64,000 bases of DNA from Bacteroidia bacterium (GCA_030426765.1 JAUHXV010000004.1:1-64000); one strand, 5' to 3'; positions 1 to 64,000 are shown, counted from the first letter of the stretch. Notes: a model not told the origin generated them from the letters alone. Program-made: numbers and translations.

Positions 1-2
1 CC

Positions 3-3000
3 AGCACGCAGACCTATCGGGTGATCGTGAGTGCAACAGAGGCAGGTTGTGAAGATGTAGTATCAACAGAAGTAACCGTGACGGTAGAAGGAGATATCGC
101 AATTGATGTACAGCCAACAGGCGGATCAATTTGTGAAGGAGGTGATGTAGACCTGAGCGTAACAGCGAGTGGTTCACCGGGCTTACACTACGAGTGGCAG
201 TGGGATAATGCTGGCACATGGACGGTAGTAGGTACAGATCAGAATACCTATAACACTGGTGCATTAACCAGTACACAGAGCTACCGTGTGATCGTATCAG
301 CGGTAGAAAACGGATGTGATGATCTTGTTTCCACACTGGTAACCGTGACGGTAGAGGATGATATCGCAATTGATGTACAGCCAGCAGGCGGATCCATCTG
401 CGAAGGAGGTGATGTAGACCTGAGCGTAACAGCGAGTGGTTCACCAGGCTTACACTACGAGTGGCAGTGGGATAACGCGGGCACATGGACGGTAGTGGGC
501 ACAGACCAGAATACTTATAACACTGGTGCACTGACCAGTACACAGAACTACCGCGTGATTGTATCCGCAAGTGAGAGTGGTTGCGAGGATGTGGTATCAA
601 CTACAGTGACAGTTACGGTAGAAGATGATATCGCGATTGATGTACAACCAACAGGCGGATCCATCTGCGAAGGCGGTGATGTAGACCTGAGCGTGACAGC
701 GAGTGGTTCACCAGGCTTACACTACGAGTGGCAGTGGGATAACGCTGGCACATGGACGGTAGTAGGTACAGACCAGAATACCTATAATACAGGAGCCCTG
801 ACAAGTACACAGAGCTACCGCGTGATTGTATCCGCAAGCGAGAGTGGTTGCGAAGATGTGGTTTCAACAGAAGTGACCGTAACGGTAGAAGATGATATCG
901 CAATTGATGTACAGCCAGCAGGCGGATCCATCTGTGAAGGAGGCAATTTTGACCTGAGCGTGAGTGCGAGTGGTTCCCCGGGCTTACACTACGAGTGGCA
1001 GTGGGATAATGCTGGCACGTGGACGGTAGTGGGTACAGATCAGAATACCTACAATACGGGAGCGCTGACGAGTACACAGAGCTATCGGGTGATCGTGAGT
1101 GCAACAGAATCAGGATGTGAGGATGTTGTATCGACAGAGGTAACGGTGGTTGTAGAAGGAGATATTTCAATTGATACGCAGCCTACGGGTGGTTCCATCT
1201 GTGAAGGCGGCGATATGGATCTGAGTGTGAGTGCGAGTGGTTCCCCGGCACTGCATTATGAGTGGCAGTGGGATAACGCTGGCACATGGACGGTAGTAGG
1301 CACAGATCAGAATACCTATAACACTGGTGCATTGACAAGTACGCAGAGCTATCGTGTACTGGTCACAGCAGACGAAAGCGGATGTGTGGATCTGGTATCG
1401 ACGACCGTAACGGTAACGGTAGAAGATGATATTGCGATTGATGTACAGCCAACAGGCGGATCCATCTGTGAAGGTGGAGATCTTGACCTGAGTGTAACAG
1501 CGAGTGGTTCGCCGGGCTTACACTACGAGTGGCAGTGGGACAACGCAGGCACGTGGACGGTAGTAGGATCAGATCAGAATACCTATAACACAGGAGCGCT
1601 GACCAGCACGCAGACCTATCGGGTGATCGTGAGTGCAACAGAGGCAGGTTGTGAAGATGTAGTATCAACAGAAGTAACCGTGACGGTAGAAGGAGATATC
1701 GCAATTGATGTACAGCCAACAGGCGGATCCATTTGTGAAGGAGGTGATGTAGGCCTGAGCGTAACAGCGAGTGGTTCACCGGGCTTACACTACGAGTGGC
1801 AGTGGGATAATGCTGGCACATGGACGGTAGTAGGAACAGATCAGAATACCTATAACACAGGAGCGCTGACCAGCACGCAGACCTATCGCGTGATCGTGAG
1901 TGCAACAGAGGCAGGTTGTGAAGATGTGGTATCAACAGAAGTAACCGTGACGGTAGAAGATGATATCGCGATTGATGTACAACCGACAGGCGGATCCATC
2001 TGTGAAGGCGGCGATATGGAACTCAGTGTGACAGCGAGTGGTTCACCGGGCTTACACTACGAGTGGCAGTGGGATAACGCGGGCACATGGACGGTAGTAG
2101 GAACAGACCAGAATACGTATAATACAGGAGCCCTGACAAGTACACAGAGCTACCGCGTAATTGTCAGTGCTTCAGAAGCCGGCTGTGAGGATGTGGTTTC
2201 TACTTTAGTAACCGTGACGGTAGAAGGAGATATCGCAATTGATGTACAGCCAACAGGCGGATCCATTTGTGAAGGAGGTGATCTGGACCTGAGCGTGACA
2301 GCGAGTGGTTCACCAGGCTTACACTACGAGTGGCAGTGGGATAACGCTGGCACGTGGACGGTAGTAGGTGCAGATCAGAATACCTATAACACAGGAGCGC
2401 TGACCAGCACACAGAGCTACCGCGTGATCATTAGTGCTGCTGAAGCTGGCTGTGACGGCCTCGTATCATCGACTGTGACAGTAACGGTAGAAGATGATAT
2501 TGCTATCGATATTCAACCTACCGGAGGTCAAATTTGTGAAGGTGGTACATGGGACTTGAGTGTGGTAGCCAGTGGTTCGCCCGGTCTGATTTACGAGTGG
2601 CAGGATAGTACTGCTGCCGGATCCTGGGCGGTTGTATCGGAATCAGGTGGAGATTCTGCAGGATTTACTACTGATCCACTTGCTGAGACCACATATTACA
2701 GAGTATTTGTAACTGCTAACGAAAGTGGGTGTGTGGGTGTGTATAGTAATATGGTGACAGTAGACGTGTTTGATGATATTGCGATTTCAGGCCAGCCTGT
2801 CGGTGGTGAGATATGTACCGGTGGAGTATTTGATTTGAGTGTGGTAGCGAGTGGCTCTCCAGACCTGAGCTACCAGTGGCAGGATAGCACAGCTGCTGGA
2901 ACATGGCAGAATGTAAGTGAAGCCGGAGGAACCACAACCAGCTTCACCACAGATACATTGTTGGAAACAACCTGGTACAGAGTATTCCTCTTTGCAAGTG

Positions 3001-6000
3001 AAAATGGTTGCGATGACATCTTTAGTGATGAAGTAGAGGTGAATGTAACAGCCGATCCACAGTTAGTTACTTCCGGTGATGCTGAAGTATGTGTGGGTGG
3101 ATTAGTCCATATGAGTGTCACCGTAACCGGTGGAGTGGGTACTTCAAGCTACCAGTGGCAAAGACTAAACGGAACATGGGTGGATGTTGCAGGTGCAACA
3201 GACTCAATCAACTCTGTGGTCTTCTCACAACTCGGTACGTTTGAATACCGCGTCATTGTCACGCAGGGTGAAGGATGTGAATCTATAAGTGAAACCATTA
3301 CTATAAATGTTGTCACAGATCCTGATGCTGTGATCACACCTTCAGCAAGTGAAGTGTGTGATGGTGGGGTTGTGACCATTGTTGCTACAATCAATGGTGG
3401 TTCCGGTGTAACGACTTATTACTGGCAACAATTCCTTGCCGGTAGCTGGGTGCCTGTTGGAACCAATAACGATACCTTTGTTACACCATCACTTGCTACA
3501 GGCAGCTATAATTACCGACTCCAGTATACCCAGAATCCGGGTTGCGACGGTGGTAGTAATACGGTCAATATACAGGTGAATGACGATCCAACTGTCATCA
3601 TCTCAGGAGATGAGCTCGCATGCGAGGGAGAAAGTATCACCATATCCTCAACAATCAATGACGGTGTTGCTCCATACAGCTATAGCTGGCAGGAACTTCA
3701 GGGCGGTGATTGGGTTGAAGTAGATACTACGATTTCAACATTTAATACGGGTGTATTAACAGAAGGAACGTATACCTACAGACTCCAGATTGACAATGAC
3801 CTAGCTTGTGACGCAATCAGCGATCCTATTAGTATTGAAGTAGCTTCTCCACCTGTAGTAACGGTTTCAGCAGCAGCAAACCCAATCTGTCATGGAGGAG
3901 TTGCCTCACTGAGCGGGACAGTTACCGAAGGAAACGGTTCATCTACCTACGCATGGCAATACAACCACCCAACGAATGGATGGTCTCCTGTGGGAAGTAA
4001 CTCACCTAACTATAGTGTTGCACTCCCAACAGGTACGTATGAATACAGATTGATTGTAACTCAAACTTCAGGTTGTGTAACGATCAGCGATCCGTATATT
4101 ATGAATGTTAATCCGGATCCAACCGTAACGATCTCTGCGGATAATCCTTCTATTTGTGTGGGAGGAAATGCATTACTGACCTCTGTCGTCACGGGTGGAA
4201 CGACACATCTGTCCTACCAGTGGTATTCAGGTCCTACAAGTGTAGGTACATGGACAGCAATTTCGGGAGCTACAGCGGATAGCTTGTTGTTAACAGCTTC
4301 TGCTCCAGGCACAACCTGGTACAGAGTAAGTGTAGTGGATTCAGCCTCAGGTTGCTCCGATCCTTCTTCAGGTGCGGTTTCTATTACCGTCGAAGAGGAT
4401 CCGGTAGTTACCCTTGCACAATATGATACTGTAAACTGCCTCGGTGACGCATTGCTGTTGTCCGTATCTGTCACAGGCGGTACGGGAGACAACCATTATC
4501 AATGGCAGTCTTTCGATGGTGCAGACTGGGTTAATGAAGGCGCGGATACAGCAGACTATGATCCAGGTGTATTGCCTGCCGGAACACATGAATACCGTGT
4601 GATCGTCACACAGAATTCAGGCTGCGAAACATTAAGCAGTAGCTTTGAGTTTGCAGTGTTGGATTACCCGGATGGATCATTAGCATCCACACCGGCGTCC
4701 TGTGGCAACAATGCCGGAACGATCACAGTTTCTTTTGCAGATTATCCATTAGCGGATGGAATTATGATAAGTCTGGATGGAGGTAACTCCTATTATCCTT
4801 CTGTGCCGGATACCATTGGTTCTACAACATTTACAGATCAGAGTCCTGGCACGTATGCTGTTTGGGCGAAGTGGGATTCTGATGACTGCGCCATCTTTAT
4901 CGATAGTATTGAGGTGACCGAACTCGCTTGCGGTACTATTTGTGGAAAAGTCACGGATGATACCGGACAACCGCTATCTAACGTAGAGATTATCCTCTAC
5001 CAGGACACTAACAATGATGATGAGTACGATGCCGGAGATACCTATTATGCAACTGCGTATACAGATGGCGATACAGGTATATACTGCTTCGAGGATGTGC
5101 CTGCTGGTGAGTATGTAGTCTTTGAAGTACAGCCAGCCAACTATTACAGTGTGTCAGATTACGATCATACAACCGATCCTCCGGATACGGATGGTTATGC
5201 CGGAGCGAATGATCCGGATGATATGATACCGGCTACAGTTGATCCGGGTGAACTTGATCTGGACAACGACTTTATTGAAGATCCTTATCTGGGATCCATC
5301 AGCGGTACTGTGTTTGATGATGATTCTACTGGTTTGGTAAGTATTGAAGTGAGATTATTTGCTGATACAGAAGGCGATGGAATACCTGATGGTGCTGTGC
5401 TGAGTACAGTCTTCACGGATTCTAATGGAGAATTCTTGTTCGCTGGTTTGGAGCCTGGATTCTATGTTCTGATTGAAATTAATCCGCCTCTGTATTCTGA
5501 TGAATCAGATTACGACCGCACTACCTCCGGACCGGATTTCGACGGTGATGACAGTGCCGATGGACCTGATGGTGATATCCCAGTGTATGTGGCTCCGGGC
5601 GAGGCGGATGACGATAATAACTTCGAAGATGGACGCCCGGGTACGATTTGTGGAAATGTAAGTAACGAATACAATCAACCTCTGTCGAATGTAGAAATTC
5701 TGTTGTATCTCGACGTGAATAATAATGATTCACTTGATATGGATGATATTCATATTCAAACGGTATACACAGATGGTGATAGTGGGGATTATTGTTTCGA
5801 AGATGTAACCCCTGGGGAGTATGTGATTTTCGAGATTCAACCTATGAATCATACGTCAATTTCTGATTATGATCATTCGACAGGTGGCTTTGATGAAGAT
5901 GGACACCCAAGTGCAGACGATCCGGACAATGAAATACCAGTCACACTGTTCCCAATTGAGATTGATGCCAACAACAATTTCATCGAAGATGGTATTGTTG

Positions 6001-9000
6001 GAAATATCAGTGGTCATGTGACCAACGATATAGGGGCTCCAATCAGTGGTGTAGTGCTGTCGATCCATCTCGATACAAATGGAGATGGTGTCGCGGACGG
6101 ACCGGCCCTTGTATCCACTACAACAAACGTTTCCGGAGAATACATCTTCACTGGTGTCGAACCTGGATTCTATGTGATCATCGAGACCACGCCAATGTTC
6201 TATAGCAATATCAGTGATTATGATCATTCGATCAATTCTGAAGACATGGATGGGGATGATAGTGCAGACGGACCTGACCTGGATATTCCTGTGCTGTTAT
6301 TACCTGCAGAGGAAGATGAAGACAATGACTTTGTCAATGGTCGTCCGGGTACGATTTGCGGATATGTCAGAGATGACACAGGTCTGCCGCTTGCAGGCGT
6401 TGAACTGAACCTGTACCTGGATGTCAATAACAACGACTCTCTTGATGTAGCAGATATTGAAGTTGCAACGACCTTTACGGATGGTGATTCAGGTGCGTAT
6501 TGCTTTGAAGACATTCCACCGGATGAGTACATTGTTTTCGAAGTGCAGCCTGCTAATTATAGCAGTGTGTCAGATTACGATGAGAGTATTGATGGTTCTG
6601 ATATGGATGGTGCAGCCAGCGCAGATGATCCGGACAATGAAATACCCGTGACCCTGATGCCTGCCGAATCGGATATGGATAACAATTTTGTTGAGGATCC
6701 ATTCCTGGGTACCATCAGTGGAACCGTCACAGATGACAGCAACGCGCCGATAGTGAGTGTGGAAATACAACTTTTTGAAGATACAAATGCAGACGGCAAT
6801 GCAGATGGTGTAGCCATTAGCACAACGTTTACCAACAGTTCGGGTGATTATATATTTACCGGAATAGAACCCGGGTATTATGTGGTCATTGAAATAACAC
6901 CTTTATACTACAGCAGTATGAGTGATTACGATCATTCTACAGCGCCTCCCGATACCGATGGTGACGATAGTGCAGACGGACCGGATGATGATATCCCTGT
7001 CATGGTGCTTCCGGGTGAAGATGACGCAGATAATGACTTCCAGGATGGACGTCCGGGAATGATTTGTGGTAGCGTCTATGACGACACAGGCTTACCAATT
7101 GCAAGTGTTGAGCTGCATCTGTATCACGATCTGAACAACAATGATTCGCTTGATGTGGCGGATACACTGATCGCCATCACTTTCACTGATGGTGATACAG
7201 GAAATTACTGCTTCGAGGATGTTACACCGGGTGAGTACATCGTTTTTGAAGTACAACCTTTGAATTACTTCAGTGTAAGTGACTATGACCTTTCTGTCGA
7301 TGCCAATGACACAGACGGAGATGATAATGCAGATGGACCGGATGATGAGATTCCGGTCACCCTGTCACCAAATGAAGTAGATGATGACAATGACTTTATC
7401 GAAGATCCATTCCTTGGAACGATTGCAGGTCAGGTCACAGACGATGCGGGATCACCAATGCCTGGGGTCACCATAGAATTGTATGAAGACACCAATGCAG
7501 ATGGAAACGCGGATGGTGCTGCTATTGCGACTGTCGTGACAAACGGAGTTGGTGCCTATGTGTTCACAGGGGTTGAACCAGGATTCTACGTGGTACAGGA
7601 AGTTTCCCCACTGTATTACAGTGACATCAGTGACTATGACCATACGACAGATGCTCCGGATACAGACGGCGATGACAGTGCGGATGGACCGGACAATGAC
7701 ATCCCTGTGATGTTGACTCCAGGTGAGGATGACGAGGACAACAATTTTGAAAATGGACGTCCGGGCTCAATTTGTGGTAACGTCTCAGACGATACGGGTC
7801 TGTATATATCCAACGTAGAGATTCGCCTCTATCTTGATGTCAACAATGATGGCATGTATGACGGAGGTGATATTCTTGTGGCCACTACATACAGCGATGG
7901 TGACAGTGGTGACTATTACTTTGAGGATATTACACCGGCAAACTATGTCGTCGTAGAGATTCAGCCGGCCAATTATACCAGCGTCAGTGATTACGACCAT
8001 ACAACAGATCCACCGGATACAGATGGAGATGATAGTGCAGACGGTCCTGATGACGAGATTCCGGTGACTTTGACACCGGCAGAAATTGACTGTCAGAATG
8101 ATTTCATCGAAGATCCTGTACCGGGAGATATATCCGGTTTCGTGGAAGATGAAATGAACGCGCCAATGGAAGGTGTGACCATATCCCTCTATTTGGATAC
8201 AGAACCTGATGGAAACGAAAATGGTGCGCCTATAGCTACCACCACAACAAATGCAAGTGGGTATTATATATTCACAGGGGTAGAGCCGGGCTACTATGTC
8301 GTGGTTGAATCAACACCTGCTGGATATAGCAGTATCAGTGATTATGATCATACAACTGCTCCTCCGGATACAGATGGTGATGACAGCGCCCAGGGCGCTG
8401 ACGATGATATTCCGGTGATGATGATGCCGGGAGAGGTAGATGCGGATAACAACTTTATGAATGGAAATCCAGGATTGATTTGTGGATCAGTGAAGGAGGA
8501 TACAGGTGTTCCAATCGAAGGTGTGGAACTGCAACTCTATCAGGATGTCAATAACAATGACTCGCTCGATGTAGCAGATGTATTGGTGACTTCAACATTT
8601 ACTGATGCAAGCGGAGCGTACTGTTTTGAAAACACAAGTCCTGATGAATATGTGATCGTACAGGTTCAGCCTGCCAATTACGATAATGTAGCGGATCATG
8701 ATGTATCCACAGGGCCATTAGATGATGATGGATACCCAAGCGCAGATGATCCGGACAATGAAATACCTGTTACACTCGAGCCTACTGAGCTTGATACCGA
8801 TAATGACTTTGTGGAAGATCCACATACAGGATCAGTTTCCGGGTATGTCATGAATGATATCCTGGATCCAATGCCTGGTGTTGTGGTCTCCTTGTTTGCC
8901 GATACAAATGGTGATGGTGACCCAGATGGCGCCGCACTCGCTTCAACATCGACAAATGGATCAGGCTACTACGAGTTTGTGGGTCTCGAACCAGGTGACT

Positions 9001-11933
9001 ATGTAGTCGTGGAAACTTCGCCATTCTATTATAGCGACATTAGTGATTACGATCATACTACAGATCCACCGGATACAGATGGTGATGATTCAGGAGATGG
9101 TGCTGATAATGATGTGCCTGTCATTCTGTTGCCAGGTGAAGCCGATGAAGACAACAACTTTATCAACGGAAGACCTGGTTTAATCTGTGGAAGTGTCAAT
9201 GATGATCTGGGGCAACCGATCTCATCAGTGGAGATCAGTTTGTATCATGATCTGAATAATAACGATTCACTGGATGTGGCTGATACGCTTATCATGACTG
9301 TACTGACAGATGGAGACACAGGTGGTTTCTGCTTTGAAGATGTCACACCAGGTGAGTATATCTTAGTGGAAACGCAACCCCTCAACTATTACAGCATCAG
9401 TGATTATGACCATACTACTGATCCTCCGGATACAGATGGAGATGATGAATCTGATGGTCCTGATGATGAAATTCCGGTCACGCTTGTTCCGGCTGAATTA
9501 GACACGAACAATAACTTTATCGATGCTCCATTCCCGGGCTCTATCGAGGGATATGTCTTTAATGATGTCGGCACTCCGATAGATACAGTTAAGATTTATC
9601 TGTATGCCGATAGCGATAATGACGGCGAAGAAGATGGTGCGCCTATCGATTCTGCGTACACAAACATCTTTGGATTCTATGCATTCAGTGGAATACTTCC
9701 AGGCAATTATGTGCTTGTTGAAGAGAATCCACTGTATCATAGTGACATATTTGATTACGATACATCAACCTTCTCGCTCGACTTGGATGGGGATGACAGT
9801 GGCGATGGACCGGACAATAATATTCCGGTGACCATACTCCCTGCGGAAGTGGACGCGGACAACAACTTCACGGATGGTCGTCCGGGCACGATCTGTGGGT
9901 ATGTCGGAACCGATATGGGAGATCCAATGGGCGGAATGATCGTCCAACTCTATGAAGATGAGAATGGCAACGGTGTCATGGATCCTGAGGATGATATGAT
10001 CAAGAGTGAAGTAACGGATGCAGGTACCGGATCGTATTGTTTTGAAGATATCGTGCCGGGTATTTATATCCTGAATCAGGTCCAGCTACCTGAATACGGG
10101 GATTTGTCAGATATCGATGAGACACCAGATCCGGATGGAGATGATTCGTCTGACGGACCAGACAATAATATTCCGGTGGTCCTCGATCCGAATGAAGATG
10201 ATGAGGATAACAATTTTATGGATATCGTATGTCCGGTAGAACCTGAAATCAACGGCTTTGCGATTGATACGATTTGCAGCGGTGAGTCTCTCATATTCGA
10301 AGCGATAGATCAGAATATCGGACCTTTGGCTTATAGCTGGTCATTTGGTTCAGGAGCGACACCGGATAGCGCGATGGGTATCGGGCCACATGAGGTCACA
10401 TTTATCGCAGACTCTATCAATAGCAGTTCAGGAGCTGTCGTTTATCTGACCATTTCAAAAGAAGGATGTATTCCAGCTTTCGACTCAGTGGCCAGTGTGA
10501 TTGTCAATCCGGTGCCGGATGCGACTATCGATGCTTTGACTACCAATCTGTGTTATTATGCTCCGAGAACATATGTTCCGATGGAGGATGAAGTACCAGG
10601 ATATACCTACTTATGGGATTTCGGTGCAGGTGCGGAAGAACAATTTAAGACAGGATACGGACCACATGTAACCGAATGGCATACACCAGGGCCTAAGACA
10701 ATTCAATTGATTGTGCACTCCAATGCGCCAGGGTCATCTTGTAGTGATACCTCGACGATATCCTTTAACGTGATTCCTTGCCTAGGCAATATTACAGGTA
10801 CTGTACGCGATGTGGATGGTAATGGTATTCCAAGTGTAAACGTTCGATTATATCGTGACCTCGATCTCGATGGTGTATCTGACGGAGGTGCAGCAGTCAG
10901 AAGTGTATTTACCACTTCGGAAGGTGTGTACTCAATGGCCACGCTGACACCAGGACAATATGTCATCGTGCAGACTCAGCCAAGTGGCTATCTGTCGGTC
11001 GAGGAGCTGGACGAAACCAATGACAATGATACCATTGTGGTGGATATTGTCAATGACAACGTCATTCCGGTTACGGTCGAACCACAGGAGGTAGATGCGA
11101 ATAACGTATTTATTGAAATTCCTTCTCCGGGTCTGATTTCCGGATCTGTGTTTGAAGATTTCGATGGTGACCAGATGCCGGACGCAGCTGAGGGATTGGT
11201 CGGTGTGACGGTCAGTCTGTGGCTGGATGAAGATGCAGATGGAGAAGCGGATGATGGAGGATTCGTATCTGATACGATTACGTCAGAGATAGGATATTAT
11301 GTCTTCCCGAGTGTGGTACCGGGCAATTATGTCATCATTGAATCACAACCGGCCGGATATGAATCTGTGAAGGATTTTGATGCTACTAACGACGGAGATG
11401 ATGTGCCGAATACGAATATGCTGAACGATACAATTCCGGTCACCGTCGACAATGGGGAAGAAGACAATCACAACTATTTCATTGAGACGACATTGTGCTC
11501 GAGGATAGTAACCAATGACAATGACGATGGACCTGGATCACTGAGGTATAACATCGACTGTGCAGCACCGGGAGATACGATCACTTTCCATTCCGCAATG
11601 CAGGGACAGACGATCCACCTCAATTCAGGACGGATTGTCATTGATAAAGATTTGTTTATCCATTCGGATCTGGTGGCACCGAGTGTTATGGTGTACTCAG
11701 ACGTATCCGGCGCCTTCCTGATTGAAGAAGGTCATACGGTTGAATTGAAGAATATTGAGATTACCAGTGGATTGAGTGGCGAGTCCGGGGCAGCTATTGA
11801 AAATGCGGGCAGCCTGACACTATGGGATATGACGATATATACCAACCCATTACTGCCGGCAGGAGAATACCTGATCTATAACGCATCCACAGGTGAGATC
11901 ACAGTGAAAGGCAACTGTCACATTTGGGAATAA
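3..11933 (+). CDS. Giant Ig-like / SdrD-like repeat surface protein, 5'-truncated
   Basis: The frame is open to the left edge, so the N-terminus and signal peptide lie outside the window; at least 3,976 residues are visible. Domain order: nine near-identical 89-aa Ig-like repeats, two divergent copies and about six further Ig-like units (to about nt 4,680); fifteen alternating SdrD_B/CNA-B-like modules with Asp-rich linkers such as DTDGDDSADGPD (about 4,932-10,220); two PKD-like units; two more SdrD-like modules; then a short segment with GPGSLRYNIDCAAPGDTITF, which resembles the start of a parallel beta-helix domain. The protein ends in GEITVKGNCHIWE, and I see neither a type A nor a type B T9SS sorting domain. 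It is probably an extracellular adhesin or matrix protein, with Asp clusters likely to bind calcium. The function is inferred from architecture only. A hairpin terminator follows the stop codon. Confidence 0.9.
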   Translation, partial: STQTYRVIVSATEAGCEDVVSTEVTVTVEGDIAIDVQPTGGSICEGGDVDLSVTASGSPGLHYEWQWDNAGTWTVVGTDQNTYNTGALTSTQSYRVIVSAVENGCDDLVSTLVTVTVEDDIAIDVQPAGGSICEGGDVDLSVTASGSPGLHYEWQWDNAGTWTVVGTDQNTYNTGALTSTQNYRVIVSASESGCEDVVSTTVTVTVEDDIAIDVQPTGGSICEGGDVDLSVTASGSPGLHYEWQWDNAGTWTVVGTDQNTYNTGALTSTQSYRVIVSASESGCEDVVSTEVTVTVEDDIAIDVQPAGGSICEGGNFDLSVSASGSPGLHYEWQWDNAGTWTVVGTDQNTYNTGALTSTQSYRVIVSATESGCEDVVSTEVTVVVEGDISIDTQPTGGSICEGGDMDLSVSASGSPALHYEWQWDNAGTWTVVGTDQNTYNTGALTSTQSYRVLVTADESGCVDLVSTTVTVTVEDDIAIDVQPTGGSICEGGDLDLSVTASGSPGLHYEWQWDNAGTWTVVGSDQNTYNTGALTSTQTYRVIVSATEAGCEDVVSTEVTVTVEGDIAIDVQPTGGSICEGGDVGLSVTASGSPGLHYEWQWDNAGTWTVVGTDQNTYNTGALTSTQTYRVIVSATEAGCEDVVSTEVTVTVEDDIAIDVQPTGGSICEGGDMELSVTASGSPGLHYEWQWDNAGTWTVVGTDQNTYNTGALTSTQSYRVIVSASEAGCEDVVSTLVTVTVEGDIAIDVQPTGGSICEGGDLDLSVTASGSPGLHYEWQWDNAGTWTVVGADQNTYNTGALTSTQSYRVIISAAEAGCDGLVSSTVTVTVEDDIAIDIQPTGGQICEGGTWDLSVVASGSPGLIYEWQDSTAAGSWAVVSESGGDSAGFTTDPLAETTYYRVFVTANESGCVGVYSNMVTVDVFDDIAISGQPVGGEICTGGVFDLSVVASGSPDLSYQWQDSTAAGTWQNVSEAGGTTTSFTTDTLLETTWYRVFLFASENGCDDIFSDEVEVNVTADPQLVTSGDAEVCVGGLVHMSVTVTGGVGTSSYQWQRLNGTWVDVAGATDSINSVVFSQLGTFEYRVIVTQGEGCESISETITINVVTDPDAVITPSASEVCDGGVVTIVATINGGSGVTTYYWQQFLAGSWVPVGTNNDTFVTPSLATGSYNYRLQYTQNPGCDGGSNTVNIQVNDDPTVIISGDELACEGESITISSTINDGVAPYSYSWQELQGGDWVEVDTTISTFNTGVLTEGTYTYRLQIDNDLACDAISDPISIEVASPPVVTVSAAANPICHGGVASLSGTVTEGNGSSTYAWQYNHPTNGWSPVGSNSPNYSVALPTGTYEYRLIVTQTSGCVTISDPYIMNVNPDPTVTISADNPSICVGGNALLTSVVTGGTTHLSYQWYSGPTSVGTWTAISGATADSLLLTASAPGTTWYRVSVVDSASGCSDPSSGAVSITVEEDPVVTLAQYDTVNCLGDALLLSVSVTGGTGDNHYQWQSFDGADWVNEGADTADYDPGVLPAGTHEYRVIVTQNSGCETLSSSFEFAVLDYPDGSLASTPASCGNNAGTITVSFADYPLADGIMISLDGGNSYYPSVPDTIGSTTFTDQSPGTYAVWAKWDSDDCAIFIDSIEVTELACGTICGKVTDDTGQPLSNVEIILYQDTNNDDEYDAGDTYYATAYTDGDTGIYCFEDVPAGEYVVFEVQPANYYSVSDYDHTTDPPDTDGYAGANDPDDMIPATVDPGELDLDNDFIEDPYLGSISGTVFDDDSTGLVSIEVRLFADTEGDGIPDGAVLSTVFTDSNGEFLFAGLEPGFYVLIEINPPLYSDESDYDRTTSGPDFDGDDSADGPDGDIPVYVAPGEADDDNNFEDGRPGTICGNVSNEYNQPLSNVEILLYLDVNNNDSLDMDDIHIQTVYTDGDSGDYCFEDVTPGEYVIFEIQPMNHTSISDYDHSTGGFDEDGHPSADDPDNEIPVTLFPIEIDANNNFIEDGIVGNISGHVTNDIGAPISGVVLSIHLDTNGDGVADGPALVSTTTNVSGEYIFTGVEPGFYVIIETTPMFYSNISDYDHSINSEDMDGDDSADGPDLDIPVLLLPAEEDEDNDFVNGRPGTICGYVRDDTGLPLAGVELNLYLDVNNNDSLDVADIEVATTFTDGDSGAYCFEDIPPDEYIVFEVQPANYSSVSDYDESIDGSDMDGAASADDPDNEIPVTLMPAESDMDNNFVEDPFLGTISGTVTDDSNAPIVSVEIQLFEDTNADGNADGVAISTTFTNSSGDYIFTGIEPGYYVVIEITPLYYSSMSDYDHSTAPPDTDGDDSADGPDDDIPVMVLPGEDDADNDFQDGRPGMICGSVYDDTGLPIASVELHLYHDLNNNDSLDVADTLIAITFTDGDTGNYCFEDVTPGEYIVFEVQPLNYFSVSDYDLSVDANDTDGDDNADGPDDEIPVTLSPNEVDDDNDFIEDPFLGTIAGQVTDDAGSPMPGVTIELYEDTNADGNADGAAIATVVTNGVGAYVFTGVEPGFYVVQEVSPLYYSDISDYDHTTDAPDTDGDDSADGPDNDIPVMLTPGEDDEDNNFENGRPGSICGNVSDDTGLYISNVEIRLYLDVNNDGMYDGGDILVATTYSDGDSGDYYFEDITPANYVVVEIQPANYTSVSDYDHTTDPPDTDGDDSADGPDDEIPVTLTPAEIDCQNDFIEDPVPGDISGFVEDEMNAPMEGVTISLYLDTEPDGNENGAPIATTTTNASGYYIFTGVEPGYYVVVESTPAGYSSISDYDHTTAPPDTDGDDSAQGADDDIPVMMMPGEVDADNNFMNGNPGLICGSVKEDTGVPIEGVELQLYQDVNNNDSLDVADVLVTSTFTDASGAYCFENTSPDEYVIVQVQPANYDNVADHDVSTGPLDDDGYPSADDPDNEIPVTLEPTELDTDNDFVEDPHTGSVSGYVMNDILDPMPGVVVSLFADTNGDGDPDGAALASTSTNGSGYYEFVGLEPGDYVVVETSPFYYSDISDYDHTTDPPDTDGDDSGDGADNDVPVILLPGEADEDNNFINGRPGLICGSVNDDLGQPISSVEISLYHDLNNNDSLDVADTLIMTVLTDGDTGGFCFEDVTPGEYILVETQPLNYYSISDYDHTTDPPDTDGDDESDGPDDEIPVTLVPAELDTNNNFIDAPFPGSIEGYVFNDVGTPIDTVKIYLYADSDNDGEEDGAPIDSAYTNIFGFYAFSGILPGNYVLVEENPLYHSDIFDYDTSTFSLDLDGDDSGDGPDNNIPVTILPAEVDADNNFTDGRPGTICGYVGTDMGDPMGGMIVQLYEDENGNGVMDPEDDMIKSEVTDAGTGSYCFEDIVPGIYILNQVQLPEYGDLSDIDETPDPDGDDSSDGPDNNIPVVLDPNEDDEDNNFMDIVCPVEPEINGFAIDTICSGESLIFEAIDQNIGPLAYSWSFGSGATPDSAMGIGPHEVTFIADSINSSSGAVVYLTISKEGCIPAFDSVASVIVNPVPDATIDALTTNLCYYAPRTYVPMEDEVPGYTYLWDFGAGAEEQFKTGYGPHVTEWHTPGPKTIQLIVHSNAPGSSCSDTSTISFNVIPCLGNITGTVRDVDGNGIPSVNVRLYRDLDLDGVSDGGAAVRSVFTTSEGVYSMATLTPGQYVIVQTQPSGYLSVEELDETNDNDTIVVDIVNDNVIPVTVEPQEVDANNVFIEIPSPGLISGSVFEDFDGDQMPDAAEGLVGVTVSLWLDEDADGEADDGGFVSDTITSEIGYYVFPSVVPGNYVIIESQPAGYESVKDFDATNDGDDVPNTNMLNDTIPVTVDNGEEDNHNYFIETTLCSRIVTNDNDDGPGSLRYNIDCAAPGDTITFHSAMQGQTIHLNSGRIVIDKDLFIHSDLVAPSVMVYSDVSGAFLIEEGHTVELKNIEITSGLSGESGAAIENAGSLTLWDMTIYTNPLLPAGEYLIYNASTGEITVKGNCHIWE
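93..2495 (+). repeat. Nine tandem 267-bp Ig-like repeats
   Basis: Nine copies of exactly 89 codons begin at 93, 360, 627 and so on, followed by a divergent tenth copy at 2,496. The end of a further copy occupies positions 3-92, so the array continues beyond the window. Each unit opens with DIAIDVQP(T/A)GGSICEGG and contains two cysteines and the segment HYEWQWDNAGTWTVVG. Copies are close at DNA level. In the first 35 codons of copies 1 and 2 I count four synonymous and one amino-acid difference. This suggests recent duplication or gene conversion. Confidence 0.95.
4932..10220 (+). repeat. SdrD/CNA-B-like A/B dimer array, 708-bp period
   Basis: Two module types alternate. Type A starts with G(T/S/L/M)ICG and carries a DVNNNDSLDVAD-like segment. 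Type B starts with G.ISG and carries a DTNGDG..DG-like segment. Type A modules start at 4,932, 5,640, 6,348, 7,056, 7,764, 8,472, 9,177 and 9,885, so the dimer period is 708 bp, with one interval of 705 bp. There are eight A and seven B modules. Most modules end in an Asp-rich stretch followed by (D/E)IPV, the kind of sequence that commonly binds calcium in such proteins. Confidence 0.9.
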
Positions 11934-11947
11934 CAGAGATTACAGAG

Positions 11948-11992
11948 CCCGATTGATGAGTATGAACATGTCGAATCAGTCGGGTTCTTTTA
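11948..11992 (+). terminator. Hairpin terminator after the first giant gene
   Basis: A nine-pair stem, CCCGATTGA against TCAGTCGGG with one G-U pair, is followed by TTCTTTTA. It starts 14 bases after the stop codon, as expected for an intrinsic terminator. Confidence 0.65.
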
Positions 11993-12106
11993 TTGAATAA
12001 TATTTATACCCTGTCAAACGCAGGAAACAGGGGTAGTTCGGCTTAGTTTTTGGACTACAATGAAAAGTATTTGTCAAAATCCCTTGAACAGCATGAAAAA
12101 GCTAGA

Positions 12107-12133
12107 TTGGCAATCATATAAGACTTATTTTTG
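12107..12133 (+). promoter_or_regulatory. Candidate Bacteroidota-type promoter for the 6,915-aa gene
   Basis: TTG at 12,107 is followed after 16 bases by TATTTTTG (12,126-12,133), which matches the TAnnTTTG -7 consensus. The spacing is slightly shorter than the usual 17-21. It would start a transcript near 12,140, upstream of both possible start codons. Rather low confidence because the motif is short. Confidence 0.35.
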
Positions 12134-12176
12134 GGATGTTTTGGCATTGCGCACACCCTGACATGAATGAGGAGGA

Positions 12177-15100
12177 ATGAGAATAAATGCTGAACACGCA
12201 CCATATTGCACTGAAAATCAGTCTGTTATAGCTCAAATGAACAGAGCCTGGTTATGTATTTTGTCTGTAGGTCTTTTGCTGCCTCTCAGGTGGCTTCCTA
12301 ATGCCATGTCCAAACCCGCCGGCTTTATGCTGCCGGTCGTTGCTACCGCCGTTATGGTGACCTGTGGTGAGCTTGTGCTCAACAACCCCACAGTTTCTCC
12401 TGCCGGACCCTATTGTCCCGGTGATATGATAGATATCACCTTCACCGGTTCAAACCTTCCGGATGGTGAGGATTTGGAAGTTTTTATTGGTGACAACTCA
12501 GGCTACAACCCATTTTCCGGAGGGGGCACATCTATAGGCACCATTCCAATCGGATATAATTGCTCTACCTGCCCTTCACTTTTAGGTTTGACAGTCAATG
12601 TTTGCCTGAATGATGATGAGAATGAGTTTATGCTGATTCACTCAGGTTGCGGATTTGATGTTTCAGATCTCTTTGTGGATTTATTGCCGGTAGGTCTGTC
12701 AGCTAATGATTTAGGTTCCGTCAATGGATGTCCCTTTATGCAGCCTTCAGCATCTGTGATGTCCGCCTTGCAATCAAATACGGATTGTTCTAATCTGAAT
12801 GTCATTGCTGCAGGTGATGGTGATGCCATTCCTGCTGCTGCTTTAGTCATAGTCTTCATGACAGACACAGGTCCCTTCATTGATTACGACATCTCTTATT
12901 TATGTGGAACTGGTTTGCCGATTTATGTGATTCAGAATAGCTGTGATTTGGGGATAGCAGGAGCTTTTTCTAATAGTAGTTGTCCTCGCACGTACTCCAT
13001 TGATATTGCAGGATCGTGTTATGATGCGATCACCTATCAATGCCCGATTCAGGATCCACCGGGAGGCGGACATTCGTTTATCGATGAGAATGGTGCCTGG
13101 TATACTAGCAGCAATTGCGACGATCCTCCGTTTAGCTCACTGAACTATCCCGATATCTCGAATGATCTGGCCTCTTTGTCCTATACCATTCCTTCAAATA
13201 TTTGCGGAGCGAATAATGGCCTGATTGATTTCTATTTGTCAGGTATGGTGGATATCCCGGGTCCTTGTGAAGATCTGATTTATACCCCTCCTTCAGGCGC
13301 ATCCATCAGTGTGGCTTGTCCGGCTACGATTGATCCGGCAGGTCCATTTTGTGTGAATAATGATCCGGTGACCTTAACCGTTGATGAACCGGGTGGTACC
13401 TGGTCAGGAACGGGTATTATTGATGCAAATAATGGAATTTTTGATCCGGGTGTGGCAGGTACAGGGACTCACGTCATTTCTTATGATGCCGGATGTCCCG
13501 GAGGCCCGTCGACAATTAATATTACCGTAAACGATGCCCCTGTCATTAATCCGTTTTTCATTACATCGGCCACAACTTGTGCAGGAGACTCATCGGGTCA
13601 GATTGTAAATTCCTCCTGGGTGACCGGAGGCACCATGCCCTATACGTATGATTGGGATGCACAGTCTACCCCGGGAAATGACGTGTATACAGATGATGGT
13701 AATATGTTTTTACCTCATAGTTTAAGTAATGTCCCGGCCGGGTGGTATGATTTTATTGTCATAGATGCGGCAGGATGTGTGGATACAGTTTCTGTAGAAG
13801 TCACAGAAGGCGATCCGGTCACTGCAGTTCTTGAAATAGATTCTATAGAATGCTATGGTGAATCCACCGGTGCAATTGATATCGTATCCTCTGATGGCCC
13901 TCCTGTTCCACCAGTCTACAACTGGGATGACCTGTCCACACCAGGTGATGATGATTTTGGTGGTGATCCCGCAGTTGATGATGACATGGAGGACATTTCA
14001 GGCCTTCCGGCAGGTACCTACGCAATCACTATCACTTACGAAGACCCGGGATTTTTCGAGTGTGTCTTCATCGATACCATTGTCATTGTTGAACCCCCTG
14101 AGTTAATTGTAACCGCACCAGACTCCTTGATTGATTGTTTTGGAGGTACTGTGGATATCACCGCAGTCGCCACAGGCGGTACAGGTACATATACGTATAA
14201 CTGGTCAAATATTGGCGGGTCTAACAATCCGGCCACGAATGCGAATATTGGAGTGGGGAGTTATATCGTGACGGTTACGGATGAAAATGGTTGTACCGCA
14301 TCAGATGTATCGACCATTACCCAACCTCCGCTCCTGACAGCCTCTGCCACGGGAGAGACTATTGATTGTGATGACAATACAGGGGATATCACACTGGTCA
14401 TTATGGGTGGAACAGGTCCGTTCCTGTTTGACTGGGATAATGACGGTACAGGTGACAATGACGATCCGCAAAATTTATCCGGTTTAAACTCCGGAACATA
14501 TTCAGTCACGGTTACAGACGCAAACGGTTGTACAGCGGTAGCATCAGCCATGATTGATCTCAATCCCACAACCTTTATGATGCCTCCGGACGATGGATCT
14601 ACTGTTCCATGCATTTTGGATGCGCAAACAGTGCCCACACCTCCTGTAGTGCTTAACTCCTGTAATGATCCACTGACTATCACTGGCCCTGCTGTAAGTG
14701 TAGATCCGGTGTGTTCCGGAACCAAGACCTATACGTACACGTACACGGACCCCTTCACAGGCATTATGGCTACATGGGTGTATACATACACAGTATCTCC
14801 GCCCACCTTTACCCTGCCTGCTAACGGTAGTTCTACGGTAGCTTGTATTCTTGATGCCCAAACTGTCCCTACACCTCCACCTACCAATGACGATTGCGGT
14901 CAACCGCTGACCATTACTGGTCCGGCTGTAAGTGGAGATCCGATGTGCTCCGGTACAAAAACATATACCTGGGATTATACAGACTGCTCAGGAACTTCAG
15001 CGCAATGGGTATATACCTACACAATTTCTCCGCCTACTTTCAGTATGCCTGCCGCTGGGGGTTCCACGGTCGCCTGTGTAATTGATGCACAGACTGTGCC

Positions 15101-18100
15101 GACGCCCCCAGTAGTAAATAATTCCTGCGGTGATGCATTGACGATGACAGGTCCTGTTATTGGGCCTGATCCCACATGTTCCGGAGATAAAACCTATACC
15201 TGGACGTATACGGATTGTACAGGGACTTCAGCTGACTGGGTGTACACCTATACGGTTGACCCGTCTACGTTTAGTTTGCCTGCAGATGGAGGTTCTACTG
15301 TCGCCTGTATCATTGATGCTCAGGTTCAGCCTACGCCACCTCCGGTAAACAATTCCTGTGGTGACCCATTAACAATCACCGGACCGGTCATTGGTCCTGA
15401 TCCGGTGTGTTCCGGAACAAAGACTTATACCTGGGATTATGAAAACTGTGATGGCACCTCAAGTCCATGGGTATACACATACACCATTTCTCCTCCGACA
15501 TTCTCACTCCCGCCAAATGGTGCTTCTACTGTCGCCTGTATCAGTGACGCGCAGACGGTTCCCTCACCACCAACAGTCAATAACTCGTGCGGAGACCCGA
15601 TTACCCCAACAGGACCTGTCATTGGCGCTGATCCTGTCTGCTCCGGTGATAAAACATATACCTGGACATATACCGATTGTACTGGTACATCCGCAGATTG
15701 GGTGTATACCTATACCGTAAGTCCACCGACATTTTCATTGCCGCCCAATGATGGCTCCACTGTCCCTTGTATCGGTGACGCCCAAACCGTACCGACACCA
15801 CCGACTGTAAATAATTCCTGTGGCGATCCCATTACGCCGACCGGGCCAGTTATCGGACCCGATCCTGTATGTGATGGAGATAAAACCTATACCTGGACAT
15901 ACACCGATTGTACAGGTACGTCAGCGGATTGGGTGTATACATATACGGTTCAACCAACGACCTTTACCTTACCGGCCGATGGTAGTTCGACCGTGGCCTG
16001 TATCAGTGATGCACAGACCGTACCGACACCTCCAACAGTCATTAATTCATGTGGTGATCCAGTAGTTCCAACAGGGCCAGTCGTTGGACCCGATCCGGTT
16101 TGTTCCGGAGATAAAATATATACCTGGACCTATACGGATTGTGATGGAAATGATTTTCCATGGGTGTATACCTATACAGTCGATCCTCCTACGTTTACCA
16201 TGCCTGCAGCTGGTGGTTCAACAGTAGCATGTGTGGCAGATGCCCAAACCGTACCGACACCGCCTACGGTCAACAATTCATGCGGAGATCCATTATCTGT
16301 TAGTGGTCCTGTTGTCGGCCCTGACCCGGTCTGTACAGGCGATAAAACCTATACCTGGACCTACACAGATTGTACGGGCACCTCAGCAGATTGGGTATAT
16401 ACCTACACAGTGGATCCGCCTACATTTACTCTGCCGGGAGGGGGTAGTTCGACTGTGCCCTGCGTCAGTGATGCACAGACAGTTCCGACGCCACCCGTTG
16501 TGAATAACTCCTGTGGTGATGCATTGACCATTACAGGTCCTGTTGTGGGTCCTGATCCGGTGTGTTCAGGTACAAAAACATATACCTGGGATTATACAGA
16601 TTGTACCGGAACATCAGGCCAATGGGTGTACACCTATACAATCGATCCTTCAACGTTTACTTTGCCTGCAGACGGATCTTCAACAGTCGCGTGTATCAGT
16701 GATGCCCAGACCGTGCCTACGCCACCGGTGGTCACCAACTCCTGTGGGGATCCCTTGACCGTAACAGGTCCTGTAGTCGGTCCTGATCCGGTATGTTCCG
16801 GAACCAAAACATATACCTGGGATTATGAGAATTGTGATGGTTCTACTTTACCTTGGGTGTATACGTACACGATTAATCCACCTACCTTCTCAGTTCCTGC
16901 TGACGGATCTTCAACCGTAGCGTGTATCAGTGACGCGCAAACCGTTCCAACACCACCTGTAGTCACCAATTCCTGCGGGGATCCGATTACACCAACAGGT
17001 CCTGTAGTGGGTCCTGATCCGGTGTGTTCCGGAGATAAGACATATACCTGGACGTATACAGATTGTACAGGGACATCGGCGGATTGGGTGTATACCTATA
17101 CCGTAGACCCACCTACATTTTCACTGCCTGCTAATGATGGATCAACGGTACCATGTATTGGGGACGCGCAAACCGTACCGACTCCTCCAACCGTTAATAA
17201 TTCATGTGGTGACCCAATTACACCGACTGGTCCTGTAGTAGGTCCTGATCCGGTGTGTTCCGGTGATAAAACCTATACCTGGACCTATACAGATTGTACG
17301 GGTACTGCTGCAGACTGGGTATACACGTATACTGTGCAACCTACTACATTTACTTTGCCACCTGATGATGGCTCGAATGTAGCCTGCATCAGTGATGCAC
17401 AAACGGTGCCTTCTCCTCCGGCCGTGATTAACTCGTGTGGTGACCCAGTTACTCCAACAGGTCCTGTGATAGGCCCTGATCCGGTGTGTTCCGGAGACAA
17501 GACATATACGTTTACGTATACAGATTGTGATGGGAATGATTTCCCATGGGTGTATACCTACACAGTAGATCCTCCAACATTTACCTTGCCTGCTGACGGT
17601 TCTTCCACAGTGGCTTGTGTCAGTGATGCACAGACTGTGCCGACACCACCTGCAGTGAATAATTCCTGCGGGGATCCATTGACGATTAGCGGACCTGTTG
17701 TAGGCCCTGACCCGGTTTGTACCGGTGATAAGACTTATACCTGGACCTATACAGATTGTACAGGAACATCCGCAGACTGGGTGTACACCTATACGGTGGA
17801 TCCGCCGACGTTTACGCTACCCGCAGCAGGTGGTTCTACAGTGCCGTGTGTGAGTGATGCACAGACAGTTCCGACACCACCCGCAGTGAATAATAGCTGT
17901 GGCGATGCTTTAACCATTACAGGTCCTGTAGTGGGTCCTGATCCGGTTTGCTCCGGAACCAAAACCTATACCTGGGATTATACAGATTGTACGGGTACAT
18001 CCGGACAATGGGTGTATACCTATACGATCGATCCTTCTACATTTACACTGCCAGCGGATGGAAGCTCAACCGTTGCTTGTATCAGTGATGCGCAAACTGT

Positions 18101-21100
18101 ACCCACGCCACCTGTGGTGACCAATTCCTGTGGTGATCCGTTGACCGTGACCGGCCCTGTTGTTGGTCCTGATCCGGTATGTTCAGGAACAAAGACCTAT
18201 ACCTGGGATTATGAAAATTGTGATGGTTCGACTCTCCCATGGGTGTATACCTATACGATCGATCCCCCGACATTTACGTTACCTGCAGATGGATCTTCTA
18301 CAGTGGCTTGTATCAGTGATGCGCAGACTGTGCCCACTCCGCCAGTAGTCAATAACTCTTGTGGGGATCCAATTACACCGACCGGTCCTGTAGTGGGTCC
18401 TGATCCGGTGTGTTCCGGCGATAAGACCTATACCTGGACGTATACAGATTGTACAGGTACTTCGGCGGATTGGGTGTATACCTACACGGTAGATCCTCCG
18501 ACCTTTACACTCCCGGCTGATGATGGTTCGAATGTGGTATGTGTCAGTGACGCTCAAACCGTACCGACACCCCCGACTGTCAATAACTCCTGTGGCGATG
18601 CCATTACACCTACGGGACCAGTAGTTGGTCCAGATCCGGTGTGTTCCGGCGATAAGACCTATACCTGGACGTATACGGATTGTACAGGAACATCAGCCGA
18701 CTGGGTATATACGTACACAGTTGACCCATCTACGTTTACATTACCTGCTGATGACGGATCAACAGTTGCGTGTATTAGTGATGCGCAGGTTGTGCCAACA
18801 CCTCCGGCCGTGATTAACTCATGTGGTGACCCTGTTACACCCACCGGCCCTGTTGTAGGTCCTGATCCGGTTTGTTCCGGAGATAAAATATATACCTGGA
18901 CCTATACGGATTGTGATGGAAATGATTTCCCATGGGTGTATACCTACACGGTAGATCCACCAACCTTTACCCTTCCGGCAGCAGGAGGTTCAACTGTAGC
19001 GTGCGTAAGTGATGCACAGACTGTGCCCACTCCGCCTGTAGTTAATAACTCTTGTGGTGATCCGTTGACGATAAGTGCTCCTGTCGTAGGCCCTGATCCG
19101 GTTTGTTCCGGTGACAAGACCTATACCTGGACGTATACCGATTGTACAGGTACGTCAGCCGATTGGGTGTATACCTACACTGTTGATCCGCCAACGTTTA
19201 CACTTCCGGCGAATGATGGCTCTACAGTGCCCTGCGTCAGTGATGCCCAGACAGTACCAACACCCCCTTCAGTAAACAACTCCTGCGGTGATCCACTGAC
19301 CATCAGTGGTCCTGTTGTGGGAGTAGATCCGGTTTGCTCGGGTGATAAAACATATACCTGGACGTTCACAGACTGTACCGGTACATCAGCCGATTGGGTG
19401 TATACCTATACTGTTGATCCTTCCACGTTTACACTTCCTGCCGACGGAAGCTCTACGGTTGCATGTATCAGTGATGCGCAGACAGTACCAACACCTCCTG
19501 TAGTGACCAATTCATGTGGAGATCCGCTGACGGTGACAGGACCTGTCGTAGGCCCTGATCCGGTTTGTTCAGGAACAAAGACCTATACCTGGGATTACGA
19601 AAACTGTGATGGTTCGACACTTCCATGGGTTTATACATACACTATCGATCCACCTACGTTTACCCTGCCTGCAGATGGTTCTTCCACGGTTGCTTGTATC
19701 AGTGATGCGCAAACCGTTCCGACACCACCAACTGTTAATAATTCCTGCGGTGATCCAATAACTCCGACCGGACCTGTCATTGGCCCTGATCCTGTGTGTA
19801 CAGGAGATAAAACGTATACCTGGACATATACTGACTGTACAGGTACTTCTGCAGATTGGGTGTATACCTACACAGTAGATCCTCCGACATTTACATTGCC
19901 GGCCAATGATGGCTCAACAGTTCCATGTATCAGTGACGCACAGACTGTACCCACACCACCTTCAGTCAATAATTCATGTGGGGATGCGATTACACCGACC
20001 GGACCTGTAATTGGTCCTGATCCTGTTTGCTCCGGAGATAAGACCTATACATGGACCTACACCGATTGTACGGGAACATCTGCTGACTGGGTGTATACCT
20101 ACACAGTGGATCCATCAACCTTTACGCTACCGGCGGATGATGGTTCGACAGTTGCCTGTATCAGTGATGCGCAAACCGTCCCCACACCTCCTGCAGTAAT
20201 AAACTCCTGTGGTGATCCGGTGACACCGACGGGACCTGTTGTAGGTCCTGACCCTGTTTGCTCCGGAGATAAAACCTATACCTGGACGTATACAGACTGC
20301 GATGGAAATGATTTTCCTTGGGTGTATACGTATACCGTAGATCCACCGACATTTACTTTGCCTGCTGATGATGGCTCAACCGTTGCGTGTGTCAGTGATG
20401 CACAAACGGTGCCCACGCCACCAACTGTCAATAATTCCTGTGGTGATCCGCTGACAATTTCCGGCCCTGTTGTGGGACCTGATCCTGTGTGTACAGGAGA
20501 CAAAACCTATACGTGGACCTATACTGACTGTACCGGTACATCCGCTGATTGGGTGTATACGTATACAGTAGATCCACCGACATTTACTTTACCTGCAAAC
20601 GATGGTTCTACAGTACCATGCGTCAGTGATGCACAAACAGTACCGACACCTCCGGTAGTCAATAACTCCTGTGGTGATGCGCTGACGATCAGTGGTCCTG
20701 TAGTGGGTACCGATCCAGTTTGCTCAGGCGATAAGACTTATACCTGGACGTATACCGACTGTACCGGCACATCTGCTGACTGGGTGTATACCTACACAGT
20801 CGATCCGTCTACATTTACTTTACCTGCAGATGGCGGTTCGACCGTAGCATGTATCAGTGATGCGCAGGTGGTTCCAACGCCGCCGGTGGTTACCAATTCC
20901 TGTGGTGATCCACTGACCGTTAGTGGCCCTGTCGTAGGCCCTGATCCGGTGTGTTCAGGGACGAAAACATATACATGGGATTATACGAACTGTGATGGTT
21001 CAACTTTGCCATGGGTGTATACCTACACCATCGACCCTCCAACTTTTACCCTTCCGGCGGATGATGGTTCGACCGTAGCTTGTATCAGTGATGCGCAGAC

Positions 21101-24100
21101 AGTGCCCACACCACCATCGGTGAATAACTCTTGTGGTGATCCGATTACCCCAACCGGTCCTGTCGTAGGTCCTGATCCCGTATGTTCAGGCGATAAGACC
21201 TATACCTGGACGTATACGGACTGTACCGGCACATCTGCTGACTGGGTGTATACCTACACAGTAGATCCACCAACTTTTACACTACCTGCTGATGATGGAT
21301 CAACAGTGCCGTGTATCAGTGACGCACAGACAGTGCCGACCCCACCGACAGTGAACAACTCATGTGGTGATCCTATCGTACCGACGGGTCCTGTCATAGG
21401 TCCTGATCCGGTATGTGCGGGTGATAAAACCTATACCTGGACCTATACAGATTGCACAGGCACATCTGCGGATTGGGTCTATACGTATACGATAGATCCT
21501 TCGACATTTACTTTGCCGGCGGATGATGGTTCAACAGTAGCTTGTATTAGTGATGCACAAACTGTTCCCACGCCTCCTGCAGTGATTAATTCATGCGGAG
21601 ATCCCGTAACGCCAACAGGACCTGTAATTGGTCCTGACCCGGTATGTTCCGGCGATAAGACCTATACCTGGACCTATACCGATTGCGCAGGAATGGACTT
21701 TTTGTGGGTATATACGTATACAGTAGATCCACCGACGTTCACTTTGCCTGCCGATGATGGTTCGACCGTAGCCTGTGTCAGTGATGCGCAGACGGTTCCA
21801 ACACCGCCCGTTGTCAATAACTCATGTGGTGATCCTATCACGCCTACGGGTCCTGTAGTCGGTCCCGATCCGGTATGTTCCGGCGACAAGACCTATACAT
21901 GGACCTACACCGATTGTACCGGTACCTCCGCAGATTGGGTATATACGTATACCGTGGATCCACCAACGTTCACGCTGCCTGTGGATGATGGTTCGACCGT
22001 AGCCTGTGTCAGTGATGCGCAGACTGTACCAACACCACCAGTTGTGAATAATTCCTGTGGCGACCCACTGACGATTTCTGGTCCTGTGGTTGGACCCGAC
22101 CCGGTATGTTCCGGCGATAAGACCTACACGTGGACCTACACCGATTGTACGGGTACTTCAGCTGATTGGGTGTATACCTATACGGTAGACCCATCCACCT
22201 TTACCTTACCTGCTAATGACGGATCTACAGTCGCTTGTATCAGTGACGCACAGACTGTGCCGACTCCACCGGTCGTGAATAATTCATGCGGCGATCCGCT
22301 GACGATTTCTGGTCCTGTAGTTGGACCCGACCCGGTATGTTCCGGAGATAAGACATACACCTGGACGTATACCGACTGTTCAGGTGCTTCATCAGACTGG
22401 GTGTATACCTATACAGTCGATCCGCCTACTTTTACCCTACCGGCAGATGATGGTTCGAATGTAGCCTGTATCAGTGATGCTCAGGCTGTGCCAACGCCAC
22501 CGGTCGTGAATAATTCGTGCGGAGATCCATTGACAGTTTCAGGTCCCGTAATCGGTCCTGACCCTGTTTGTTCGGGTGATAAGACATATACCTGGACGTA
22601 TACTGATTGTACGGGTGCCTCTGCTGACTGGGTGTATACCTATACAGTCGATCCACCTACATTTACGCTACCTGCAGATGATGGTTCGATGGTGGCTTGT
22701 AACAGTGATGCACAGGTAGAACCCATACCACCGGTCGTGAATAATTCGTGCGGAGATCCATTGACAGTTTCAGGTCCCGTAGTCGGTCCCGATCCGGTTT
22801 GTTCGGGAGATAAGACATACACCTGGACGTATACCGATTGTACGGGTACATCTTCAGATTGGGTGTATACCTATACCATCGATCCTTCTACATTTACGTT
22901 GCCTGCAGATGATGGTTCAAATGTCGCATGTGTGAGTGATGCGCAGACGGTGCCAACGCCTCCTGCGGTGATTAACTCCTGTGGTGATCCTGTGACGCCA
23001 ACAGGTCCTGTAGTCGGTCCTGATCCGGTTTGTTCCGGAGACAAAACATATACCTGGACGTATACGGATTGTGCAGGTACAGACTTTTTCTGGGTGTACA
23101 CGTATACCGTTGATCCACCAACATTTACTTTACCTGCGGATGATGGATCTAATGTGGCCTGCGTAAGTGATGCACAGGTTGTGCCAACTCCACCTGCCGT
23201 AGATGATTCTTGTGGAGAGCCTATAACACCTACGGGACCGGTAATCGGTCCTGATCCGGTTTGCTCCGGCGATAAGACCTATACATGGACCTATACCGAT
23301 TGTACGGGTGCCTCTGCGGATTGGGTGTATACGTATACCGTTGATCCACCAACATTTGCGCTTCCTGCAGATGATGGATCAACAGTGGCTTGTGTGAGTG
23401 ATGCACAGGTACAACCCGTTCCTCCTGCTGTCAGCAACTCCTGTGGTGATCCATTGACCATTTCCGGACCTGTAGTGGGTCCTGATCCGGTTTGCTCCGG
23501 TGATAAGACTTACACATGGACGTATACCGATTGCACAGGTGCTTCTGCGGATTGGGTGTATACATACACCGTTGACCCATCCACATTTACGCTTCCTGCG
23601 GACGGTTCATCCACCGTTGCTTGTATCAGTGATGCACAAGTAGAGCCAACACCACCGGTAGTGACAAACTCTTGTGGTGATCCGCTTACGATATCCGGCC
23701 CGGTAGTAGGTCCTGATCCGGTTTGTTCCGGTGACAAAACGTACACATGGGATTATACCAATTGCGATGGTTCTACAAGTCAATGGGTGTATACGTATAC
23801 GATCGATCCACCGACCTTTACCTTACCCGCAGATGATGGTGCGACAGTCGCTTGTATCAGTGATGCGCAGACGGAGCCGATCCCACCGGTAGTCAACAAC
23901 TCCTGTGGTGATCCATTGACCATTTCCGGACCTGTAGTAGGTCCTGATCCCGTATGTTCCGGAGACAAGACCTATACCTGGACGTATACCGATTGTACGG
24001 GAACTTCCGCGGACTGGGTCTATACGTATACAGTCGATCCGCCCACCTTTACTTTGCCGGCAGACGATGGTTCTACTGTAGACTGTGTCAGTGATGCACA

Positions 24101-27100
24101 AGTAGAGCCTGTACCTCCTGCGGTGAATAATTCCTGTGGCGATCCTATTGCACCAACTGGCCCTGTAATAGGAGTTGATCCGGTTTGTTCGGGTGATAAA
24201 ACCTACACATGGACCTATACCGATTGCGATGGCACATCGGCGGATTGGGTGTATACCTACACCGTTTTACCTACAGTCTTTACGCTTCCTCCGGATGATG
24301 GATCTAATGTTCCGTGTATCAGTGATGCGCAAACAGAACCGACACCTCCGGTCGTATTAAATGACTGTGGGGATGTTGTGGTGCCTTCGGGTCCTGTTAT
24401 TGGACCTGACCCGGTTTGTTCGGGTGATAAAACCTATACCTGGACCTTCACAGATTGCGTAGGCAATTCTCTTCCATGGGTCTATACATATACCGTTGAT
24501 CCGCCAACATTTACTTTACCTGCGGATGATGGTTCAACAGTGGCCTGTATTAGTGATGCTCAGGTAGAGCCTGTTCCGCCAGTTGTAGTAAACTCTTGTG
24601 GTGATCCAATTACCCCAACAGGTCCGGTGATCGGTGCTGATCCGGTTTGTACAGGAGACAAAACCTATACGTGGACCTATACGGACTGTACCGGTACATC
24701 CGCTGATTGGGTGTATACCTATACGGTGGATCCACCGACATTTACGTTGCCGGCAGATGACGGTTCCACTGTGGCTTGTGTCAGTGATGCACAGGTTGAA
24801 CCCGTACCACCCGCAGCGAATAACTCATGTGGCGATCCATTGACGATTTCCGGTCCAACCGTAAGTCCGGATCCTGTGTGTTCCGGTACGAAAACCTATA
24901 CGTGGGATTACACAGATTGTACCGGCACCTCCGCGCAATGGGTATATACGTACACAGTAGATCCTTCTTCATTTTCATTACCTCCGGATGATGGGTCTAC
25001 GGTGGCATGTATCAGTGATGCTCAGGTGGAACCAACGCCCCCTGTCGTGACCAACTCATGCGGCGATCCTCTGACGATTTCCGGGCCTGTGGTAGGTCCT
25101 GATCCTGTTTGTTCAGGAGATAAAACATATACATGGGATTATACCAACTGCGATGGCTCGTCCAGTTCATGGGTATACACCTATACGATAGATCCACCTT
25201 CGTTTACCTTGCCGGCTGATGATGGCACAACAGTAGCTTGTGTGAGTGATGCCCAGGTAGAACCAACTCCTCCCGTCGTGAATGACTCATGCGGTGATCC
25301 GGTGATGCCAACAGGCCCCGTCGTAGGACCTGATCCTGTGTGTTCCGGCGATAAGACCTATACCTGGACCTATACGGATTGTACAGGGGCTACAGCAGAT
25401 TGGGTGTATACCTATACCGTCGATCCGCCAACCTTTACACTACCGGTTGATGATGGTTCTACAGTACCTTGTATAGTAGACGCCCAGGTGGAGCCTGTAC
25501 CTCCTGTGGTGACCAATTCCTGTGGAGATGATATTATACCTACCGGACCGGTAGTGAGTGCTGACCCTGCATGTTCCGGCGATAAGACCTATACCTGGAC
25601 CTATACAGATTGTGACGGAACAAGTCTTGACTGGACCTATACCTATACTATCACCGGTGATACAGGACCTGTTTTTACAGCGCCTCCTGCAGACATTACA
25701 GTAGCATGTGTGGCGGATGTGCCAGCTATGATCTCATTGAGTTATACCAATGATTGTAGTCCTGGCGGTATGGTTGCTGGTACGGATTCACCCATCAGTG
25801 GGTCATGTCCGGCAACCATCACACGTACCTGGACATTCACCGATGCTTGCGGAAATGTCGGGACAGTTACGCAGGACATCACGATTGACGATACAACTCC
25901 TCCGACTGCTTCTGATCCTTCATCAATTATCGTAGCAGCTTGTAATGATCCTGTTCCTGCGCCGGATATTTCAGTAGTCACGGATGCTGCCGACAATTGC
26001 AGCACACCGGTAGTAGCTTTTGAAAGCGATGTAACCGATTTAATGGGATGTACCGAAACTACCACCCGCACATTTACAGTCACAGATGCATGTAATAACA
26101 GTATCACCGTGACACAACTGATCATCAGAACAGTGGATATGGATCCTCCTGTTTTCACGGATCCTCCCGCTGACCTTTCCGTCGATTGTATTTCTCAGGT
26201 TCCACCGATGGAAGATCTTGACTATACGGACAATTGTAGTGCGGATGGTACAGTAATGGGTACTGAAACAGGTCCGAGTGGTGATCCGCTGACCATCGTC
26301 AGAGAATGGACGGTGACAGATGATTGTGGAAATGGTGCCACACACACCCAAACCATTACCATTACTGAAGTCATTAATGAAACAAACCTGACCCCTGTTT
26401 TATGTGTTGGGGATATTTATACATTACCCGATGGAAATACCACCACCATGAGTGGTATGTATGGCCCTTATTTATTTACAGGCAGTAATGGCTGCGACTC
26501 AACCGTTAATGTTGATCTCACATTCATTACCGGTACAACCGGAGAGGAGTTATACAACGGCTGTCAGGGTGACGGCTACTCCGTTGTAGTGAATGGCAAT
26601 ACCTATGATGAATTTACTCCTACGGGAATGGAAACGATTCCGGGTAGCAATGGTTGCGATTCAATTGTGACTATTGACCTTACGTTTAATATGCCTACCA
26701 CAGGTGAAGAGTTGTATACGGGTTGTGAAGGAGATGGTTATTCGGTTGTGGTGAATGGAAATACCTATGATGAGTTAACCCCTATGGGAACAGAGACCCT
26801 CACAGGTGCCAATGGCTGTGATTCTGTCGTGACCATTGATTTAACCTTCCATCCTAATACGACCGGCGAAGAATTGTATGCCGGCTGTGAAGGCGATGGC
26901 TACTCTGTTGTGGTAAATGGTACAACGTATGATGAATTGAATCCAAATGGAACGGAGACGTTATTAAATGCTAACGGATGTGATTCAATTGTCACCATTG
27001 ATCTGACGTTTGCACCCGCCGGAACAGGTGAAGAATTGTATACCGGCTGTGAAGGGGATGGGTATTCAGTTGTGGTAAATGGCACAACATATGATGAATT

Positions 27101-30100
27101 TAATCCGAATGGTGTTGAAATGTTCCCTGGTTCGGGAGGTTGTGATTCAACCGTGACAATTGATTTGATCTTTAATCCAATTGCAACAGGTGAAGAATTG
27201 TATACCGGTTGTGAAGGAGATGGTTATTCGGTTGTGGTGAATGGAAATACCTATGATGAAATGACCCCTATGGGCACAGAGACGCTCCCAGGCGCCAATG
27301 GCTGTGATTCTGTCGTTACCATTGATCTAACATTCCACCCCAATACGACCGGCGAAGAATTGTATACCGGTTGTCAAGGAGATGGCTACTCTGTTGTGGT
27401 AAATGGAACGACGTATGATGAGTTAAATCCGAATGGAACTGAAACGTTTTTAAATGCCAATGGCTGCGATTCAACCGTAACCATTGATCTGACGTTTGCG
27501 CCTGCCGGAACAGGTGAGGAGTTATATACCGGCTGTGAAGGGGATGGCTACTTTGTTGTGGTAAATGGGAATACGTATGATGAATTCACGCCAAATGGAA
27601 CTGAGACCTTCCCGGGTTCAGGTGGATGTGACTCTACGGTGACCATTGATTTGGACTTTTTTCCTATGACTACCGGCGAAGAACTGTATACCGGCTGTGA
27701 AGGGGATGGCTATTCAGTTGTGGTGAATGGAAATACGTATGATGAATTAACTCCAATGGGTACAGAAACGCTTACCGGAAGTAATGGCTGTGATTCTGTC
27801 GTCACCATTGATTTGACCTTTAATGCCAATACAACAGGTGAGGAACTTTACACCGGTTGTGAAGGAGATGGCTACAGTGTAGTAGTCAATGGTACGACCT
27901 ATGATGAATCCAATCCAACGGGTACGGAAACGATTTCCGGTGCGGGCTGTGATTCAATTGTGACTATAGATCTGACGTTTGTGCCTTTTGTAGAAGCAGA
28001 GATTTCTCCTGCCGGCCCATACTGTACATCTGCAGGAGTCATGACCTTGGTTGCCGTACCGGCCGGAGGTACGTGGTCCGGTGATGTCAATAGTGATCAG
28101 TTTGACCCTGCTGCGCTTGGCACTGGTTCCCATCAGGTGATCTATACCAGCCCTGCAGGTGCCTGCCAGACTGCTGACACGATTTATGTTGATGTATACG
28201 AATTAGAAATATCCTGCGAGGTATTGGCAGATGAATCTGCACCTAATGCCTTTGATGGACGTGGACAGGTCACGGTGACCGGTGGCGTTCCCCCATATAC
28301 GATTTCCTGGTCTGGTCCCATGAGTGGATCAGGTGTTTTAAATGCAGATGGTCCTTTTATGATCACTGGTCTCACCGGCGGTGTCTACACGGTTGAAGTG
28401 GAAGATGCGACAGGATGTATCGCAACCTGTGAGTTTACCATCATGACGCCTGTGCCTTGTGATCTGATGATCGATGCACCGGATATCGTAGACGCTACCT
28501 GTCCCGGAGTAAATAATGGATCTATCCTGGTTAACGTCACTGGAACCATGCCTCCGTTTGAGTATTCACTCGATGGTATCAATTTTGATCCAAATAATTT
28601 CTTTGATCAGTTAGCGCCGGGCAACTACACCATTTACGTCAGAGATGATGCAGGATGCGAAGAAACGCTGGATGTAGTTGTAGGTGTAGGGGATGGGCCG
28701 GAGCTTGAACTCGTAGAAGTAATTGATGCATCGTGTGGTTTGGATAACGGATCAATTGAAGTTACGGCGAGCGGAGGAACCACACCTTATATGTATTCAG
28801 TCGATGGAGTGACATACGGCTTATCTGATCTATTCCCCGGTCTTGCACCTGGCGAATATCTCGTATACTTAATAGATGATGCGGGTTGTACGGATACAAT
28901 TCCTGTAGATATAAACTCCACAGACTCTCCTGTGATCGATGATATCATTATTGCAGGTTCTTCCTGTGGTCAGTCAGATGGAGGGATAACGATTATCGCC
29001 TCAGGAGGTCTTGGCGTCCTGATGTACTCCATCAATGGAGGTGGTTCCTTCCAGGCCTCTAATGTATTTACCGGATTACCTGCCGGAAACTATCCGATAG
29101 TCGTTCAGGATGAGGCAGGATGTCAGGTTACCGGCAATGCCATGATCTCCGATGTCGGTGGACCGATGATTGATAATGTTGTCGTCGATCCTGCGGGTTG
29201 CGGATTGTTTAACGGTGTGATTACGGTCACAGCATCAGGCGTTCCTACGCTGATGTATTCGTTAAACGGTGGAACACTCCAATCCAGTAATGTATTCAGC
29301 AACTTGCTTCCGGGCAATTATACCCTGCTCGTTCAGGATGGTAATGGTTGTGACATAACGCAACAGGTAACCGTCACAACAACAGACGGACCTGTCATTA
29401 ACAGTCTGACACCTACCCATACGACATGTGACGAAGAGAATGGTGAAATCGCCATTTCGTGGTCAGGCGGTACAGGTGGAATTGAGATATTTGTGGATGG
29501 CGACAGCTATGGAGACCAAAGCCCAATAACAGATTTGCCGGCAGGTACCTATACAGTTGAAGTTGTTGATGATAACGGATGTTCAGCTTCAAATACTGTA
29601 ACGATCAATCCTTCAGAAGCACCTGACTTTGATGTCTATATCACACCTGCCAATTGCGGACTTGCCAATGGTGTGATTGAATTGGATGGATTTGACGGAA
29701 CACCTCCTTATACATACTCAATCAATAATGGACCGTTCTCTCCCACATTCACCTTTGTCAATAGAATTTCTGATTTCTATATTATGCAGATCAGAGATGC
29801 GAATGGATGTATCTATGAAGAAGAAGTATTCCTGTGGGAAGCACCGGGGCCGGAAATAACAAATATCATCACGACAAACCCACCTTGCGGTTCCACCGCC
29901 GGGATGATCCAGGTGATCACTGACCCTGCGACAGATATTGAGTATTCCATTAACGTACCGACATATCAGGATTCAAACAAATTTGTCAATGTGGCTCCGG
30001 GGACGTATACCGTGACCATCAGAGACGAGTTTGGATGTACAGATACCGGAACTGCCACAATTGAAGCAACTCCTACACCTGAAGTTTCAGCAGTGGTTGT

Positions 30101-32924
30101 CGATACAGAATGCGGTTCGAATACCGGAAGCATTACAGCGAGTGCGACTATGGGTCTCGCTCCATATACGTATGCTTTAAACAACGGGCCATTTGGCGCG
30201 GGTAACGTGTTCTCAAATCTCACTGCTGGTACCTATGTTGTGAAAGCCATGGGCGCCAACGGATGTATCGATTCGCTTGAAGTAGAGATTATTTCTGTAG
30301 GAACGCAGTATGGCGCACTCTCCGATTCCATGTGTGAAGGAGAGGAATATATGATTGAGGGCGAAACATTCACTCAATCCGGTGAATATGAAGTAGAGAT
30401 CCCCGGTGGTGCCAGCGACGGATGCGATAGTATCCTGGTGCTCACACTGACGGTTGATCCATATGTGCCCAAAGAAATTTTTGAGACGATCTGTGAAGGT
30501 GAAGTTTACACCTACAACGGAATGGATTTTTCCGTCACAGGAACCTACGACCTTGATACGCTTCCTGCTGCAGTGGGATGCGATACTTTATTGACCTTAA
30601 ATCTGACAGTTAATCCATTGGAAGTCACCTACCTGGATGAAACCATCTGTTATAATGGCGTCTTCACCATAAATGGTATGGACTATACAGATGCAGGTGA
30701 GTATCCTATTGACACTGTTCCTGCCGCAGTCGGGTGTGATTCCATTCGCATTCTGCGACTGATGGTAGATCCAATCAATGAATCGACGATAGATTCTTCC
30801 ATTTGTGAAGGTGACGTAGTGACGATGGGAGGAATGGATTACAGCACCACAGGTTTTTATGAAATTGATACCGTAGCGGGACCGGATGGCTGCGATACGA
30901 TCATCTATCTCGATCTCGAAGTCAACCCACTTCCAACTGCGGATGCCGGAGCAGACAAAATGCTCGATTGTGCGATGCAAACCGTAACGCTGGATGGTAG
31001 TGGTACAGGCGGAAGTCCATTATGGACAGGACCGGATATAGATGCCAGTAATGAAACCCAGTTTGCACCGGAAGTATCCGTTCCGGGATTGTATATTCTA
31101 ACCGTGACATCCGGCACAAATTGTGTGGCGGTGGACTCAGTGGTGGTTGATCAGGATCCTGACGTCGTCATAGCGAATGCCGGCGTGGATGATTCTTTGA
31201 GCTGTGATGTCACAGAAATCACATTACAGGCCAGTCCGACAGGTACCAACTACATCTATCAGTGGACAGGTCCTGGAATAGATGGTTCGAATGAAAACCT
31301 TCAGAATCCGACCATTGATCAGGCGGGTACGTATACGTTGATTGTCACAGACACAGTGACCGGATGTGTTTCTGCACCTGATCAGGTCATCATTTCTGAT
31401 ATTTCTGTTGTATTGATTGCGATCATTCAGGATCCGAACAATCTCACTTGCTTTATTGATACAGTCAATCTTTCATCGATTGGCTCTTCAACAGGTCCAA
31501 ACATTGTATATGCATGGTTTGATGGAGAGGGAGAGTTAGTTTCCACCACGCCCGGTTTTGAGATTACCTCCGGCGGGTTATTTGTACTCGTCGTGGAAGA
31601 CACTATCAGTGGTTGTTTTGGAAGTGATTCTGTTTTTGTCGAAGATCTTACGCAGTATCCTGTTGTGGATGCAGGACCTCCACAGGTGCTTGATTGTAAT
31701 AACAGCACCGTTATCCTCAATGAAGGTGCCACTAATACCAATGACAATTTGATATTCGAGTGGGTTGGACCGGCTGGGGGTATTATCGGGCCCGATTCGC
31801 TGATCACGGCGCTTGCAGGACTACCGGGAGAGTACTTCCTCATTGCGACCGATACGGTGAATAGTTGTCAAAACCTTGACTCGGTCATGGTGATTGATAT
31901 GACGACACCACCGATCGCTGATATTGATGTTCTCGAGCCGATCACCTGTCTCGATGAGAGTGCGCTGATGGATATTGGCTCATCCACGACCGGAGCAGAT
32001 ATCATCCATAGCTGGTCCGGACCGGATCTGAACAACTTTATGTCTACGACCCTGGAGACAACAGTGCCGGGTGAGTATTACCTTGATGTGATTAATGAGG
32101 CCACCGGATGTACTGCCCGCGATACCGTGGTGATTACACCTCCGGATATTCCTACAGCAATGGCTGCTGACGTGACCATTCCGAATTGTGCAGGTGATGC
32201 TTCAGGTACCATTACCGTTACGGATGTCGTTGGTGGCACCCCACCGTATATGTATTCGCTGAATGGTGGACCACTGCAAAGTGAAAATGTTTTTGAAGAT
32301 TTATTCTCAGGCAACTATACCGTACAGGTAGTGGATGCCAACGGATGTACCATTAGTGATTCATATTTCATTGAGGATGGGCAGGAGTTTACGATTGATA
32401 TTGGTCCGGATATATTCCTGGAACTTGGTGACAGCGTAACACTTTCTGCTGATATCAGCCTGCCATTGCCATTGATTGATTCTCTCGTATGGACACCGGA
32501 AGATATTCTCTCGTGCACACTGTGCCCGAATCCTGTCTTATATGGTCTTTACACCTCCGCGGTCACCGCGACAGTATATTCCGGTGGTTGTATTGATCAG
32601 GATATGCTGATCGTCCGTGTGGATGTGGATGCCGATATCTATATACCAAATGTGTTCTCACCAAATAATGATGGTATTAACGATAAAGTGACTGTGTATA
32701 CAGATTATCGTGTGAGAAGGGTAGTGTACTTTGAGATTTTTGATCGATGGGGCAATCAGGTATTTGTCGGCACTGATTTCCAGCCAAATGATCCTGATCT
32801 GGGCTGGGATGGTACGTTCAAAGGGAAAGAAATGAATCCTGCTGTCTTTGCCTACACGGCAAAAGTCGAGCTCCTCAATGGTCAAACCCTACAGCGAAAA
32901 GGAGATATTACCCTGCTCCGATAA
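12177..32924 (+). CDS. 6,915-aa T9SS-secreted giant repeat protein
   Basis: The N-terminus has a hydrophobic stretch typical of a signal peptide. The ATG at 12,237 (MNRAWLCILSVGLLLPLRW) gives a more normal signal peptide than the one at 12,177, whose GGAGGA directly touches the start codon. Order: unassigned N-terminal region and SprB-like units (about residues 480-798); 48 repeats of 77 aa (799-4,495); three HYR-like domains; nine 54-aa repeats (about 4,787-5,271); about eight SprB-like units; four GCDS-type units; five Ig-like units; and at residues 6,821-6,915 a gliding-motility-type (type B) T9SS sorting domain with IYIPNVFSPNNDGINDK and IFDRWGNQVF. It should be secreted by T9SS and held on the cell surface. 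A role in adhesion, gliding or matrix formation is inferred from the SprB-like architecture. I see no enzymatic domain. Confidence 0.93.
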   Translation: MRINAEHAPYCTENQSVIAQMNRAWLCILSVGLLLPLRWLPNAMSKPAGFMLPVVATAVMVTCGELVLNNPTVSPAGPYCPGDMIDITFTGSNLPDGEDLEVFIGDNSGYNPFSGGGTSIGTIPIGYNCSTCPSLLGLTVNVCLNDDENEFMLIHSGCGFDVSDLFVDLLPVGLSANDLGSVNGCPFMQPSASVMSALQSNTDCSNLNVIAAGDGDAIPAAALVIVFMTDTGPFIDYDISYLCGTGLPIYVIQNSCDLGIAGAFSNSSCPRTYSIDIAGSCYDAITYQCPIQDPPGGGHSFIDENGAWYTSSNCDDPPFSSLNYPDISNDLASLSYTIPSNICGANNGLIDFYLSGMVDIPGPCEDLIYTPPSGASISVACPATIDPAGPFCVNNDPVTLTVDEPGGTWSGTGIIDANNGIFDPGVAGTGTHVISYDAGCPGGPSTINITVNDAPVINPFFITSATTCAGDSSGQIVNSSWVTGGTMPYTYDWDAQSTPGNDVYTDDGNMFLPHSLSNVPAGWYDFIVIDAAGCVDTVSVEVTEGDPVTAVLEIDSIECYGESTGAIDIVSSDGPPVPPVYNWDDLSTPGDDDFGGDPAVDDDMEDISGLPAGTYAITITYEDPGFFECVFIDTIVIVEPPELIVTAPDSLIDCFGGTVDITAVATGGTGTYTYNWSNIGGSNNPATNANIGVGSYIVTVTDENGCTASDVSTITQPPLLTASATGETIDCDDNTGDITLVIMGGTGPFLFDWDNDGTGDNDDPQNLSGLNSGTYSVTVTDANGCTAVASAMIDLNPTTFMMPPDDGSTVPCILDAQTVPTPPVVLNSCNDPLTITGPAVSVDPVCSGTKTYTYTYTDPFTGIMATWVYTYTVSPPTFTLPANGSSTVACILDAQTVPTPPPTNDDCGQPLTITGPAVSGDPMCSGTKTYTWDYTDCSGTSAQWVYTYTISPPTFSMPAAGGSTVACVIDAQTVPTPPVVNNSCGDALTMTGPVIGPDPTCSGDKTYTWTYTDCTGTSADWVYTYTVDPSTFSLPADGGSTVACIIDAQVQPTPPPVNNSCGDPLTITGPVIGPDPVCSGTKTYTWDYENCDGTSSPWVYTYTISPPTFSLPPNGASTVACISDAQTVPSPPTVNNSCGDPITPTGPVIGADPVCSGDKTYTWTYTDCTGTSADWVYTYTVSPPTFSLPPNDGSTVPCIGDAQTVPTPPTVNNSCGDPITPTGPVIGPDPVCDGDKTYTWTYTDCTGTSADWVYTYTVQPTTFTLPADGSSTVACISDAQTVPTPPTVINSCGDPVVPTGPVVGPDPVCSGDKIYTWTYTDCDGNDFPWVYTYTVDPPTFTMPAAGGSTVACVADAQTVPTPPTVNNSCGDPLSVSGPVVGPDPVCTGDKTYTWTYTDCTGTSADWVYTYTVDPPTFTLPGGGSSTVPCVSDAQTVPTPPVVNNSCGDALTITGPVVGPDPVCSGTKTYTWDYTDCTGTSGQWVYTYTIDPSTFTLPADGSSTVACISDAQTVPTPPVVTNSCGDPLTVTGPVVGPDPVCSGTKTYTWDYENCDGSTLPWVYTYTINPPTFSVPADGSSTVACISDAQTVPTPPVVTNSCGDPITPTGPVVGPDPVCSGDKTYTWTYTDCTGTSADWVYTYTVDPPTFSLPANDGSTVPCIGDAQTVPTPPTVNNSCGDPITPTGPVVGPDPVCSGDKTYTWTYTDCTGTAADWVYTYTVQPTTFTLPPDDGSNVACISDAQTVPSPPAVINSCGDPVTPTGPVIGPDPVCSGDKTYTFTYTDCDGNDFPWVYTYTVDPPTFTLPADGSSTVACVSDAQTVPTPPAVNNSCGDPLTISGPVVGPDPVCTGDKTYTWTYTDCTGTSADWVYTYTVDPPTFTLPAAGGSTVPCVSDAQTVPTPPAVNNSCGDALTITGPVVGPDPVCSGTKTYTWDYTDCTGTSGQWVYTYTIDPSTFTLPADGSSTVACISDAQTVPTPPVVTNSCGDPLTVTGPVVGPDPVCSGTKTYTWDYENCDGSTLPWVYTYTIDPPTFTLPADGSSTVACISDAQTVPTPPVVNNSCGDPITPTGPVVGPDPVCSGDKTYTWTYTDCTGTSADWVYTYTVDPPTFTLPADDGSNVVCVSDAQTVPTPPTVNNSCGDAITPTGPVVGPDPVCSGDKTYTWTYTDCTGTSADWVYTYTVDPSTFTLPADDGSTVACISDAQVVPTPPAVINSCGDPVTPTGPVVGPDPVCSGDKIYTWTYTDCDGNDFPWVYTYTVDPPTFTLPAAGGSTVACVSDAQTVPTPPVVNNSCGDPLTISAPVVGPDPVCSGDKTYTWTYTDCTGTSADWVYTYTVDPPTFTLPANDGSTVPCVSDAQTVPTPPSVNNSCGDPLTISGPVVGVDPVCSGDKTYTWTFTDCTGTSADWVYTYTVDPSTFTLPADGSSTVACISDAQTVPTPPVVTNSCGDPLTVTGPVVGPDPVCSGTKTYTWDYENCDGSTLPWVYTYTIDPPTFTLPADGSSTVACISDAQTVPTPPTVNNSCGDPITPTGPVIGPDPVCTGDKTYTWTYTDCTGTSADWVYTYTVDPPTFTLPANDGSTVPCISDAQTVPTPPSVNNSCGDAITPTGPVIGPDPVCSGDKTYTWTYTDCTGTSADWVYTYTVDPSTFTLPADDGSTVACISDAQTVPTPPAVINSCGDPVTPTGPVVGPDPVCSGDKTYTWTYTDCDGNDFPWVYTYTVDPPTFTLPADDGSTVACVSDAQTVPTPPTVNNSCGDPLTISGPVVGPDPVCTGDKTYTWTYTDCTGTSADWVYTYTVDPPTFTLPANDGSTVPCVSDAQTVPTPPVVNNSCGDALTISGPVVGTDPVCSGDKTYTWTYTDCTGTSADWVYTYTVDPSTFTLPADGGSTVACISDAQVVPTPPVVTNSCGDPLTVSGPVVGPDPVCSGTKTYTWDYTNCDGSTLPWVYTYTIDPPTFTLPADDGSTVACISDAQTVPTPPSVNNSCGDPITPTGPVVGPDPVCSGDKTYTWTYTDCTGTSADWVYTYTVDPPTFTLPADDGSTVPCISDAQTVPTPPTVNNSCGDPIVPTGPVIGPDPVCAGDKTYTWTYTDCTGTSADWVYTYTIDPSTFTLPADDGSTVACISDAQTVPTPPAVINSCGDPVTPTGPVIGPDPVCSGDKTYTWTYTDCAGMDFLWVYTYTVDPPTFTLPADDGSTVACVSDAQTVPTPPVVNNSCGDPITPTGPVVGPDPVCSGDKTYTWTYTDCTGTSADWVYTYTVDPPTFTLPVDDGSTVACVSDAQTVPTPPVVNNSCGDPLTISGPVVGPDPVCSGDKTYTWTYTDCTGTSADWVYTYTVDPSTFTLPANDGSTVACISDAQTVPTPPVVNNSCGDPLTISGPVVGPDPVCSGDKTYTWTYTDCSGASSDWVYTYTVDPPTFTLPADDGSNVACISDAQAVPTPPVVNNSCGDPLTVSGPVIGPDPVCSGDKTYTWTYTDCTGASADWVYTYTVDPPTFTLPADDGSMVACNSDAQVEPIPPVVNNSCGDPLTVSGPVVGPDPVCSGDKTYTWTYTDCTGTSSDWVYTYTIDPSTFTLPADDGSNVACVSDAQTVPTPPAVINSCGDPVTPTGPVVGPDPVCSGDKTYTWTYTDCAGTDFFWVYTYTVDPPTFTLPADDGSNVACVSDAQVVPTPPAVDDSCGEPITPTGPVIGPDPVCSGDKTYTWTYTDCTGASADWVYTYTVDPPTFALPADDGSTVACVSDAQVQPVPPAVSNSCGDPLTISGPVVGPDPVCSGDKTYTWTYTDCTGASADWVYTYTVDPSTFTLPADGSSTVACISDAQVEPTPPVVTNSCGDPLTISGPVVGPDPVCSGDKTYTWDYTNCDGSTSQWVYTYTIDPPTFTLPADDGATVACISDAQTEPIPPVVNNSCGDPLTISGPVVGPDPVCSGDKTYTWTYTDCTGTSADWVYTYTVDPPTFTLPADDGSTVDCVSDAQVEPVPPAVNNSCGDPIAPTGPVIGVDPVCSGDKTYTWTYTDCDGTSADWVYTYTVLPTVFTLPPDDGSNVPCISDAQTEPTPPVVLNDCGDVVVPSGPVIGPDPVCSGDKTYTWTFTDCVGNSLPWVYTYTVDPPTFTLPADDGSTVACISDAQVEPVPPVVVNSCGDPITPTGPVIGADPVCTGDKTYTWTYTDCTGTSADWVYTYTVDPPTFTLPADDGSTVACVSDAQVEPVPPAANNSCGDPLTISGPTVSPDPVCSGTKTYTWDYTDCTGTSAQWVYTYTVDPSSFSLPPDDGSTVACISDAQVEPTPPVVTNSCGDPLTISGPVVGPDPVCSGDKTYTWDYTNCDGSSSSWVYTYTIDPPSFTLPADDGTTVACVSDAQVEPTPPVVNDSCGDPVMPTGPVVGPDPVCSGDKTYTWTYTDCTGATADWVYTYTVDPPTFTLPVDDGSTVPCIVDAQVEPVPPVVTNSCGDDIIPTGPVVSADPACSGDKTYTWTYTDCDGTSLDWTYTYTITGDTGPVFTAPPADITVACVADVPAMISLSYTNDCSPGGMVAGTDSPISGSCPATITRTWTFTDACGNVGTVTQDITIDDTTPPTASDPSSIIVAACNDPVPAPDISVVTDAADNCSTPVVAFESDVTDLMGCTETTTRTFTVTDACNNSITVTQLIIRTVDMDPPVFTDPPADLSVDCISQVPPMEDLDYTDNCSADGTVMGTETGPSGDPLTIVREWTVTDDCGNGATHTQTITITEVINETNLTPVLCVGDIYTLPDGNTTTMSGMYGPYLFTGSNGCDSTVNVDLTFITGTTGEELYNGCQGDGYSVVVNGNTYDEFTPTGMETIPGSNGCDSIVTIDLTFNMPTTGEELYTGCEGDGYSVVVNGNTYDELTPMGTETLTGANGCDSVVTIDLTFHPNTTGEELYAGCEGDGYSVVVNGTTYDELNPNGTETLLNANGCDSIVTIDLTFAPAGTGEELYTGCEGDGYSVVVNGTTYDEFNPNGVEMFPGSGGCDSTVTIDLIFNPIATGEELYTGCEGDGYSVVVNGNTYDEMTPMGTETLPGANGCDSVVTIDLTFHPNTTGEELYTGCQGDGYSVVVNGTTYDELNPNGTETFLNANGCDSTVTIDLTFAPAGTGEELYTGCEGDGYFVVVNGNTYDEFTPNGTETFPGSGGCDSTVTIDLDFFPMTTGEELYTGCEGDGYSVVVNGNTYDELTPMGTETLTGSNGCDSVVTIDLTFNANTTGEELYTGCEGDGYSVVVNGTTYDESNPTGTETISGAGCDSIVTIDLTFVPFVEAEISPAGPYCTSAGVMTLVAVPAGGTWSGDVNSDQFDPAALGTGSHQVIYTSPAGACQTADTIYVDVYELEISCEVLADESAPNAFDGRGQVTVTGGVPPYTISWSGPMSGSGVLNADGPFMITGLTGGVYTVEVEDATGCIATCEFTIMTPVPCDLMIDAPDIVDATCPGVNNGSILVNVTGTMPPFEYSLDGINFDPNNFFDQLAPGNYTIYVRDDAGCEETLDVVVGVGDGPELELVEVIDASCGLDNGSIEVTASGGTTPYMYSVDGVTYGLSDLFPGLAPGEYLVYLIDDAGCTDTIPVDINSTDSPVIDDIIIAGSSCGQSDGGITIIASGGLGVLMYSINGGGSFQASNVFTGLPAGNYPIVVQDEAGCQVTGNAMISDVGGPMIDNVVVDPAGCGLFNGVITVTASGVPTLMYSLNGGTLQSSNVFSNLLPGNYTLLVQDGNGCDITQQVTVTTTDGPVINSLTPTHTTCDEENGEIAISWSGGTGGIEIFVDGDSYGDQSPITDLPAGTYTVEVVDDNGCSASNTVTINPSEAPDFDVYITPANCGLANGVIELDGFDGTPPYTYSINNGPFSPTFTFVNRISDFYIMQIRDANGCIYEEEVFLWEAPGPEITNIITTNPPCGSTAGMIQVITDPATDIEYSINVPTYQDSNKFVNVAPGTYTVTIRDEFGCTDTGTATIEATPTPEVSAVVVDTECGSNTGSITASATMGLAPYTYALNNGPFGAGNVFSNLTAGTYVVKAMGANGCIDSLEVEIISVGTQYGALSDSMCEGEEYMIEGETFTQSGEYEVEIPGGASDGCDSILVLTLTVDPYVPKEIFETICEGEVYTYNGMDFSVTGTYDLDTLPAAVGCDTLLTLNLTVNPLEVTYLDETICYNGVFTINGMDYTDAGEYPIDTVPAAVGCDSIRILRLMVDPINESTIDSSICEGDVVTMGGMDYSTTGFYEIDTVAGPDGCDTIIYLDLEVNPLPTADAGADKMLDCAMQTVTLDGSGTGGSPLWTGPDIDASNETQFAPEVSVPGLYILTVTSGTNCVAVDSVVVDQDPDVVIANAGVDDSLSCDVTEITLQASPTGTNYIYQWTGPGIDGSNENLQNPTIDQAGTYTLIVTDTVTGCVSAPDQVIISDISVVLIAIIQDPNNLTCFIDTVNLSSIGSSTGPNIVYAWFDGEGELVSTTPGFEITSGGLFVLVVEDTISGCFGSDSVFVEDLTQYPVVDAGPPQVLDCNNSTVILNEGATNTNDNLIFEWVGPAGGIIGPDSLITALAGLPGEYFLIATDTVNSCQNLDSVMVIDMTTPPIADIDVLEPITCLDESALMDIGSSTTGADIIHSWSGPDLNNFMSTTLETTVPGEYYLDVINEATGCTARDTVVITPPDIPTAMAADVTIPNCAGDASGTITVTDVVGGTPPYMYSLNGGPLQSENVFEDLFSGNYTVQVVDANGCTISDSYFIEDGQEFTIDIGPDIFLELGDSVTLSADISLPLPLIDSLVWTPEDILSCTLCPNPVLYGLYTSAVTATVYSGGCIDQDMLIVRVDVDADIYIPNVFSPNNDGINDKVTVYTDYRVRRVVYFEIFDRWGNQVFVGTDFQPNDPDLGWDGTFKGKEMNPAVFAYTAKVELLNGQTLQRKGDITLLR
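14571..25661 (+). repeat. 48 tandem 231-bp (77-aa) four-cysteine repeats in eight hexads
   Basis: Copy 1 (14,571) is 78 codons. Copies 2 to 48 start at exact 231-bp steps from 14,805 to 25,431. The unit is TFTLPADDGSTVAC..., with cysteines at unit positions 14, 31, 48 and 61. Only the first copy lacks the fourth. Marker variants recur every sixth copy. CDGNDFPW-type units are copies 7, 13, 19 and 25, with degraded forms at 31, 37 and 43. CDGSTLPW-type units are copies 10, 16, 22 and 28, with related forms at 4, 40 and 46. The array is therefore eight six-unit blocks of 1,386 bp. Confidence 0.95.
26535..27989 (+). repeat. Nine 162-bp (54-aa) repeats in three trimers
   Basis: Nine copies of TTGEELYTGCEGDGYSVVVN... 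run back to back; the last is 53 codons. Every third copy shares variants. Copies 2, 5 and 8 have TPMGTETL and CDSVV. Copies 3, 6 and 9 have NGTTYDE. Copies 1, 4 and 7 have YDEF. This gives a 486-bp higher-order period. Each unit has two cysteines. Confidence 0.93.
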
Positions 32925-32944
32925 GTTGAATTTTAACATTTGAC

Positions 32945-32969
32945 GAATTAATATATACTGTATTAATTC
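32945..32969. other. AT-rich perfect inverted repeat after the 6,915-aa gene
   Basis: GAATTAATA and TATTAATTC form a perfect nine-pair inverted repeat around a seven-base loop, 20 bases after the stop codon. There is no T-run, so it could be an RNA-stabilising 3' hairpin or a protein binding site rather than a terminator. Confidence 0.4.
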
Positions 32970-33043
32970 TGAAACACTTACGAAGCCAATCCCCCACGGT
33001 TTTCGTTTTCTCCCTCCATACCCTTTATTCTGGTATAGTATTT

Positions 33044-33080
33044 GCCTTTTTGTTACAAGGTAATAAGGCGTTTTCCTTTT
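33044..33080 (+). terminator. Possible terminator between the second and third giant genes
   Basis: GCCTT...AAGGC closes an interrupted stem with an inner TTAC/GTAA pairing and is followed by GTTTTCCTTTT. It lies 120 bases after the stop codon of the upstream gene. The stem is weak. Confidence 0.3.
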
Positions 33081-33190
33081 CGAAAGCTGCTTTAGCCCTC
33101 CGTCTAACCCGCTTGAGACTGATGAAACATTATTTAATGTATTGTTTGTCAATGCAATAGACTTACAATCTTCAAAAGTTTTTACCAATT

Positions 33191-36100
33191 ATGAACTTAA
33201 AGAACCGACTGAACATCCTCTCTGGTCTTATGCTATTCCTCGTCTTTTCATCAGGACAGGTATGCGCTGAAGGTATCAAGGAGTTGGCCCCCGCATCCAG
33301 TGATTCAGTTATGCTTCACACCAATGCGTCGGGATTTGGAAATTTTGCATCCTACGCAAGTTTTGGAACTGCTTCCAGTTTGAATCTGACCATTACCGAT
33401 GCCGTGAATGACTCGGTGTATATCGGGTTATCCGGTGAGGCAGATGATTTTGGAAATATTTCCGGCCCAGCCACCTATTCGTTTCGAATTCTTGACCCTA
33501 ATGGGGTAGTGGCTTTTGGACCTTTCGTTGTAGGTTCTGCCAATGACAATGCTACTTCCTGGGCACTGGCGTCTAATGGTCCCGATGTGAATGGGACTGG
33601 TGGGTATAGTACCAACACTGCGATGTTCCCGTATTCAAGATTTAAGCCCACCATGACAGGTGATTATGTCATTCAGTTTGATGACGGAGGAGCCAATCAA
33701 ATTGCCAATATTCTCTTTTATGATTTTACGGTAAGGAATGGTGGCGTAGTGCAAACCGGTAGACTCTGGTCGAGAAACTGGGCTTTGCGTACACCACCGC
33801 GAAACCCAAACACGCCGCCTGAGTGTCAGTACGATCGTGACTTCAACGGGGTCTTCTATTCCTATACGATGGATGGTTTCGTATCCCGAATCGATTTTAA
33901 TAATTCAGGATACCAGGGACTTTCTTTTACGGTTTCTTTTGGTGACCGAGGCCCGGGAGATACCGGAGACGTGATTGAAGACAGACGTTCGGTCAATAAT
34001 ATGAATGCTACGCAGAACAATGCGGAGCATATGGTTTTTCTCAACGATCCGGATAATGTTGAGTACCCTTCTTCCACGATGCAGTGCGGAGATGTGGCAC
34101 TACTGAGTGTTAGTTGTGAAGCACCAGACAGCTTTTGTATTAATGTAGGGGTGACCCAGCCGGGTCAGGTCGAGTTGGTGCTTGACTTTGTCAATAATGG
34201 AATATATGATGCGGATACAACAGACGTACTTCTCGCCATGTTTTTTACCGAGGCGGATACAGTTTGTTTGCCGTGGGATGGACTAAAAGGGGATGGAACG
34301 CCCATTGAATTTGGAGAGGCTGTGCCTGTTTTTGTCAGATACTCTCAGGGTGTACAGCACTATGCCGGATTTGATGTGGAGTTTTTGAAAAATGGATTTT
34401 GTGTCCAGACGATCAGACCCATATGTCCGGGTATGGCCACCGACCTCCTTTACTGGGATGATAGTAATATCACCGACGATGTCAACACAGTAACTATTGA
34501 TGAAGGAGATCCGGGAACCGGACAACCAAAAATCGAAATTAACGGTTGTACATGCGGTGTGGGAGGTTGCAGAACCTGGGACAATTTCCAGATTGGAGAC
34601 CCACCTACCGGAACGTGCGTAGGAACGCCATTTGGATATGGGGAAAATGCGACCCTTAATACTTGGTGGTTTGCAAGTACCAGCATGCTTAGCGGCAATA
34701 ATCTTCCATTGGTACAGGTACTCATTACCGGAGATAGTGTTATTTGCGCAGGAGACAGTACAATTTTTACTGCTAATGCGGCTCCTGATACAGTTGACTT
34801 TGTGTACGAATGGTCAGGCCCGGGAGGGTTTATGGCCGATACTGAAATGACAGGATTTATCAGTACGCCCGGTATCTATTATGTAACAGTGACTGATACA
34901 TTAACCAATTGTTCGGCCGTTGATTCCGTGGAGTTAATCGTCAACGATAATCCAACGACCTCAGTCAGTTTTATGTGTCTGGGAGGCAACCAGCAAAACG
35001 CGGATGTTGATCTGACGGTCAGTGGTGGTCAGCCTATGTATACGTATCTATGGTCCAATGGCGCCATGACAGAAGATCTGTCTGATGTACCTCCGGGTGA
35101 ATATTCCGTGATCGTCACGGATGCAAATGGTTGTATGGCCTTCGACACTGTATTAGTGCAGCAGTGCTGTTCCCTGGTGGTCGTTTGTCCGGCTATGGAT
35201 GGAGGCACTTTCACATGCGTTTCGGATGTGCCGGCGATCGATACAAGCATCGTTCAGGTTAATGAATATTGTGACAATTTCACAGTATCAGGTGTGGATA
35301 CCGATAATGGAGGCAGCGGATGTCCGGGTGATGAGTTGATTATCACACGCACATTTACAATCATGGATGATGCAGGAAATTCTCAAACCTGTGTTCAGAC
35401 GATTACTGTTTCAGACAATGTTGCCCCAACGCTCAGTTGTCCGGCCAACGTCACCATCGAATGTACAGATAGTTCAGCTCCGGGGAATACCGGAACAGCA
35501 ACTGCTACGGACAATTGTGATCCATCTCCGGGAGTAGTATTCAATGATGTGACTGTAGCCGGTGCATGTCCGCAGGAATTCACAATCAATCGAACATGGA
35601 CGGCAACAGATAACTGTGGAAATACAAGCACATGCGTGCAAACCATTACTATTGATGATAGTCAGGCACCTGTCATTATTTGCCCTCCAAGTATTTCGAT
35701 TGCGTGTACAGAAAGTACCCTGCCGGCCAATACAGGAACTGCGACTGCTATTGACAACTGCGATGGTGCGCCATCTGTAGCATTTAGTGATGTCAGTGTG
35801 GCCGGAGCGTGCGCACAGGAAGGCACTATCACTCGAACGTGGACGGCTACTGATGCATGTGGAAATTCAAATCAATGTATTCAGGTGATTACGGTTGAAG
35901 ACAATGTTGCACCGTCAATTACTTGTCCTGCTAATCTCACAATCGAGTGTTCAGACAGCACAGATCCAGCTAACACAGGTACTGCAACAGCGTCAGATAC
36001 TTGTGATCCCGCACCTGTTGTAGCAATAGTCAATGAAGTAACCATTCCAGGTGCATGCCCACAGGAGAGTGTATTACAACGGACATGGGCTGCGACTGAT

Positions 36101-39100
36101 GATTGTGGAAACTCCAGTACATGTCTCCAGATCATCACCATACAGGATAATATAGCCCCGGTCATCACTTGCCCGGCGAATATCACCATCGAGTGTACAG
36201 GAAGTACCGATCCTGCCAATACAGGATCTGCTTCAGCGATTGACAACTGTGATCCGGCTCCGGCCATTGGATTTTCAGATATTGTTGTGGGCGGTGGATG
36301 TCCTCAGGAATCTACGATTTCCAGAACTTGGACAGCCACAGATGCTTGTGGAAATTCAAGCAGCTGTGTTCAGATCATTTCGATTCAGGATACAGAAGGG
36401 CCTGTCATTACATGCCCCGCAAATATTACAGTTGAATGTACCGACAGTACCGATCCAGCGGATACCGGCTCTGCCACCGCTGTAGATTGTGATCCGAATC
36501 CAACGATCACATTTACTGATAATGTAACGCCAGGGGCTTGTCCTCAGGAGAATTCAATAGAACGTACATGGACGGCCACAGATGCGTGTGGAAATTCCAG
36601 TACATGCGTTCAGACGATAACGGTTGAAGATAGTGTCGCTCCGACGATTACCTGTCCTCCGGATGTAACAGCGGAGTGTAGCGGAGGTACTGATCCAGGT
36701 GATACTGGCGTAGCTTCCGCAACAGATAATTGCGACTCCGCACCCGTGATTGGATTTACAGATGTAACGATTGATGGTGCATGTCCACAGGGAATCAATA
36801 TCACCCGAACATGGATCGCCACGGATGCCTGTGGAAACACAAGCACTTGCGTCCAGATTATTTTGCTGGATGATATTGAAGGACCTTCAATCGTGTGTCC
36901 AACAGACGTAACTATCGAATGTACGGATAGTACTGACCCGGCAAATACCGGTATTGCCACAGCCACGGATAACTGTGATGGTTCGCCACTGATCGACTTT
37001 AGTGATATTACGCTGGCGGGCAACTGTCCTCAGGAAAGCGCGATCAGCAGAACATGGGTGGCTACCGACGGATGTGGGAATAGCAGTACCTGTGTTCAGG
37101 TGATTACTATAGTCGACAGTACACCACCTGTGATTACGTGTCCGGCCAACCTCACGATTGGTTGTACCGATAGCACTGATCCGGCCGATACAGGAGAACC
37201 TACAGCTGTAGATAACTGTGACGGTGCTCCGGTCTTTTCTTATAGTGATGTAACCATTGGTGGCAATTGTCCACAGGATATGATCATCACAAGAACCTGG
37301 ACCGCTACTGATGCATGCGGAAACTCATCTACATGTGATCAGATTATATCTGTAGAAGATAATGAAGCACCTGTCATCACCTGCCCTGCGGCAGTAACGA
37401 TAGAATGTACAGAAAGCGCTGACCCTGCTGATACCGGTTTTGCGTCAGCAACAGATTGTGATCCGGATCCGGTCATCACCTTTAGTGATGTAACTGTAAG
37501 TGGAGCGTGTGCCCAGGAAAGAACCATTGAGAGAACCTGGACCGCTACAGATGCTTGTGGAAATGCAAGCACATGCCTCCAGACTATTTTTGTGGATGAC
37601 AGCAATGGCCCGACTGTGATGTGTCCTGCAGACGTTACCATCAATTGTCCTGACAGTACCGATCCGGCCAATACCGGAACTGCCTCTGCAACGGACAATT
37701 GCGATGGATCCCCATCAGTGGATTTTAGTGATGTGATTCTGCCTGGTGCCTGTACCGAGTCGTTTACGATTCAGCGTACCTGGACGGCAACGGATGCCTG
37801 TGGAAATACAGGAACGTGTATTCAAAATGTGTTTGTGCAGGATATCTCCGCACCCTCTATTACCTGTCCGGCTGGCATCACCGTTTCATGTACATCTGAA
37901 GTACCTGCGCCTGATCCGGCCAGTGTGATCACCAGTGATGATTGCGGTGGAGTAGTGACTGTGACGCACGAGGGAGATGTCATCTCTAATCAGACTTGTG
38001 CAGACAGATATACCCTGACCAGAACCTATCAGGCTACAGATGATTGTGGTAATACCACAACGTGTGAGCAGATTATCATCGTGGATGATCAGACGCCACC
38101 AACAGCCATCTGTCAGGATATTCTCATTGATTTTGAATCAGGTACAGAAATTACTATTACCCCTGAGCAGATAGATGGTGGAAGTTTTGACAACTGCGGT
38201 GGCGCATTGTCCTTCAGCTTGTCACAAACAACCTTTACCTGTGATGAATTTATTCAGACAGGCTCAGTACCGGTGACACTGACCGTGACCGATGAATGTG
38301 GAAATTCCTCCACTTGTGAAGCCCAGGTGATGGGTACCGGAGGACTGCTTGAAATAACGTGTCCTAATGATATCATCGTTTACCTTGGTGCCGGAGAGTG
38401 TACTGCTTTTGTGAGCTACACAGTGACAGCAGATGCCATTTGCGGAGGAACTCCCGTTCTGATGCAAACCGATACGACAGGATTGACTTCAGGCGATGCT
38501 TTCCCAATAGGAACAACTATTCAAACCTGGATTGCCACAAACAATTCAGATACGGCTGAGTGCTCTTTTAATATCATTGTCGTAGAGTACGACGGCCCGA
38601 TTCAACTTGCATGTAATGACACCATTAATGTAAGTGTGGATAATATGTGTGAAGCCCACATTTTTGCCGATATGATCCTCGAAGGTGATCTCTATGGTTG
38701 CTACGACGATTACATCATATCCATTGATAGTATCGGAACCGATACAGGGTGGATCGTATTCCCTGCATTTGATTTACTTGGCGGTTACTATCAGGTGACA
38801 ATTACCGATCCTGAAACCGGCAACTCATGCTGGGGCGTTGTACACCTTGAAGATAAAATACCACCACAGATCATCTGTGCATGTCCTGTAGGTGTAGACG
38901 GAGCAGATACCTGCCAGATTTCATGTCTGGAAGTTGACCTCCTGCTCGATGGAAATATTCCATTACATCTTTATCCGGAGATTATTGACAACTGTGGGTA
39001 TACTCTGGAAGTTACCAATATCGATGATAATGGAGAGATGTGCGGTGACGGCGTCGTCATCGTAAGCTGGTTGGTCACAGACAATGCAGGCTATACAGCT

Positions 39101-42100
39101 TCCTGTGATCAGATGTTTAATGTACTTCCGCTTTCACCGGATAGTCTGGTATATCCTCCAAACTATGTCGGTCCGTGCGGTAGTAGTAGTGATCCTGATG
39201 TCACTGGATGGCCTACCATCGGTGGATATGAAATCACAGATGAGCAAGGGACATGCAACCTCTTCCTGGGGTACTGGGATAAACCTCTTGATGATTGCGG
39301 CGGTGGAAGTAAGATCCTCCGTACCTGGACAATCCTTGACTGGTGTACTCAGGAGTTGGTTGAGGGTACGCAGGTCATTAAACTGAGTGATACCGAAGGA
39401 CCTGAATTAACTTGTCCTCCAGACCTGAGTGTTGGAACCGATTTCTGGTTCTGCCACGCGAGCGTAAGTGTGCCAAAACCTGAAGCAAATGATAATTGCA
39501 GTGATGTCGTCAGCTACAGTCTGGTGTCTTCAGCAGGTATTGTTGTGCAGTTTGGCAATAATTTCGTGATCAATGAAATGCCATTAGGAACACATATTGT
39601 CACCTGGACGGTAGATGATTATTGTGGAAATAGTTCTACTTGTTCATTTACGATTACAGTCGTGGACGATGTTGTACCGGTAGTCAATTGTGATCATCAT
39701 ACGATCGTCGGTCTGACGAATGACGGACCAAACGGTGTGACACTGGTTCCTGCCGAAGTATTTGACGATGGCAGCTATGACAATTGCGGACCGGTGACTT
39801 TCCGGGCCAGAAGAATGGATAGCTGTATTGACTTCGACTGGACGACAGAGGGAGCATGTATCGACGATATTCCGGGAGGCATTCCCCCGGTCAACAGTCG
39901 CGACAGAGGTACCGTGTTCCGTCCGTGTGTACCATTTGCCTGTTGTGATGTGCCAAGGGTAGGATCACGAGAGGACAAAACGGTTATGGTTGAGCTCGAA
40001 GTAACGGATGCTGCCGGTAATGTCAATTACTGTATGGTAGAAGTGGATGTGCAGGATAAGATTTCTCCATTAGTATACTGTCCACCTGATATTGAGGTGA
40101 GCTGCGAGTTCTGGTTCCCAATTGAAGAAGGTACGTTCCGTGATGCCCAGGGCAACTGGAATGGAAATCTCGATGAAGATCCGTTGAGTGATATTTTTGG
40201 AAATATGCATGACGACCTGCTGAATGGCGGAGATCAATCCGTGCGTCAGCCGATCATCATCTATGATCCGGGTAATCCGGAATACAGCCAGCCTCATCAG
40301 TGGGGTATTGATGGTTGGGCGTCTGATAACTGTTTCTCTGACCTGGAAGTGCGTGTTACATTCTACGATGTATGTGCAGGCGATAATCTGCCGAGCAATG
40401 CACCTCCCGGAGCGGTCAAACTGGTAGAGAGACGATTTACAGCAAGAGACAACCAGCAAGGATTCACACCGGGTGTGTGCGTTCAGCGAATCTGGGTGAT
40501 CGATTTCAATCCGTTTTATATCTCAGATCGAAACTGTAACAACTCAGATCCGAATGATGGTGTCATCTGGCCTTGTGATATTCTTATTGACAATTGTCCT
40601 GATGAGTTGGGTCTCACCGGAGAGCCGGTGATTATTTCAGATGCCTGCAATCTGATAGGGGTGACGTATGAGGATACTCGTTTTGAGTTTGCCGAAGGAG
40701 CCTGCTATAAGATTCTCAGAGACTGGAGAGTCATTGACTGGTGTCAGTACAACAGCTCCACAGGTCAGGGATTATGGTCGTATACACAGGTGATCAAAGT
40801 GCACGATGATGATGGACCGGAATTCTTAGCCTGTCCTCAGCAACCGGTAGTACTCTGTGTTGAAGATGATGGTATCCGATTGCCTGCTTCAAACCAGGTA
40901 TTCCTCGGAGAAAATGATCCGTTGTCCAGCAGCTGTAGTGTCCACGTGACCCTGACTCAGCCGATACGAGAATCTTGTGCCGGTGATGTATCCTACGATG
41001 TAAAACTGTATCCGTTTAACGGACCTGATTACATCCTGGTGAAGCCCACGACAGTCGTTTCCCTTGATGATAACCACGAGGCAAATCTGATTTTCAACAG
41101 CGAGGAGAGTCCAATTCAGGATATACGCAGAAATGGACTTCCATATAACAGCGTCTCCTGTGGTGATTATCACAGAATACTCTGGAGCGTAGAGGATGGT
41201 TGTGGCAACTGGTCACATTGTGAGTATCTCTTCCGTTTGGAAGATTGTAAGCAGCCAACTCCGGTTTGTATCCAGGGTCTGAGTACCGTGGTGATGCCTG
41301 TCGGATGCGAGGTCACGCTTTGGGCGAAAGACTTTAATGCTTCCAGTGTGGATGACTGTACACCATCTGAGGAACTATTGTACAGTTTCAGCGGAGATGT
41401 CTATGAACCAAGCCGAACCTTTAACTCAACCAATATTCCGGTATTCGGTGCTGAGATTTCTATCGATATCTATGTAGCCGATGGTGGAACGGATGACAAC
41501 TGTAATTCTGTCATCAGCTGGAATGAGCGAAACAAGGATTTCTGTACGACCACAATAGTCTTCACTGATAATAGTGGAAACTGTGATCACGAAGGCAGTG
41601 TGCTGTACGAAGGTGAAATCTTAACCTCTGATCAGCAGCCTGTGGAAGCAGTCAATGTTTCCCTGATAAACAACAACGAAGTGATATACGGTATGAGCAC
41701 CGCCGATAATGGCAAGTATATCCTTGTTGTGCCGGATGAGGACGGACAACGCTATGAGATCACCCCTAAACGGACCGATCAACCACGCAATGGAGTGAGT
41801 ACACTTGACCTGGTGCGCATTCAAAAGCACCTGCTGGGTAAGGAATTCTTTGATTCTCCGTATCAGTACATTGCTGCAGATGCGAATAACAATGAGCAGA
41901 TCAGTGCTATTGACCTGATCGAGATCAGAAAGCTGATCCTGGGTATCTACACGGAATTCCCTGAGAATGAAAGCTGGCGTTTTGTTGATGGCAACTTCCA
42001 GATTGCTGATCCACAGAGCCCATGGCCATTCGAAGAGGTCATTAATATTCAGTACGATGGAACACCTGTGACAGGACTTGATTTTGTTGCGGTTAAAATT

Positions 42101-42820
42101 GGTGACGTCAACAACTCAGTAGTAGCGAACGCGACACAGGTATTGCCGAAATCCGGAAGAAAAGTGATGGATATCGCGCTGCGATCACCAGAGGAGGTGA
42201 AAGCAGGAGATGTTGTCGATGTGACGCTGACCTTCCCGCAGAATGTGGCCGGATTCCAGTGGACACTCGAGACAGAAGGGCTTGCATATTCGTCTGTGAA
42301 CAGTGGAGACATTCGCATCAGCGATCAGCATACCGGCGTCCTGGACAATGGTGTGATCACGATGAGCTGGCATGCTGAAGATTTACATGCATCCATTAGC
42401 AGTAAGCCGATGGCTGTCACTATTCAGTTTGTGGCGACATCTAACGGAATCGTTGAAGATATGATTACACTGTCTGATAAGGTTGCCTATGCCGAGGCGT
42501 ATACCTTTAGCGATGAGATACTGGATCTTCGTCTGATTTCCGAGCGCACTTCTGAAGTGCAGTTTGCCTTGTTCCAGAACGAACCGAACCCATGGAGTGG
42601 ATCAACGACCATCAGTTTTGATCTGCCCGAGGCCGGAGAGGCCGTGCTTACCTTGTACGATATGACCGGAAAGACCATCAAGGTCATTGAAGGTGAATAT
42701 CCTGCAGGAAGACAGTCTGTCCAATTATTGCGAAAAGACCTGCCATCCACCGGTGTATTGTACTATCGACTGGATAGCGGACACTACAGTGCTACAAAGA
42801 AAATGATCCGATTGGATTGA
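33191..42820 (+). CDS. 3,209-aa T9SS-secreted HYR / dockerin-like surface protein
   Basis: MNLKNRLNILSGLMLFLVFS followed by SSGQVCA is a clear signal peptide. An N-terminal domain of unknown type is followed by Ig-like and SprB-like units (about residues 510-660), then eleven HYR-like repeats (about 745-1,635) with a DACGNSSTC signature. Further Cys-rich beta-sandwich sequence follows. Near residue 2,800 there is a CNA-B-like segment. Next comes a dockerin-like pair (NGVSTLDLVRIQKHLLG and DANNNEQISAIDLIEIRKLI, about 2,866-2,905), then a cohesin-like region (about 2,990-3,110). The protein ends in a type A T9SS sorting domain (FQNEPNPWSGSTTISFDL to the C-terminus). It is probably exported by T9SS to the cell surface. 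I see no catalytic domain. A strong terminator follows. Confidence 0.92.
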   Translation: MNLKNRLNILSGLMLFLVFSSGQVCAEGIKELAPASSDSVMLHTNASGFGNFASYASFGTASSLNLTITDAVNDSVYIGLSGEADDFGNISGPATYSFRILDPNGVVAFGPFVVGSANDNATSWALASNGPDVNGTGGYSTNTAMFPYSRFKPTMTGDYVIQFDDGGANQIANILFYDFTVRNGGVVQTGRLWSRNWALRTPPRNPNTPPECQYDRDFNGVFYSYTMDGFVSRIDFNNSGYQGLSFTVSFGDRGPGDTGDVIEDRRSVNNMNATQNNAEHMVFLNDPDNVEYPSSTMQCGDVALLSVSCEAPDSFCINVGVTQPGQVELVLDFVNNGIYDADTTDVLLAMFFTEADTVCLPWDGLKGDGTPIEFGEAVPVFVRYSQGVQHYAGFDVEFLKNGFCVQTIRPICPGMATDLLYWDDSNITDDVNTVTIDEGDPGTGQPKIEINGCTCGVGGCRTWDNFQIGDPPTGTCVGTPFGYGENATLNTWWFASTSMLSGNNLPLVQVLITGDSVICAGDSTIFTANAAPDTVDFVYEWSGPGGFMADTEMTGFISTPGIYYVTVTDTLTNCSAVDSVELIVNDNPTTSVSFMCLGGNQQNADVDLTVSGGQPMYTYLWSNGAMTEDLSDVPPGEYSVIVTDANGCMAFDTVLVQQCCSLVVVCPAMDGGTFTCVSDVPAIDTSIVQVNEYCDNFTVSGVDTDNGGSGCPGDELIITRTFTIMDDAGNSQTCVQTITVSDNVAPTLSCPANVTIECTDSSAPGNTGTATATDNCDPSPGVVFNDVTVAGACPQEFTINRTWTATDNCGNTSTCVQTITIDDSQAPVIICPPSISIACTESTLPANTGTATAIDNCDGAPSVAFSDVSVAGACAQEGTITRTWTATDACGNSNQCIQVITVEDNVAPSITCPANLTIECSDSTDPANTGTATASDTCDPAPVVAIVNEVTIPGACPQESVLQRTWAATDDCGNSSTCLQIITIQDNIAPVITCPANITIECTGSTDPANTGSASAIDNCDPAPAIGFSDIVVGGGCPQESTISRTWTATDACGNSSSCVQIISIQDTEGPVITCPANITVECTDSTDPADTGSATAVDCDPNPTITFTDNVTPGACPQENSIERTWTATDACGNSSTCVQTITVEDSVAPTITCPPDVTAECSGGTDPGDTGVASATDNCDSAPVIGFTDVTIDGACPQGINITRTWIATDACGNTSTCVQIILLDDIEGPSIVCPTDVTIECTDSTDPANTGIATATDNCDGSPLIDFSDITLAGNCPQESAISRTWVATDGCGNSSTCVQVITIVDSTPPVITCPANLTIGCTDSTDPADTGEPTAVDNCDGAPVFSYSDVTIGGNCPQDMIITRTWTATDACGNSSTCDQIISVEDNEAPVITCPAAVTIECTESADPADTGFASATDCDPDPVITFSDVTVSGACAQERTIERTWTATDACGNASTCLQTIFVDDSNGPTVMCPADVTINCPDSTDPANTGTASATDNCDGSPSVDFSDVILPGACTESFTIQRTWTATDACGNTGTCIQNVFVQDISAPSITCPAGITVSCTSEVPAPDPASVITSDDCGGVVTVTHEGDVISNQTCADRYTLTRTYQATDDCGNTTTCEQIIIVDDQTPPTAICQDILIDFESGTEITITPEQIDGGSFDNCGGALSFSLSQTTFTCDEFIQTGSVPVTLTVTDECGNSSTCEAQVMGTGGLLEITCPNDIIVYLGAGECTAFVSYTVTADAICGGTPVLMQTDTTGLTSGDAFPIGTTIQTWIATNNSDTAECSFNIIVVEYDGPIQLACNDTINVSVDNMCEAHIFADMILEGDLYGCYDDYIISIDSIGTDTGWIVFPAFDLLGGYYQVTITDPETGNSCWGVVHLEDKIPPQIICACPVGVDGADTCQISCLEVDLLLDGNIPLHLYPEIIDNCGYTLEVTNIDDNGEMCGDGVVIVSWLVTDNAGYTASCDQMFNVLPLSPDSLVYPPNYVGPCGSSSDPDVTGWPTIGGYEITDEQGTCNLFLGYWDKPLDDCGGGSKILRTWTILDWCTQELVEGTQVIKLSDTEGPELTCPPDLSVGTDFWFCHASVSVPKPEANDNCSDVVSYSLVSSAGIVVQFGNNFVINEMPLGTHIVTWTVDDYCGNSSTCSFTITVVDDVVPVVNCDHHTIVGLTNDGPNGVTLVPAEVFDDGSYDNCGPVTFRARRMDSCIDFDWTTEGACIDDIPGGIPPVNSRDRGTVFRPCVPFACCDVPRVGSREDKTVMVELEVTDAAGNVNYCMVEVDVQDKISPLVYCPPDIEVSCEFWFPIEEGTFRDAQGNWNGNLDEDPLSDIFGNMHDDLLNGGDQSVRQPIIIYDPGNPEYSQPHQWGIDGWASDNCFSDLEVRVTFYDVCAGDNLPSNAPPGAVKLVERRFTARDNQQGFTPGVCVQRIWVIDFNPFYISDRNCNNSDPNDGVIWPCDILIDNCPDELGLTGEPVIISDACNLIGVTYEDTRFEFAEGACYKILRDWRVIDWCQYNSSTGQGLWSYTQVIKVHDDDGPEFLACPQQPVVLCVEDDGIRLPASNQVFLGENDPLSSSCSVHVTLTQPIRESCAGDVSYDVKLYPFNGPDYILVKPTTVVSLDDNHEANLIFNSEESPIQDIRRNGLPYNSVSCGDYHRILWSVEDGCGNWSHCEYLFRLEDCKQPTPVCIQGLSTVVMPVGCEVTLWAKDFNASSVDDCTPSEELLYSFSGDVYEPSRTFNSTNIPVFGAEISIDIYVADGGTDDNCNSVISWNERNKDFCTTTIVFTDNSGNCDHEGSVLYEGEILTSDQQPVEAVNVSLINNNEVIYGMSTADNGKYILVVPDEDGQRYEITPKRTDQPRNGVSTLDLVRIQKHLLGKEFFDSPYQYIAADANNNEQISAIDLIEIRKLILGIYTEFPENESWRFVDGNFQIADPQSPWPFEEVINIQYDGTPVTGLDFVAVKIGDVNNSVVANATQVLPKSGRKVMDIALRSPEEVKAGDVVDVTLTFPQNVAGFQWTLETEGLAYSSVNSGDIRISDQHTGVLDNGVITMSWHAEDLHASISSKPMAVTIQFVATSNGIVEDMITLSDKVAYAEAYTFSDEILDLRLISERTSEVQFALFQNEPNPWSGSTTISFDLPEAGEAVLTLYDMTGKTIKVIEGEYPAGRQSVQLLRKDLPSTGVLYYRLDSGHYSATKKMIRLD
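35423..38098 (+). repeat. Eleven HYR-like repeats of about 81 aa
   Basis: Units begin (A/G)P.ITCPANVTIECTDSTDPA and end RTWTATDACGNSSTC followed by QTITV. Most are 80-82 aa with six cysteines. Units 5 and 9 both lack the Asn of the DNCD segment and share IERTWT. The eleventh unit is divergent. The family resembles HYR domains, an Ig-like fold found in surface proteins. Confidence 0.85.
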
Positions 42821-42845
42821 TAAGAGTTGGTAAAACTTGATGAAG

Positions 42846-42884
42846 AAAGGAGCTCCGGGTCAAATCGGGGCTCCTTTTATTTTT
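42846..42884 (+). terminator. Strong intrinsic terminator after the third giant gene
   Basis: AAAGGAGCTCCG pairs with CGGGGCTCCTTT in a 12-pair stem with one G-U pair, followed by TATTTTT. It lies about 25 bases after the stop codon and closes the giant-gene block. Confidence 0.85.
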
Positions 42885-42937
42885 GGTGCAGTGCCGGGTT
42901 GAATAAGGGCCGTATTAATTTTTGTGTCGACACCACG

Positions 42938-42964
42938 TTGAAAGCGATAATAAAGTTAAATTTG
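42938..42964 (+). promoter_or_regulatory. Candidate promoter for the WecA/TagO-family gene
   Basis: TTG (42,938-42,940), 16 bases, then TAAATTTG (42,957-42,964), a full match to TAnnTTTG. The expected start of transcription is within a few bases of the ATG at 42,972, so the mRNA would be almost leaderless. Confidence 0.5.
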
Positions 42965-42971
42965 TACTAAT

Positions 42972-44039
42972 ATGTATGATATTATTTTAGCCTTTATTAC
43001 CGCCTTATTGCTGGTGTACCTGGCCATCCCCAGTATCATTAATATTGCCCGTGTCAAACATTTATACGATGAGCCGGACGATCGCAAATCGCATGATGAG
43101 GCGGTTCCGACCCTGGGGGGTGTGGCTATTTTCGCAGGGGTTATTTTCAGTATCATTCTCTGGACACCTTTTGATGTGTTTGGCGATCTCCAGTATATAC
43201 TATGTGCGTTTATCATCATCTTCCTGATCGGTGCGAAAGATGATATTCTGCCTATGTCTCCGGTACGAAAAATGATGGGGCAGATTTTTGCGTGCTTCAT
43301 TCTGGTGTTTAAAGCTCAGGTGGTCCTTACGAGTATGTACGGCATCTTTGGTATTTATGAAATCCCCGAGCTGCCATCCATTTTGCTTTCGATGTTTACC
43401 ATCCTGGTGATCATCAATGCGTTTAATCTACTCGATGGAATTAACGGGCTGACAGGAAGTATTGCGACACTGATCTCGATCACCCTGGGCACCTGGTTTT
43501 TCCTGGTAGATCGTACAGACCTCGCGATCATTGCTTTCTCACTCGCAGGGGCCACGATTGCATTTCTTCGATACAATATCACACCGGCCAGAATTTTTAT
43601 GGGCGATACAGGTTCCATGCTCATCGGTCTGGTGTCCGCTATTCTCGTAATTGAGTTCATCGAAATTCATGCAGAAATTCCTGACTCTCCTTATGCGTTT
43701 ACCGCAGTACCGGCAGTTGCCATCGGTATTTTGATCCTGCCTTTGTTTGATACACTGCGCGTCTTTCTGGTGCGGATCCTTCGTGGAAAATCACCTATGA
43801 GTGCGGATCGTAGTCACATCCATCACTTACTGCTCGATGCGGGTCTGTCTCATATGCAGGCTACCTCCGTGTTGCTGATCGTTAATCTGGCCTTTATCTT
43901 TTTTGTCGTTTTCTTTCAGGACATGGGCAATCTCAATCTGCTCATTATCATTCTGGTGATCGCCACCTTGCTCACAGCTATTCCATATCTGATGGCGAAA
44001 GGAAAAAAGCCGCCTACGCTTGGGATGAGCGAGGAATGA
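42972..44039 (+). CDS. WecA/TagO-family undecaprenyl-phosphate sugar-1-phosphate transferase
   Basis: The product is a polytopic membrane enzyme of the MraY/WecA/TagO family, 355 aa, the usual length. It transfers a sugar phosphate (typically GlcNAc-1-P) from a UDP-sugar to undecaprenyl phosphate, the first step of a cell-surface glycan. Family motifs are visible: DEPDDRKSH (33-41), the Asp pair in GAKDD (90-91), NAFNLLDGINGL (149-160), FMGDTGSM (209-216, with Asp212) and the HIHHLL histidine motif (282-287). About ten or eleven hydrophobic segments are present. No other glycan genes are adjacent, so whether it serves O-antigen, capsule or another polymer cannot be read here. It is not MraY of peptidoglycan synthesis by context or by its HIHH motif. 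Confidence 0.9.
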   Translation: MYDIILAFITALLLVYLAIPSIINIARVKHLYDEPDDRKSHDEAVPTLGGVAIFAGVIFSIILWTPFDVFGDLQYILCAFIIIFLIGAKDDILPMSPVRKMMGQIFACFILVFKAQVVLTSMYGIFGIYEIPELPSILLSMFTILVIINAFNLLDGINGLTGSIATLISITLGTWFFLVDRTDLAIIAFSLAGATIAFLRYNITPARIFMGDTGSMLIGLVSAILVIEFIEIHAEIPDSPYAFTAVPAVAIGILILPLFDTLRVFLVRILRGKSPMSADRSHIHHLLLDAGLSHMQATSVLLIVNLAFIFFVVFFQDMGNLNLLIIILVIATLLTAIPYLMAKGKKPPTLGMSEE

Positions 44040-44067
44040 TTATCTGGACAGATTGACTTGTTGTCTG

Positions 44068-44288
44068 TGAATGGTAGCCTTTCAATGCTTTGAAAGGGAA
44101 TTTAGAGAGATCAAAATGCCTTGGCCGCGCTTCAGCGCATGGCCATCTTTCAGGCGAAACAAAACGGAAAAAAATTGCCCCGTGCTTTAGGGAAAATGAA
44201 ATAAAGGAAATTCCTGTCCGCGCTTTAGTGCCGGACAATCTTATGTGATCCTTCTTTTTAAAAAATTGCCCCGTGCTTTAGCTCGGGG
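44068..44288. repeat. Intergenic cluster of hairpin repeats (REP-like)
   Basis: The 491-base gap between the WecA-family gene and the desaturase gene holds several hairpins. One is TGAATGGTAGCCTTTCAATG with an eight-pair CCTTTCAA/TTGAAAGG stem (44,068-44,100). One is a GGCC-GCGC-TTCA-GCGC-AT-GGCC hairpin (44,122-44,146). One is a truncated CCCCGTGCTTTAGGG (about 44,177-44,192). One is TGTCCG...CGGACA around CGCTTTAGTGC (44,215-44,237). The last is a full CCCCGTGCTTTAGCTCGGGG (44,269-44,288). Three of these elements recur in, or closely resemble, the array near 59.7 kb. They look like members of one mobile or REP-like intergenic family. Confidence 0.75.
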
Positions 44289-44355
44289 TTGGTAAGCTCA
44301 TACAATTAGACTCAAATAGAATCAAGGAATAATCCCGGATATGTCAGGAGTGAGT

Positions 44356-44520
44356 TATGAGAGGTGAGGTTGAAAGTCCTATGCCCTCCGCCCTACGCTC
44401 TCAGCCTCATGCCCGTTTAGGCAGAAGAGAGAAAAAGGCAGAAATGAGAAAGAGGAGAATTAATCGCAATCACTCAATCACCTCATCACCTCATCACTCC
44501 ATCACCAAATCAGCTCTCCG
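44356..44520. repeat. Low-complexity intergenic sequence
   Basis: Degenerate short-word repeats: CCTATGCCCTCCGCCCTACG-like text around 44,380, then a run of CTCAATCACCTCATCACCTC-like words (44,470-44,510). I see no coding potential. Related words occur at 60,020-60,155. Confidence 0.6.
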
Positions 44521-44530
44521 CCCCATGCAT

Positions 44531-45316
44531 TTAAAACGCTTTCTCAGCAGTCGCTTTTCGCAGGGTAATCACATTGGTCCATTCGAGGACTTTGATCACA
44601 GGATAGATGGGATCGAATTCAAAAAACTTAACGGCAAAATTAGCGCGACCGCCATACTTGTGATGATTGTTGTGCAAGCCTTCACCAAGCATCAGGAGAT
44701 CCACCGGGAAAAGATTGCGCGAAGTGTCTTTTAATTTGAAATTGATATACCCGAGCGTGTGTGCAAACCAATTGATGATCACACCGTGGAAAGGTCCCAT
44801 GATGGCGTGGATGATAATCAGCGGATATAACCACCAGGGTGCACCAAGGGCAAAGTAGATAGCGATATAAATAGCGACCCAGGTGAGGCGCACATATCCA
44901 TTACACGCAAATCGATCAAAGGCGGGCCAGTCTGGAATTTCCTTGGTAAACATTGGATCTATGTCCACTTTCCGCTCATAAATATTCATGTAGTTGATAC
45001 GCGTCCGCCACATCATCGCAAAGAGATTAGCATCATACTTTGGTGAATGCGGATCGAGCTCTGTATCCGCATACGCGTGATGCATGCGGTGCATGATCCC
45101 ATATGCCCTTGGGCTGAGGTATGACGAACCCTGAAAAATAAATGAGAGTATATAAAATACCTTTTCCGTCGCCTTGTTCATCGTAAACATGCGATGAGCA
45201 GCATACCGGTGGTTGAAAAAGGATTGTGTAAACAAAGACAGGTACCAATGTGCCACTAAAACCGCTAATACCCACATAATCAAACGTTTCGTTATAAAAA
45301 CTGGTAATTCCCGCAA
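44531..45316 (-). CDS. Acyl-CoA / fatty acid desaturase (membrane di-iron)
   Basis: This is a membrane-bound di-iron desaturase of the stearoyl-CoA delta-9 type, inserting a double bond into acyl chains and so adjusting membrane fluidity. All three histidine boxes are present: HRYAAH (36-41), HRMHH (76-80) and HNNHH (215-219). Four hydrophobic spans flank them. The longest frame starts with TTG at 45,316. An in-frame ATG at 45,277 (MWVLAVLVAHWYLS, residue 14) is equally plausible and starts directly in the first membrane segment. The gene is divergent from the OsmC gene with a short shared promoter gap. Substrate and position specificity cannot be read from sequence. Confidence 0.9.
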   Translation of the reverse strand: MRELPVFITKRLIMWVLAVLVAHWYLSLFTQSFFNHRYAAHRMFTMNKATEKVFYILSFIFQGSSYLSPRAYGIMHRMHHAYADTELDPHSPKYDANLFAMMWRTRINYMNIYERKVDIDPMFTKEIPDWPAFDRFACNGYVRLTWVAIYIAIYFALGAPWWLYPLIIIHAIMGPFHGVIINWFAHTLGYINFKLKDTSRNLFPVDLLMLGEGLHNNHHKYGGRANFAVKFFEFDPIYPVIKVLEWTNVITLRKATAEKAF

Positions 45317-45375
45317 AGATATTTTAATCTGATCGATTTCGTTGTATTAACTATGCAAATAAAAGCCGTTCGAGC

Positions 45376-45798
45376 ATGAAAACATACCTCAGCAGCACCT
45401 CTCAGCCAGCCAGATTTGCCATTTCCAATGAAAAAGGACACACCGTTATGGTGGAAGCAAAACGCGAACACGGAGGCAGTGAATCAGCTCCTTCGCCTAC
45501 TGAATTGCTCATGATGAGCCAGGCCGGCTGTACGGCTATTGATGTCACCACGCTCTTAAAGAAAATGCGACAACCCATCGAAAAGATAGAGATCGAGTCC
45601 TCTGCAAGCCGAACACCGGGACAAATTCCTGATGTGCTGGATACACTGCACCTGCACTTCAGGATGTATGGAGATATCGATCCGGCGAAAGCAGAGAAAG
45701 CGATTCGGATGTCCATACATCAATATTGTCCCATCTCAAAGATGATTGACCAGGTAACGAACATTACCTTTAGTGTAGACATTCTGTTTGAGTCATGA
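45376..45798 (+). CDS. OsmC/Ohr-family peroxiredoxin-like protein
   Basis: A 140-aa protein of the OsmC/Ohr superfamily, small cytoplasmic thiol peroxidases that reduce organic hydroperoxides. The two conserved cysteines are visible in QAGCTAIDV (Cys52) and QYCPISKM (Cys118), and GSESAPSPTELLMMSQAGC matches the family core. Which subgroup (OsmC, Ohr or YhfA-like) it belongs to is not certain; the short length and C-terminal YCPISK favour the YhfA-like group. It is followed at 85 bases by the ABC transporter genes. Confidence 0.85.
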   Translation: MKTYLSSTSQPARFAISNEKGHTVMVEAKREHGGSESAPSPTELLMMSQAGCTAIDVTTLLKKMRQPIEKIEIESSASRTPGQIPDVLDTLHLHFRMYGDIDPAKAEKAIRMSIHQYCPISKMIDQVTNITFSVDILFES

Positions 45799-45883
45799 GC
45801 GGTTTCGTCTGGTGATTTTTTCTTCAACATAAACCCCGGGAATGCGTTAAGTTGTAACAGTTCCCTTACTTTGTTGCCGCGAT

Positions 45884-46513
45884 ATGATTAAGACTACCAG
45901 TGTATCCTTTGCCTACCCCGGGGAATCACCGATTCACTTTCCCGACATTCTGTGTGAAAAGAATGAGCATGCGCTGATTCTGGGCCCTTCCGGCACCGGA
46001 AAAACCACCCTGTTGCATCTGTTAGGCGGATTATTGCACCCAACTGCCGGGGAAGTCCTTATCAATCAAACGGCCATGCATGAGTTGCGCGGACATAAGC
46101 TGGACACCTTCAGAGGCAAAACGATTGGAATTATTTTTCAAAAACCCCATTTCATCAGGTCCTTGACCGCTTTAGATAACCTCCTGCTGACCCAAACGCT
46201 ATCCGGTCGTCAACACGACAAATCCTATGCTTTGTCCCTCATGGATCGACTCGGTATCGCAGGTAGATCGGATAAGCTGACGCATACCATGAGTATTGGC
46301 GAACAACAACGTCTCGCTATTGCTCGCGCTATTATCAACAAGCCGGCGCTTATTCTGGCGGATGAACCTTCTTCTGCGTTGGATGATCAGAACTGTACCT
46401 CCATGATCACACTGTTGCAACAAGTAGCCACTGAAGAAGGCGCCAACCTCATTGTCGTTACCCATGACAGCAGAATCAAAAACATGATTGAAAATAAAGT
46501 TTACCTGACATGA
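45884..46513 (+). CDS. ABC transporter ATP-binding protein (LolD/MacB-like)
   Basis: A 209-aa ATPase subunit with Walker A GPSGTGKT (34-41), Q-loop Gln85 (IFQKPHF), signature MSIGEQQR (135-142), Walker B LILADEP (155-161) and the switch His193 (VTHDSR). The signature has Ile where most relatives have Gly (LSGGEQQR), a mild deviation. It resembles the ATPases of LolCDE/MacB-type mechanotransmission transporters, which work from the membrane without moving substrate across the inner membrane. The permease gene starts 34 bases downstream, so the two form one transporter and very probably one transcript. Confidence 0.9.
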   Translation: MIKTTSVSFAYPGESPIHFPDILCEKNEHALILGPSGTGKTTLLHLLGGLLHPTAGEVLINQTAMHELRGHKLDTFRGKTIGIIFQKPHFIRSLTALDNLLLTQTLSGRQHDKSYALSLMDRLGIAGRSDKLTHTMSIGEQQRLAIARAIINKPALILADEPSSALDDQNCTSMITLLQQVATEEGANLIVVTHDSRIKNMIENKVYLT

Positions 46514-46547
46514 TCAGGTCGTTGTATAAATCCGAACTCAGGTATAT

Positions 46548-47894
46548 ATGAACATCTTTACACTTAGCTGGAAAAATATTGTTGCCAAGCCGCTCAATAG
46601 CGCGATGAGTGTTTTGTTGTTTGCGCTGAGTGTCGGACTCATCACCTTTCTCACACTGCTGAATCATCAGTTGAAAAAAGGCCTTGACAATAATCTCGCC
46701 GGGATAGATCTGGTGCTTGGCGCCAAAGGAAGCCCTTTGCAACTGATCCTGAACAGTATGTATCATATTGATGCACCTACCGGAAATATTTCCCTGCAGG
46801 AAGCAAGCCCTTTTCTTAACCCTAAGCATCCTTTGATTTCTCATGCCGTGCCTTTGTCTCTTGGGGATAGCTATGGTGCGTTTCGGATTGTAGGAGCACC
46901 ACAAAGTATCCTCTCTCTGTATGGCGCTACTCAGGTAGAAGGTGCGATGTATCGGGAGGATTTCGAGACGGTCGTGGGTGCTGCAGTGGCTAAGCGACTT
47001 CATTTGCATATCGGAGATTCGTTTTTTTCCACACATGGTTTGGAAGATGATCCGGATCTCGCACATGATCATGGAGCGCCCTTTCAGATCACAGGTATTC
47101 TAAGCCCTACAGGGACAGTGCTGGATCAGTTGATCCTGTGTACGCCTCAAACTGTGTGGAAGGTGCATGAACATGAAGAAACAGATGCAGATCACGAAGG
47201 CGATCACGAAGGTCACGACCATGAAGGTCACGACCACAGTGATCATGCACATGTACATACGAAGTTGCCCGTGACGGACATAGATTCGTCGGAGGTGCAG
47301 TTGCTTTCTGCTGCTATCATGGACTCGCTCAGAAGCCAACCGGAAAAAGAGATCACCAGCGTGTTGATGAAGTTCAGAAATCGCACCAATTTTCAAGCGC
47401 TTAATCTGCTGCGCAACATCAATATGAATACAGGTTTGATGGCAGCTTCTCCCGCGCTGGAAATCAACCGGCTCTATGCGATGATGGGTAGTGGTACAGA
47501 TGCACTTCGGTACGTGGCAATTTTGATAGCTATTGTGGCGGCCATCAGCATTTTTATATCGCTTTACACGTCATTAAAAGAGAGGAAATATGAGATGGCG
47601 CTTATGCGGGTGAGCGGTGCAGGCCCAGGTGTATTGTTTCGCATGATCCTGGGAGAGGGGATGTGGATCACGCTGATAGGCCTGGCATTGGGCATCTTAG
47701 CCGGGCATGTGGGTATGCATTTAGCGGGATCAATTCTGGAGCGGGGATACAAGTATCAGTTTACTGGTATTCTATGGGTAGATGCAGAATGGTTGATTGT
47801 AATTGGAAGCCTGATAGTAGGCTTTTTAGCTGCCCTTATCCCTGCGTTTCAAGGCGCAAAAGTCGATTTACACAAGACACTGGCGGAAGGGTAA
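46548..47894 (+). CDS. FtsX/MacB-type ABC permease with histidine-rich periplasmic loop
   Basis: A 448-aa permease with the usual topology: one N-terminal membrane segment (about 18-38), a large periplasmic domain, and three C-terminal segments (about 320-345, 365-395, 415-435). The periplasmic domain contains LVLGAKGSPLQLILNSMYHI (55-74) with DAPTGNI, which I recall from a permease subgroup found in Zur-regulated operons. A stretch at 207-237 has 11 histidines in 31 residues with many Asp/Glu, a typical Zn/Ni/Cu-binding loop. With the ATPase upstream it forms a complete transporter. A role in metal-linked envelope maintenance is inferred from the loop. No Zur box was identified. Confidence 0.88.
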   Translation: MNIFTLSWKNIVAKPLNSAMSVLLFALSVGLITFLTLLNHQLKKGLDNNLAGIDLVLGAKGSPLQLILNSMYHIDAPTGNISLQEASPFLNPKHPLISHAVPLSLGDSYGAFRIVGAPQSILSLYGATQVEGAMYREDFETVVGAAVAKRLHLHIGDSFFSTHGLEDDPDLAHDHGAPFQITGILSPTGTVLDQLILCTPQTVWKVHEHEETDADHEGDHEGHDHEGHDHSDHAHVHTKLPVTDIDSSEVQLLSAAIMDSLRSQPEKEITSVLMKFRNRTNFQALNLLRNINMNTGLMAASPALEINRLYAMMGSGTDALRYVAILIAIVAAISIFISLYTSLKERKYEMALMRVSGAGPGVLFRMILGEGMWITLIGLALGILAGHVGMHLAGSILERGYKYQFTGILWVDAEWLIVIGSLIVGFLAALIPAFQGAKVDLHKTLAEG

Positions 47895-48038
47895 GACTTG
47901 TATTTTCGTAAAAAGCGAATGCTTTGATTGTTGTTTGTCAGCAGAGTGACAGTTTTTAACTGCAGTGAAGAGGTTTTATTTGAGTACATTTAGCGTATTG
48001 CCCTTTCTTCTACTTGTACCATTAAATTTCCTGACGAC

Positions 48039-49040
48039 ATGAAGCGCAAAGATTTTTTACGAGGATTTAGCTGGCTTGGATTAGGGGCACTGGCTCCGAT
48101 AAAGACTTCGGCAACTGCTGCCGCAAAATTTCCTGCAGGACCTGTTCCTCCGAACTGCACCCTGATTCCGACAGAAACCGCCGGACCTTTTCCTTTGGAT
48201 CTGACAGAAAACCAGACATTCTTTCGACAGGATGTGACGGAGGGAAGAGAGGGCGTTTTGCTTCATCAGAAAATGAGAATTATTGGTGCTGAGAATTGTC
48301 TTCCCATGCCTAATGTGCGCGTGAATATCTGGCATTGCGACAAAGACGGATTGTACTCGGGATATGGCTCGGAAACCGGTCAGACGTATATGCGTGGCTA
48401 TCAAATTACAGATGCGAATGGCGAAGTTGAGTTTACCACTATTCTTCCGGGCTGGTACAATGGGCGCATTTGTCACATTCATTTTCAGGCATACGTCAGT
48501 AGTGTATATGCTGCTATTTCACAGTTGACATATCCGATAGCGGAAAAGAATGCGATATACGAAGCCAACGCAGACATCTATACAAAAGGCCTTGATCCAC
48601 TTGGATTCAACAACGACGGAGTGTTTGCTGACGGATATGCGTATCAGTTGGCCACCTTAACACCAAATGATGACACAGGTGGGTATGATTCTTTTCTCGA
48701 AGTGACCATCGAAGGCTCAGGACTGACCAGTCTGGCGAAAGCAGAACCAGAGACCGGCGGTGTATTTACGCTCAGCCAGAATCAACCCAATCCATACCAG
48801 GGGCAGACAAGAATACCTTTTGTGTTGAATTATCCTGCGGATGCCTTTATCGAGATCTGGAGTCTCTCCGGACAAAAGGTGGCCGAGATAAAACGACCCG
48901 GTCTGACAGCAGGCGAACATGTAGTTGATTTTGATGCCCTTCGGTCAGGACTTCCTGCCGAAACATATGTATATCAGTTGCGTGTCGAATACAACGGCGC
49001 GATATATCGGCAGGCTAAAGTGATGACAGCCATTCAATAG
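48039..49040 (+). CDS. Intradiol ring-cleavage dioxygenase-like protein with T9SS sorting domain
   Basis: A 333-aa exported protein. Residues 1-30 form a Tat-like signal (KRKDFLRGFSWLGLG; twin basic as Lys-Arg rather than Arg-Arg). Residues about 41-225 match the protocatechuate/catechol intradiol dioxygenase fold, with all four expected Fe(III) ligands visible: Tyr106 (DGLYSGY), Tyr140 (GWYNGR), His146 and His148 (CHIHF). Residues 244-333 (FTLSQNQPNPYQGQTRIPF onward) are a type A T9SS sorting domain. The enzyme is therefore predicted to act outside the cell or on its surface, unlike the cytoplasmic catabolic enzymes. Likely substrates are aromatic diols; no catabolic genes lie nearby. The next gene starts four bases after its stop codon, so they are probably co-transcribed. 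Confidence 0.88.
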   Translation: MKRKDFLRGFSWLGLGALAPIKTSATAAAKFPAGPVPPNCTLIPTETAGPFPLDLTENQTFFRQDVTEGREGVLLHQKMRIIGAENCLPMPNVRVNIWHCDKDGLYSGYGSETGQTYMRGYQITDANGEVEFTTILPGWYNGRICHIHFQAYVSSVYAAISQLTYPIAEKNAIYEANADIYTKGLDPLGFNNDGVFADGYAYQLATLTPNDDTGGYDSFLEVTIEGSGLTSLAKAEPETGGVFTLSQNQPNPYQGQTRIPFVLNYPADAFIEIWSLSGQKVAEIKRPGLTAGEHVVDFDALRSGLPAETYVYQLRVEYNGAIYRQAKVMTAIQ

Positions 49041-49044
49041 TCGG

Positions 49045-49752
49045 ATGAGGGAAAGAAGATCGATTTTCATTTTTATTAGTTTGGCTTACATCTCAGGTTT
49101 CTGGCTCTTGAGTTGTGGATCATCTGGTCAAAAAGGTGATGACTATCCTGCGGATCATACCGATCAGGAAATCACAGAGGATACGGAGCCTTTGGTGCCT
49201 GATTATGATACAACCAACTGGACGGAAATTGTAGCAGGCGATGGATATACCCTGGATATTAAATATGCCACTACAGATAATTTTGTAGATGAGGTCATCT
49301 ATCCCTGTGGCCGCATGTTTCTTCGCCCTGATGTTGCAGTTGCTTTGCAAAAAGTAAAAATGGAGTTTGAGAAGCACGGCTACGGTTTGATTCTGTTTGA
49401 TGGGTATCGACCTCGGCCTGCTCAGCAGAAACTTTGGGATAAAGTGCCCAATCCAAGCTATGTGGCGCCTCCTTCCGAGGGATCTATGCACAACCGTGGG
49501 GTAGCGATAGATTTATCGCTGACAGATACATCAGGTCAGGAGATCAATATGGGGACGCCCTACGATTTTTTCGGACCTGAAGCACATCATGACTTCCTCG
49601 ATCATCCTGAGGAGGTGATCACCAGGCGACAGCTCTTAAAATCGGTGATGGAATCGCATAGGTTTCAGCCTATTCGCACCGAATGGTGGCATTATTCCTA
49701 TATCGTATCATCGTATCCCCTCGATGACTGGCAGTGGCCTTGTTTGGATTAG
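49045..49752 (+). CDS. VanX/DdpX-like D-Ala-D-Ala dipeptidase lipoprotein
   Basis: A 235-aa zinc metallopeptidase of family M15D, which hydrolyses D-Ala-D-Ala dipeptides. Zinc ligands and catalytic residues are visible: SMHNRGVAID (147-156, with His149 and Asp156) and EWWHY (213-217, with Glu213 and His216), plus the substrate-binding YRPR (121-124). The N-terminus MRERRSIFIFISLAYISGFWLLSC is a lipoprotein signal with lipid-anchored Cys24, so the enzyme sits in the envelope. There are no vanHA-like genes nearby, so a role in peptidoglycan recycling rather than glycopeptide resistance is inferred. Confidence 0.9.
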   Translation: MRERRSIFIFISLAYISGFWLLSCGSSGQKGDDYPADHTDQEITEDTEPLVPDYDTTNWTEIVAGDGYTLDIKYATTDNFVDEVIYPCGRMFLRPDVAVALQKVKMEFEKHGYGLILFDGYRPRPAQQKLWDKVPNPSYVAPPSEGSMHNRGVAIDLSLTDTSGQEINMGTPYDFFGPEAHHDFLDHPEEVITRRQLLKSVMESHRFQPIRTEWWHYSYIVSSYPLDDWQWPCLD

Positions 49753-49834
49753 GTTCTCGCTGACTAACATATTTACCCTATTTTTGGCGTTCTTATTTAC
49801 TTCAGGCAAAAAAGCAACTGAAATATTCACATAC

Positions 49835-50803
49835 ATGAGTGCAGAACATACATCAGACGTCCAGGCCATTGATACGTTAGCATCGAAGTACCAGCTTTTG
49901 CGAAAAGAGATCGCCAAAGTGATCGTGGGGCAGGATGACGTTGTCAAAGCCGTATTGATCTCATTGTTTTCCAACGGCCACAGCTTGTTGGTGGGTGTGC
50001 CCGGACTTGCGAAAACACTGCTCGTCAGTACCATATCGGAAGTGCTGGATCTCGATTTTAAGCGAATTCAATTTACACCGGACTTGATGCCTTCCGATAT
50101 AACCGGAACAGAAATCCTTGATGAAGACCGTCATTTTAAATTTAACCGGGGGCCGATTTTTGCCAATATCATCCTGGCAGATGAAATCAACAGAACACCG
50201 CCGAAAACACAGGCTGCGCTACTGGAGGCGATGCAGGAACGCTCTGTGACCGTCAGCGGGGACAGGCACCAGCTGCCCAAACCCTTTTTTGTGCTGGCGA
50301 CGCAAAACCCGATCGAGCAGGAAGGAACCTATCCACTTCCGGAAGCCCAGCTCGACAGGTTTATGTTCAATATTCCGCTCGACTATCCATCTTACGAAGA
50401 AGAAATCCAGGTTGTTAAAACCACGACCACGAATATAGATGCAAACCTTACTCACATCCTATCTGCGGCAGAAATTTTGTCTTTTCAACAATTGATCCGT
50501 AAGATACCGGTTGCCGATAACGTACTCGAATATGCGGTTTCCTTAGTCGCTAAAACACGTCCGGGAACGGCAAAAGCAACTGATGCGGTCAACCAATATA
50601 TTTCCTGGGGAGCCGGACCACGTGCCTCTCAATATCTTGTGTTGGGTGCGAAATGCCACGCAGCTATCGAAGGGAAATATTCCCCTGATATCGCGGATGT
50701 GAAAGCTGTGGCCAACTATGTATTGCGACATAGAATCGTACGCAACTATAAGGCAGAAGCAGAAGGCATGACTGAGGAAAAAGTGATCGAAGGGTTGTTG
50801 TAA
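49835..50803 (+). CDS. MoxR-family AAA+ ATPase
   Basis: A 322-aa MoxR-type AAA+ ATPase, which usually acts as a chaperone helping assemble or activate partner proteins. Walker A is GVPGLAKT (54-61), Walker B IILADE (112-117), and sensor 1 ATQNPIEQEG follows. The open frame extends back to 49,724, but that would overlap the upstream gene and add a non-homologous hydrophobic leader. The ATG at 49,835 (MSAEHTSDVQ) gives the normal family length. The usual DUF58 and von Willebrand A partners are not next to it. An inverted repeat follows the stop codon. Confidence 0.9.
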   Translation: MSAEHTSDVQAIDTLASKYQLLRKEIAKVIVGQDDVVKAVLISLFSNGHSLLVGVPGLAKTLLVSTISEVLDLDFKRIQFTPDLMPSDITGTEILDEDRHFKFNRGPIFANIILADEINRTPPKTQAALLEAMQERSVTVSGDRHQLPKPFFVLATQNPIEQEGTYPLPEAQLDRFMFNIPLDYPSYEEEIQVVKTTTTNIDANLTHILSAAEILSFQQLIRKIPVADNVLEYAVSLVAKTRPGTAKATDAVNQYISWGAGPRASQYLVLGAKCHAAIEGKYSPDIADVKAVANYVLRHRIVRNYKAEAEGMTEEKVIEGLL

Positions 50804-50852
50804 CCCGCGCTCATCACCATTTCTGCGCACTTGTTGCTTGTTTATTTGTCCG

Positions 50853-50879
50853 CATGATCACAACTGATCATGGATTTTT
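50853..50879 (+). terminator. Inverted repeat / possible terminator after moxR-like gene
   Basis: A perfect eight-pair stem, CATGATCA-CAAC-TGATCATG, followed by GATTTTT. It may end the MoxR transcript or serve as an operator for the next gene, which starts at 50,907. Confidence 0.45.
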
Positions 50880-50906
50880 AGCGATATTTACATCAAATAA
50901 AAAACC

Positions 50907-51443
50907 ATGATAAAGTTGTTAAAGAAAATAGGATTATGGGCTGGTATCTTTCTGCTCGCCCTGATCCTGATATCCTTCCTCCTTCCTTCAGAAGTCCATG
51001 TCAAGCGTAGTGTGGAGATTAAATCCTCGATGGAACATGTGTTTGATCAGGTGATCGATCTGCGCAACTGGGAAAAATGGGATCCGTGGAAACGTATGGA
51101 CCCCACGATGGTCATCACTTTTAGCAATCCACCGCTGGGGGAGGGTTCGTTTTATAAATGGGAATCGGAGAACAAACGACTAGGAAGCGGAACCCTGACC
51201 CTGAAGCGCGTGGTCCAGTTTGAAGAAATCGAGACAGCCATTGACTTTGACGGTCGGGGTACGGGAAGCACCCTATTTCAGTTTTCGCACAAAGGAGACA
51301 TGGTCGTTGTGGACTGGAGCATGGACATCGATGTGGGGATGATGCCCTGGAATAAATACAAAGGGCTGATGATCAAAAGCGAGCTCAAAAAGCAGTTTGA
51401 CAAGGGCTTGCACGGGTTAAAGTTTTATGCGGAAAAGAACTGA
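50907..51443 (+). CDS. SRPBCC-family (START-like) membrane-anchored protein
   Basis: A 178-aa protein. Residues 1-28 contain one membrane segment (LWAGIFLLALILISFLLP). The remainder matches the polyketide-cyclase/SRPBCC hydrophobic-ligand-binding fold: VKRSVEIKSSMEHVFDQVID, NWEKWDPW and the late amphipathic helix KKQFDKGLHGLKFYAE. No ligand or enzymatic activity can be assigned. It lies 103 bases downstream of the MoxR gene, in the same direction. Confidence 0.8.
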   Translation: MIKLLKKIGLWAGIFLLALILISFLLPSEVHVKRSVEIKSSMEHVFDQVIDLRNWEKWDPWKRMDPTMVITFSNPPLGEGSFYKWESENKRLGSGTLTLKRVVQFEEIETAIDFDGRGTGSTLFQFSHKGDMVVVDWSMDIDVGMMPWNKYKGLMIKSELKKQFDKGLHGLKFYAEKN

Positions 51444-51482
51444 TTTCCAATTGTAATTCATTAAATTGCGATATGTAACCAT

Positions 51483-51512
51483 CAGGGAATTAGGTGCTCA
51501 CCTGTTTCCTGA
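51483..51512 (+). other. Hairpin in the leader of the DUF1761 gene
   Basis: TCAGGGAA...TTTCCTGA encloses an inner AGGTG/CACCT stem, giving a two-part hairpin about 43 bases before the ATG. It could be a leader structure or the terminator of the upstream gene, although no T-run follows directly. Confidence 0.35.
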
Positions 51513-51554
51513 CGGGAAGAAATCTTTTCGTTCACTACTTTAAAACCAACTGTT

Positions 51555-52004
51555 ATGCCTCCTATTAACTGGCTCTCCATCGTTATTGCCATGCTTATTC
51601 CGATGCTGCTGGGATTTGTGTACTATCACAAAGCCCTATTTGGAAATGCATGGATGAAATCTCTGGGACTTACGGAAGAGGATATTCAAAAAGGAAACAT
51701 GGGAATGATTTTCGGTGTATCTCTTGTCTGTTCTTTCCTCATTGCGTTCTTTATTGTTGGCAATGTCAACGGAGCTGGCCAGGAGGGAGCCAACGGTGAG
51801 TTTGATACTTTTAAGCACGGTGTATTTCATGGTGTGATCATTGGAATATTCCTGATTACCCCTGTGTTTATCACCAATGGTCTGTTTGAAAGAAAGAACT
51901 GGACGAATATGCTGATCAATGCCGGATACTGGATCATCTGTATGGCATTGATGGGGGGAGTCCTGGATGCGATGAATCATTGGCCCAACGACCTCGCACA
52001 CTAA
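51555..52004 (+). CDS. DUF1761 membrane protein
   Basis: A 149-aa membrane protein of family DUF1761 (function unknown), with four hydrophobic segments at about 6-24, 50-70, 90-108 and 120-138. The N-terminal INWLSIVIAMLIPMLLGFVY followed by YHKALFGNAWMK is characteristic of the family. It converges on trhO with a 99-base gap. Confidence 0.8.
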   Translation: MPPINWLSIVIAMLIPMLLGFVYYHKALFGNAWMKSLGLTEEDIQKGNMGMIFGVSLVCSFLIAFFIVGNVNGAGQEGANGEFDTFKHGVFHGVIIGIFLITPVFITNGLFERKNWTNMLINAGYWIICMALMGGVLDAMNHWPNDLAH

Positions 52005-52103
52005 GCAGTCGAAACAGGCTTTTACTTTTTTAGCTGAACCAGGTGTTCAACCATCATTCAAGGATGGGTTGCTGAAGTTTCTGTATTTGAACAGGAACAC
52101 GGA

Positions 52104-53141
52104 TTACGCATGTTTTTGACGAAGCATTCCGGGCTTACTCTTGGACGAGTGGGTGCCATTAAACACACGTGATTTGCGTTGAATTTTTCTTTCCTCTTCA
52201 GGCAGAGCGATAAATGACTGGCATTCTGCTGAGCAACAGTTATCGTAATCTTCGGCGCATTTTGGACATTGTATAAACAGAAGGTGGCAGGCATCATTGG
52301 CACAATTGACGTGCTCATCTGAAGGCTCACCGCATTGATGGCAGGTAGCAATCACTTCTTCGGATATGCGTTCGCCTAATCGCTCATCGAAAACAAAGTT
52401 TTTTCCGATAAACTTATTGGGAATCCCAAGCTTTTCAGCCTGTCGGGCATATTCGATGATACCGCCGTCGAGTTGATAAACATGTTTGTACCCTTTGTAC
52501 TTCATAAATGCGGAGGCTTTTTCACATCGGATGCCTCCGGTGCAGTACATGACGATGTGTTTGTCTTTGTTTTCGCCCAACATATCAGCGACCATCGGCA
52601 GGCCATCGCGGAAGGTTTCCATCGGAGGTAAGATGGCATTTTGAAAATGGCCCACCTCACTTTCGTAGTGGTTTCGCATATCCACTACGATGGTATCCGG
52701 GTCATCCGTTAGCGTGTTAAAAGCTTCCGCGGAAAGGTGTGTGCCACGATCGGTGACATCAAACGCATCATCGCTGAGACCGTCCGCGACGATTTTCTCC
52801 CGCACTTTGACGTTCAGCATGAAGAAGGATTTGCCATCATCTTCTACCGCAATATTAAGCCGGATGCCATTTAAAAACGGATAAGTATCCAGGTATTCTC
52901 TCAGGGCTTCCAATTTGGCTGCAGGGACGGACAGCTGGGCGTTGACACCTTCGCGGGCCACATAGATTCGGCCTAATACACCGAGTTGGTCCAGGTCCTG
53001 GTAAAACTGATCTCTGAAGGCCTGTGGATCCTGAATTTTAGAATAGGCGTAAAACGAGAGAGTGGTGCGTTCGACATGATCCTCCCGGAGCTTGGAGCGC
53101 AACTCATCGTGGTTGATTTTGTTGTGTAACTGCTGTCCCAT
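52104..53141 (-). CDS. trhO: tRNA uridine(34) hydroxylase (TrhO, rhodanese-like)
   Basis: A 345-aa protein of the YceA/TrhO family, which makes 5-hydroxyuridine at position 34 of tRNA. An N-terminal ferredoxin-like domain (about 26-120) is followed by a rhodanese domain with active-site loop CTGGIRC (200-206). A Cys-rich C-terminal tail (CHQCGEP, CPKC, CCSAEC) probably binds zinc. Length and domain order match the family. It starts with ATG at 53,141 and is transcribed towards the DUF1761 gene. Confidence 0.92.
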   Translation of the reverse strand: MGQQLHNKINHDELRSKLREDHVERTTLSFYAYSKIQDPQAFRDQFYQDLDQLGVLGRIYVAREGVNAQLSVPAAKLEALREYLDTYPFLNGIRLNIAVEDDGKSFFMLNVKVREKIVADGLSDDAFDVTDRGTHLSAEAFNTLTDDPDTIVVDMRNHYESEVGHFQNAILPPMETFRDGLPMVADMLGENKDKHIVMYCTGGIRCEKASAFMKYKGYKHVYQLDGGIIEYARQAEKLGIPNKFIGKNFVFDERLGERISEEVIATCHQCGEPSDEHVNCANDACHLLFIQCPKCAEDYDNCCSAECQSFIALPEEERKIQRKSRVFNGTHSSKSKPGMLRQKHA

Positions 53142-53333
53142 GGTGATTCTATGCTCAGGTGCAAAGATAACCTATCCTGCTGTCCGAACCATGGGAAAGG
53201 GTATAACAGATCGTTAAGGGGTTTTCAGGAATATTGCAATGAAAAACTGTAAAAACTATGTTATTAAAAGATTAAATATAAGTCATTACTATATGTGTAT
53301 GTCAGGCTATTGTAAAACGTTAATTCTGCAGTA

Positions 53334-53377
53334 TGAAAGCAGGGGCAAATTAAACCTGCTTTCAGGCATTAAATGCC
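53334..53377. other. Two adjacent perfect hairpins in the trhO to DksA-fusion gap
   Basis: The 403-base gap between trhO and the DksA-fusion gene holds TGAAAGCAGG...CCTGCTTTCA (ten perfect pairs, 53,334-53,364), followed immediately by GGCATTAAATGCC (53,365-53,377). They lie about 70 bases upstream of the candidate promoter of the fusion gene, so they could be operator or attenuation elements. I see no ORF in the gap. Confidence 0.5.
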
Positions 53378-53449
53378 AATAAATTCATCAGAAATGGAAA
53401 AAAAACGCCCTTAATATATGGGACATAGTAAGATTTACTGTCATTCGTG

Positions 53450-53457
53450 TAAATTTG
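53450..53457 (+). promoter_or_regulatory. Candidate -7 element for the DksA-fusion gene
   Basis: TAAATTTG matches the TAnnTTTG consensus fully, but no TTG lies at the right distance upstream. A transcript from here would have a leader of about 83 bases. Confidence 0.35.
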
Positions 53458-53544
53458 CGGCGTTTTTAGGCGTTCGACCCCGCAGTATATCGTCGGGATC
53501 ACAGCACCAGGCGTCACTTTTATTCATTTAAATCAGGAGAGGTT

Positions 53545-55002
53545 ATGGCCACTCGAAAAGCAAAGAAGGCAGTTAAAACTGCTACCGGAAAAAAATCTGC
53601 TAAACCTGCCGCCAGGAAGGCTGTAAAAAAGGCAGCTGCGCCAAAGAAAAAGTCGGCCGCTAAAAAGGCAGCCCCGAAGAAAAAGGTAGCGGCTAAGAAG
53701 GCTGCACCAAAGAAGAAAGTAGCGGCTAAAAAAGCCGCCCCAAAGAAAAAAGTAGCCGCGAAGAAGACAACTGGTAAAAAGGCAGCCGCGCCAAAGAAAA
53801 AAGCCGCTGTAAAAAAGGTGTCTGCGAGAAAAGCTGCTCCGAAGAAGAAAGTAACCGCTAAGAAAGCAGCGCCAAAGAAAAAAGTAACCGCTAAGAAAGC
53901 CGCACCAAAGAAAAAAGTGAGTGCTAAAAAAGCTGCACCAAAGAAAAAGGTAGCTGCCAAAAAAGTAGTACGCAAGAAAGCGGCCCCTAAAAAAGCAGCT
54001 GTAAGAAAAACTACTGCTAAGAAGGCCGCTCCTAAAAAAGCTGCTAAGAAGGCTGCGCCAAAAAAGAAGGTCACCGCTAAAAAAGCCGCCCCAAAGAAAA
54101 AGGTGGCTGCAAAGAAAGTAGTTCGCAAAAAGGCAACACCGAAAAAAGCCGTTGTTAAGAAGACGACTGCCCGGAAAGCCGCTCCGAAAAAAGCCGTTAA
54201 AAAGGCTGCACCTAAAAAGAAGGTCACCGCTAAAAAAGCTGCCCCGAAGAAAAAAGTGGCCGCTAAGAAAGTAGCTCCAAAAAAAGCTACAGTAAAAAAA
54301 GCAACGCCAAAGAAATCTGCTGTGAAAAAAGCAGCGCCAAAGAAAAAAGCGGCTGCCCCAAAAGCAGCTCCTAAAAAGAAAGTGGCGGTGAAAAAGACCA
54401 CAGTGAAGAAAACCACCGTTAAAAAGACTGCCCCTAAAAAATCAGGAAAGACTGCTGCCAAAGAAGTTGTGAAAAAGGAGAAAGTGATCACCAAACCTTC
54501 TGAACTGAGTGTAGCAAAACGCAAACAAATTGAAAAGAAACTGGGGCAACCACTTGTTGCACCTGTAGCCAGGAAAAAAGATAAGATGTCAATGAAAAAA
54601 GAAACCGGACCAGTCGGGGCGAAGATGCCACAGAGCCCGCCTCAGAAGTCCAGATACAGCGATGCCGAGTTAGCTGAATTCGATAAACTGATCGATGAGA
54701 AACTCATCATTGCGAGAGAACAACTCCAGTTCTATCTGAAGCAACTGGAGGATATGGCCGAGAATCCGGACAACAAAATCAAAAGTCTGGATGATGGAAT
54801 GAGTAGTCTTGAAAGCGAGCGCATCAGTTCGATGGCCGCTCGTCAGCAAAAGTTGCTGCAGCATTTGGAAAATGCCAAAATCAGGATTAAAAACAAAGTG
54901 TACGGCATTTGCCGGGAGACCGGGAGATTGATTTCGAAAGAGCGTCTTCGCGCGGTGCCGCATGCCACGCTGTCCATTGAGGCCAAGCAAGCTCAGAATT
55001 AA
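53545..55002 (+). CDS. Histone H1-like Lys/Ala/Pro-rich tail fused to a DksA/TraR-like domain
   Basis: A 485-aa, very basic protein. Residues 1 to about 320 consist of (A)APKKK(V/A)(T/A)AKK-type repeats, about 15 with a full APKKK, like eukaryotic H1 tails and bacterial AlgP or Hc1-type proteins. They should bind DNA without sequence preference. From about residue 370 the protein matches the DksA/TraR family: a coiled-coil (DAELAEFDKLIDEKLIIARE onward), then YGICRETGRLISKERLRAVP and HATLSIEAK. Only one of the four zinc cysteines remains, which I recall as common in this phylum. DksA-type proteins bind RNA polymerase through its secondary channel. The gene lies 91 bases upstream of lspA in the same direction. 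The reverse frame of the repeats gives a spurious hydrophobic ORF. Confidence 0.9.
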   Translation: MATRKAKKAVKTATGKKSAKPAARKAVKKAAAPKKKSAAKKAAPKKKVAAKKAAPKKKVAAKKAAPKKKVAAKKTTGKKAAAPKKKAAVKKVSARKAAPKKKVTAKKAAPKKKVTAKKAAPKKKVSAKKAAPKKKVAAKKVVRKKAAPKKAAVRKTTAKKAAPKKAAKKAAPKKKVTAKKAAPKKKVAAKKVVRKKATPKKAVVKKTTARKAAPKKAVKKAAPKKKVTAKKAAPKKKVAAKKVAPKKATVKKATPKKSAVKKAAPKKKAAAPKAAPKKKVAVKKTTVKKTTVKKTAPKKSGKTAAKEVVKKEKVITKPSELSVAKRKQIEKKLGQPLVAPVARKKDKMSMKKETGPVGAKMPQSPPQKSRYSDAELAEFDKLIDEKLIIAREQLQFYLKQLEDMAENPDNKIKSLDDGMSSLESERISSMAARQQKLLQHLENAKIRIKNKVYGICRETGRLISKERLRAVPHATLSIEAKQAQN

Positions 55003-55022
55003 TTTACCCAATTGTCAACCCA

Positions 55023-55060
55023 TTCTCAGGTGCAGATGGTACTACCCATGTGCCTGAGAA
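55023..55060 (+). other. Hairpin between the DksA-fusion gene and lspA
   Basis: TTCTCAGG and CCTGAGAA form an eight-pair stem in the 91-base gap. No T-run follows, so read-through into lspA is likely. Confidence 0.4.
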
Positions 55061-55093
55061 CGTTTAGGGTGGGTACACTAACAACCTACGTTT

Positions 55094-55804
55094 ATGTCTA
55101 ATCGTACAAGTACGGTTCTAATCGTCGTATTCCTGGTGCTCTTGTTTGATCAGGTGCTGAAAATATGGGTGAAAACACATATGGAATACGGGGAGGAATT
55201 TGGCATACTGGGATTGAGTTGGGCGCGTATTCATTTTGTGGAGAACAAGGGCATGGCCTTTGGCCTGTCGCTTGGGGGAGATTGGGGTAAACTAGGCCTG
55301 AGTATTTTTCGACTGATCGCCGTAGGGTTTTTAATTTACATTATCCGTTCGCTGATTCAAAGCAAGGAAACACTTGGCGTGATTTTCTCGTTTTCACTTA
55401 TCCTCGCGGGCGCCCTCGGCAATATTCTCGACAGTGCTTTTTACGGGCTTATTTTTTCTGAGACACCATATCACGGAGGATTGGCCAGCATGTTTCCGGA
55501 AGGTGGAGGCTATGCCTCTTTTCTGCACGGGAAAGTGGTGGATATGCTTTATTTTCCATTGATTGATTCCCATTTTCCGGATTGGTTTCCTATTTGGGGA
55601 GGACAGCGGTTCCAGTTTTTCCGGCCGGTGTTTAATATTTCCGATGCAGCGATTTCTTCAGGTGTGATCAGCCTGGTTTTGTTCCATCACAGGATCTTTA
55701 AATCCGGAAAAGAAGAAGAGCAAAAGAAAGAGTCTGTAGGTGTGGCGACGGATTCGACGGCGGAGGGCCAATCAGGAGAGACCGCAGAGGATGCCGAATC
55801 ATAA
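55094..55804 (+). CDS. lspA: Lipoprotein signal peptidase (signal peptidase II)
   Basis: A 236-aa inner-membrane aspartic protease that removes signal peptides from prolipoproteins after lipidation. Catalytic Asp150 (GKVVDMLYFP) and Asp184 (NISDAAIS) are visible, along with FDQVLKIWVK (18-27) and FVENKGMAFG (48-57). It is longer than most LspA proteins (about 160 aa) because of an insertion at about 115-145 and a charged C-terminal tail, both usual in Bacteroidota. Its substrates in this window include the VanX-like and prolyl-oligopeptidase lipoproteins. Confidence 0.95.
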   Translation: MSNRTSTVLIVVFLVLLFDQVLKIWVKTHMEYGEEFGILGLSWARIHFVENKGMAFGLSLGGDWGKLGLSIFRLIAVGFLIYIIRSLIQSKETLGVIFSFSLILAGALGNILDSAFYGLIFSETPYHGGLASMFPEGGGYASFLHGKVVDMLYFPLIDSHFPDWFPIWGGQRFQFFRPVFNISDAAISSGVISLVLFHHRIFKSGKEEEQKKESVGVATDSTAEGQSGETAEDAES

Positions 55805-55991
55805 TCCGGTATAGGGCTTAGCAAGCCGCAACCCACTTTGGATTGAGTTAAGAAATCGAGTTATGCCTTATGGTGTGATCTGAGTGCGTATGGGAAAACG
55901 GGACGCAAGGGTAAGTCCTTGGGAGAATGGGGAAGAAATGTTTTGGGATGGGACTACTTTTGTACAGGTTTTACCAATAGTATTCTTTGAT

Positions 55992-56297
55992 TTAGTGGGC
56001 TAAAAATCGATTGATGGCTTTTACAGCATTGCTTACGCGTTGGTAATCAATGGCATAATGCATGTACTTCCCGTCTTTATCGGCAATCAGCACTCCGGCA
56101 TTCTTCAGGATACGAAGGTGCTGGGAAGCAATCGATTGTTCAATCTTGAGGGTGTTGTAAATCTGATTGACCTGTATGTTTTTGTTTTGATCCAAAAACT
56201 CCAGGATCTTCAGTCGGAGAGGATGCGCCAGCGCGCGCATGAGCTCAGTGGATACCGTGAGCTTCTCCTGCTGAAAGGTGACCTTGGTCCTTTTCAT
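55992..56297 (-). CDS. ArsR-family winged-helix regulator (101 aa)
   Basis: A small HTH_20/ArsR-type repressor: LAHPLRLKILEFLDQ (24-38), recognition helix region EQSIASQHLRILKNAGVL (53-70) and the wing KDGKYMHYAID. The metal-sensing ELCVCDL motif of classical ArsR/SmtB proteins is absent, so the signal it senses is unknown. It lies downstream of a similar 112-aa regulator on the same strand and has its own candidate promoter. Confidence 0.85.
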   Translation of the reverse strand: MKRTKVTFQQEKLTVSTELMRALAHPLRLKILEFLDQNKNIQVNQIYNTLKIEQSIASQHLRILKNAGVLIADKDGKYMHYAIDYQRVSNAVKAINRFLAH

Positions 56298-56329
56298 ACA
56301 TTTCCTTATTTTGAGTTAAACCTTAGCAA

Positions 56330-56361
56330 CAAATTTGCAATTAAGATTTGACTCCTGCAAA
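56330..56361 (-). promoter_or_regulatory. Candidate promoter of the 101-aa ArsR gene
   Basis: On the minus strand TTTG is followed after 20 bases by CAAATTTG, one base off TAnnTTTG, with correct Bacteroidota spacing. The start codon lies about 30 bases downstream of the expected start of transcription. Confidence 0.4.
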
Positions 56362-56516
56362 TGATATTACAAAAAAAATTCATCTGTAATACCATGGCAA
56401 TCACCCGATAGCACCTAAATCGTTGATTGTTAACGAAATGTAAAAAAAGTAGGGGGAAAAATAATTTTTAATCTTCACAGTATCAGTCTCTTAAATGGAC
56501 TACCTAAAGCAAAGAT

Positions 56517-56855
56517 TTAGCCGGCCAACTCCTCTACAAGCTTAGAGATCTGGTTGAGCCTTTCTTTGTCCAGTGAGTAGTAGATAAACTTACCTTGTCT
56601 TTCGGTAAGCACGACACCTGCACGGCGTAGAATTGCCAGATGCTGAGAGGCAACCGACTGTTCCAGGCGGAGTTTAATGTAAATGTCAGTTACAGTCATC
56701 GTAGCATGCTCTTCGAGCAAATCAATCACACGTTGTCTCAGTTTGTGATTGACAGCGCGGAGTACTAACACAGCTTTACGGAGATCAGCGTAATTGAGTT
56801 CAATTTCGCTGGATCCCTTTCTCAAACTTACAATTTCAGTCTTCTTTTTCATCAT
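56517..56855 (-). CDS. ArsR-family winged-helix regulator (112 aa)
   Basis: A second ArsR-like regulator with AVNHKLRQRVIDLLEEHATM, LEQSVASQHLAILRRAGVVL and wing RQGKFIYYSLD. It is clearly related to the downstream 101-aa protein (shared EQS(V/I)ASQHL.IL..AGV core) and also lacks a metal-site motif. The pair may be an ancient duplication; the 219-base gap between them suggests separate promoters. The start could be either of two adjacent ATG codons. Confidence 0.85.
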   Translation of the reverse strand: MMKKKTEIVSLRKGSSEIELNYADLRKAVLVLRAVNHKLRQRVIDLLEEHATMTVTDIYIKLRLEQSVASQHLAILRRAGVVLTERQGKFIYYSLDKERLNQISKLVEELAG

Positions 56856-56988
56856 GAGCGAGATTATATCGGATTCATGTATGAAATATCATAAACCGTA
56901 CCATATTGATTTTAACAATAATTAAGTCAAAGATTATCAATGACTTATGTTTTGCATTAGATTTATATACAACAGCCGATACATATTT

Positions 56989-57011
56989 AATCCACCTAAA
57001 CCCGGTGGATT
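56989..57011 (-). terminator. Hairpin after tsaB
   Basis: AATCCACC and GGTGGATT form a perfect eight-pair stem about 13 bases beyond the tsaB stop codon. On the minus strand it is not followed by a T-run, so its efficiency as a terminator is uncertain. Confidence 0.45.
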
Positions 57012-57023
57012 TTCCCTGTTTGC

Positions 57024-57728
57024 TCAGAGATTGGCCGTTTTTTTCGATTTCGTGATGTTTGGGGGTTTGAGATAGAAAGGAACATAATGTAGCGCATCCT
57101 CATAATGGCCCTTTTTAAATTCGGCCACCGCCAGCCTTTGCAGATGGCGCGCACTACACTGGATTGTATCATCAATCAGCAGACCCTTTCTGCCGCCTGA
57201 TGGATCAGGAGTCATTCCCCTGATTTTTAATGCGCCATCACCGCAACAGATGATTTTTCCGTCCTGGGGAAGAGTTTCCCTAAAAAAGGACTCTTCCAGG
57301 ATCACCGATGAATCGGGCCAGACGGCTTCCAGATCGCGATTATAGAGTGCTGCATATACTTCATCCCGACGGGCATCAATCATCGGCAGGAGGTAATCGG
57401 CATCCGGGTGCATCTGAAGGGCGGCATCGGCCAGCGCTTTCAGGGTAGAAATAGCGATGAGGGGTTTTCCTAGCGCATAGGCCATGGCTTTTGCGGTGGC
57501 ACCTCCCACTCTCAGACCGGTATATGAGCCTGGTCCTGAGCTCACAGCGATAGCCGATAATTCTCCGGGCATAATGCCGGCCTTTTGTAACATAGTCTCA
57601 ATCAGGGGCGCCAGCATAGCGGCATGCTGCATGCCTTCACTCGTCTCCACGAGATCAACAAGTGTGGCATCCCGGCTTAAGGCTACCGAACACACACGGG
57701 TGGCTGTCTCAATGTGAAGTATATACAT
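57024..57728 (-). CDS. tsaB: tRNA threonylcarbamoyladenosine biosynthesis protein TsaB
   Basis: A 234-aa protein of the TsaB (YeaZ) family, the non-catalytic partner of TsaD in t6A37 modification of ANN-decoding tRNAs. Family hallmarks: MYILHIETATRVCSVAL (1-17), AIAVSSGPGSYTGLRVG (59-75), the G.A.AKAMAY helix and PMIDARRDEVYAALY. The ASKHA-like N-terminal lobe is complete. It is transcribed with the ArsR genes on the same strand, but gaps suggest no tight operon. Confidence 0.93.
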   Translation of the reverse strand: MYILHIETATRVCSVALSRDATLVDLVETSEGMQHAAMLAPLIETMLQKAGIMPGELSAIAVSSGPGSYTGLRVGGATAKAMAYALGKPLIAISTLKALADAALQMHPDADYLLPMIDARRDEVYAALYNRDLEAVWPDSSVILEESFFRETLPQDGKIICCGDGALKIRGMTPDPSGGRKGLLIDDTIQCSARHLQRLAVAEFKKGHYEDALHYVPFYLKPPNITKSKKTANL

Positions 57729-57870
57729 ATTACTATAAGCTACAATTTGTAACTACTCGTATCATAACGGATAAAAGAGGGAAATGGTTTACTCCTGAAG
57801 CCAGCACAGATACTGAAACAAGGGCACTTGCACCCTGATCCATTCATTCAGCTACCCCGGACGAAGTCTA

Positions 57871-59511
57871 TTAATTGACTTTCAAAATTGACTGGTACTC
57901 TTTTTCGTTGTTCAGCAGGTTGATGGCCACCGCTAGTTCCGGATCATTTTTCAGCTGATATTTTACCAGTCCCGTTTCAAAATAATAGCGGCTGAGTATT
58001 TCTTTCTCGATTTCGAGGATAATTTCCTTTTGATGGGTGTTGATCTGAGAGGCTTTCTCCTTTTCCACAATCGATTTAAGTTGGTCCACCTGCCGGGTGA
58101 CTTCGTCAGAATACGATTCTTTGCCAGCCACTTCTTTCAATTGTATGATCACCTCATCGGTTTCGGTTTCAAATTCGAAATGGCTGTCTTTCAGGTATTT
58201 TTCAAATGCCGCGAAGTCCTGAAAACGATATTCTTCCAAAGGAGCGATACTGTCTTTCCCGATGCAGAATTCTGTCACGAAATTGAAAATCGCGTTTTGC
58301 TTACTCAGTTTTTTGACGATCAGAGGATTATCTTCCTTGTCCAGTGGGATATCCGGTTTTACACCTCCTCCATCCAGTACAGTTCGGCCGGCACGCGTCT
58401 GGAATCTGGCGCGCTGATCATCCGGGATATGGACGCGCTCTCCATTCTTATACTCTACCGACTGAATGCAACGGCCACTGGGGATATAGTACTTAGAGGT
58501 GGTGAGTTTGACCTTGGCGTTATACCCGATATCAAACGTATTCTGCACCAGCCCTTTGCCGTAGGACAATTGGCCGATGACTACACCCCGATCCAGATCC
58601 TGCATCACACCGGACACAATCTCAGAGGCGGAGGCGGATTTTTCATCGATGAGAACCACCAGCTTTATGTGCTGATCCACAGGTTCGTTTCTTGTTTTAT
58701 AGGACTTGTCCGCTTCGACAACCTTACTTCGCGTGGTCACCACGGTTTCTTCCGCAGGAATAAAGACATTGCACACATTGATTGCTTCTCGCAATAGTCC
58801 ACCTCCATTTCCCCTTAGATCGAGGATAACCCCCTTCAGATCAGAGGACTCCGTTTTTAAATCTCTCAGTGCATTGGCCACATTTCTGCCCGCATCACGG
58901 GTGAAAGTGGTCAGGGAAATATACCCAACGCCTTTTTCAAGCATACCGGAATACGGCACATTCTTGCCATCCATACCTCCGCGGATGATGGTCATATTCA
59001 TGATCTCATCCTGACCGGGGCGCTGAATATCCAGATTCATCTCGCTTCCCGGAATACCACTGATGATATCCATGACGTCTTCCGGCGAACGCTCATCTGT
59101 TGACTCTCCATTGACTTTTTTGATACGGTCGCCGACTCGCATACCGGATTCAAAGGCTGGTGAATCTTCAATGATTTTAGTGATCACAAGGTCATCGCCT
59201 ATTTTTTTGATTTTCAGACCTGAAGACGCTTCTCCTTCCTCATTTTTAAACCGCCAGCTCTCGATCTGGGATTCCGAAAAATAGTTGGTAAACGGATCCA
59301 GGGTCGCCAACATGGCATCAATACCGACTTTCATAATCTGGTTGGGATCCACCTCATCCACATAGTTGGAGTTGACCTCCTTATAGAGATTGCTGAAGAT
59401 TTCGAGGTTTTTGACAATATCAAAATAGCGTCCTTTTTGCAGGGTAGTGGCTGCTAACCCAAATACGAGAGCCGCGACCACTATACCGCCAAACAACAAA
59501 TTCCTTTTCAT
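57871..59511 (-). CDS. S41-family C-terminal processing peptidase (CtpA/Prc-like)
   Basis: A 546-aa serine protease. A signal-anchor segment (about 6-24) is followed by an N-terminal helical region, a PDZ domain (about 95-175, IIEDSPAFESGMRVGDRI) and the S41 catalytic domain. The catalytic Ser lies in KSASASEIV (291-299) and the Lys in SYGKG (Lys319); DLRGNGGGLL (231-240) is the usual oxyanion region. A roughly 150-aa helical C-terminal extension follows. Such proteases trim or degrade envelope proteins from the periplasm. It starts with ATG at 59,511. Upstream lies the repeat-rich gap. Confidence 0.92.
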   Translation of the reverse strand: MKRNLLFGGIVVAALVFGLAATTLQKGRYFDIVKNLEIFSNLYKEVNSNYVDEVDPNQIMKVGIDAMLATLDPFTNYFSESQIESWRFKNEEGEASSGLKIKKIGDDLVITKIIEDSPAFESGMRVGDRIKKVNGESTDERSPEDVMDIISGIPGSEMNLDIQRPGQDEIMNMTIIRGGMDGKNVPYSGMLEKGVGYISLTTFTRDAGRNVANALRDLKTESSDLKGVILDLRGNGGGLLREAINVCNVFIPAEETVVTTRSKVVEADKSYKTRNEPVDQHIKLVVLIDEKSASASEIVSGVMQDLDRGVVIGQLSYGKGLVQNTFDIGYNAKVKLTTSKYYIPSGRCIQSVEYKNGERVHIPDDQRARFQTRAGRTVLDGGGVKPDIPLDKEDNPLIVKKLSKQNAIFNFVTEFCIGKDSIAPLEEYRFQDFAAFEKYLKDSHFEFETETDEVIIQLKEVAGKESYSDEVTRQVDQLKSIVEKEKASQINTHQKEIILEIEKEILSRYYFETGLVKYQLKNDPELAVAINLLNNEKEYQSILKVN

Positions 59512-59668
59512 AACAACGATTATACCTGTAAATGTACGGGGATATGTAAGAATATATAACGTCTTTCGGGCCGGGGAAAGTCTTTGAGAGGTTATTTGGT
59601 GTTGGTCTCCTCCGCTGAAGCTTCGGCGATTAAAAGGTGGTCAGTGCCACGAGGGAATATAGATTCCA

Positions 59669-59995
59669 TGAATGGTAGCCTTTCAATGCGTTGAAAGGGA
59701 TTAGGTGAGCTGGAGAAATCGAACTCAAGGAAAAGATGCCCCGTGCTTTAGCTCGGGGCTAAAACCATCCAGCGCAAAGGAGAGCGGCAAAATCCTACCC
59801 CGTGCTTTAGCTCGGGGCTTGTGCAAGAAAGCGAAATCAAACTCAAGGAGTAGATACCCCGTGCTTTAGCTCGGGGCAAAAACCATCCAGCGCAAAAGAG
59901 AGCGGCAAAATCCTACCCCGTGCTTTAGCTCGGGGCAAAAAACAATCCAACGCAAACGAGAGCGGCAAAATCTTGACCCGTGCTTTAGCTCGGGG
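59669..59995. repeat. Regular array of five hairpin repeats, 59-60 bp period
   Basis: A TGAATGGTAGCCTTTCAATG element (59,669-59,700) is followed by five copies of CCCCGTGCTTTAGCTCGGGG at 59,739, 59,798, 59,857, 59,916 and about 59,976. The last copy has one C fewer. Spacing is 59, 59, 59 and 60 bases. The hairpin core is CCCCG-T-GC-TTTA-GC-T-CGGGG. The spacers fall into two similar types, one containing AACTCAAGGA and one AGAGCGGCAAAATC. The same two elements occur at 44.07-44.29 kb. This fills most of the 765-base gene-free region between the S41 protease and rhomboid genes. Confidence 0.85.
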
Positions 59996-60019
59996 CTTGT
60001 GCAAGCAAGTGGAAGCATG

Positions 60020-60155
60020 CTCCCCCTTCGCCCTCCGCTCTATGCCCCATCCGATGAAGTGAAGGATGAAAATTGAAAAATAAATATATCTCTGCTCTCC
60101 GCCTTAAGCGCCATGCCTAATAGTCTCATGTCTCAGGTCTTGTGTCTCAGGTCTA
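60020..60155. repeat. Low-complexity intergenic sequence, second locus
   Basis: Short-word sequence with CCCTCCGCTCTATGCCCC, CTCTCCGCCTTAAGCGCCAT and repeated TCTCATGTCTCAGGTC words. Similar words occur at 44,380 and 44,510. It does not code for protein. Confidence 0.55.
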
Positions 60156-60202
60156 ACAGAACCCGTCTAAATTTCAAAATCATTGACACAAAAGTCCCCT
60201 AT

Positions 60203-60258
60203 ATTCATAGCCTGTTGTGAATCCAAGGTGATTCATAGCTTGTAGTGAATCCAACGAT
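60203..60258. repeat. Two tandem 28-bp inverted-repeat units before the rhomboid gene
   Basis: Units at 60,203-60,230 and 60,231-60,258 share ATTCATAGC(C/T)TGT(T/A)GTGAATCCAA. Each has ATTCA...TGAAT ends pairing around a ten-base centre. The second ends 18 bases before the ATG at 60,277, a position fitting an operator for a dimeric regulator or a leader structure. Confidence 0.6.
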
Positions 60259-60276
60259 TAATTGAAAAAAAAAACT

Positions 60277-60828
60277 ATGAAGCTTAAATTCAATTCTCCG
60301 GTGATACTCACTTTCTCCCTGATCTGCGTCGCGGTGTTTTTTCTCGACAAGATCATGGTGGGAACGCTCATGCCTTATTTTGCATTGGGCCACGTGAGTA
60401 TGTCTAATCCAATATCGCTGATGACGCTTTTTACCCATGTTTTGGGGCACGGGAGTATTGAGCATTTACTGGGCAATCTCACCTTTATCCTTTTGATCGG
60501 ACCAATAGTGGAAGAAAAATATGGCGATCGGCGCACCTTAGTCATGATTATCCTGACAGCGCTCATCACCGGGATATTGAACTTGATATTTTTTCACACC
60601 GGCCTTATGGGTGCAAGTGGTGTTGTGTTTATGCTAATCCTGCTGGTGAGTTTTACGAATACGAAAAGCGGAGAGATCCCGGTGACCTTTATTCTGGTGG
60701 CCTTGCTTTTTATCGGCAAAGAAGTGATTCAAAGCCTGAATACAGATCAGATTTCGCAGTTTGCACACATCATCGGCGGAGTTTGCGGCAGTATCTTCGG
60801 CTTTATCAATCGCCCAGGAAGAAGCTGA
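60277..60828 (+). CDS. Rhomboid-family intramembrane serine protease
   Basis: A 183-aa, six-segment membrane protein. Catalytic Ser114 lies in GASG (112-115) and His164 in AHIIGG. The HxxxxHxxxN motif (His58, His63, Asn67) of the oxyanion site is present. The frame extends 15 bases upstream to a TTG, but the ATG at 60,277 follows an A-rich stretch and is the natural start. Rhomboids cleave single-pass membrane proteins within the membrane. Its substrate is unknown. Confidence 0.9.
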   Translation: MKLKFNSPVILTFSLICVAVFFLDKIMVGTLMPYFALGHVSMSNPISLMTLFTHVLGHGSIEHLLGNLTFILLIGPIVEEKYGDRRTLVMIILTALITGILNLIFFHTGLMGASGVVFMLILLVSFTNTKSGEIPVTFILVALLFIGKEVIQSLNTDQISQFAHIIGGVCGSIFGFINRPGRS

Positions 60829-61024
60829 TTTTTGATCGTTTCGCTAAAAATGAGAGTGAAAAATCCTGTTTTTGCCTTAAGCCCGGGGCTGAACGAGACA
60901 TTTTGTCGACCACAAAGCAAATATTGTAGAGAACTTGCGGCTATTCAAACCACCTCACGGCGTTCACTTTGTATTTTGTGCTCACTTTGCATAAAACCAT
61001 TTTTTTCACTTCCTTAACTGACGT

Positions 61025-63175
61025 ATGAAAACATTTCTTTTTCTTGCGCTGCCGGCAATCGTCGTATTGTATGGTTGTGCATCCGATAACACGAATTCTC
61101 AAAAATTGACATATCCCGAAACGGAAAAGACTGATCATGTAGACACCTACCACGGAGTAGATGTCCCCGATCCTTACCGATGGCTTGAAGATGATACTTC
61201 CGCAGCGACTACAGCCTGGGTGACCGCACAAAACGAAGTCACATTCGGTTTTCTCGATCAGATTGAATGGCGATCCAAACTCAAATCTCGCATTGAATCA
61301 CTGGTAGATTACGAACGGATTTCTGCACCTTACAAACGCGGTGATTTTGAATACTATTACCGAAATTCCGGTCTTCAAAATCACAGTGTACTATTTAGAA
61401 AGCCGGTCGACAATAAAGACGCGGAACCAGAAGTATACCTGGATCCAAATACATTTTCTGAAGATGGTACGACCGGATTATCCGGGGTTTCGTTTACTGA
61501 AGATGGAACACTCTCCGCACACCTCGTAACCGAAGGCGGATCTGACTGGAGAAAAGTAATCGTCATGAACGCCCTCACCAAAGAAGTCATCGAAGACACC
61601 CTGATCAATGTCAAATTCAGCGGTACGTCCTGGTATAAAAATGAAGGGTTTTACTACAGCAGCTATGACAATCCGAAAGATGGAAGTCAGTTAAGCGGAA
61701 AGACCCAACATCACAAACTCTATTATCACAAACTGGGCACACCACAATCCGATGATGTATTAGTGTTTGGAGGAGAAAAACAACCCAATCGTTATATCGG
61801 CGGATATGTCACCGAAGACAATAACTACCTCATCATTTCGTCGGCAGAAAATACAAGCGGAAATCAGTTGTACGTCAAATCCCTGAACGCCCCGGATAGT
61901 CCGTTGATTCAAATCGATGATGACTATTTTTCAGAAATTAACTATGTCGATCACGAGGGAACGCGCTTTTTATTTTCCACCAATATCGATGCACCGAATT
62001 ATCGCGTGTTTGCCGTAGATATATCCAATCCGGATAAGACGAACTGGAAAGATGTAATTCCTGAAACGAAAAACGTTCTGATAGCCGGTTCAGGAGGAGG
62101 TTATTTGTTTGCAAAATATCTGATCGATGCCAAAACCGCTGTCAAGCAATACGACCTGAATGGAAAGCTGGTGCGCGACATCGAGCTGCCGGGTATCGGT
62201 ACAGCATCGGGCTTTGGTGCTAAGAAAAATGAGAAGGATTTTTACTATTCTTTCACGTCATTTACAGATCCATCGTCCATCTATCACTACGACATGGAGA
62301 CTGGTGTTTCGACGCTTTACCTGCAGCCGAAAGTTGATTTTACACCTGAGGACTATGAGACCAAACAGATCTTTTATACCAGTAAGGACGGTACCAAAGT
62401 GCCGATGTTTATCGTGTACAAAAAAGGTATCGAGCTCGACGGCACCAACCCGACGATGCTGTATGCTTACGGTGGATTTAATGTTAGCCTGACGCCCAAT
62501 TTCAGTTCCATGCGAGTGGCCTGGCTGGAGCAAGGAGGCATCTGGGCGCAACCTAATCTGCGCGGCGGAGGTGAATATGGGGAAGAGTGGCATGAAGCCG
62601 GCACCAAAATGAAAAAGCAGAATGTCTTTGATGACTTCATCGCCGCTGCCGAATACCTCATTAAAGAGAAGTATACTTCCTCTGATCGTCTGGCCATTTT
62701 TGGTGGGTCAAATGGAGGATTGCTCGTTGGCGCTACCATGACGCAACGGCCGGATCTGATGAAAGTGGCGATTCCGGCGGTCGGTGTAATGGACATGCTG
62801 CGGTACCACACATTTACGGCAGGAGCAGGATGGTCAGCAGACTATGGTACAGCCGAGGATTCCAAAGAGATGTTTGAATATCTCAGAACGTACAGCCCTG
62901 TCCATGCATTGAAACCAGGGACATCTTATCCTGCCACACTGGTCACAACTGCTGATCATGATGACCGGGTGGTACCGGCGCATTCGTTTAAGTTTGCCGC
63001 TACCCTCCAGGCGTCTCAGGCCGGCGATGCGCCTGTGCTGATCCGGATTCAGACCAAAGCGGGTCATGGATCGGTATCTACAACACAACAAATTGAATTA
63101 CAAACAGATATGTTTGCCTTTGCCTGGGAAAATATGGGGTTTGAACCTGATTTTTCTGAGGTGGTGAAAGATTAA
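61025..63175 (+). CDS. Prolyl oligopeptidase family (S9A) lipoprotein
   Basis: A 716-aa serine peptidase. The N-terminus MKTFLFLALPAIVVLYGC is a lipoprotein signal with lipid-anchored Cys18, so it acts in the envelope. The PEP family opening VPDPYRWLED (47-56) precedes a beta-propeller (about 85-420). The alpha/beta-hydrolase domain carries Ser562 in FGGSNGGLL, the Asp in TADHDDRVVP and the His in KAGHGS. Such enzymes cut short peptides after proline. The gene is flanked by a clear terminator. Confidence 0.95.
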   Translation: MKTFLFLALPAIVVLYGCASDNTNSQKLTYPETEKTDHVDTYHGVDVPDPYRWLEDDTSAATTAWVTAQNEVTFGFLDQIEWRSKLKSRIESLVDYERISAPYKRGDFEYYYRNSGLQNHSVLFRKPVDNKDAEPEVYLDPNTFSEDGTTGLSGVSFTEDGTLSAHLVTEGGSDWRKVIVMNALTKEVIEDTLINVKFSGTSWYKNEGFYYSSYDNPKDGSQLSGKTQHHKLYYHKLGTPQSDDVLVFGGEKQPNRYIGGYVTEDNNYLIISSAENTSGNQLYVKSLNAPDSPLIQIDDDYFSEINYVDHEGTRFLFSTNIDAPNYRVFAVDISNPDKTNWKDVIPETKNVLIAGSGGGYLFAKYLIDAKTAVKQYDLNGKLVRDIELPGIGTASGFGAKKNEKDFYYSFTSFTDPSSIYHYDMETGVSTLYLQPKVDFTPEDYETKQIFYTSKDGTKVPMFIVYKKGIELDGTNPTMLYAYGGFNVSLTPNFSSMRVAWLEQGGIWAQPNLRGGGEYGEEWHEAGTKMKKQNVFDDFIAAAEYLIKEKYTSSDRLAIFGGSNGGLLVGATMTQRPDLMKVAIPAVGVMDMLRYHTFTAGAGWSADYGTAEDSKEMFEYLRTYSPVHALKPGTSYPATLVTTADHDDRVVPAHSFKFAATLQASQAGDAPVLIRIQTKAGHGSVSTTQQIELQTDMFAFAWENMGFEPDFSEVVKD

Positions 63176-63181
63176 AATGTG

Positions 63182-63210
63182 GGCCCGGATTTTCCGGGCC
63201 TTCGTTTTTT
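63182..63210 (+). terminator. Intrinsic terminator after the prolyl oligopeptidase gene
   Basis: GGCCCGGA-TTT-TCCGGGCC (eight pairs) is followed by TTCGTTTTTT, seven bases after the stop codon. Confidence 0.9.
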
Positions 63211-63280
63211 ATAACCTGTCCGGAGGATTATATAAATATTGAATAATGGCTATCTTAGCCCCAATAATTTAAAATCTGAG

Positions 63281-63400
63281 ATGGAAACTCCCAACTATAG
63301 TCGAAAAGGAAGCTGCTTCCTTCAATTTGTTCTCTTTTTCGTCCTTTTCATCGTAATGTTGATTTGGATCTATTACAAGAACTTCGCACTCACCTTCTAA
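63281..63400 (+). CDS. Small single-pass membrane protein, 39 aa (hypothetical)
   Basis: ATG at 63,281 to TAA at 63,400 encodes METPNYSRKGSCFLQFV followed by a hydrophobic run (LFFVLFIVMLIWIYY) and a short KNFALTF tail. That is a basic N-terminus, one membrane helix and a short tail, typical of small membrane proteins. It sits between the terminator of the prolyl oligopeptidase gene and the convergent kinase gene. I do not recognise a family, and the ORF could be fortuitous. Confidence 0.5.
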   Translation: METPNYSRKGSCFLQFVLFFVLFIVMLIWIYYKNFALTF

Positions 63401-63418
63401 TTAGAAGTATTCCCCTTA

Positions 63419-64000
63419 TTACAGAATAGGCGATTGAAAGTTTACCAGGTGGGTAAACTTATCTAACCTGTTTTGGACCTGTACATTCGTCAGGCCTCGC
63501 AGGCCTTCGGTCCCAAATTTCTCGACGCAGAAAGAAGCCATAGCGGATCCGCAAACGATCCCTTGTTTCAATACTTCAAATGAGATATGATCGCGGCTGG
63601 CAATAAATCCCATCAGACCGCCGGCAAATGTATCCCCGGCTCCGGTAGGATCCTGCACTTCAGTCAGGGGTAAGGCAGGAGCAAAAAACACCTGATTTTC
63701 CCCAAACAACAATGCGCCGTGTTCTCCTTTTTTGATCACCAGGTATTTAGGCCCCATCGCGGTGATGACTTCGCTGGCCGTGACCAGCGAGTATTCACCT
63801 GATAGTTGTCGAGCTTCCTCATCATTGATTATGAGCAGGTCGATATGCTTTAATACATCCTTTAGGTCATCCATAGCGCTGTCCATCCAGAAATTCATCG
63901 TATCCAGGGCAATCACCTTTGGGCGTGTTTTCATTTGTGTGATCACACTCTTCTGAATGGCCGGTGTCAGGTTGCCCAGCATCACATATTCACTATTGCT
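63419..64000 (-). CDS. PfkB-family carbohydrate kinase, truncated at the window edge
   Basis: The C-terminal 193 residues of a ribokinase/PfkB-type sugar kinase. The frame is open to position 64,000, so the internal GTG at 63,985 is not the true start. DPTGAGDTFAGGLMGF holds the catalytic GAGD Asp and anion hole. INDEEARQLSG and LVIKKGEHGALLF are the usual family segments. It phosphorylates a sugar or nucleoside with ATP; the substrate cannot be told from this half. It converges on the small ORF with an 18-base gap. Confidence 0.9.
   Translation of the reverse strand, partial: SNSEYVMLGNLTPAIQKSVITQMKTRPKVIALDTMNFWMDSAMDDLKDVLKHIDLLIINDEEARQLSGEYSLVTASEVITAMGPKYLVIKKGEHGALLFGENQVFFAPALPLTEVQDPTGAGDTFAGGLMGFIASRDHISFEVLKQGIVCGSAMASFCVEKFGTEGLRGLTNVQVQNRLDKFTHLVNFQSPIL

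Follow-up and report, generated by a model that had tools for sequence, protein, structure and literature searches.

A Six-Domain Register Older than a Species Split in the HYR_4C Array of a Giant, Predicted T9SS-Secreted Bacterial Protein

The 48 tandem HYR_4C domains of a giant protein encoded by a Bacteroidia bacterium stand in a six-domain register, which resides in the protein sequence, has outlived the near-saturation of the synonymous sites and is shared with a sister species of the same genus. We consider it probable (roughly three chances in four) that the array forms the stalk of a T9SS type B secreted protein and that it arose through duplication of multi-domain blocks, followed by purifying selection and by rare local exchange between units that left the register unshifted. 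The gene lies in the window, by which we mean the whole 64,000-nt stretch analyzed here (GCA_030426765.1, JAUHXV010000004.1:1-64000), the opening 64 kb of a contig that is 123 kb long; its features are collected in table 1.

Architecture and Predicted Secretion of the Host Protein

All 48 units match HYR_4C individually (73–101 bits), and six units taken together score 499 bits against the family model (PF23237; cut-off 27). Four cysteines are conserved in each unit (positions 16, 33, 50 and 63), with the exception of unit 1, which lacks the fourth. The C-terminal sorting domain exceeds the cut-offs of both TIGR04131 (41 bits, cut-off 35) and CHU_C (44.7 bits, cut-off 27), more SprB repeats lie between the 54-aa repeats and this domain, and the host genome encodes the T9SS translocon, with SprA (SprA_N, 461 bits) and eight PorP/SprF genes.

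An AlphaFold model of two units (pLDDT 91.6, pTM 0.72) is a pair of beta-sandwich domains, whose best structural neighbors are SraP (the top match, Z 7.1), chitinase Ig-like domains, Rib and cadherins; these match scores are middling and show a common arrangement only. A six-unit model, built on 56 near-identical rows, was poor (pLDDT 47) and was not used, and a sequence search of the PDB returned no solved relative. The combination of a tandem adhesin-like fold, a sorting signal and SprB repeats fits the long stalk of a secreted surface protein, and from this architecture we infer a rod-like stalk that would project other regions of the protein outward from the cell.

Table 1. Features of the giant open reading frame, in window coordinates.
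Feature	Position	Strand	Basis or remark
Giant multidomain ORF, 6,915 aa, predicted T9SS-secreted, holding the array	12177..32924	+	
N-terminal region upstream of the array: hydrophobic signal-like stretch and SprB repeats (PF13573)	12177..14564	+	Signal peptide by eye only
48 HYR_4C domains as eight hexads; 77 aa and 231 bp each, unit 1 of 78 aa	14565..25655	+	
Hexads 2–5 (units 7–30), most regular part	15954..21497	+	Block matrix
Hexad 6 (units 31–36), phase markers blurred in units 34–36	21498..22883	+	
Hexad 8 (units 43–48)	24270..25655	+	Units 43, 45, 47 and 48 paired 1:1 with the sister species
Three more divergent HYR_4C domains, directly after the array	25656..26375	+	
Nine 54-aa repeats (TGEELY...), with their own three-unit super-repeat	26538..27995	+	
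T9SS type B sorting domain, C-terminal	32640..32918	+	CHU_C PF13585, TIGR04131

A Six-Unit Register across 48 Domains

An earlier note on this DNA had described 48 copies at 14571–25661, which is this array with unit boundaries placed two residues further on. As that note had it, copies 2–48 are spaced by exactly 231 bp (unit 2 begins at 14799, 234 bp after unit 1), and sequence markers recur at every sixth copy in the places it had named: DGNDFPW in units 7, 13, 19 and 25, giving way to AGMDFLW (31), AGTDFFW (37) and VGNSLPW (43), and DGSTLPW in units 10, 16, 22 and 28, with related forms at 4, 40 and 46. The note had set as its test that sixth neighbors, rather than adjacent units, should be the closest relatives on average, and identity computed at each lag agrees. 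Protein identity is 0.892, 0.876, 0.859, 0.829 and 0.806 at the same-phase lags 6, 12, 18, 24 and 30, and 0.77–0.825 at lags up to 23 that are not multiples of six (about 0.79–0.825 at lags 1–5 and 7–11); DNA identity is 0.778 at lag 6 versus 0.717–0.735 at lags 1–5. Mean DNA identity over all same-phase pairs is 0.751, compared with 0.720 ± 0.0023 when the order of units is shuffled (maximum of 5,000 shuffles, 0.732). Identity is also slightly raised at lag 3 (protein 0.824), a hint that the hexad may have arisen from a doubled triad.

Phase information is carried by 15 columns of the unit (p < 0.001). Residue 2, in the linker, is S or T only in phases 1 and 4 and P in the other phases, phases 1 and 4 also carry unusual hairpins at 62–69, and column 37 holds V, L or I, interchangeable residues that are nonetheless fixed by phase. 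When units are assigned to a phase by mean identity, 30 of 47 are placed correctly, versus 8.5 with shuffled labels (largest value 18), and the errors fall mostly among the similar phases 2, 3, 5 and 6; this rule replaced a leave-one-out classifier whose unequal class sizes made its result (22/47) misleading.

The register is sharpest in hexads 2–5, where same-phase protein identity between hexads reaches 0.91–0.94, and is blurred in hexad 6, in which units 34–36 have partly lost their phase markers. Because unit 1 is divergent, the count of exactly eight hexads depends on loosely typed edge units; the six-unit register of the earlier note is confirmed. Collapse or false expansion of the array during assembly was considered and is unlikely, as DNA divergence between units is about 25% and no exact run shared by them exceeds 65 bp.

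Synonymous Sites and Exchange between Units

The hexad is nearly absent from the synonymous sites. At residues that two units share, the proportion of identical codons is 0.485 at lag 6, 0.492 at lag 1 and 0.43–0.47 at other lags, against baselines of 0.40 for codon usage and about 0.457 when codons are permuted within each column; between hexads 2–5, synonymous codon identity is 0.46–0.52. Codon agreement that is near-flat over lags places the hexad in the protein sequence and marks it as old. By the Nei-Gojobori method, pS at lag 6 is 0.668 (0.763 for resampled codons), dS is about 1.7 and dN is 0.074, giving a dN/dS of about 0.045 that is a rough estimate only at so high a dS. The array is under strong purifying selection on its protein, and its synonymous sites are close to saturated; units 16 and 22, for example, are identical at 77 of 77 residues and only 0.857 identical in DNA.

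What recent exchange there is mostly follows proximity. Six exact runs of at least 40 bp are shared between units, where 0.35 would be expected from column-wise codon shuffles, and they join units at lags 1, 1, 1, 2, 2 and 12; the longest exact runs in general mostly connect units one or two apart. Two such runs lie in hexad 6 (54 bp between units 35 and 36, and 41 bp between units 32 and 33), and point to exchange between neighbors without loss of register. The shared runs indicate that recent exchange exists, that it is rare and mostly between near neighbors, and that it has left the register in place. A further possibility, that selection disfavors DNA identity between units by scrambling codons beyond chance, was tested and rejected: shared exact runs exceed those of codon shuffles in length, the opposite of what such selection predicts.

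These data bear on the earlier note's suggestion that the array grew by six-unit blocks in the manner of satellite higher-order repeats. Growth by six-unit blocks remains the best reading of the similarity pattern; the likeness to satellites is misleading, given that codon identity at lag 6 is no higher than at lag 1 and that successive hexads lack the high DNA identity between successive higher-order units that marks satellites. Late unequal crossing-over between six-unit blocks, with turnover still ongoing, would account for the fall in same-phase protein identity as units lie further apart (0.892 to 0.806 from lag 6 to lag 30), which resembles stepwise block growth. However, the best synonymous match falls at a multiple of six in only 5 of 47 units, none of the exact runs of at least 40 bp lies at lag 6, and the register is older than the species split described below. 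Such recent growth is very improbable, and for the bulk of the array it is refuted by synonymous divergence.

The Register in a Sister Species

Among the genomes compared, the nearest relative is a metagenome-assembled "Bacteroidetes bacterium" (L009), and it provides, as one genome, the sister species of the same genus (G012:C51; L009, L032). Its contig begins inside the orthologous array and covers 17 complete units, after which come the domains that follow the array in the window as well (76% identity over 2,421 aa); a sister contig upstream of the array start was sought and not found. The sister units are themselves periodic, with an identity of 0.796 at lag 6 versus 0.675–0.727 at other lags below 12. 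When the two arrays are aligned from the C-terminal end, protein identity between species is 0.80–0.81 at offsets 0, −6, −12, −18, −24 and −30 and 0.71–0.77 elsewhere, and synonymous identity is flat across offsets (0.44–0.50). A phase profile made from the window alone gives 15 of the 17 sister units their expected phase; under the cruder mean-identity rule 12 of 17 are in phase, and any other shift of the register yields at most 3.

A protein tree of 64 units from both species, based on 77 columns and with most of its forks unresolved, joins the phase-1 units of both species in one clade (97/90) and 10 of 11 phase-4 units in another (99/99), and phase labels change 18 times over the tree versus 41.8 times when shuffled. 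Window and sister units pair 1:1 as W43–S43, W45–S45 and W48–S48 (starred support) and as W47–S47. Judged by these comparisons, the six types already stood in this order when the species diverged, and the final hexad has not shifted its position afterwards. The flanking parts of the same genes have a between-species synonymous identity of 0.44–0.51 and are as diverged as the array, which puts divergence within the array at roughly the depth of the species split. Within the window, same-phase hexads have a lower pS (0.668) than matching positions between species (0.714), so that some hexads may have been copied or homogenized after the split.

The following history would accommodate these observations. 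An ancestral gene probably held six HYR_4C domains that were already slightly distinct (S/T at residue 2, V/L/I at 37, P/I at 39 and a variant hairpin at 62–69), and this six-domain block would have been copied several times by recombination at a time when its copies still resembled one another in DNA; the six-unit order was in place before the split from the sister species. Strong purifying selection has since acted on each unit, and successive same-phase units still average 0.89 protein identity. As synonymous sites diverged, recombination between units probably became rare, leaving a residue of short exchange tracts, mostly between neighbors, that did not shift the register; the loss of DNA identity may thereby have stabilized the array.

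Does the Order of Domains Matter?

A supplementary reading, which would add to a history of block duplication rather than replace it, is that the six-domain period is itself under selection as a ruler or positional code, a role also presumed for the super-repeats of titin and nebulin; every third or sixth domain junction might, for example, have a bend or binding face of its own that has to come back at a constant spacing along the stalk. For 14 phase columns, selected on window data only, the agreement of sister residues is 0.675 with the correct phase and 0.34–0.46 with the five wrong phases, so that phase-specific residues persist despite near-saturation of synonymous sites. Their retention in the sister is 0.46, versus about 0.10 for synonymous codons, and this difference indicates that selection has kept them. 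A ruler would also suit the V, L and I that stay by phase at column 37, and the restriction of S/T at residue 2 to the two phases that carry unusual hairpins. However, slow amino-acid change without shuffling of units would keep the order even if order were irrelevant, the linked residues are equally explained by co-adaptation inside a unit, hexad 6 persists despite partial loss of its phase-4 marker, and related arrays have five, perhaps four units, or no super-repeat at all. We therefore hold selection on the period itself to be a rather doubtful proposition, which would, if true, give a bacterial secreted stalk a built-in positional code, much as in the super-repeats of giant muscle proteins.

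Block Copying in Other Arrays

Arrays outside the genus put the register in context; their HYR_4C units share 43–57% identity with those of the window. Among 21 HYR_4C arrays of at least eight units, 14 are most similar at lag 1 (two arrays of the genome G055 being run together in this count), and among such arrays the earlier note's view that so strict a register is unusual finds fair support. In G055, which belongs to another genus of the same family, an 8,775-aa ORF contains HYR_4C domains of 76 aa arranged in a strict five-unit super-repeat, with protein identity of 0.929, 0.925 and 0.928 at lags 5, 10 and 15 versus about 0.84, and synonymous identity of 0.715, 0.690 and 0.677 at the same lags versus about 0.555. 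Judged by these values, the five-unit array is younger, and its block copying is still legible at synonymous sites. This ORF also holds another array, whose maximum is at lag 6 (protein 0.817, synonymous 0.649). Elsewhere, HYR arrays in L041 (G007:C13) and L060 (G000:C5) peak at lag 4 (z 6.1 and 3.5, respectively) and are possible four-unit super-repeats.

Two further arrays of the window are also composite. The 54-aa repeats downstream of the hexads show protein identity of 0.824 and synonymous identity of 0.608 at lag 3, and this weak period recurs in the sister (0.704 at lag 3 vs. 0.63–0.65 at lags 1, 2 and 4). In the neighboring ORF (21–11933, truncated by the contig start), SdrD_B/CarboxypepD_reg-like domains at 5292–10226 alternate between 115- and 121-aa forms, with protein identity of 0.595 at lag 2 versus 0.437 at lag 1 and flat synonymous identity. 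Together with the G055 array, these cases indicate that the copying of several domains at once is recurrent in this group without being the rule.

The prevalence of lag-1 similarity among HYR_4C arrays, which has the look of single-unit growth, could be taken to mean that the hexads have no block history and that single units were duplicated and then driven by selection to converge on six alternating types. This is the least credible of the alternatives: block copying is a far simpler source of a fixed order of six types, with about 15 linked columns, over 48 units and in two species, and it is recorded at synonymous sites in the five-unit array of G055 and accompanied in the window by the two- and three-unit super-repeats just described. 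For the 48-unit array, block recombination is the mechanism that we infer.

Other repeats and elements of the window lie apart from this argument. Nine 89-aa repeats at 1–2455 have a synonymous codon identity of 0.60–0.69 and no super-repeat, and by that measure are clearly younger than the hexad array. A 485-aa protein (53545–55002) joins histone H1-like KAAPKKK repeats to a C-terminal DksA-like part, an odd combination in which both parts score below NCBI cut-offs. A 20-nt near-palindromic element, CCCCGTGCTTTAGCTCGGGG, occurs at 44269–44288 and 59739–59995, as five copies on a 59–60-bp step and one alone; the genome holds 30 exact copies (none of the reversed control), as in a REP-like family.

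Comparison with Known Systems

Multi-domain block duplication is already known from nebulin, titin and zinc fingers, and what is new here is the bacterial case; we found no paper on super-repeats in HYR arrays in the open-access literature, subscription journals lying outside the search. The array is a clear bacterial example of growth by several domains at once, and the process is visible at different ages: copying in G055 is legible at synonymous sites, the hexads of the window are legible in protein only, and the sister has the same register. Setting the periodicity of synonymous sites against that of the protein distinguishes recent growth of an array from an old pattern that selection has maintained, and makes it testable whether the order of domains matters in giant bacterial stalks.

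The closest comparison by domain is with the HYR_4C arrays of related Bacteroidota, which belong to the same family but, in most of those compared, show nearest-neighbor similarity only. SraP, Rib and RTX extender domains resemble the present units in predicted fold, tandem arrangement and presumed stalk role, but they use other secretion routes and are linked to them by fold (Z up to 7.1), with no sequence relation shown. Persi et al. (2016; PMC5120217) described repeats that at first diverge faster within the protein and are then strongly conserved from species to species, a pattern that the present array fits.

Using the same lag test, Bjorklund, Ekman and Elofsson (2006; PMC1553488) found that expansion by several domains at a time is the usual mode for domain repeats, the duplicated block comprising seven domains in nebulin and six in one human zinc-finger protein. 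The array shares with the nebulin super-repeats a similarity peak several domains apart; their examples are mainly eukaryotic, whereas ours is a bacterial secreted HYR_4C protein with a unit of six, near-saturated synonymous sites and a cross-species check. In the A-band of titin, residues are conserved according to position within the super-repeat (PMC10665226), and there too sandwich domains follow one another in a fixed multi-domain order, a likeness for which we claim no homology. The order in titin is tied to the thick filament, whereas the likeness of the present array to it lies in domain arrangement and sequence pattern.
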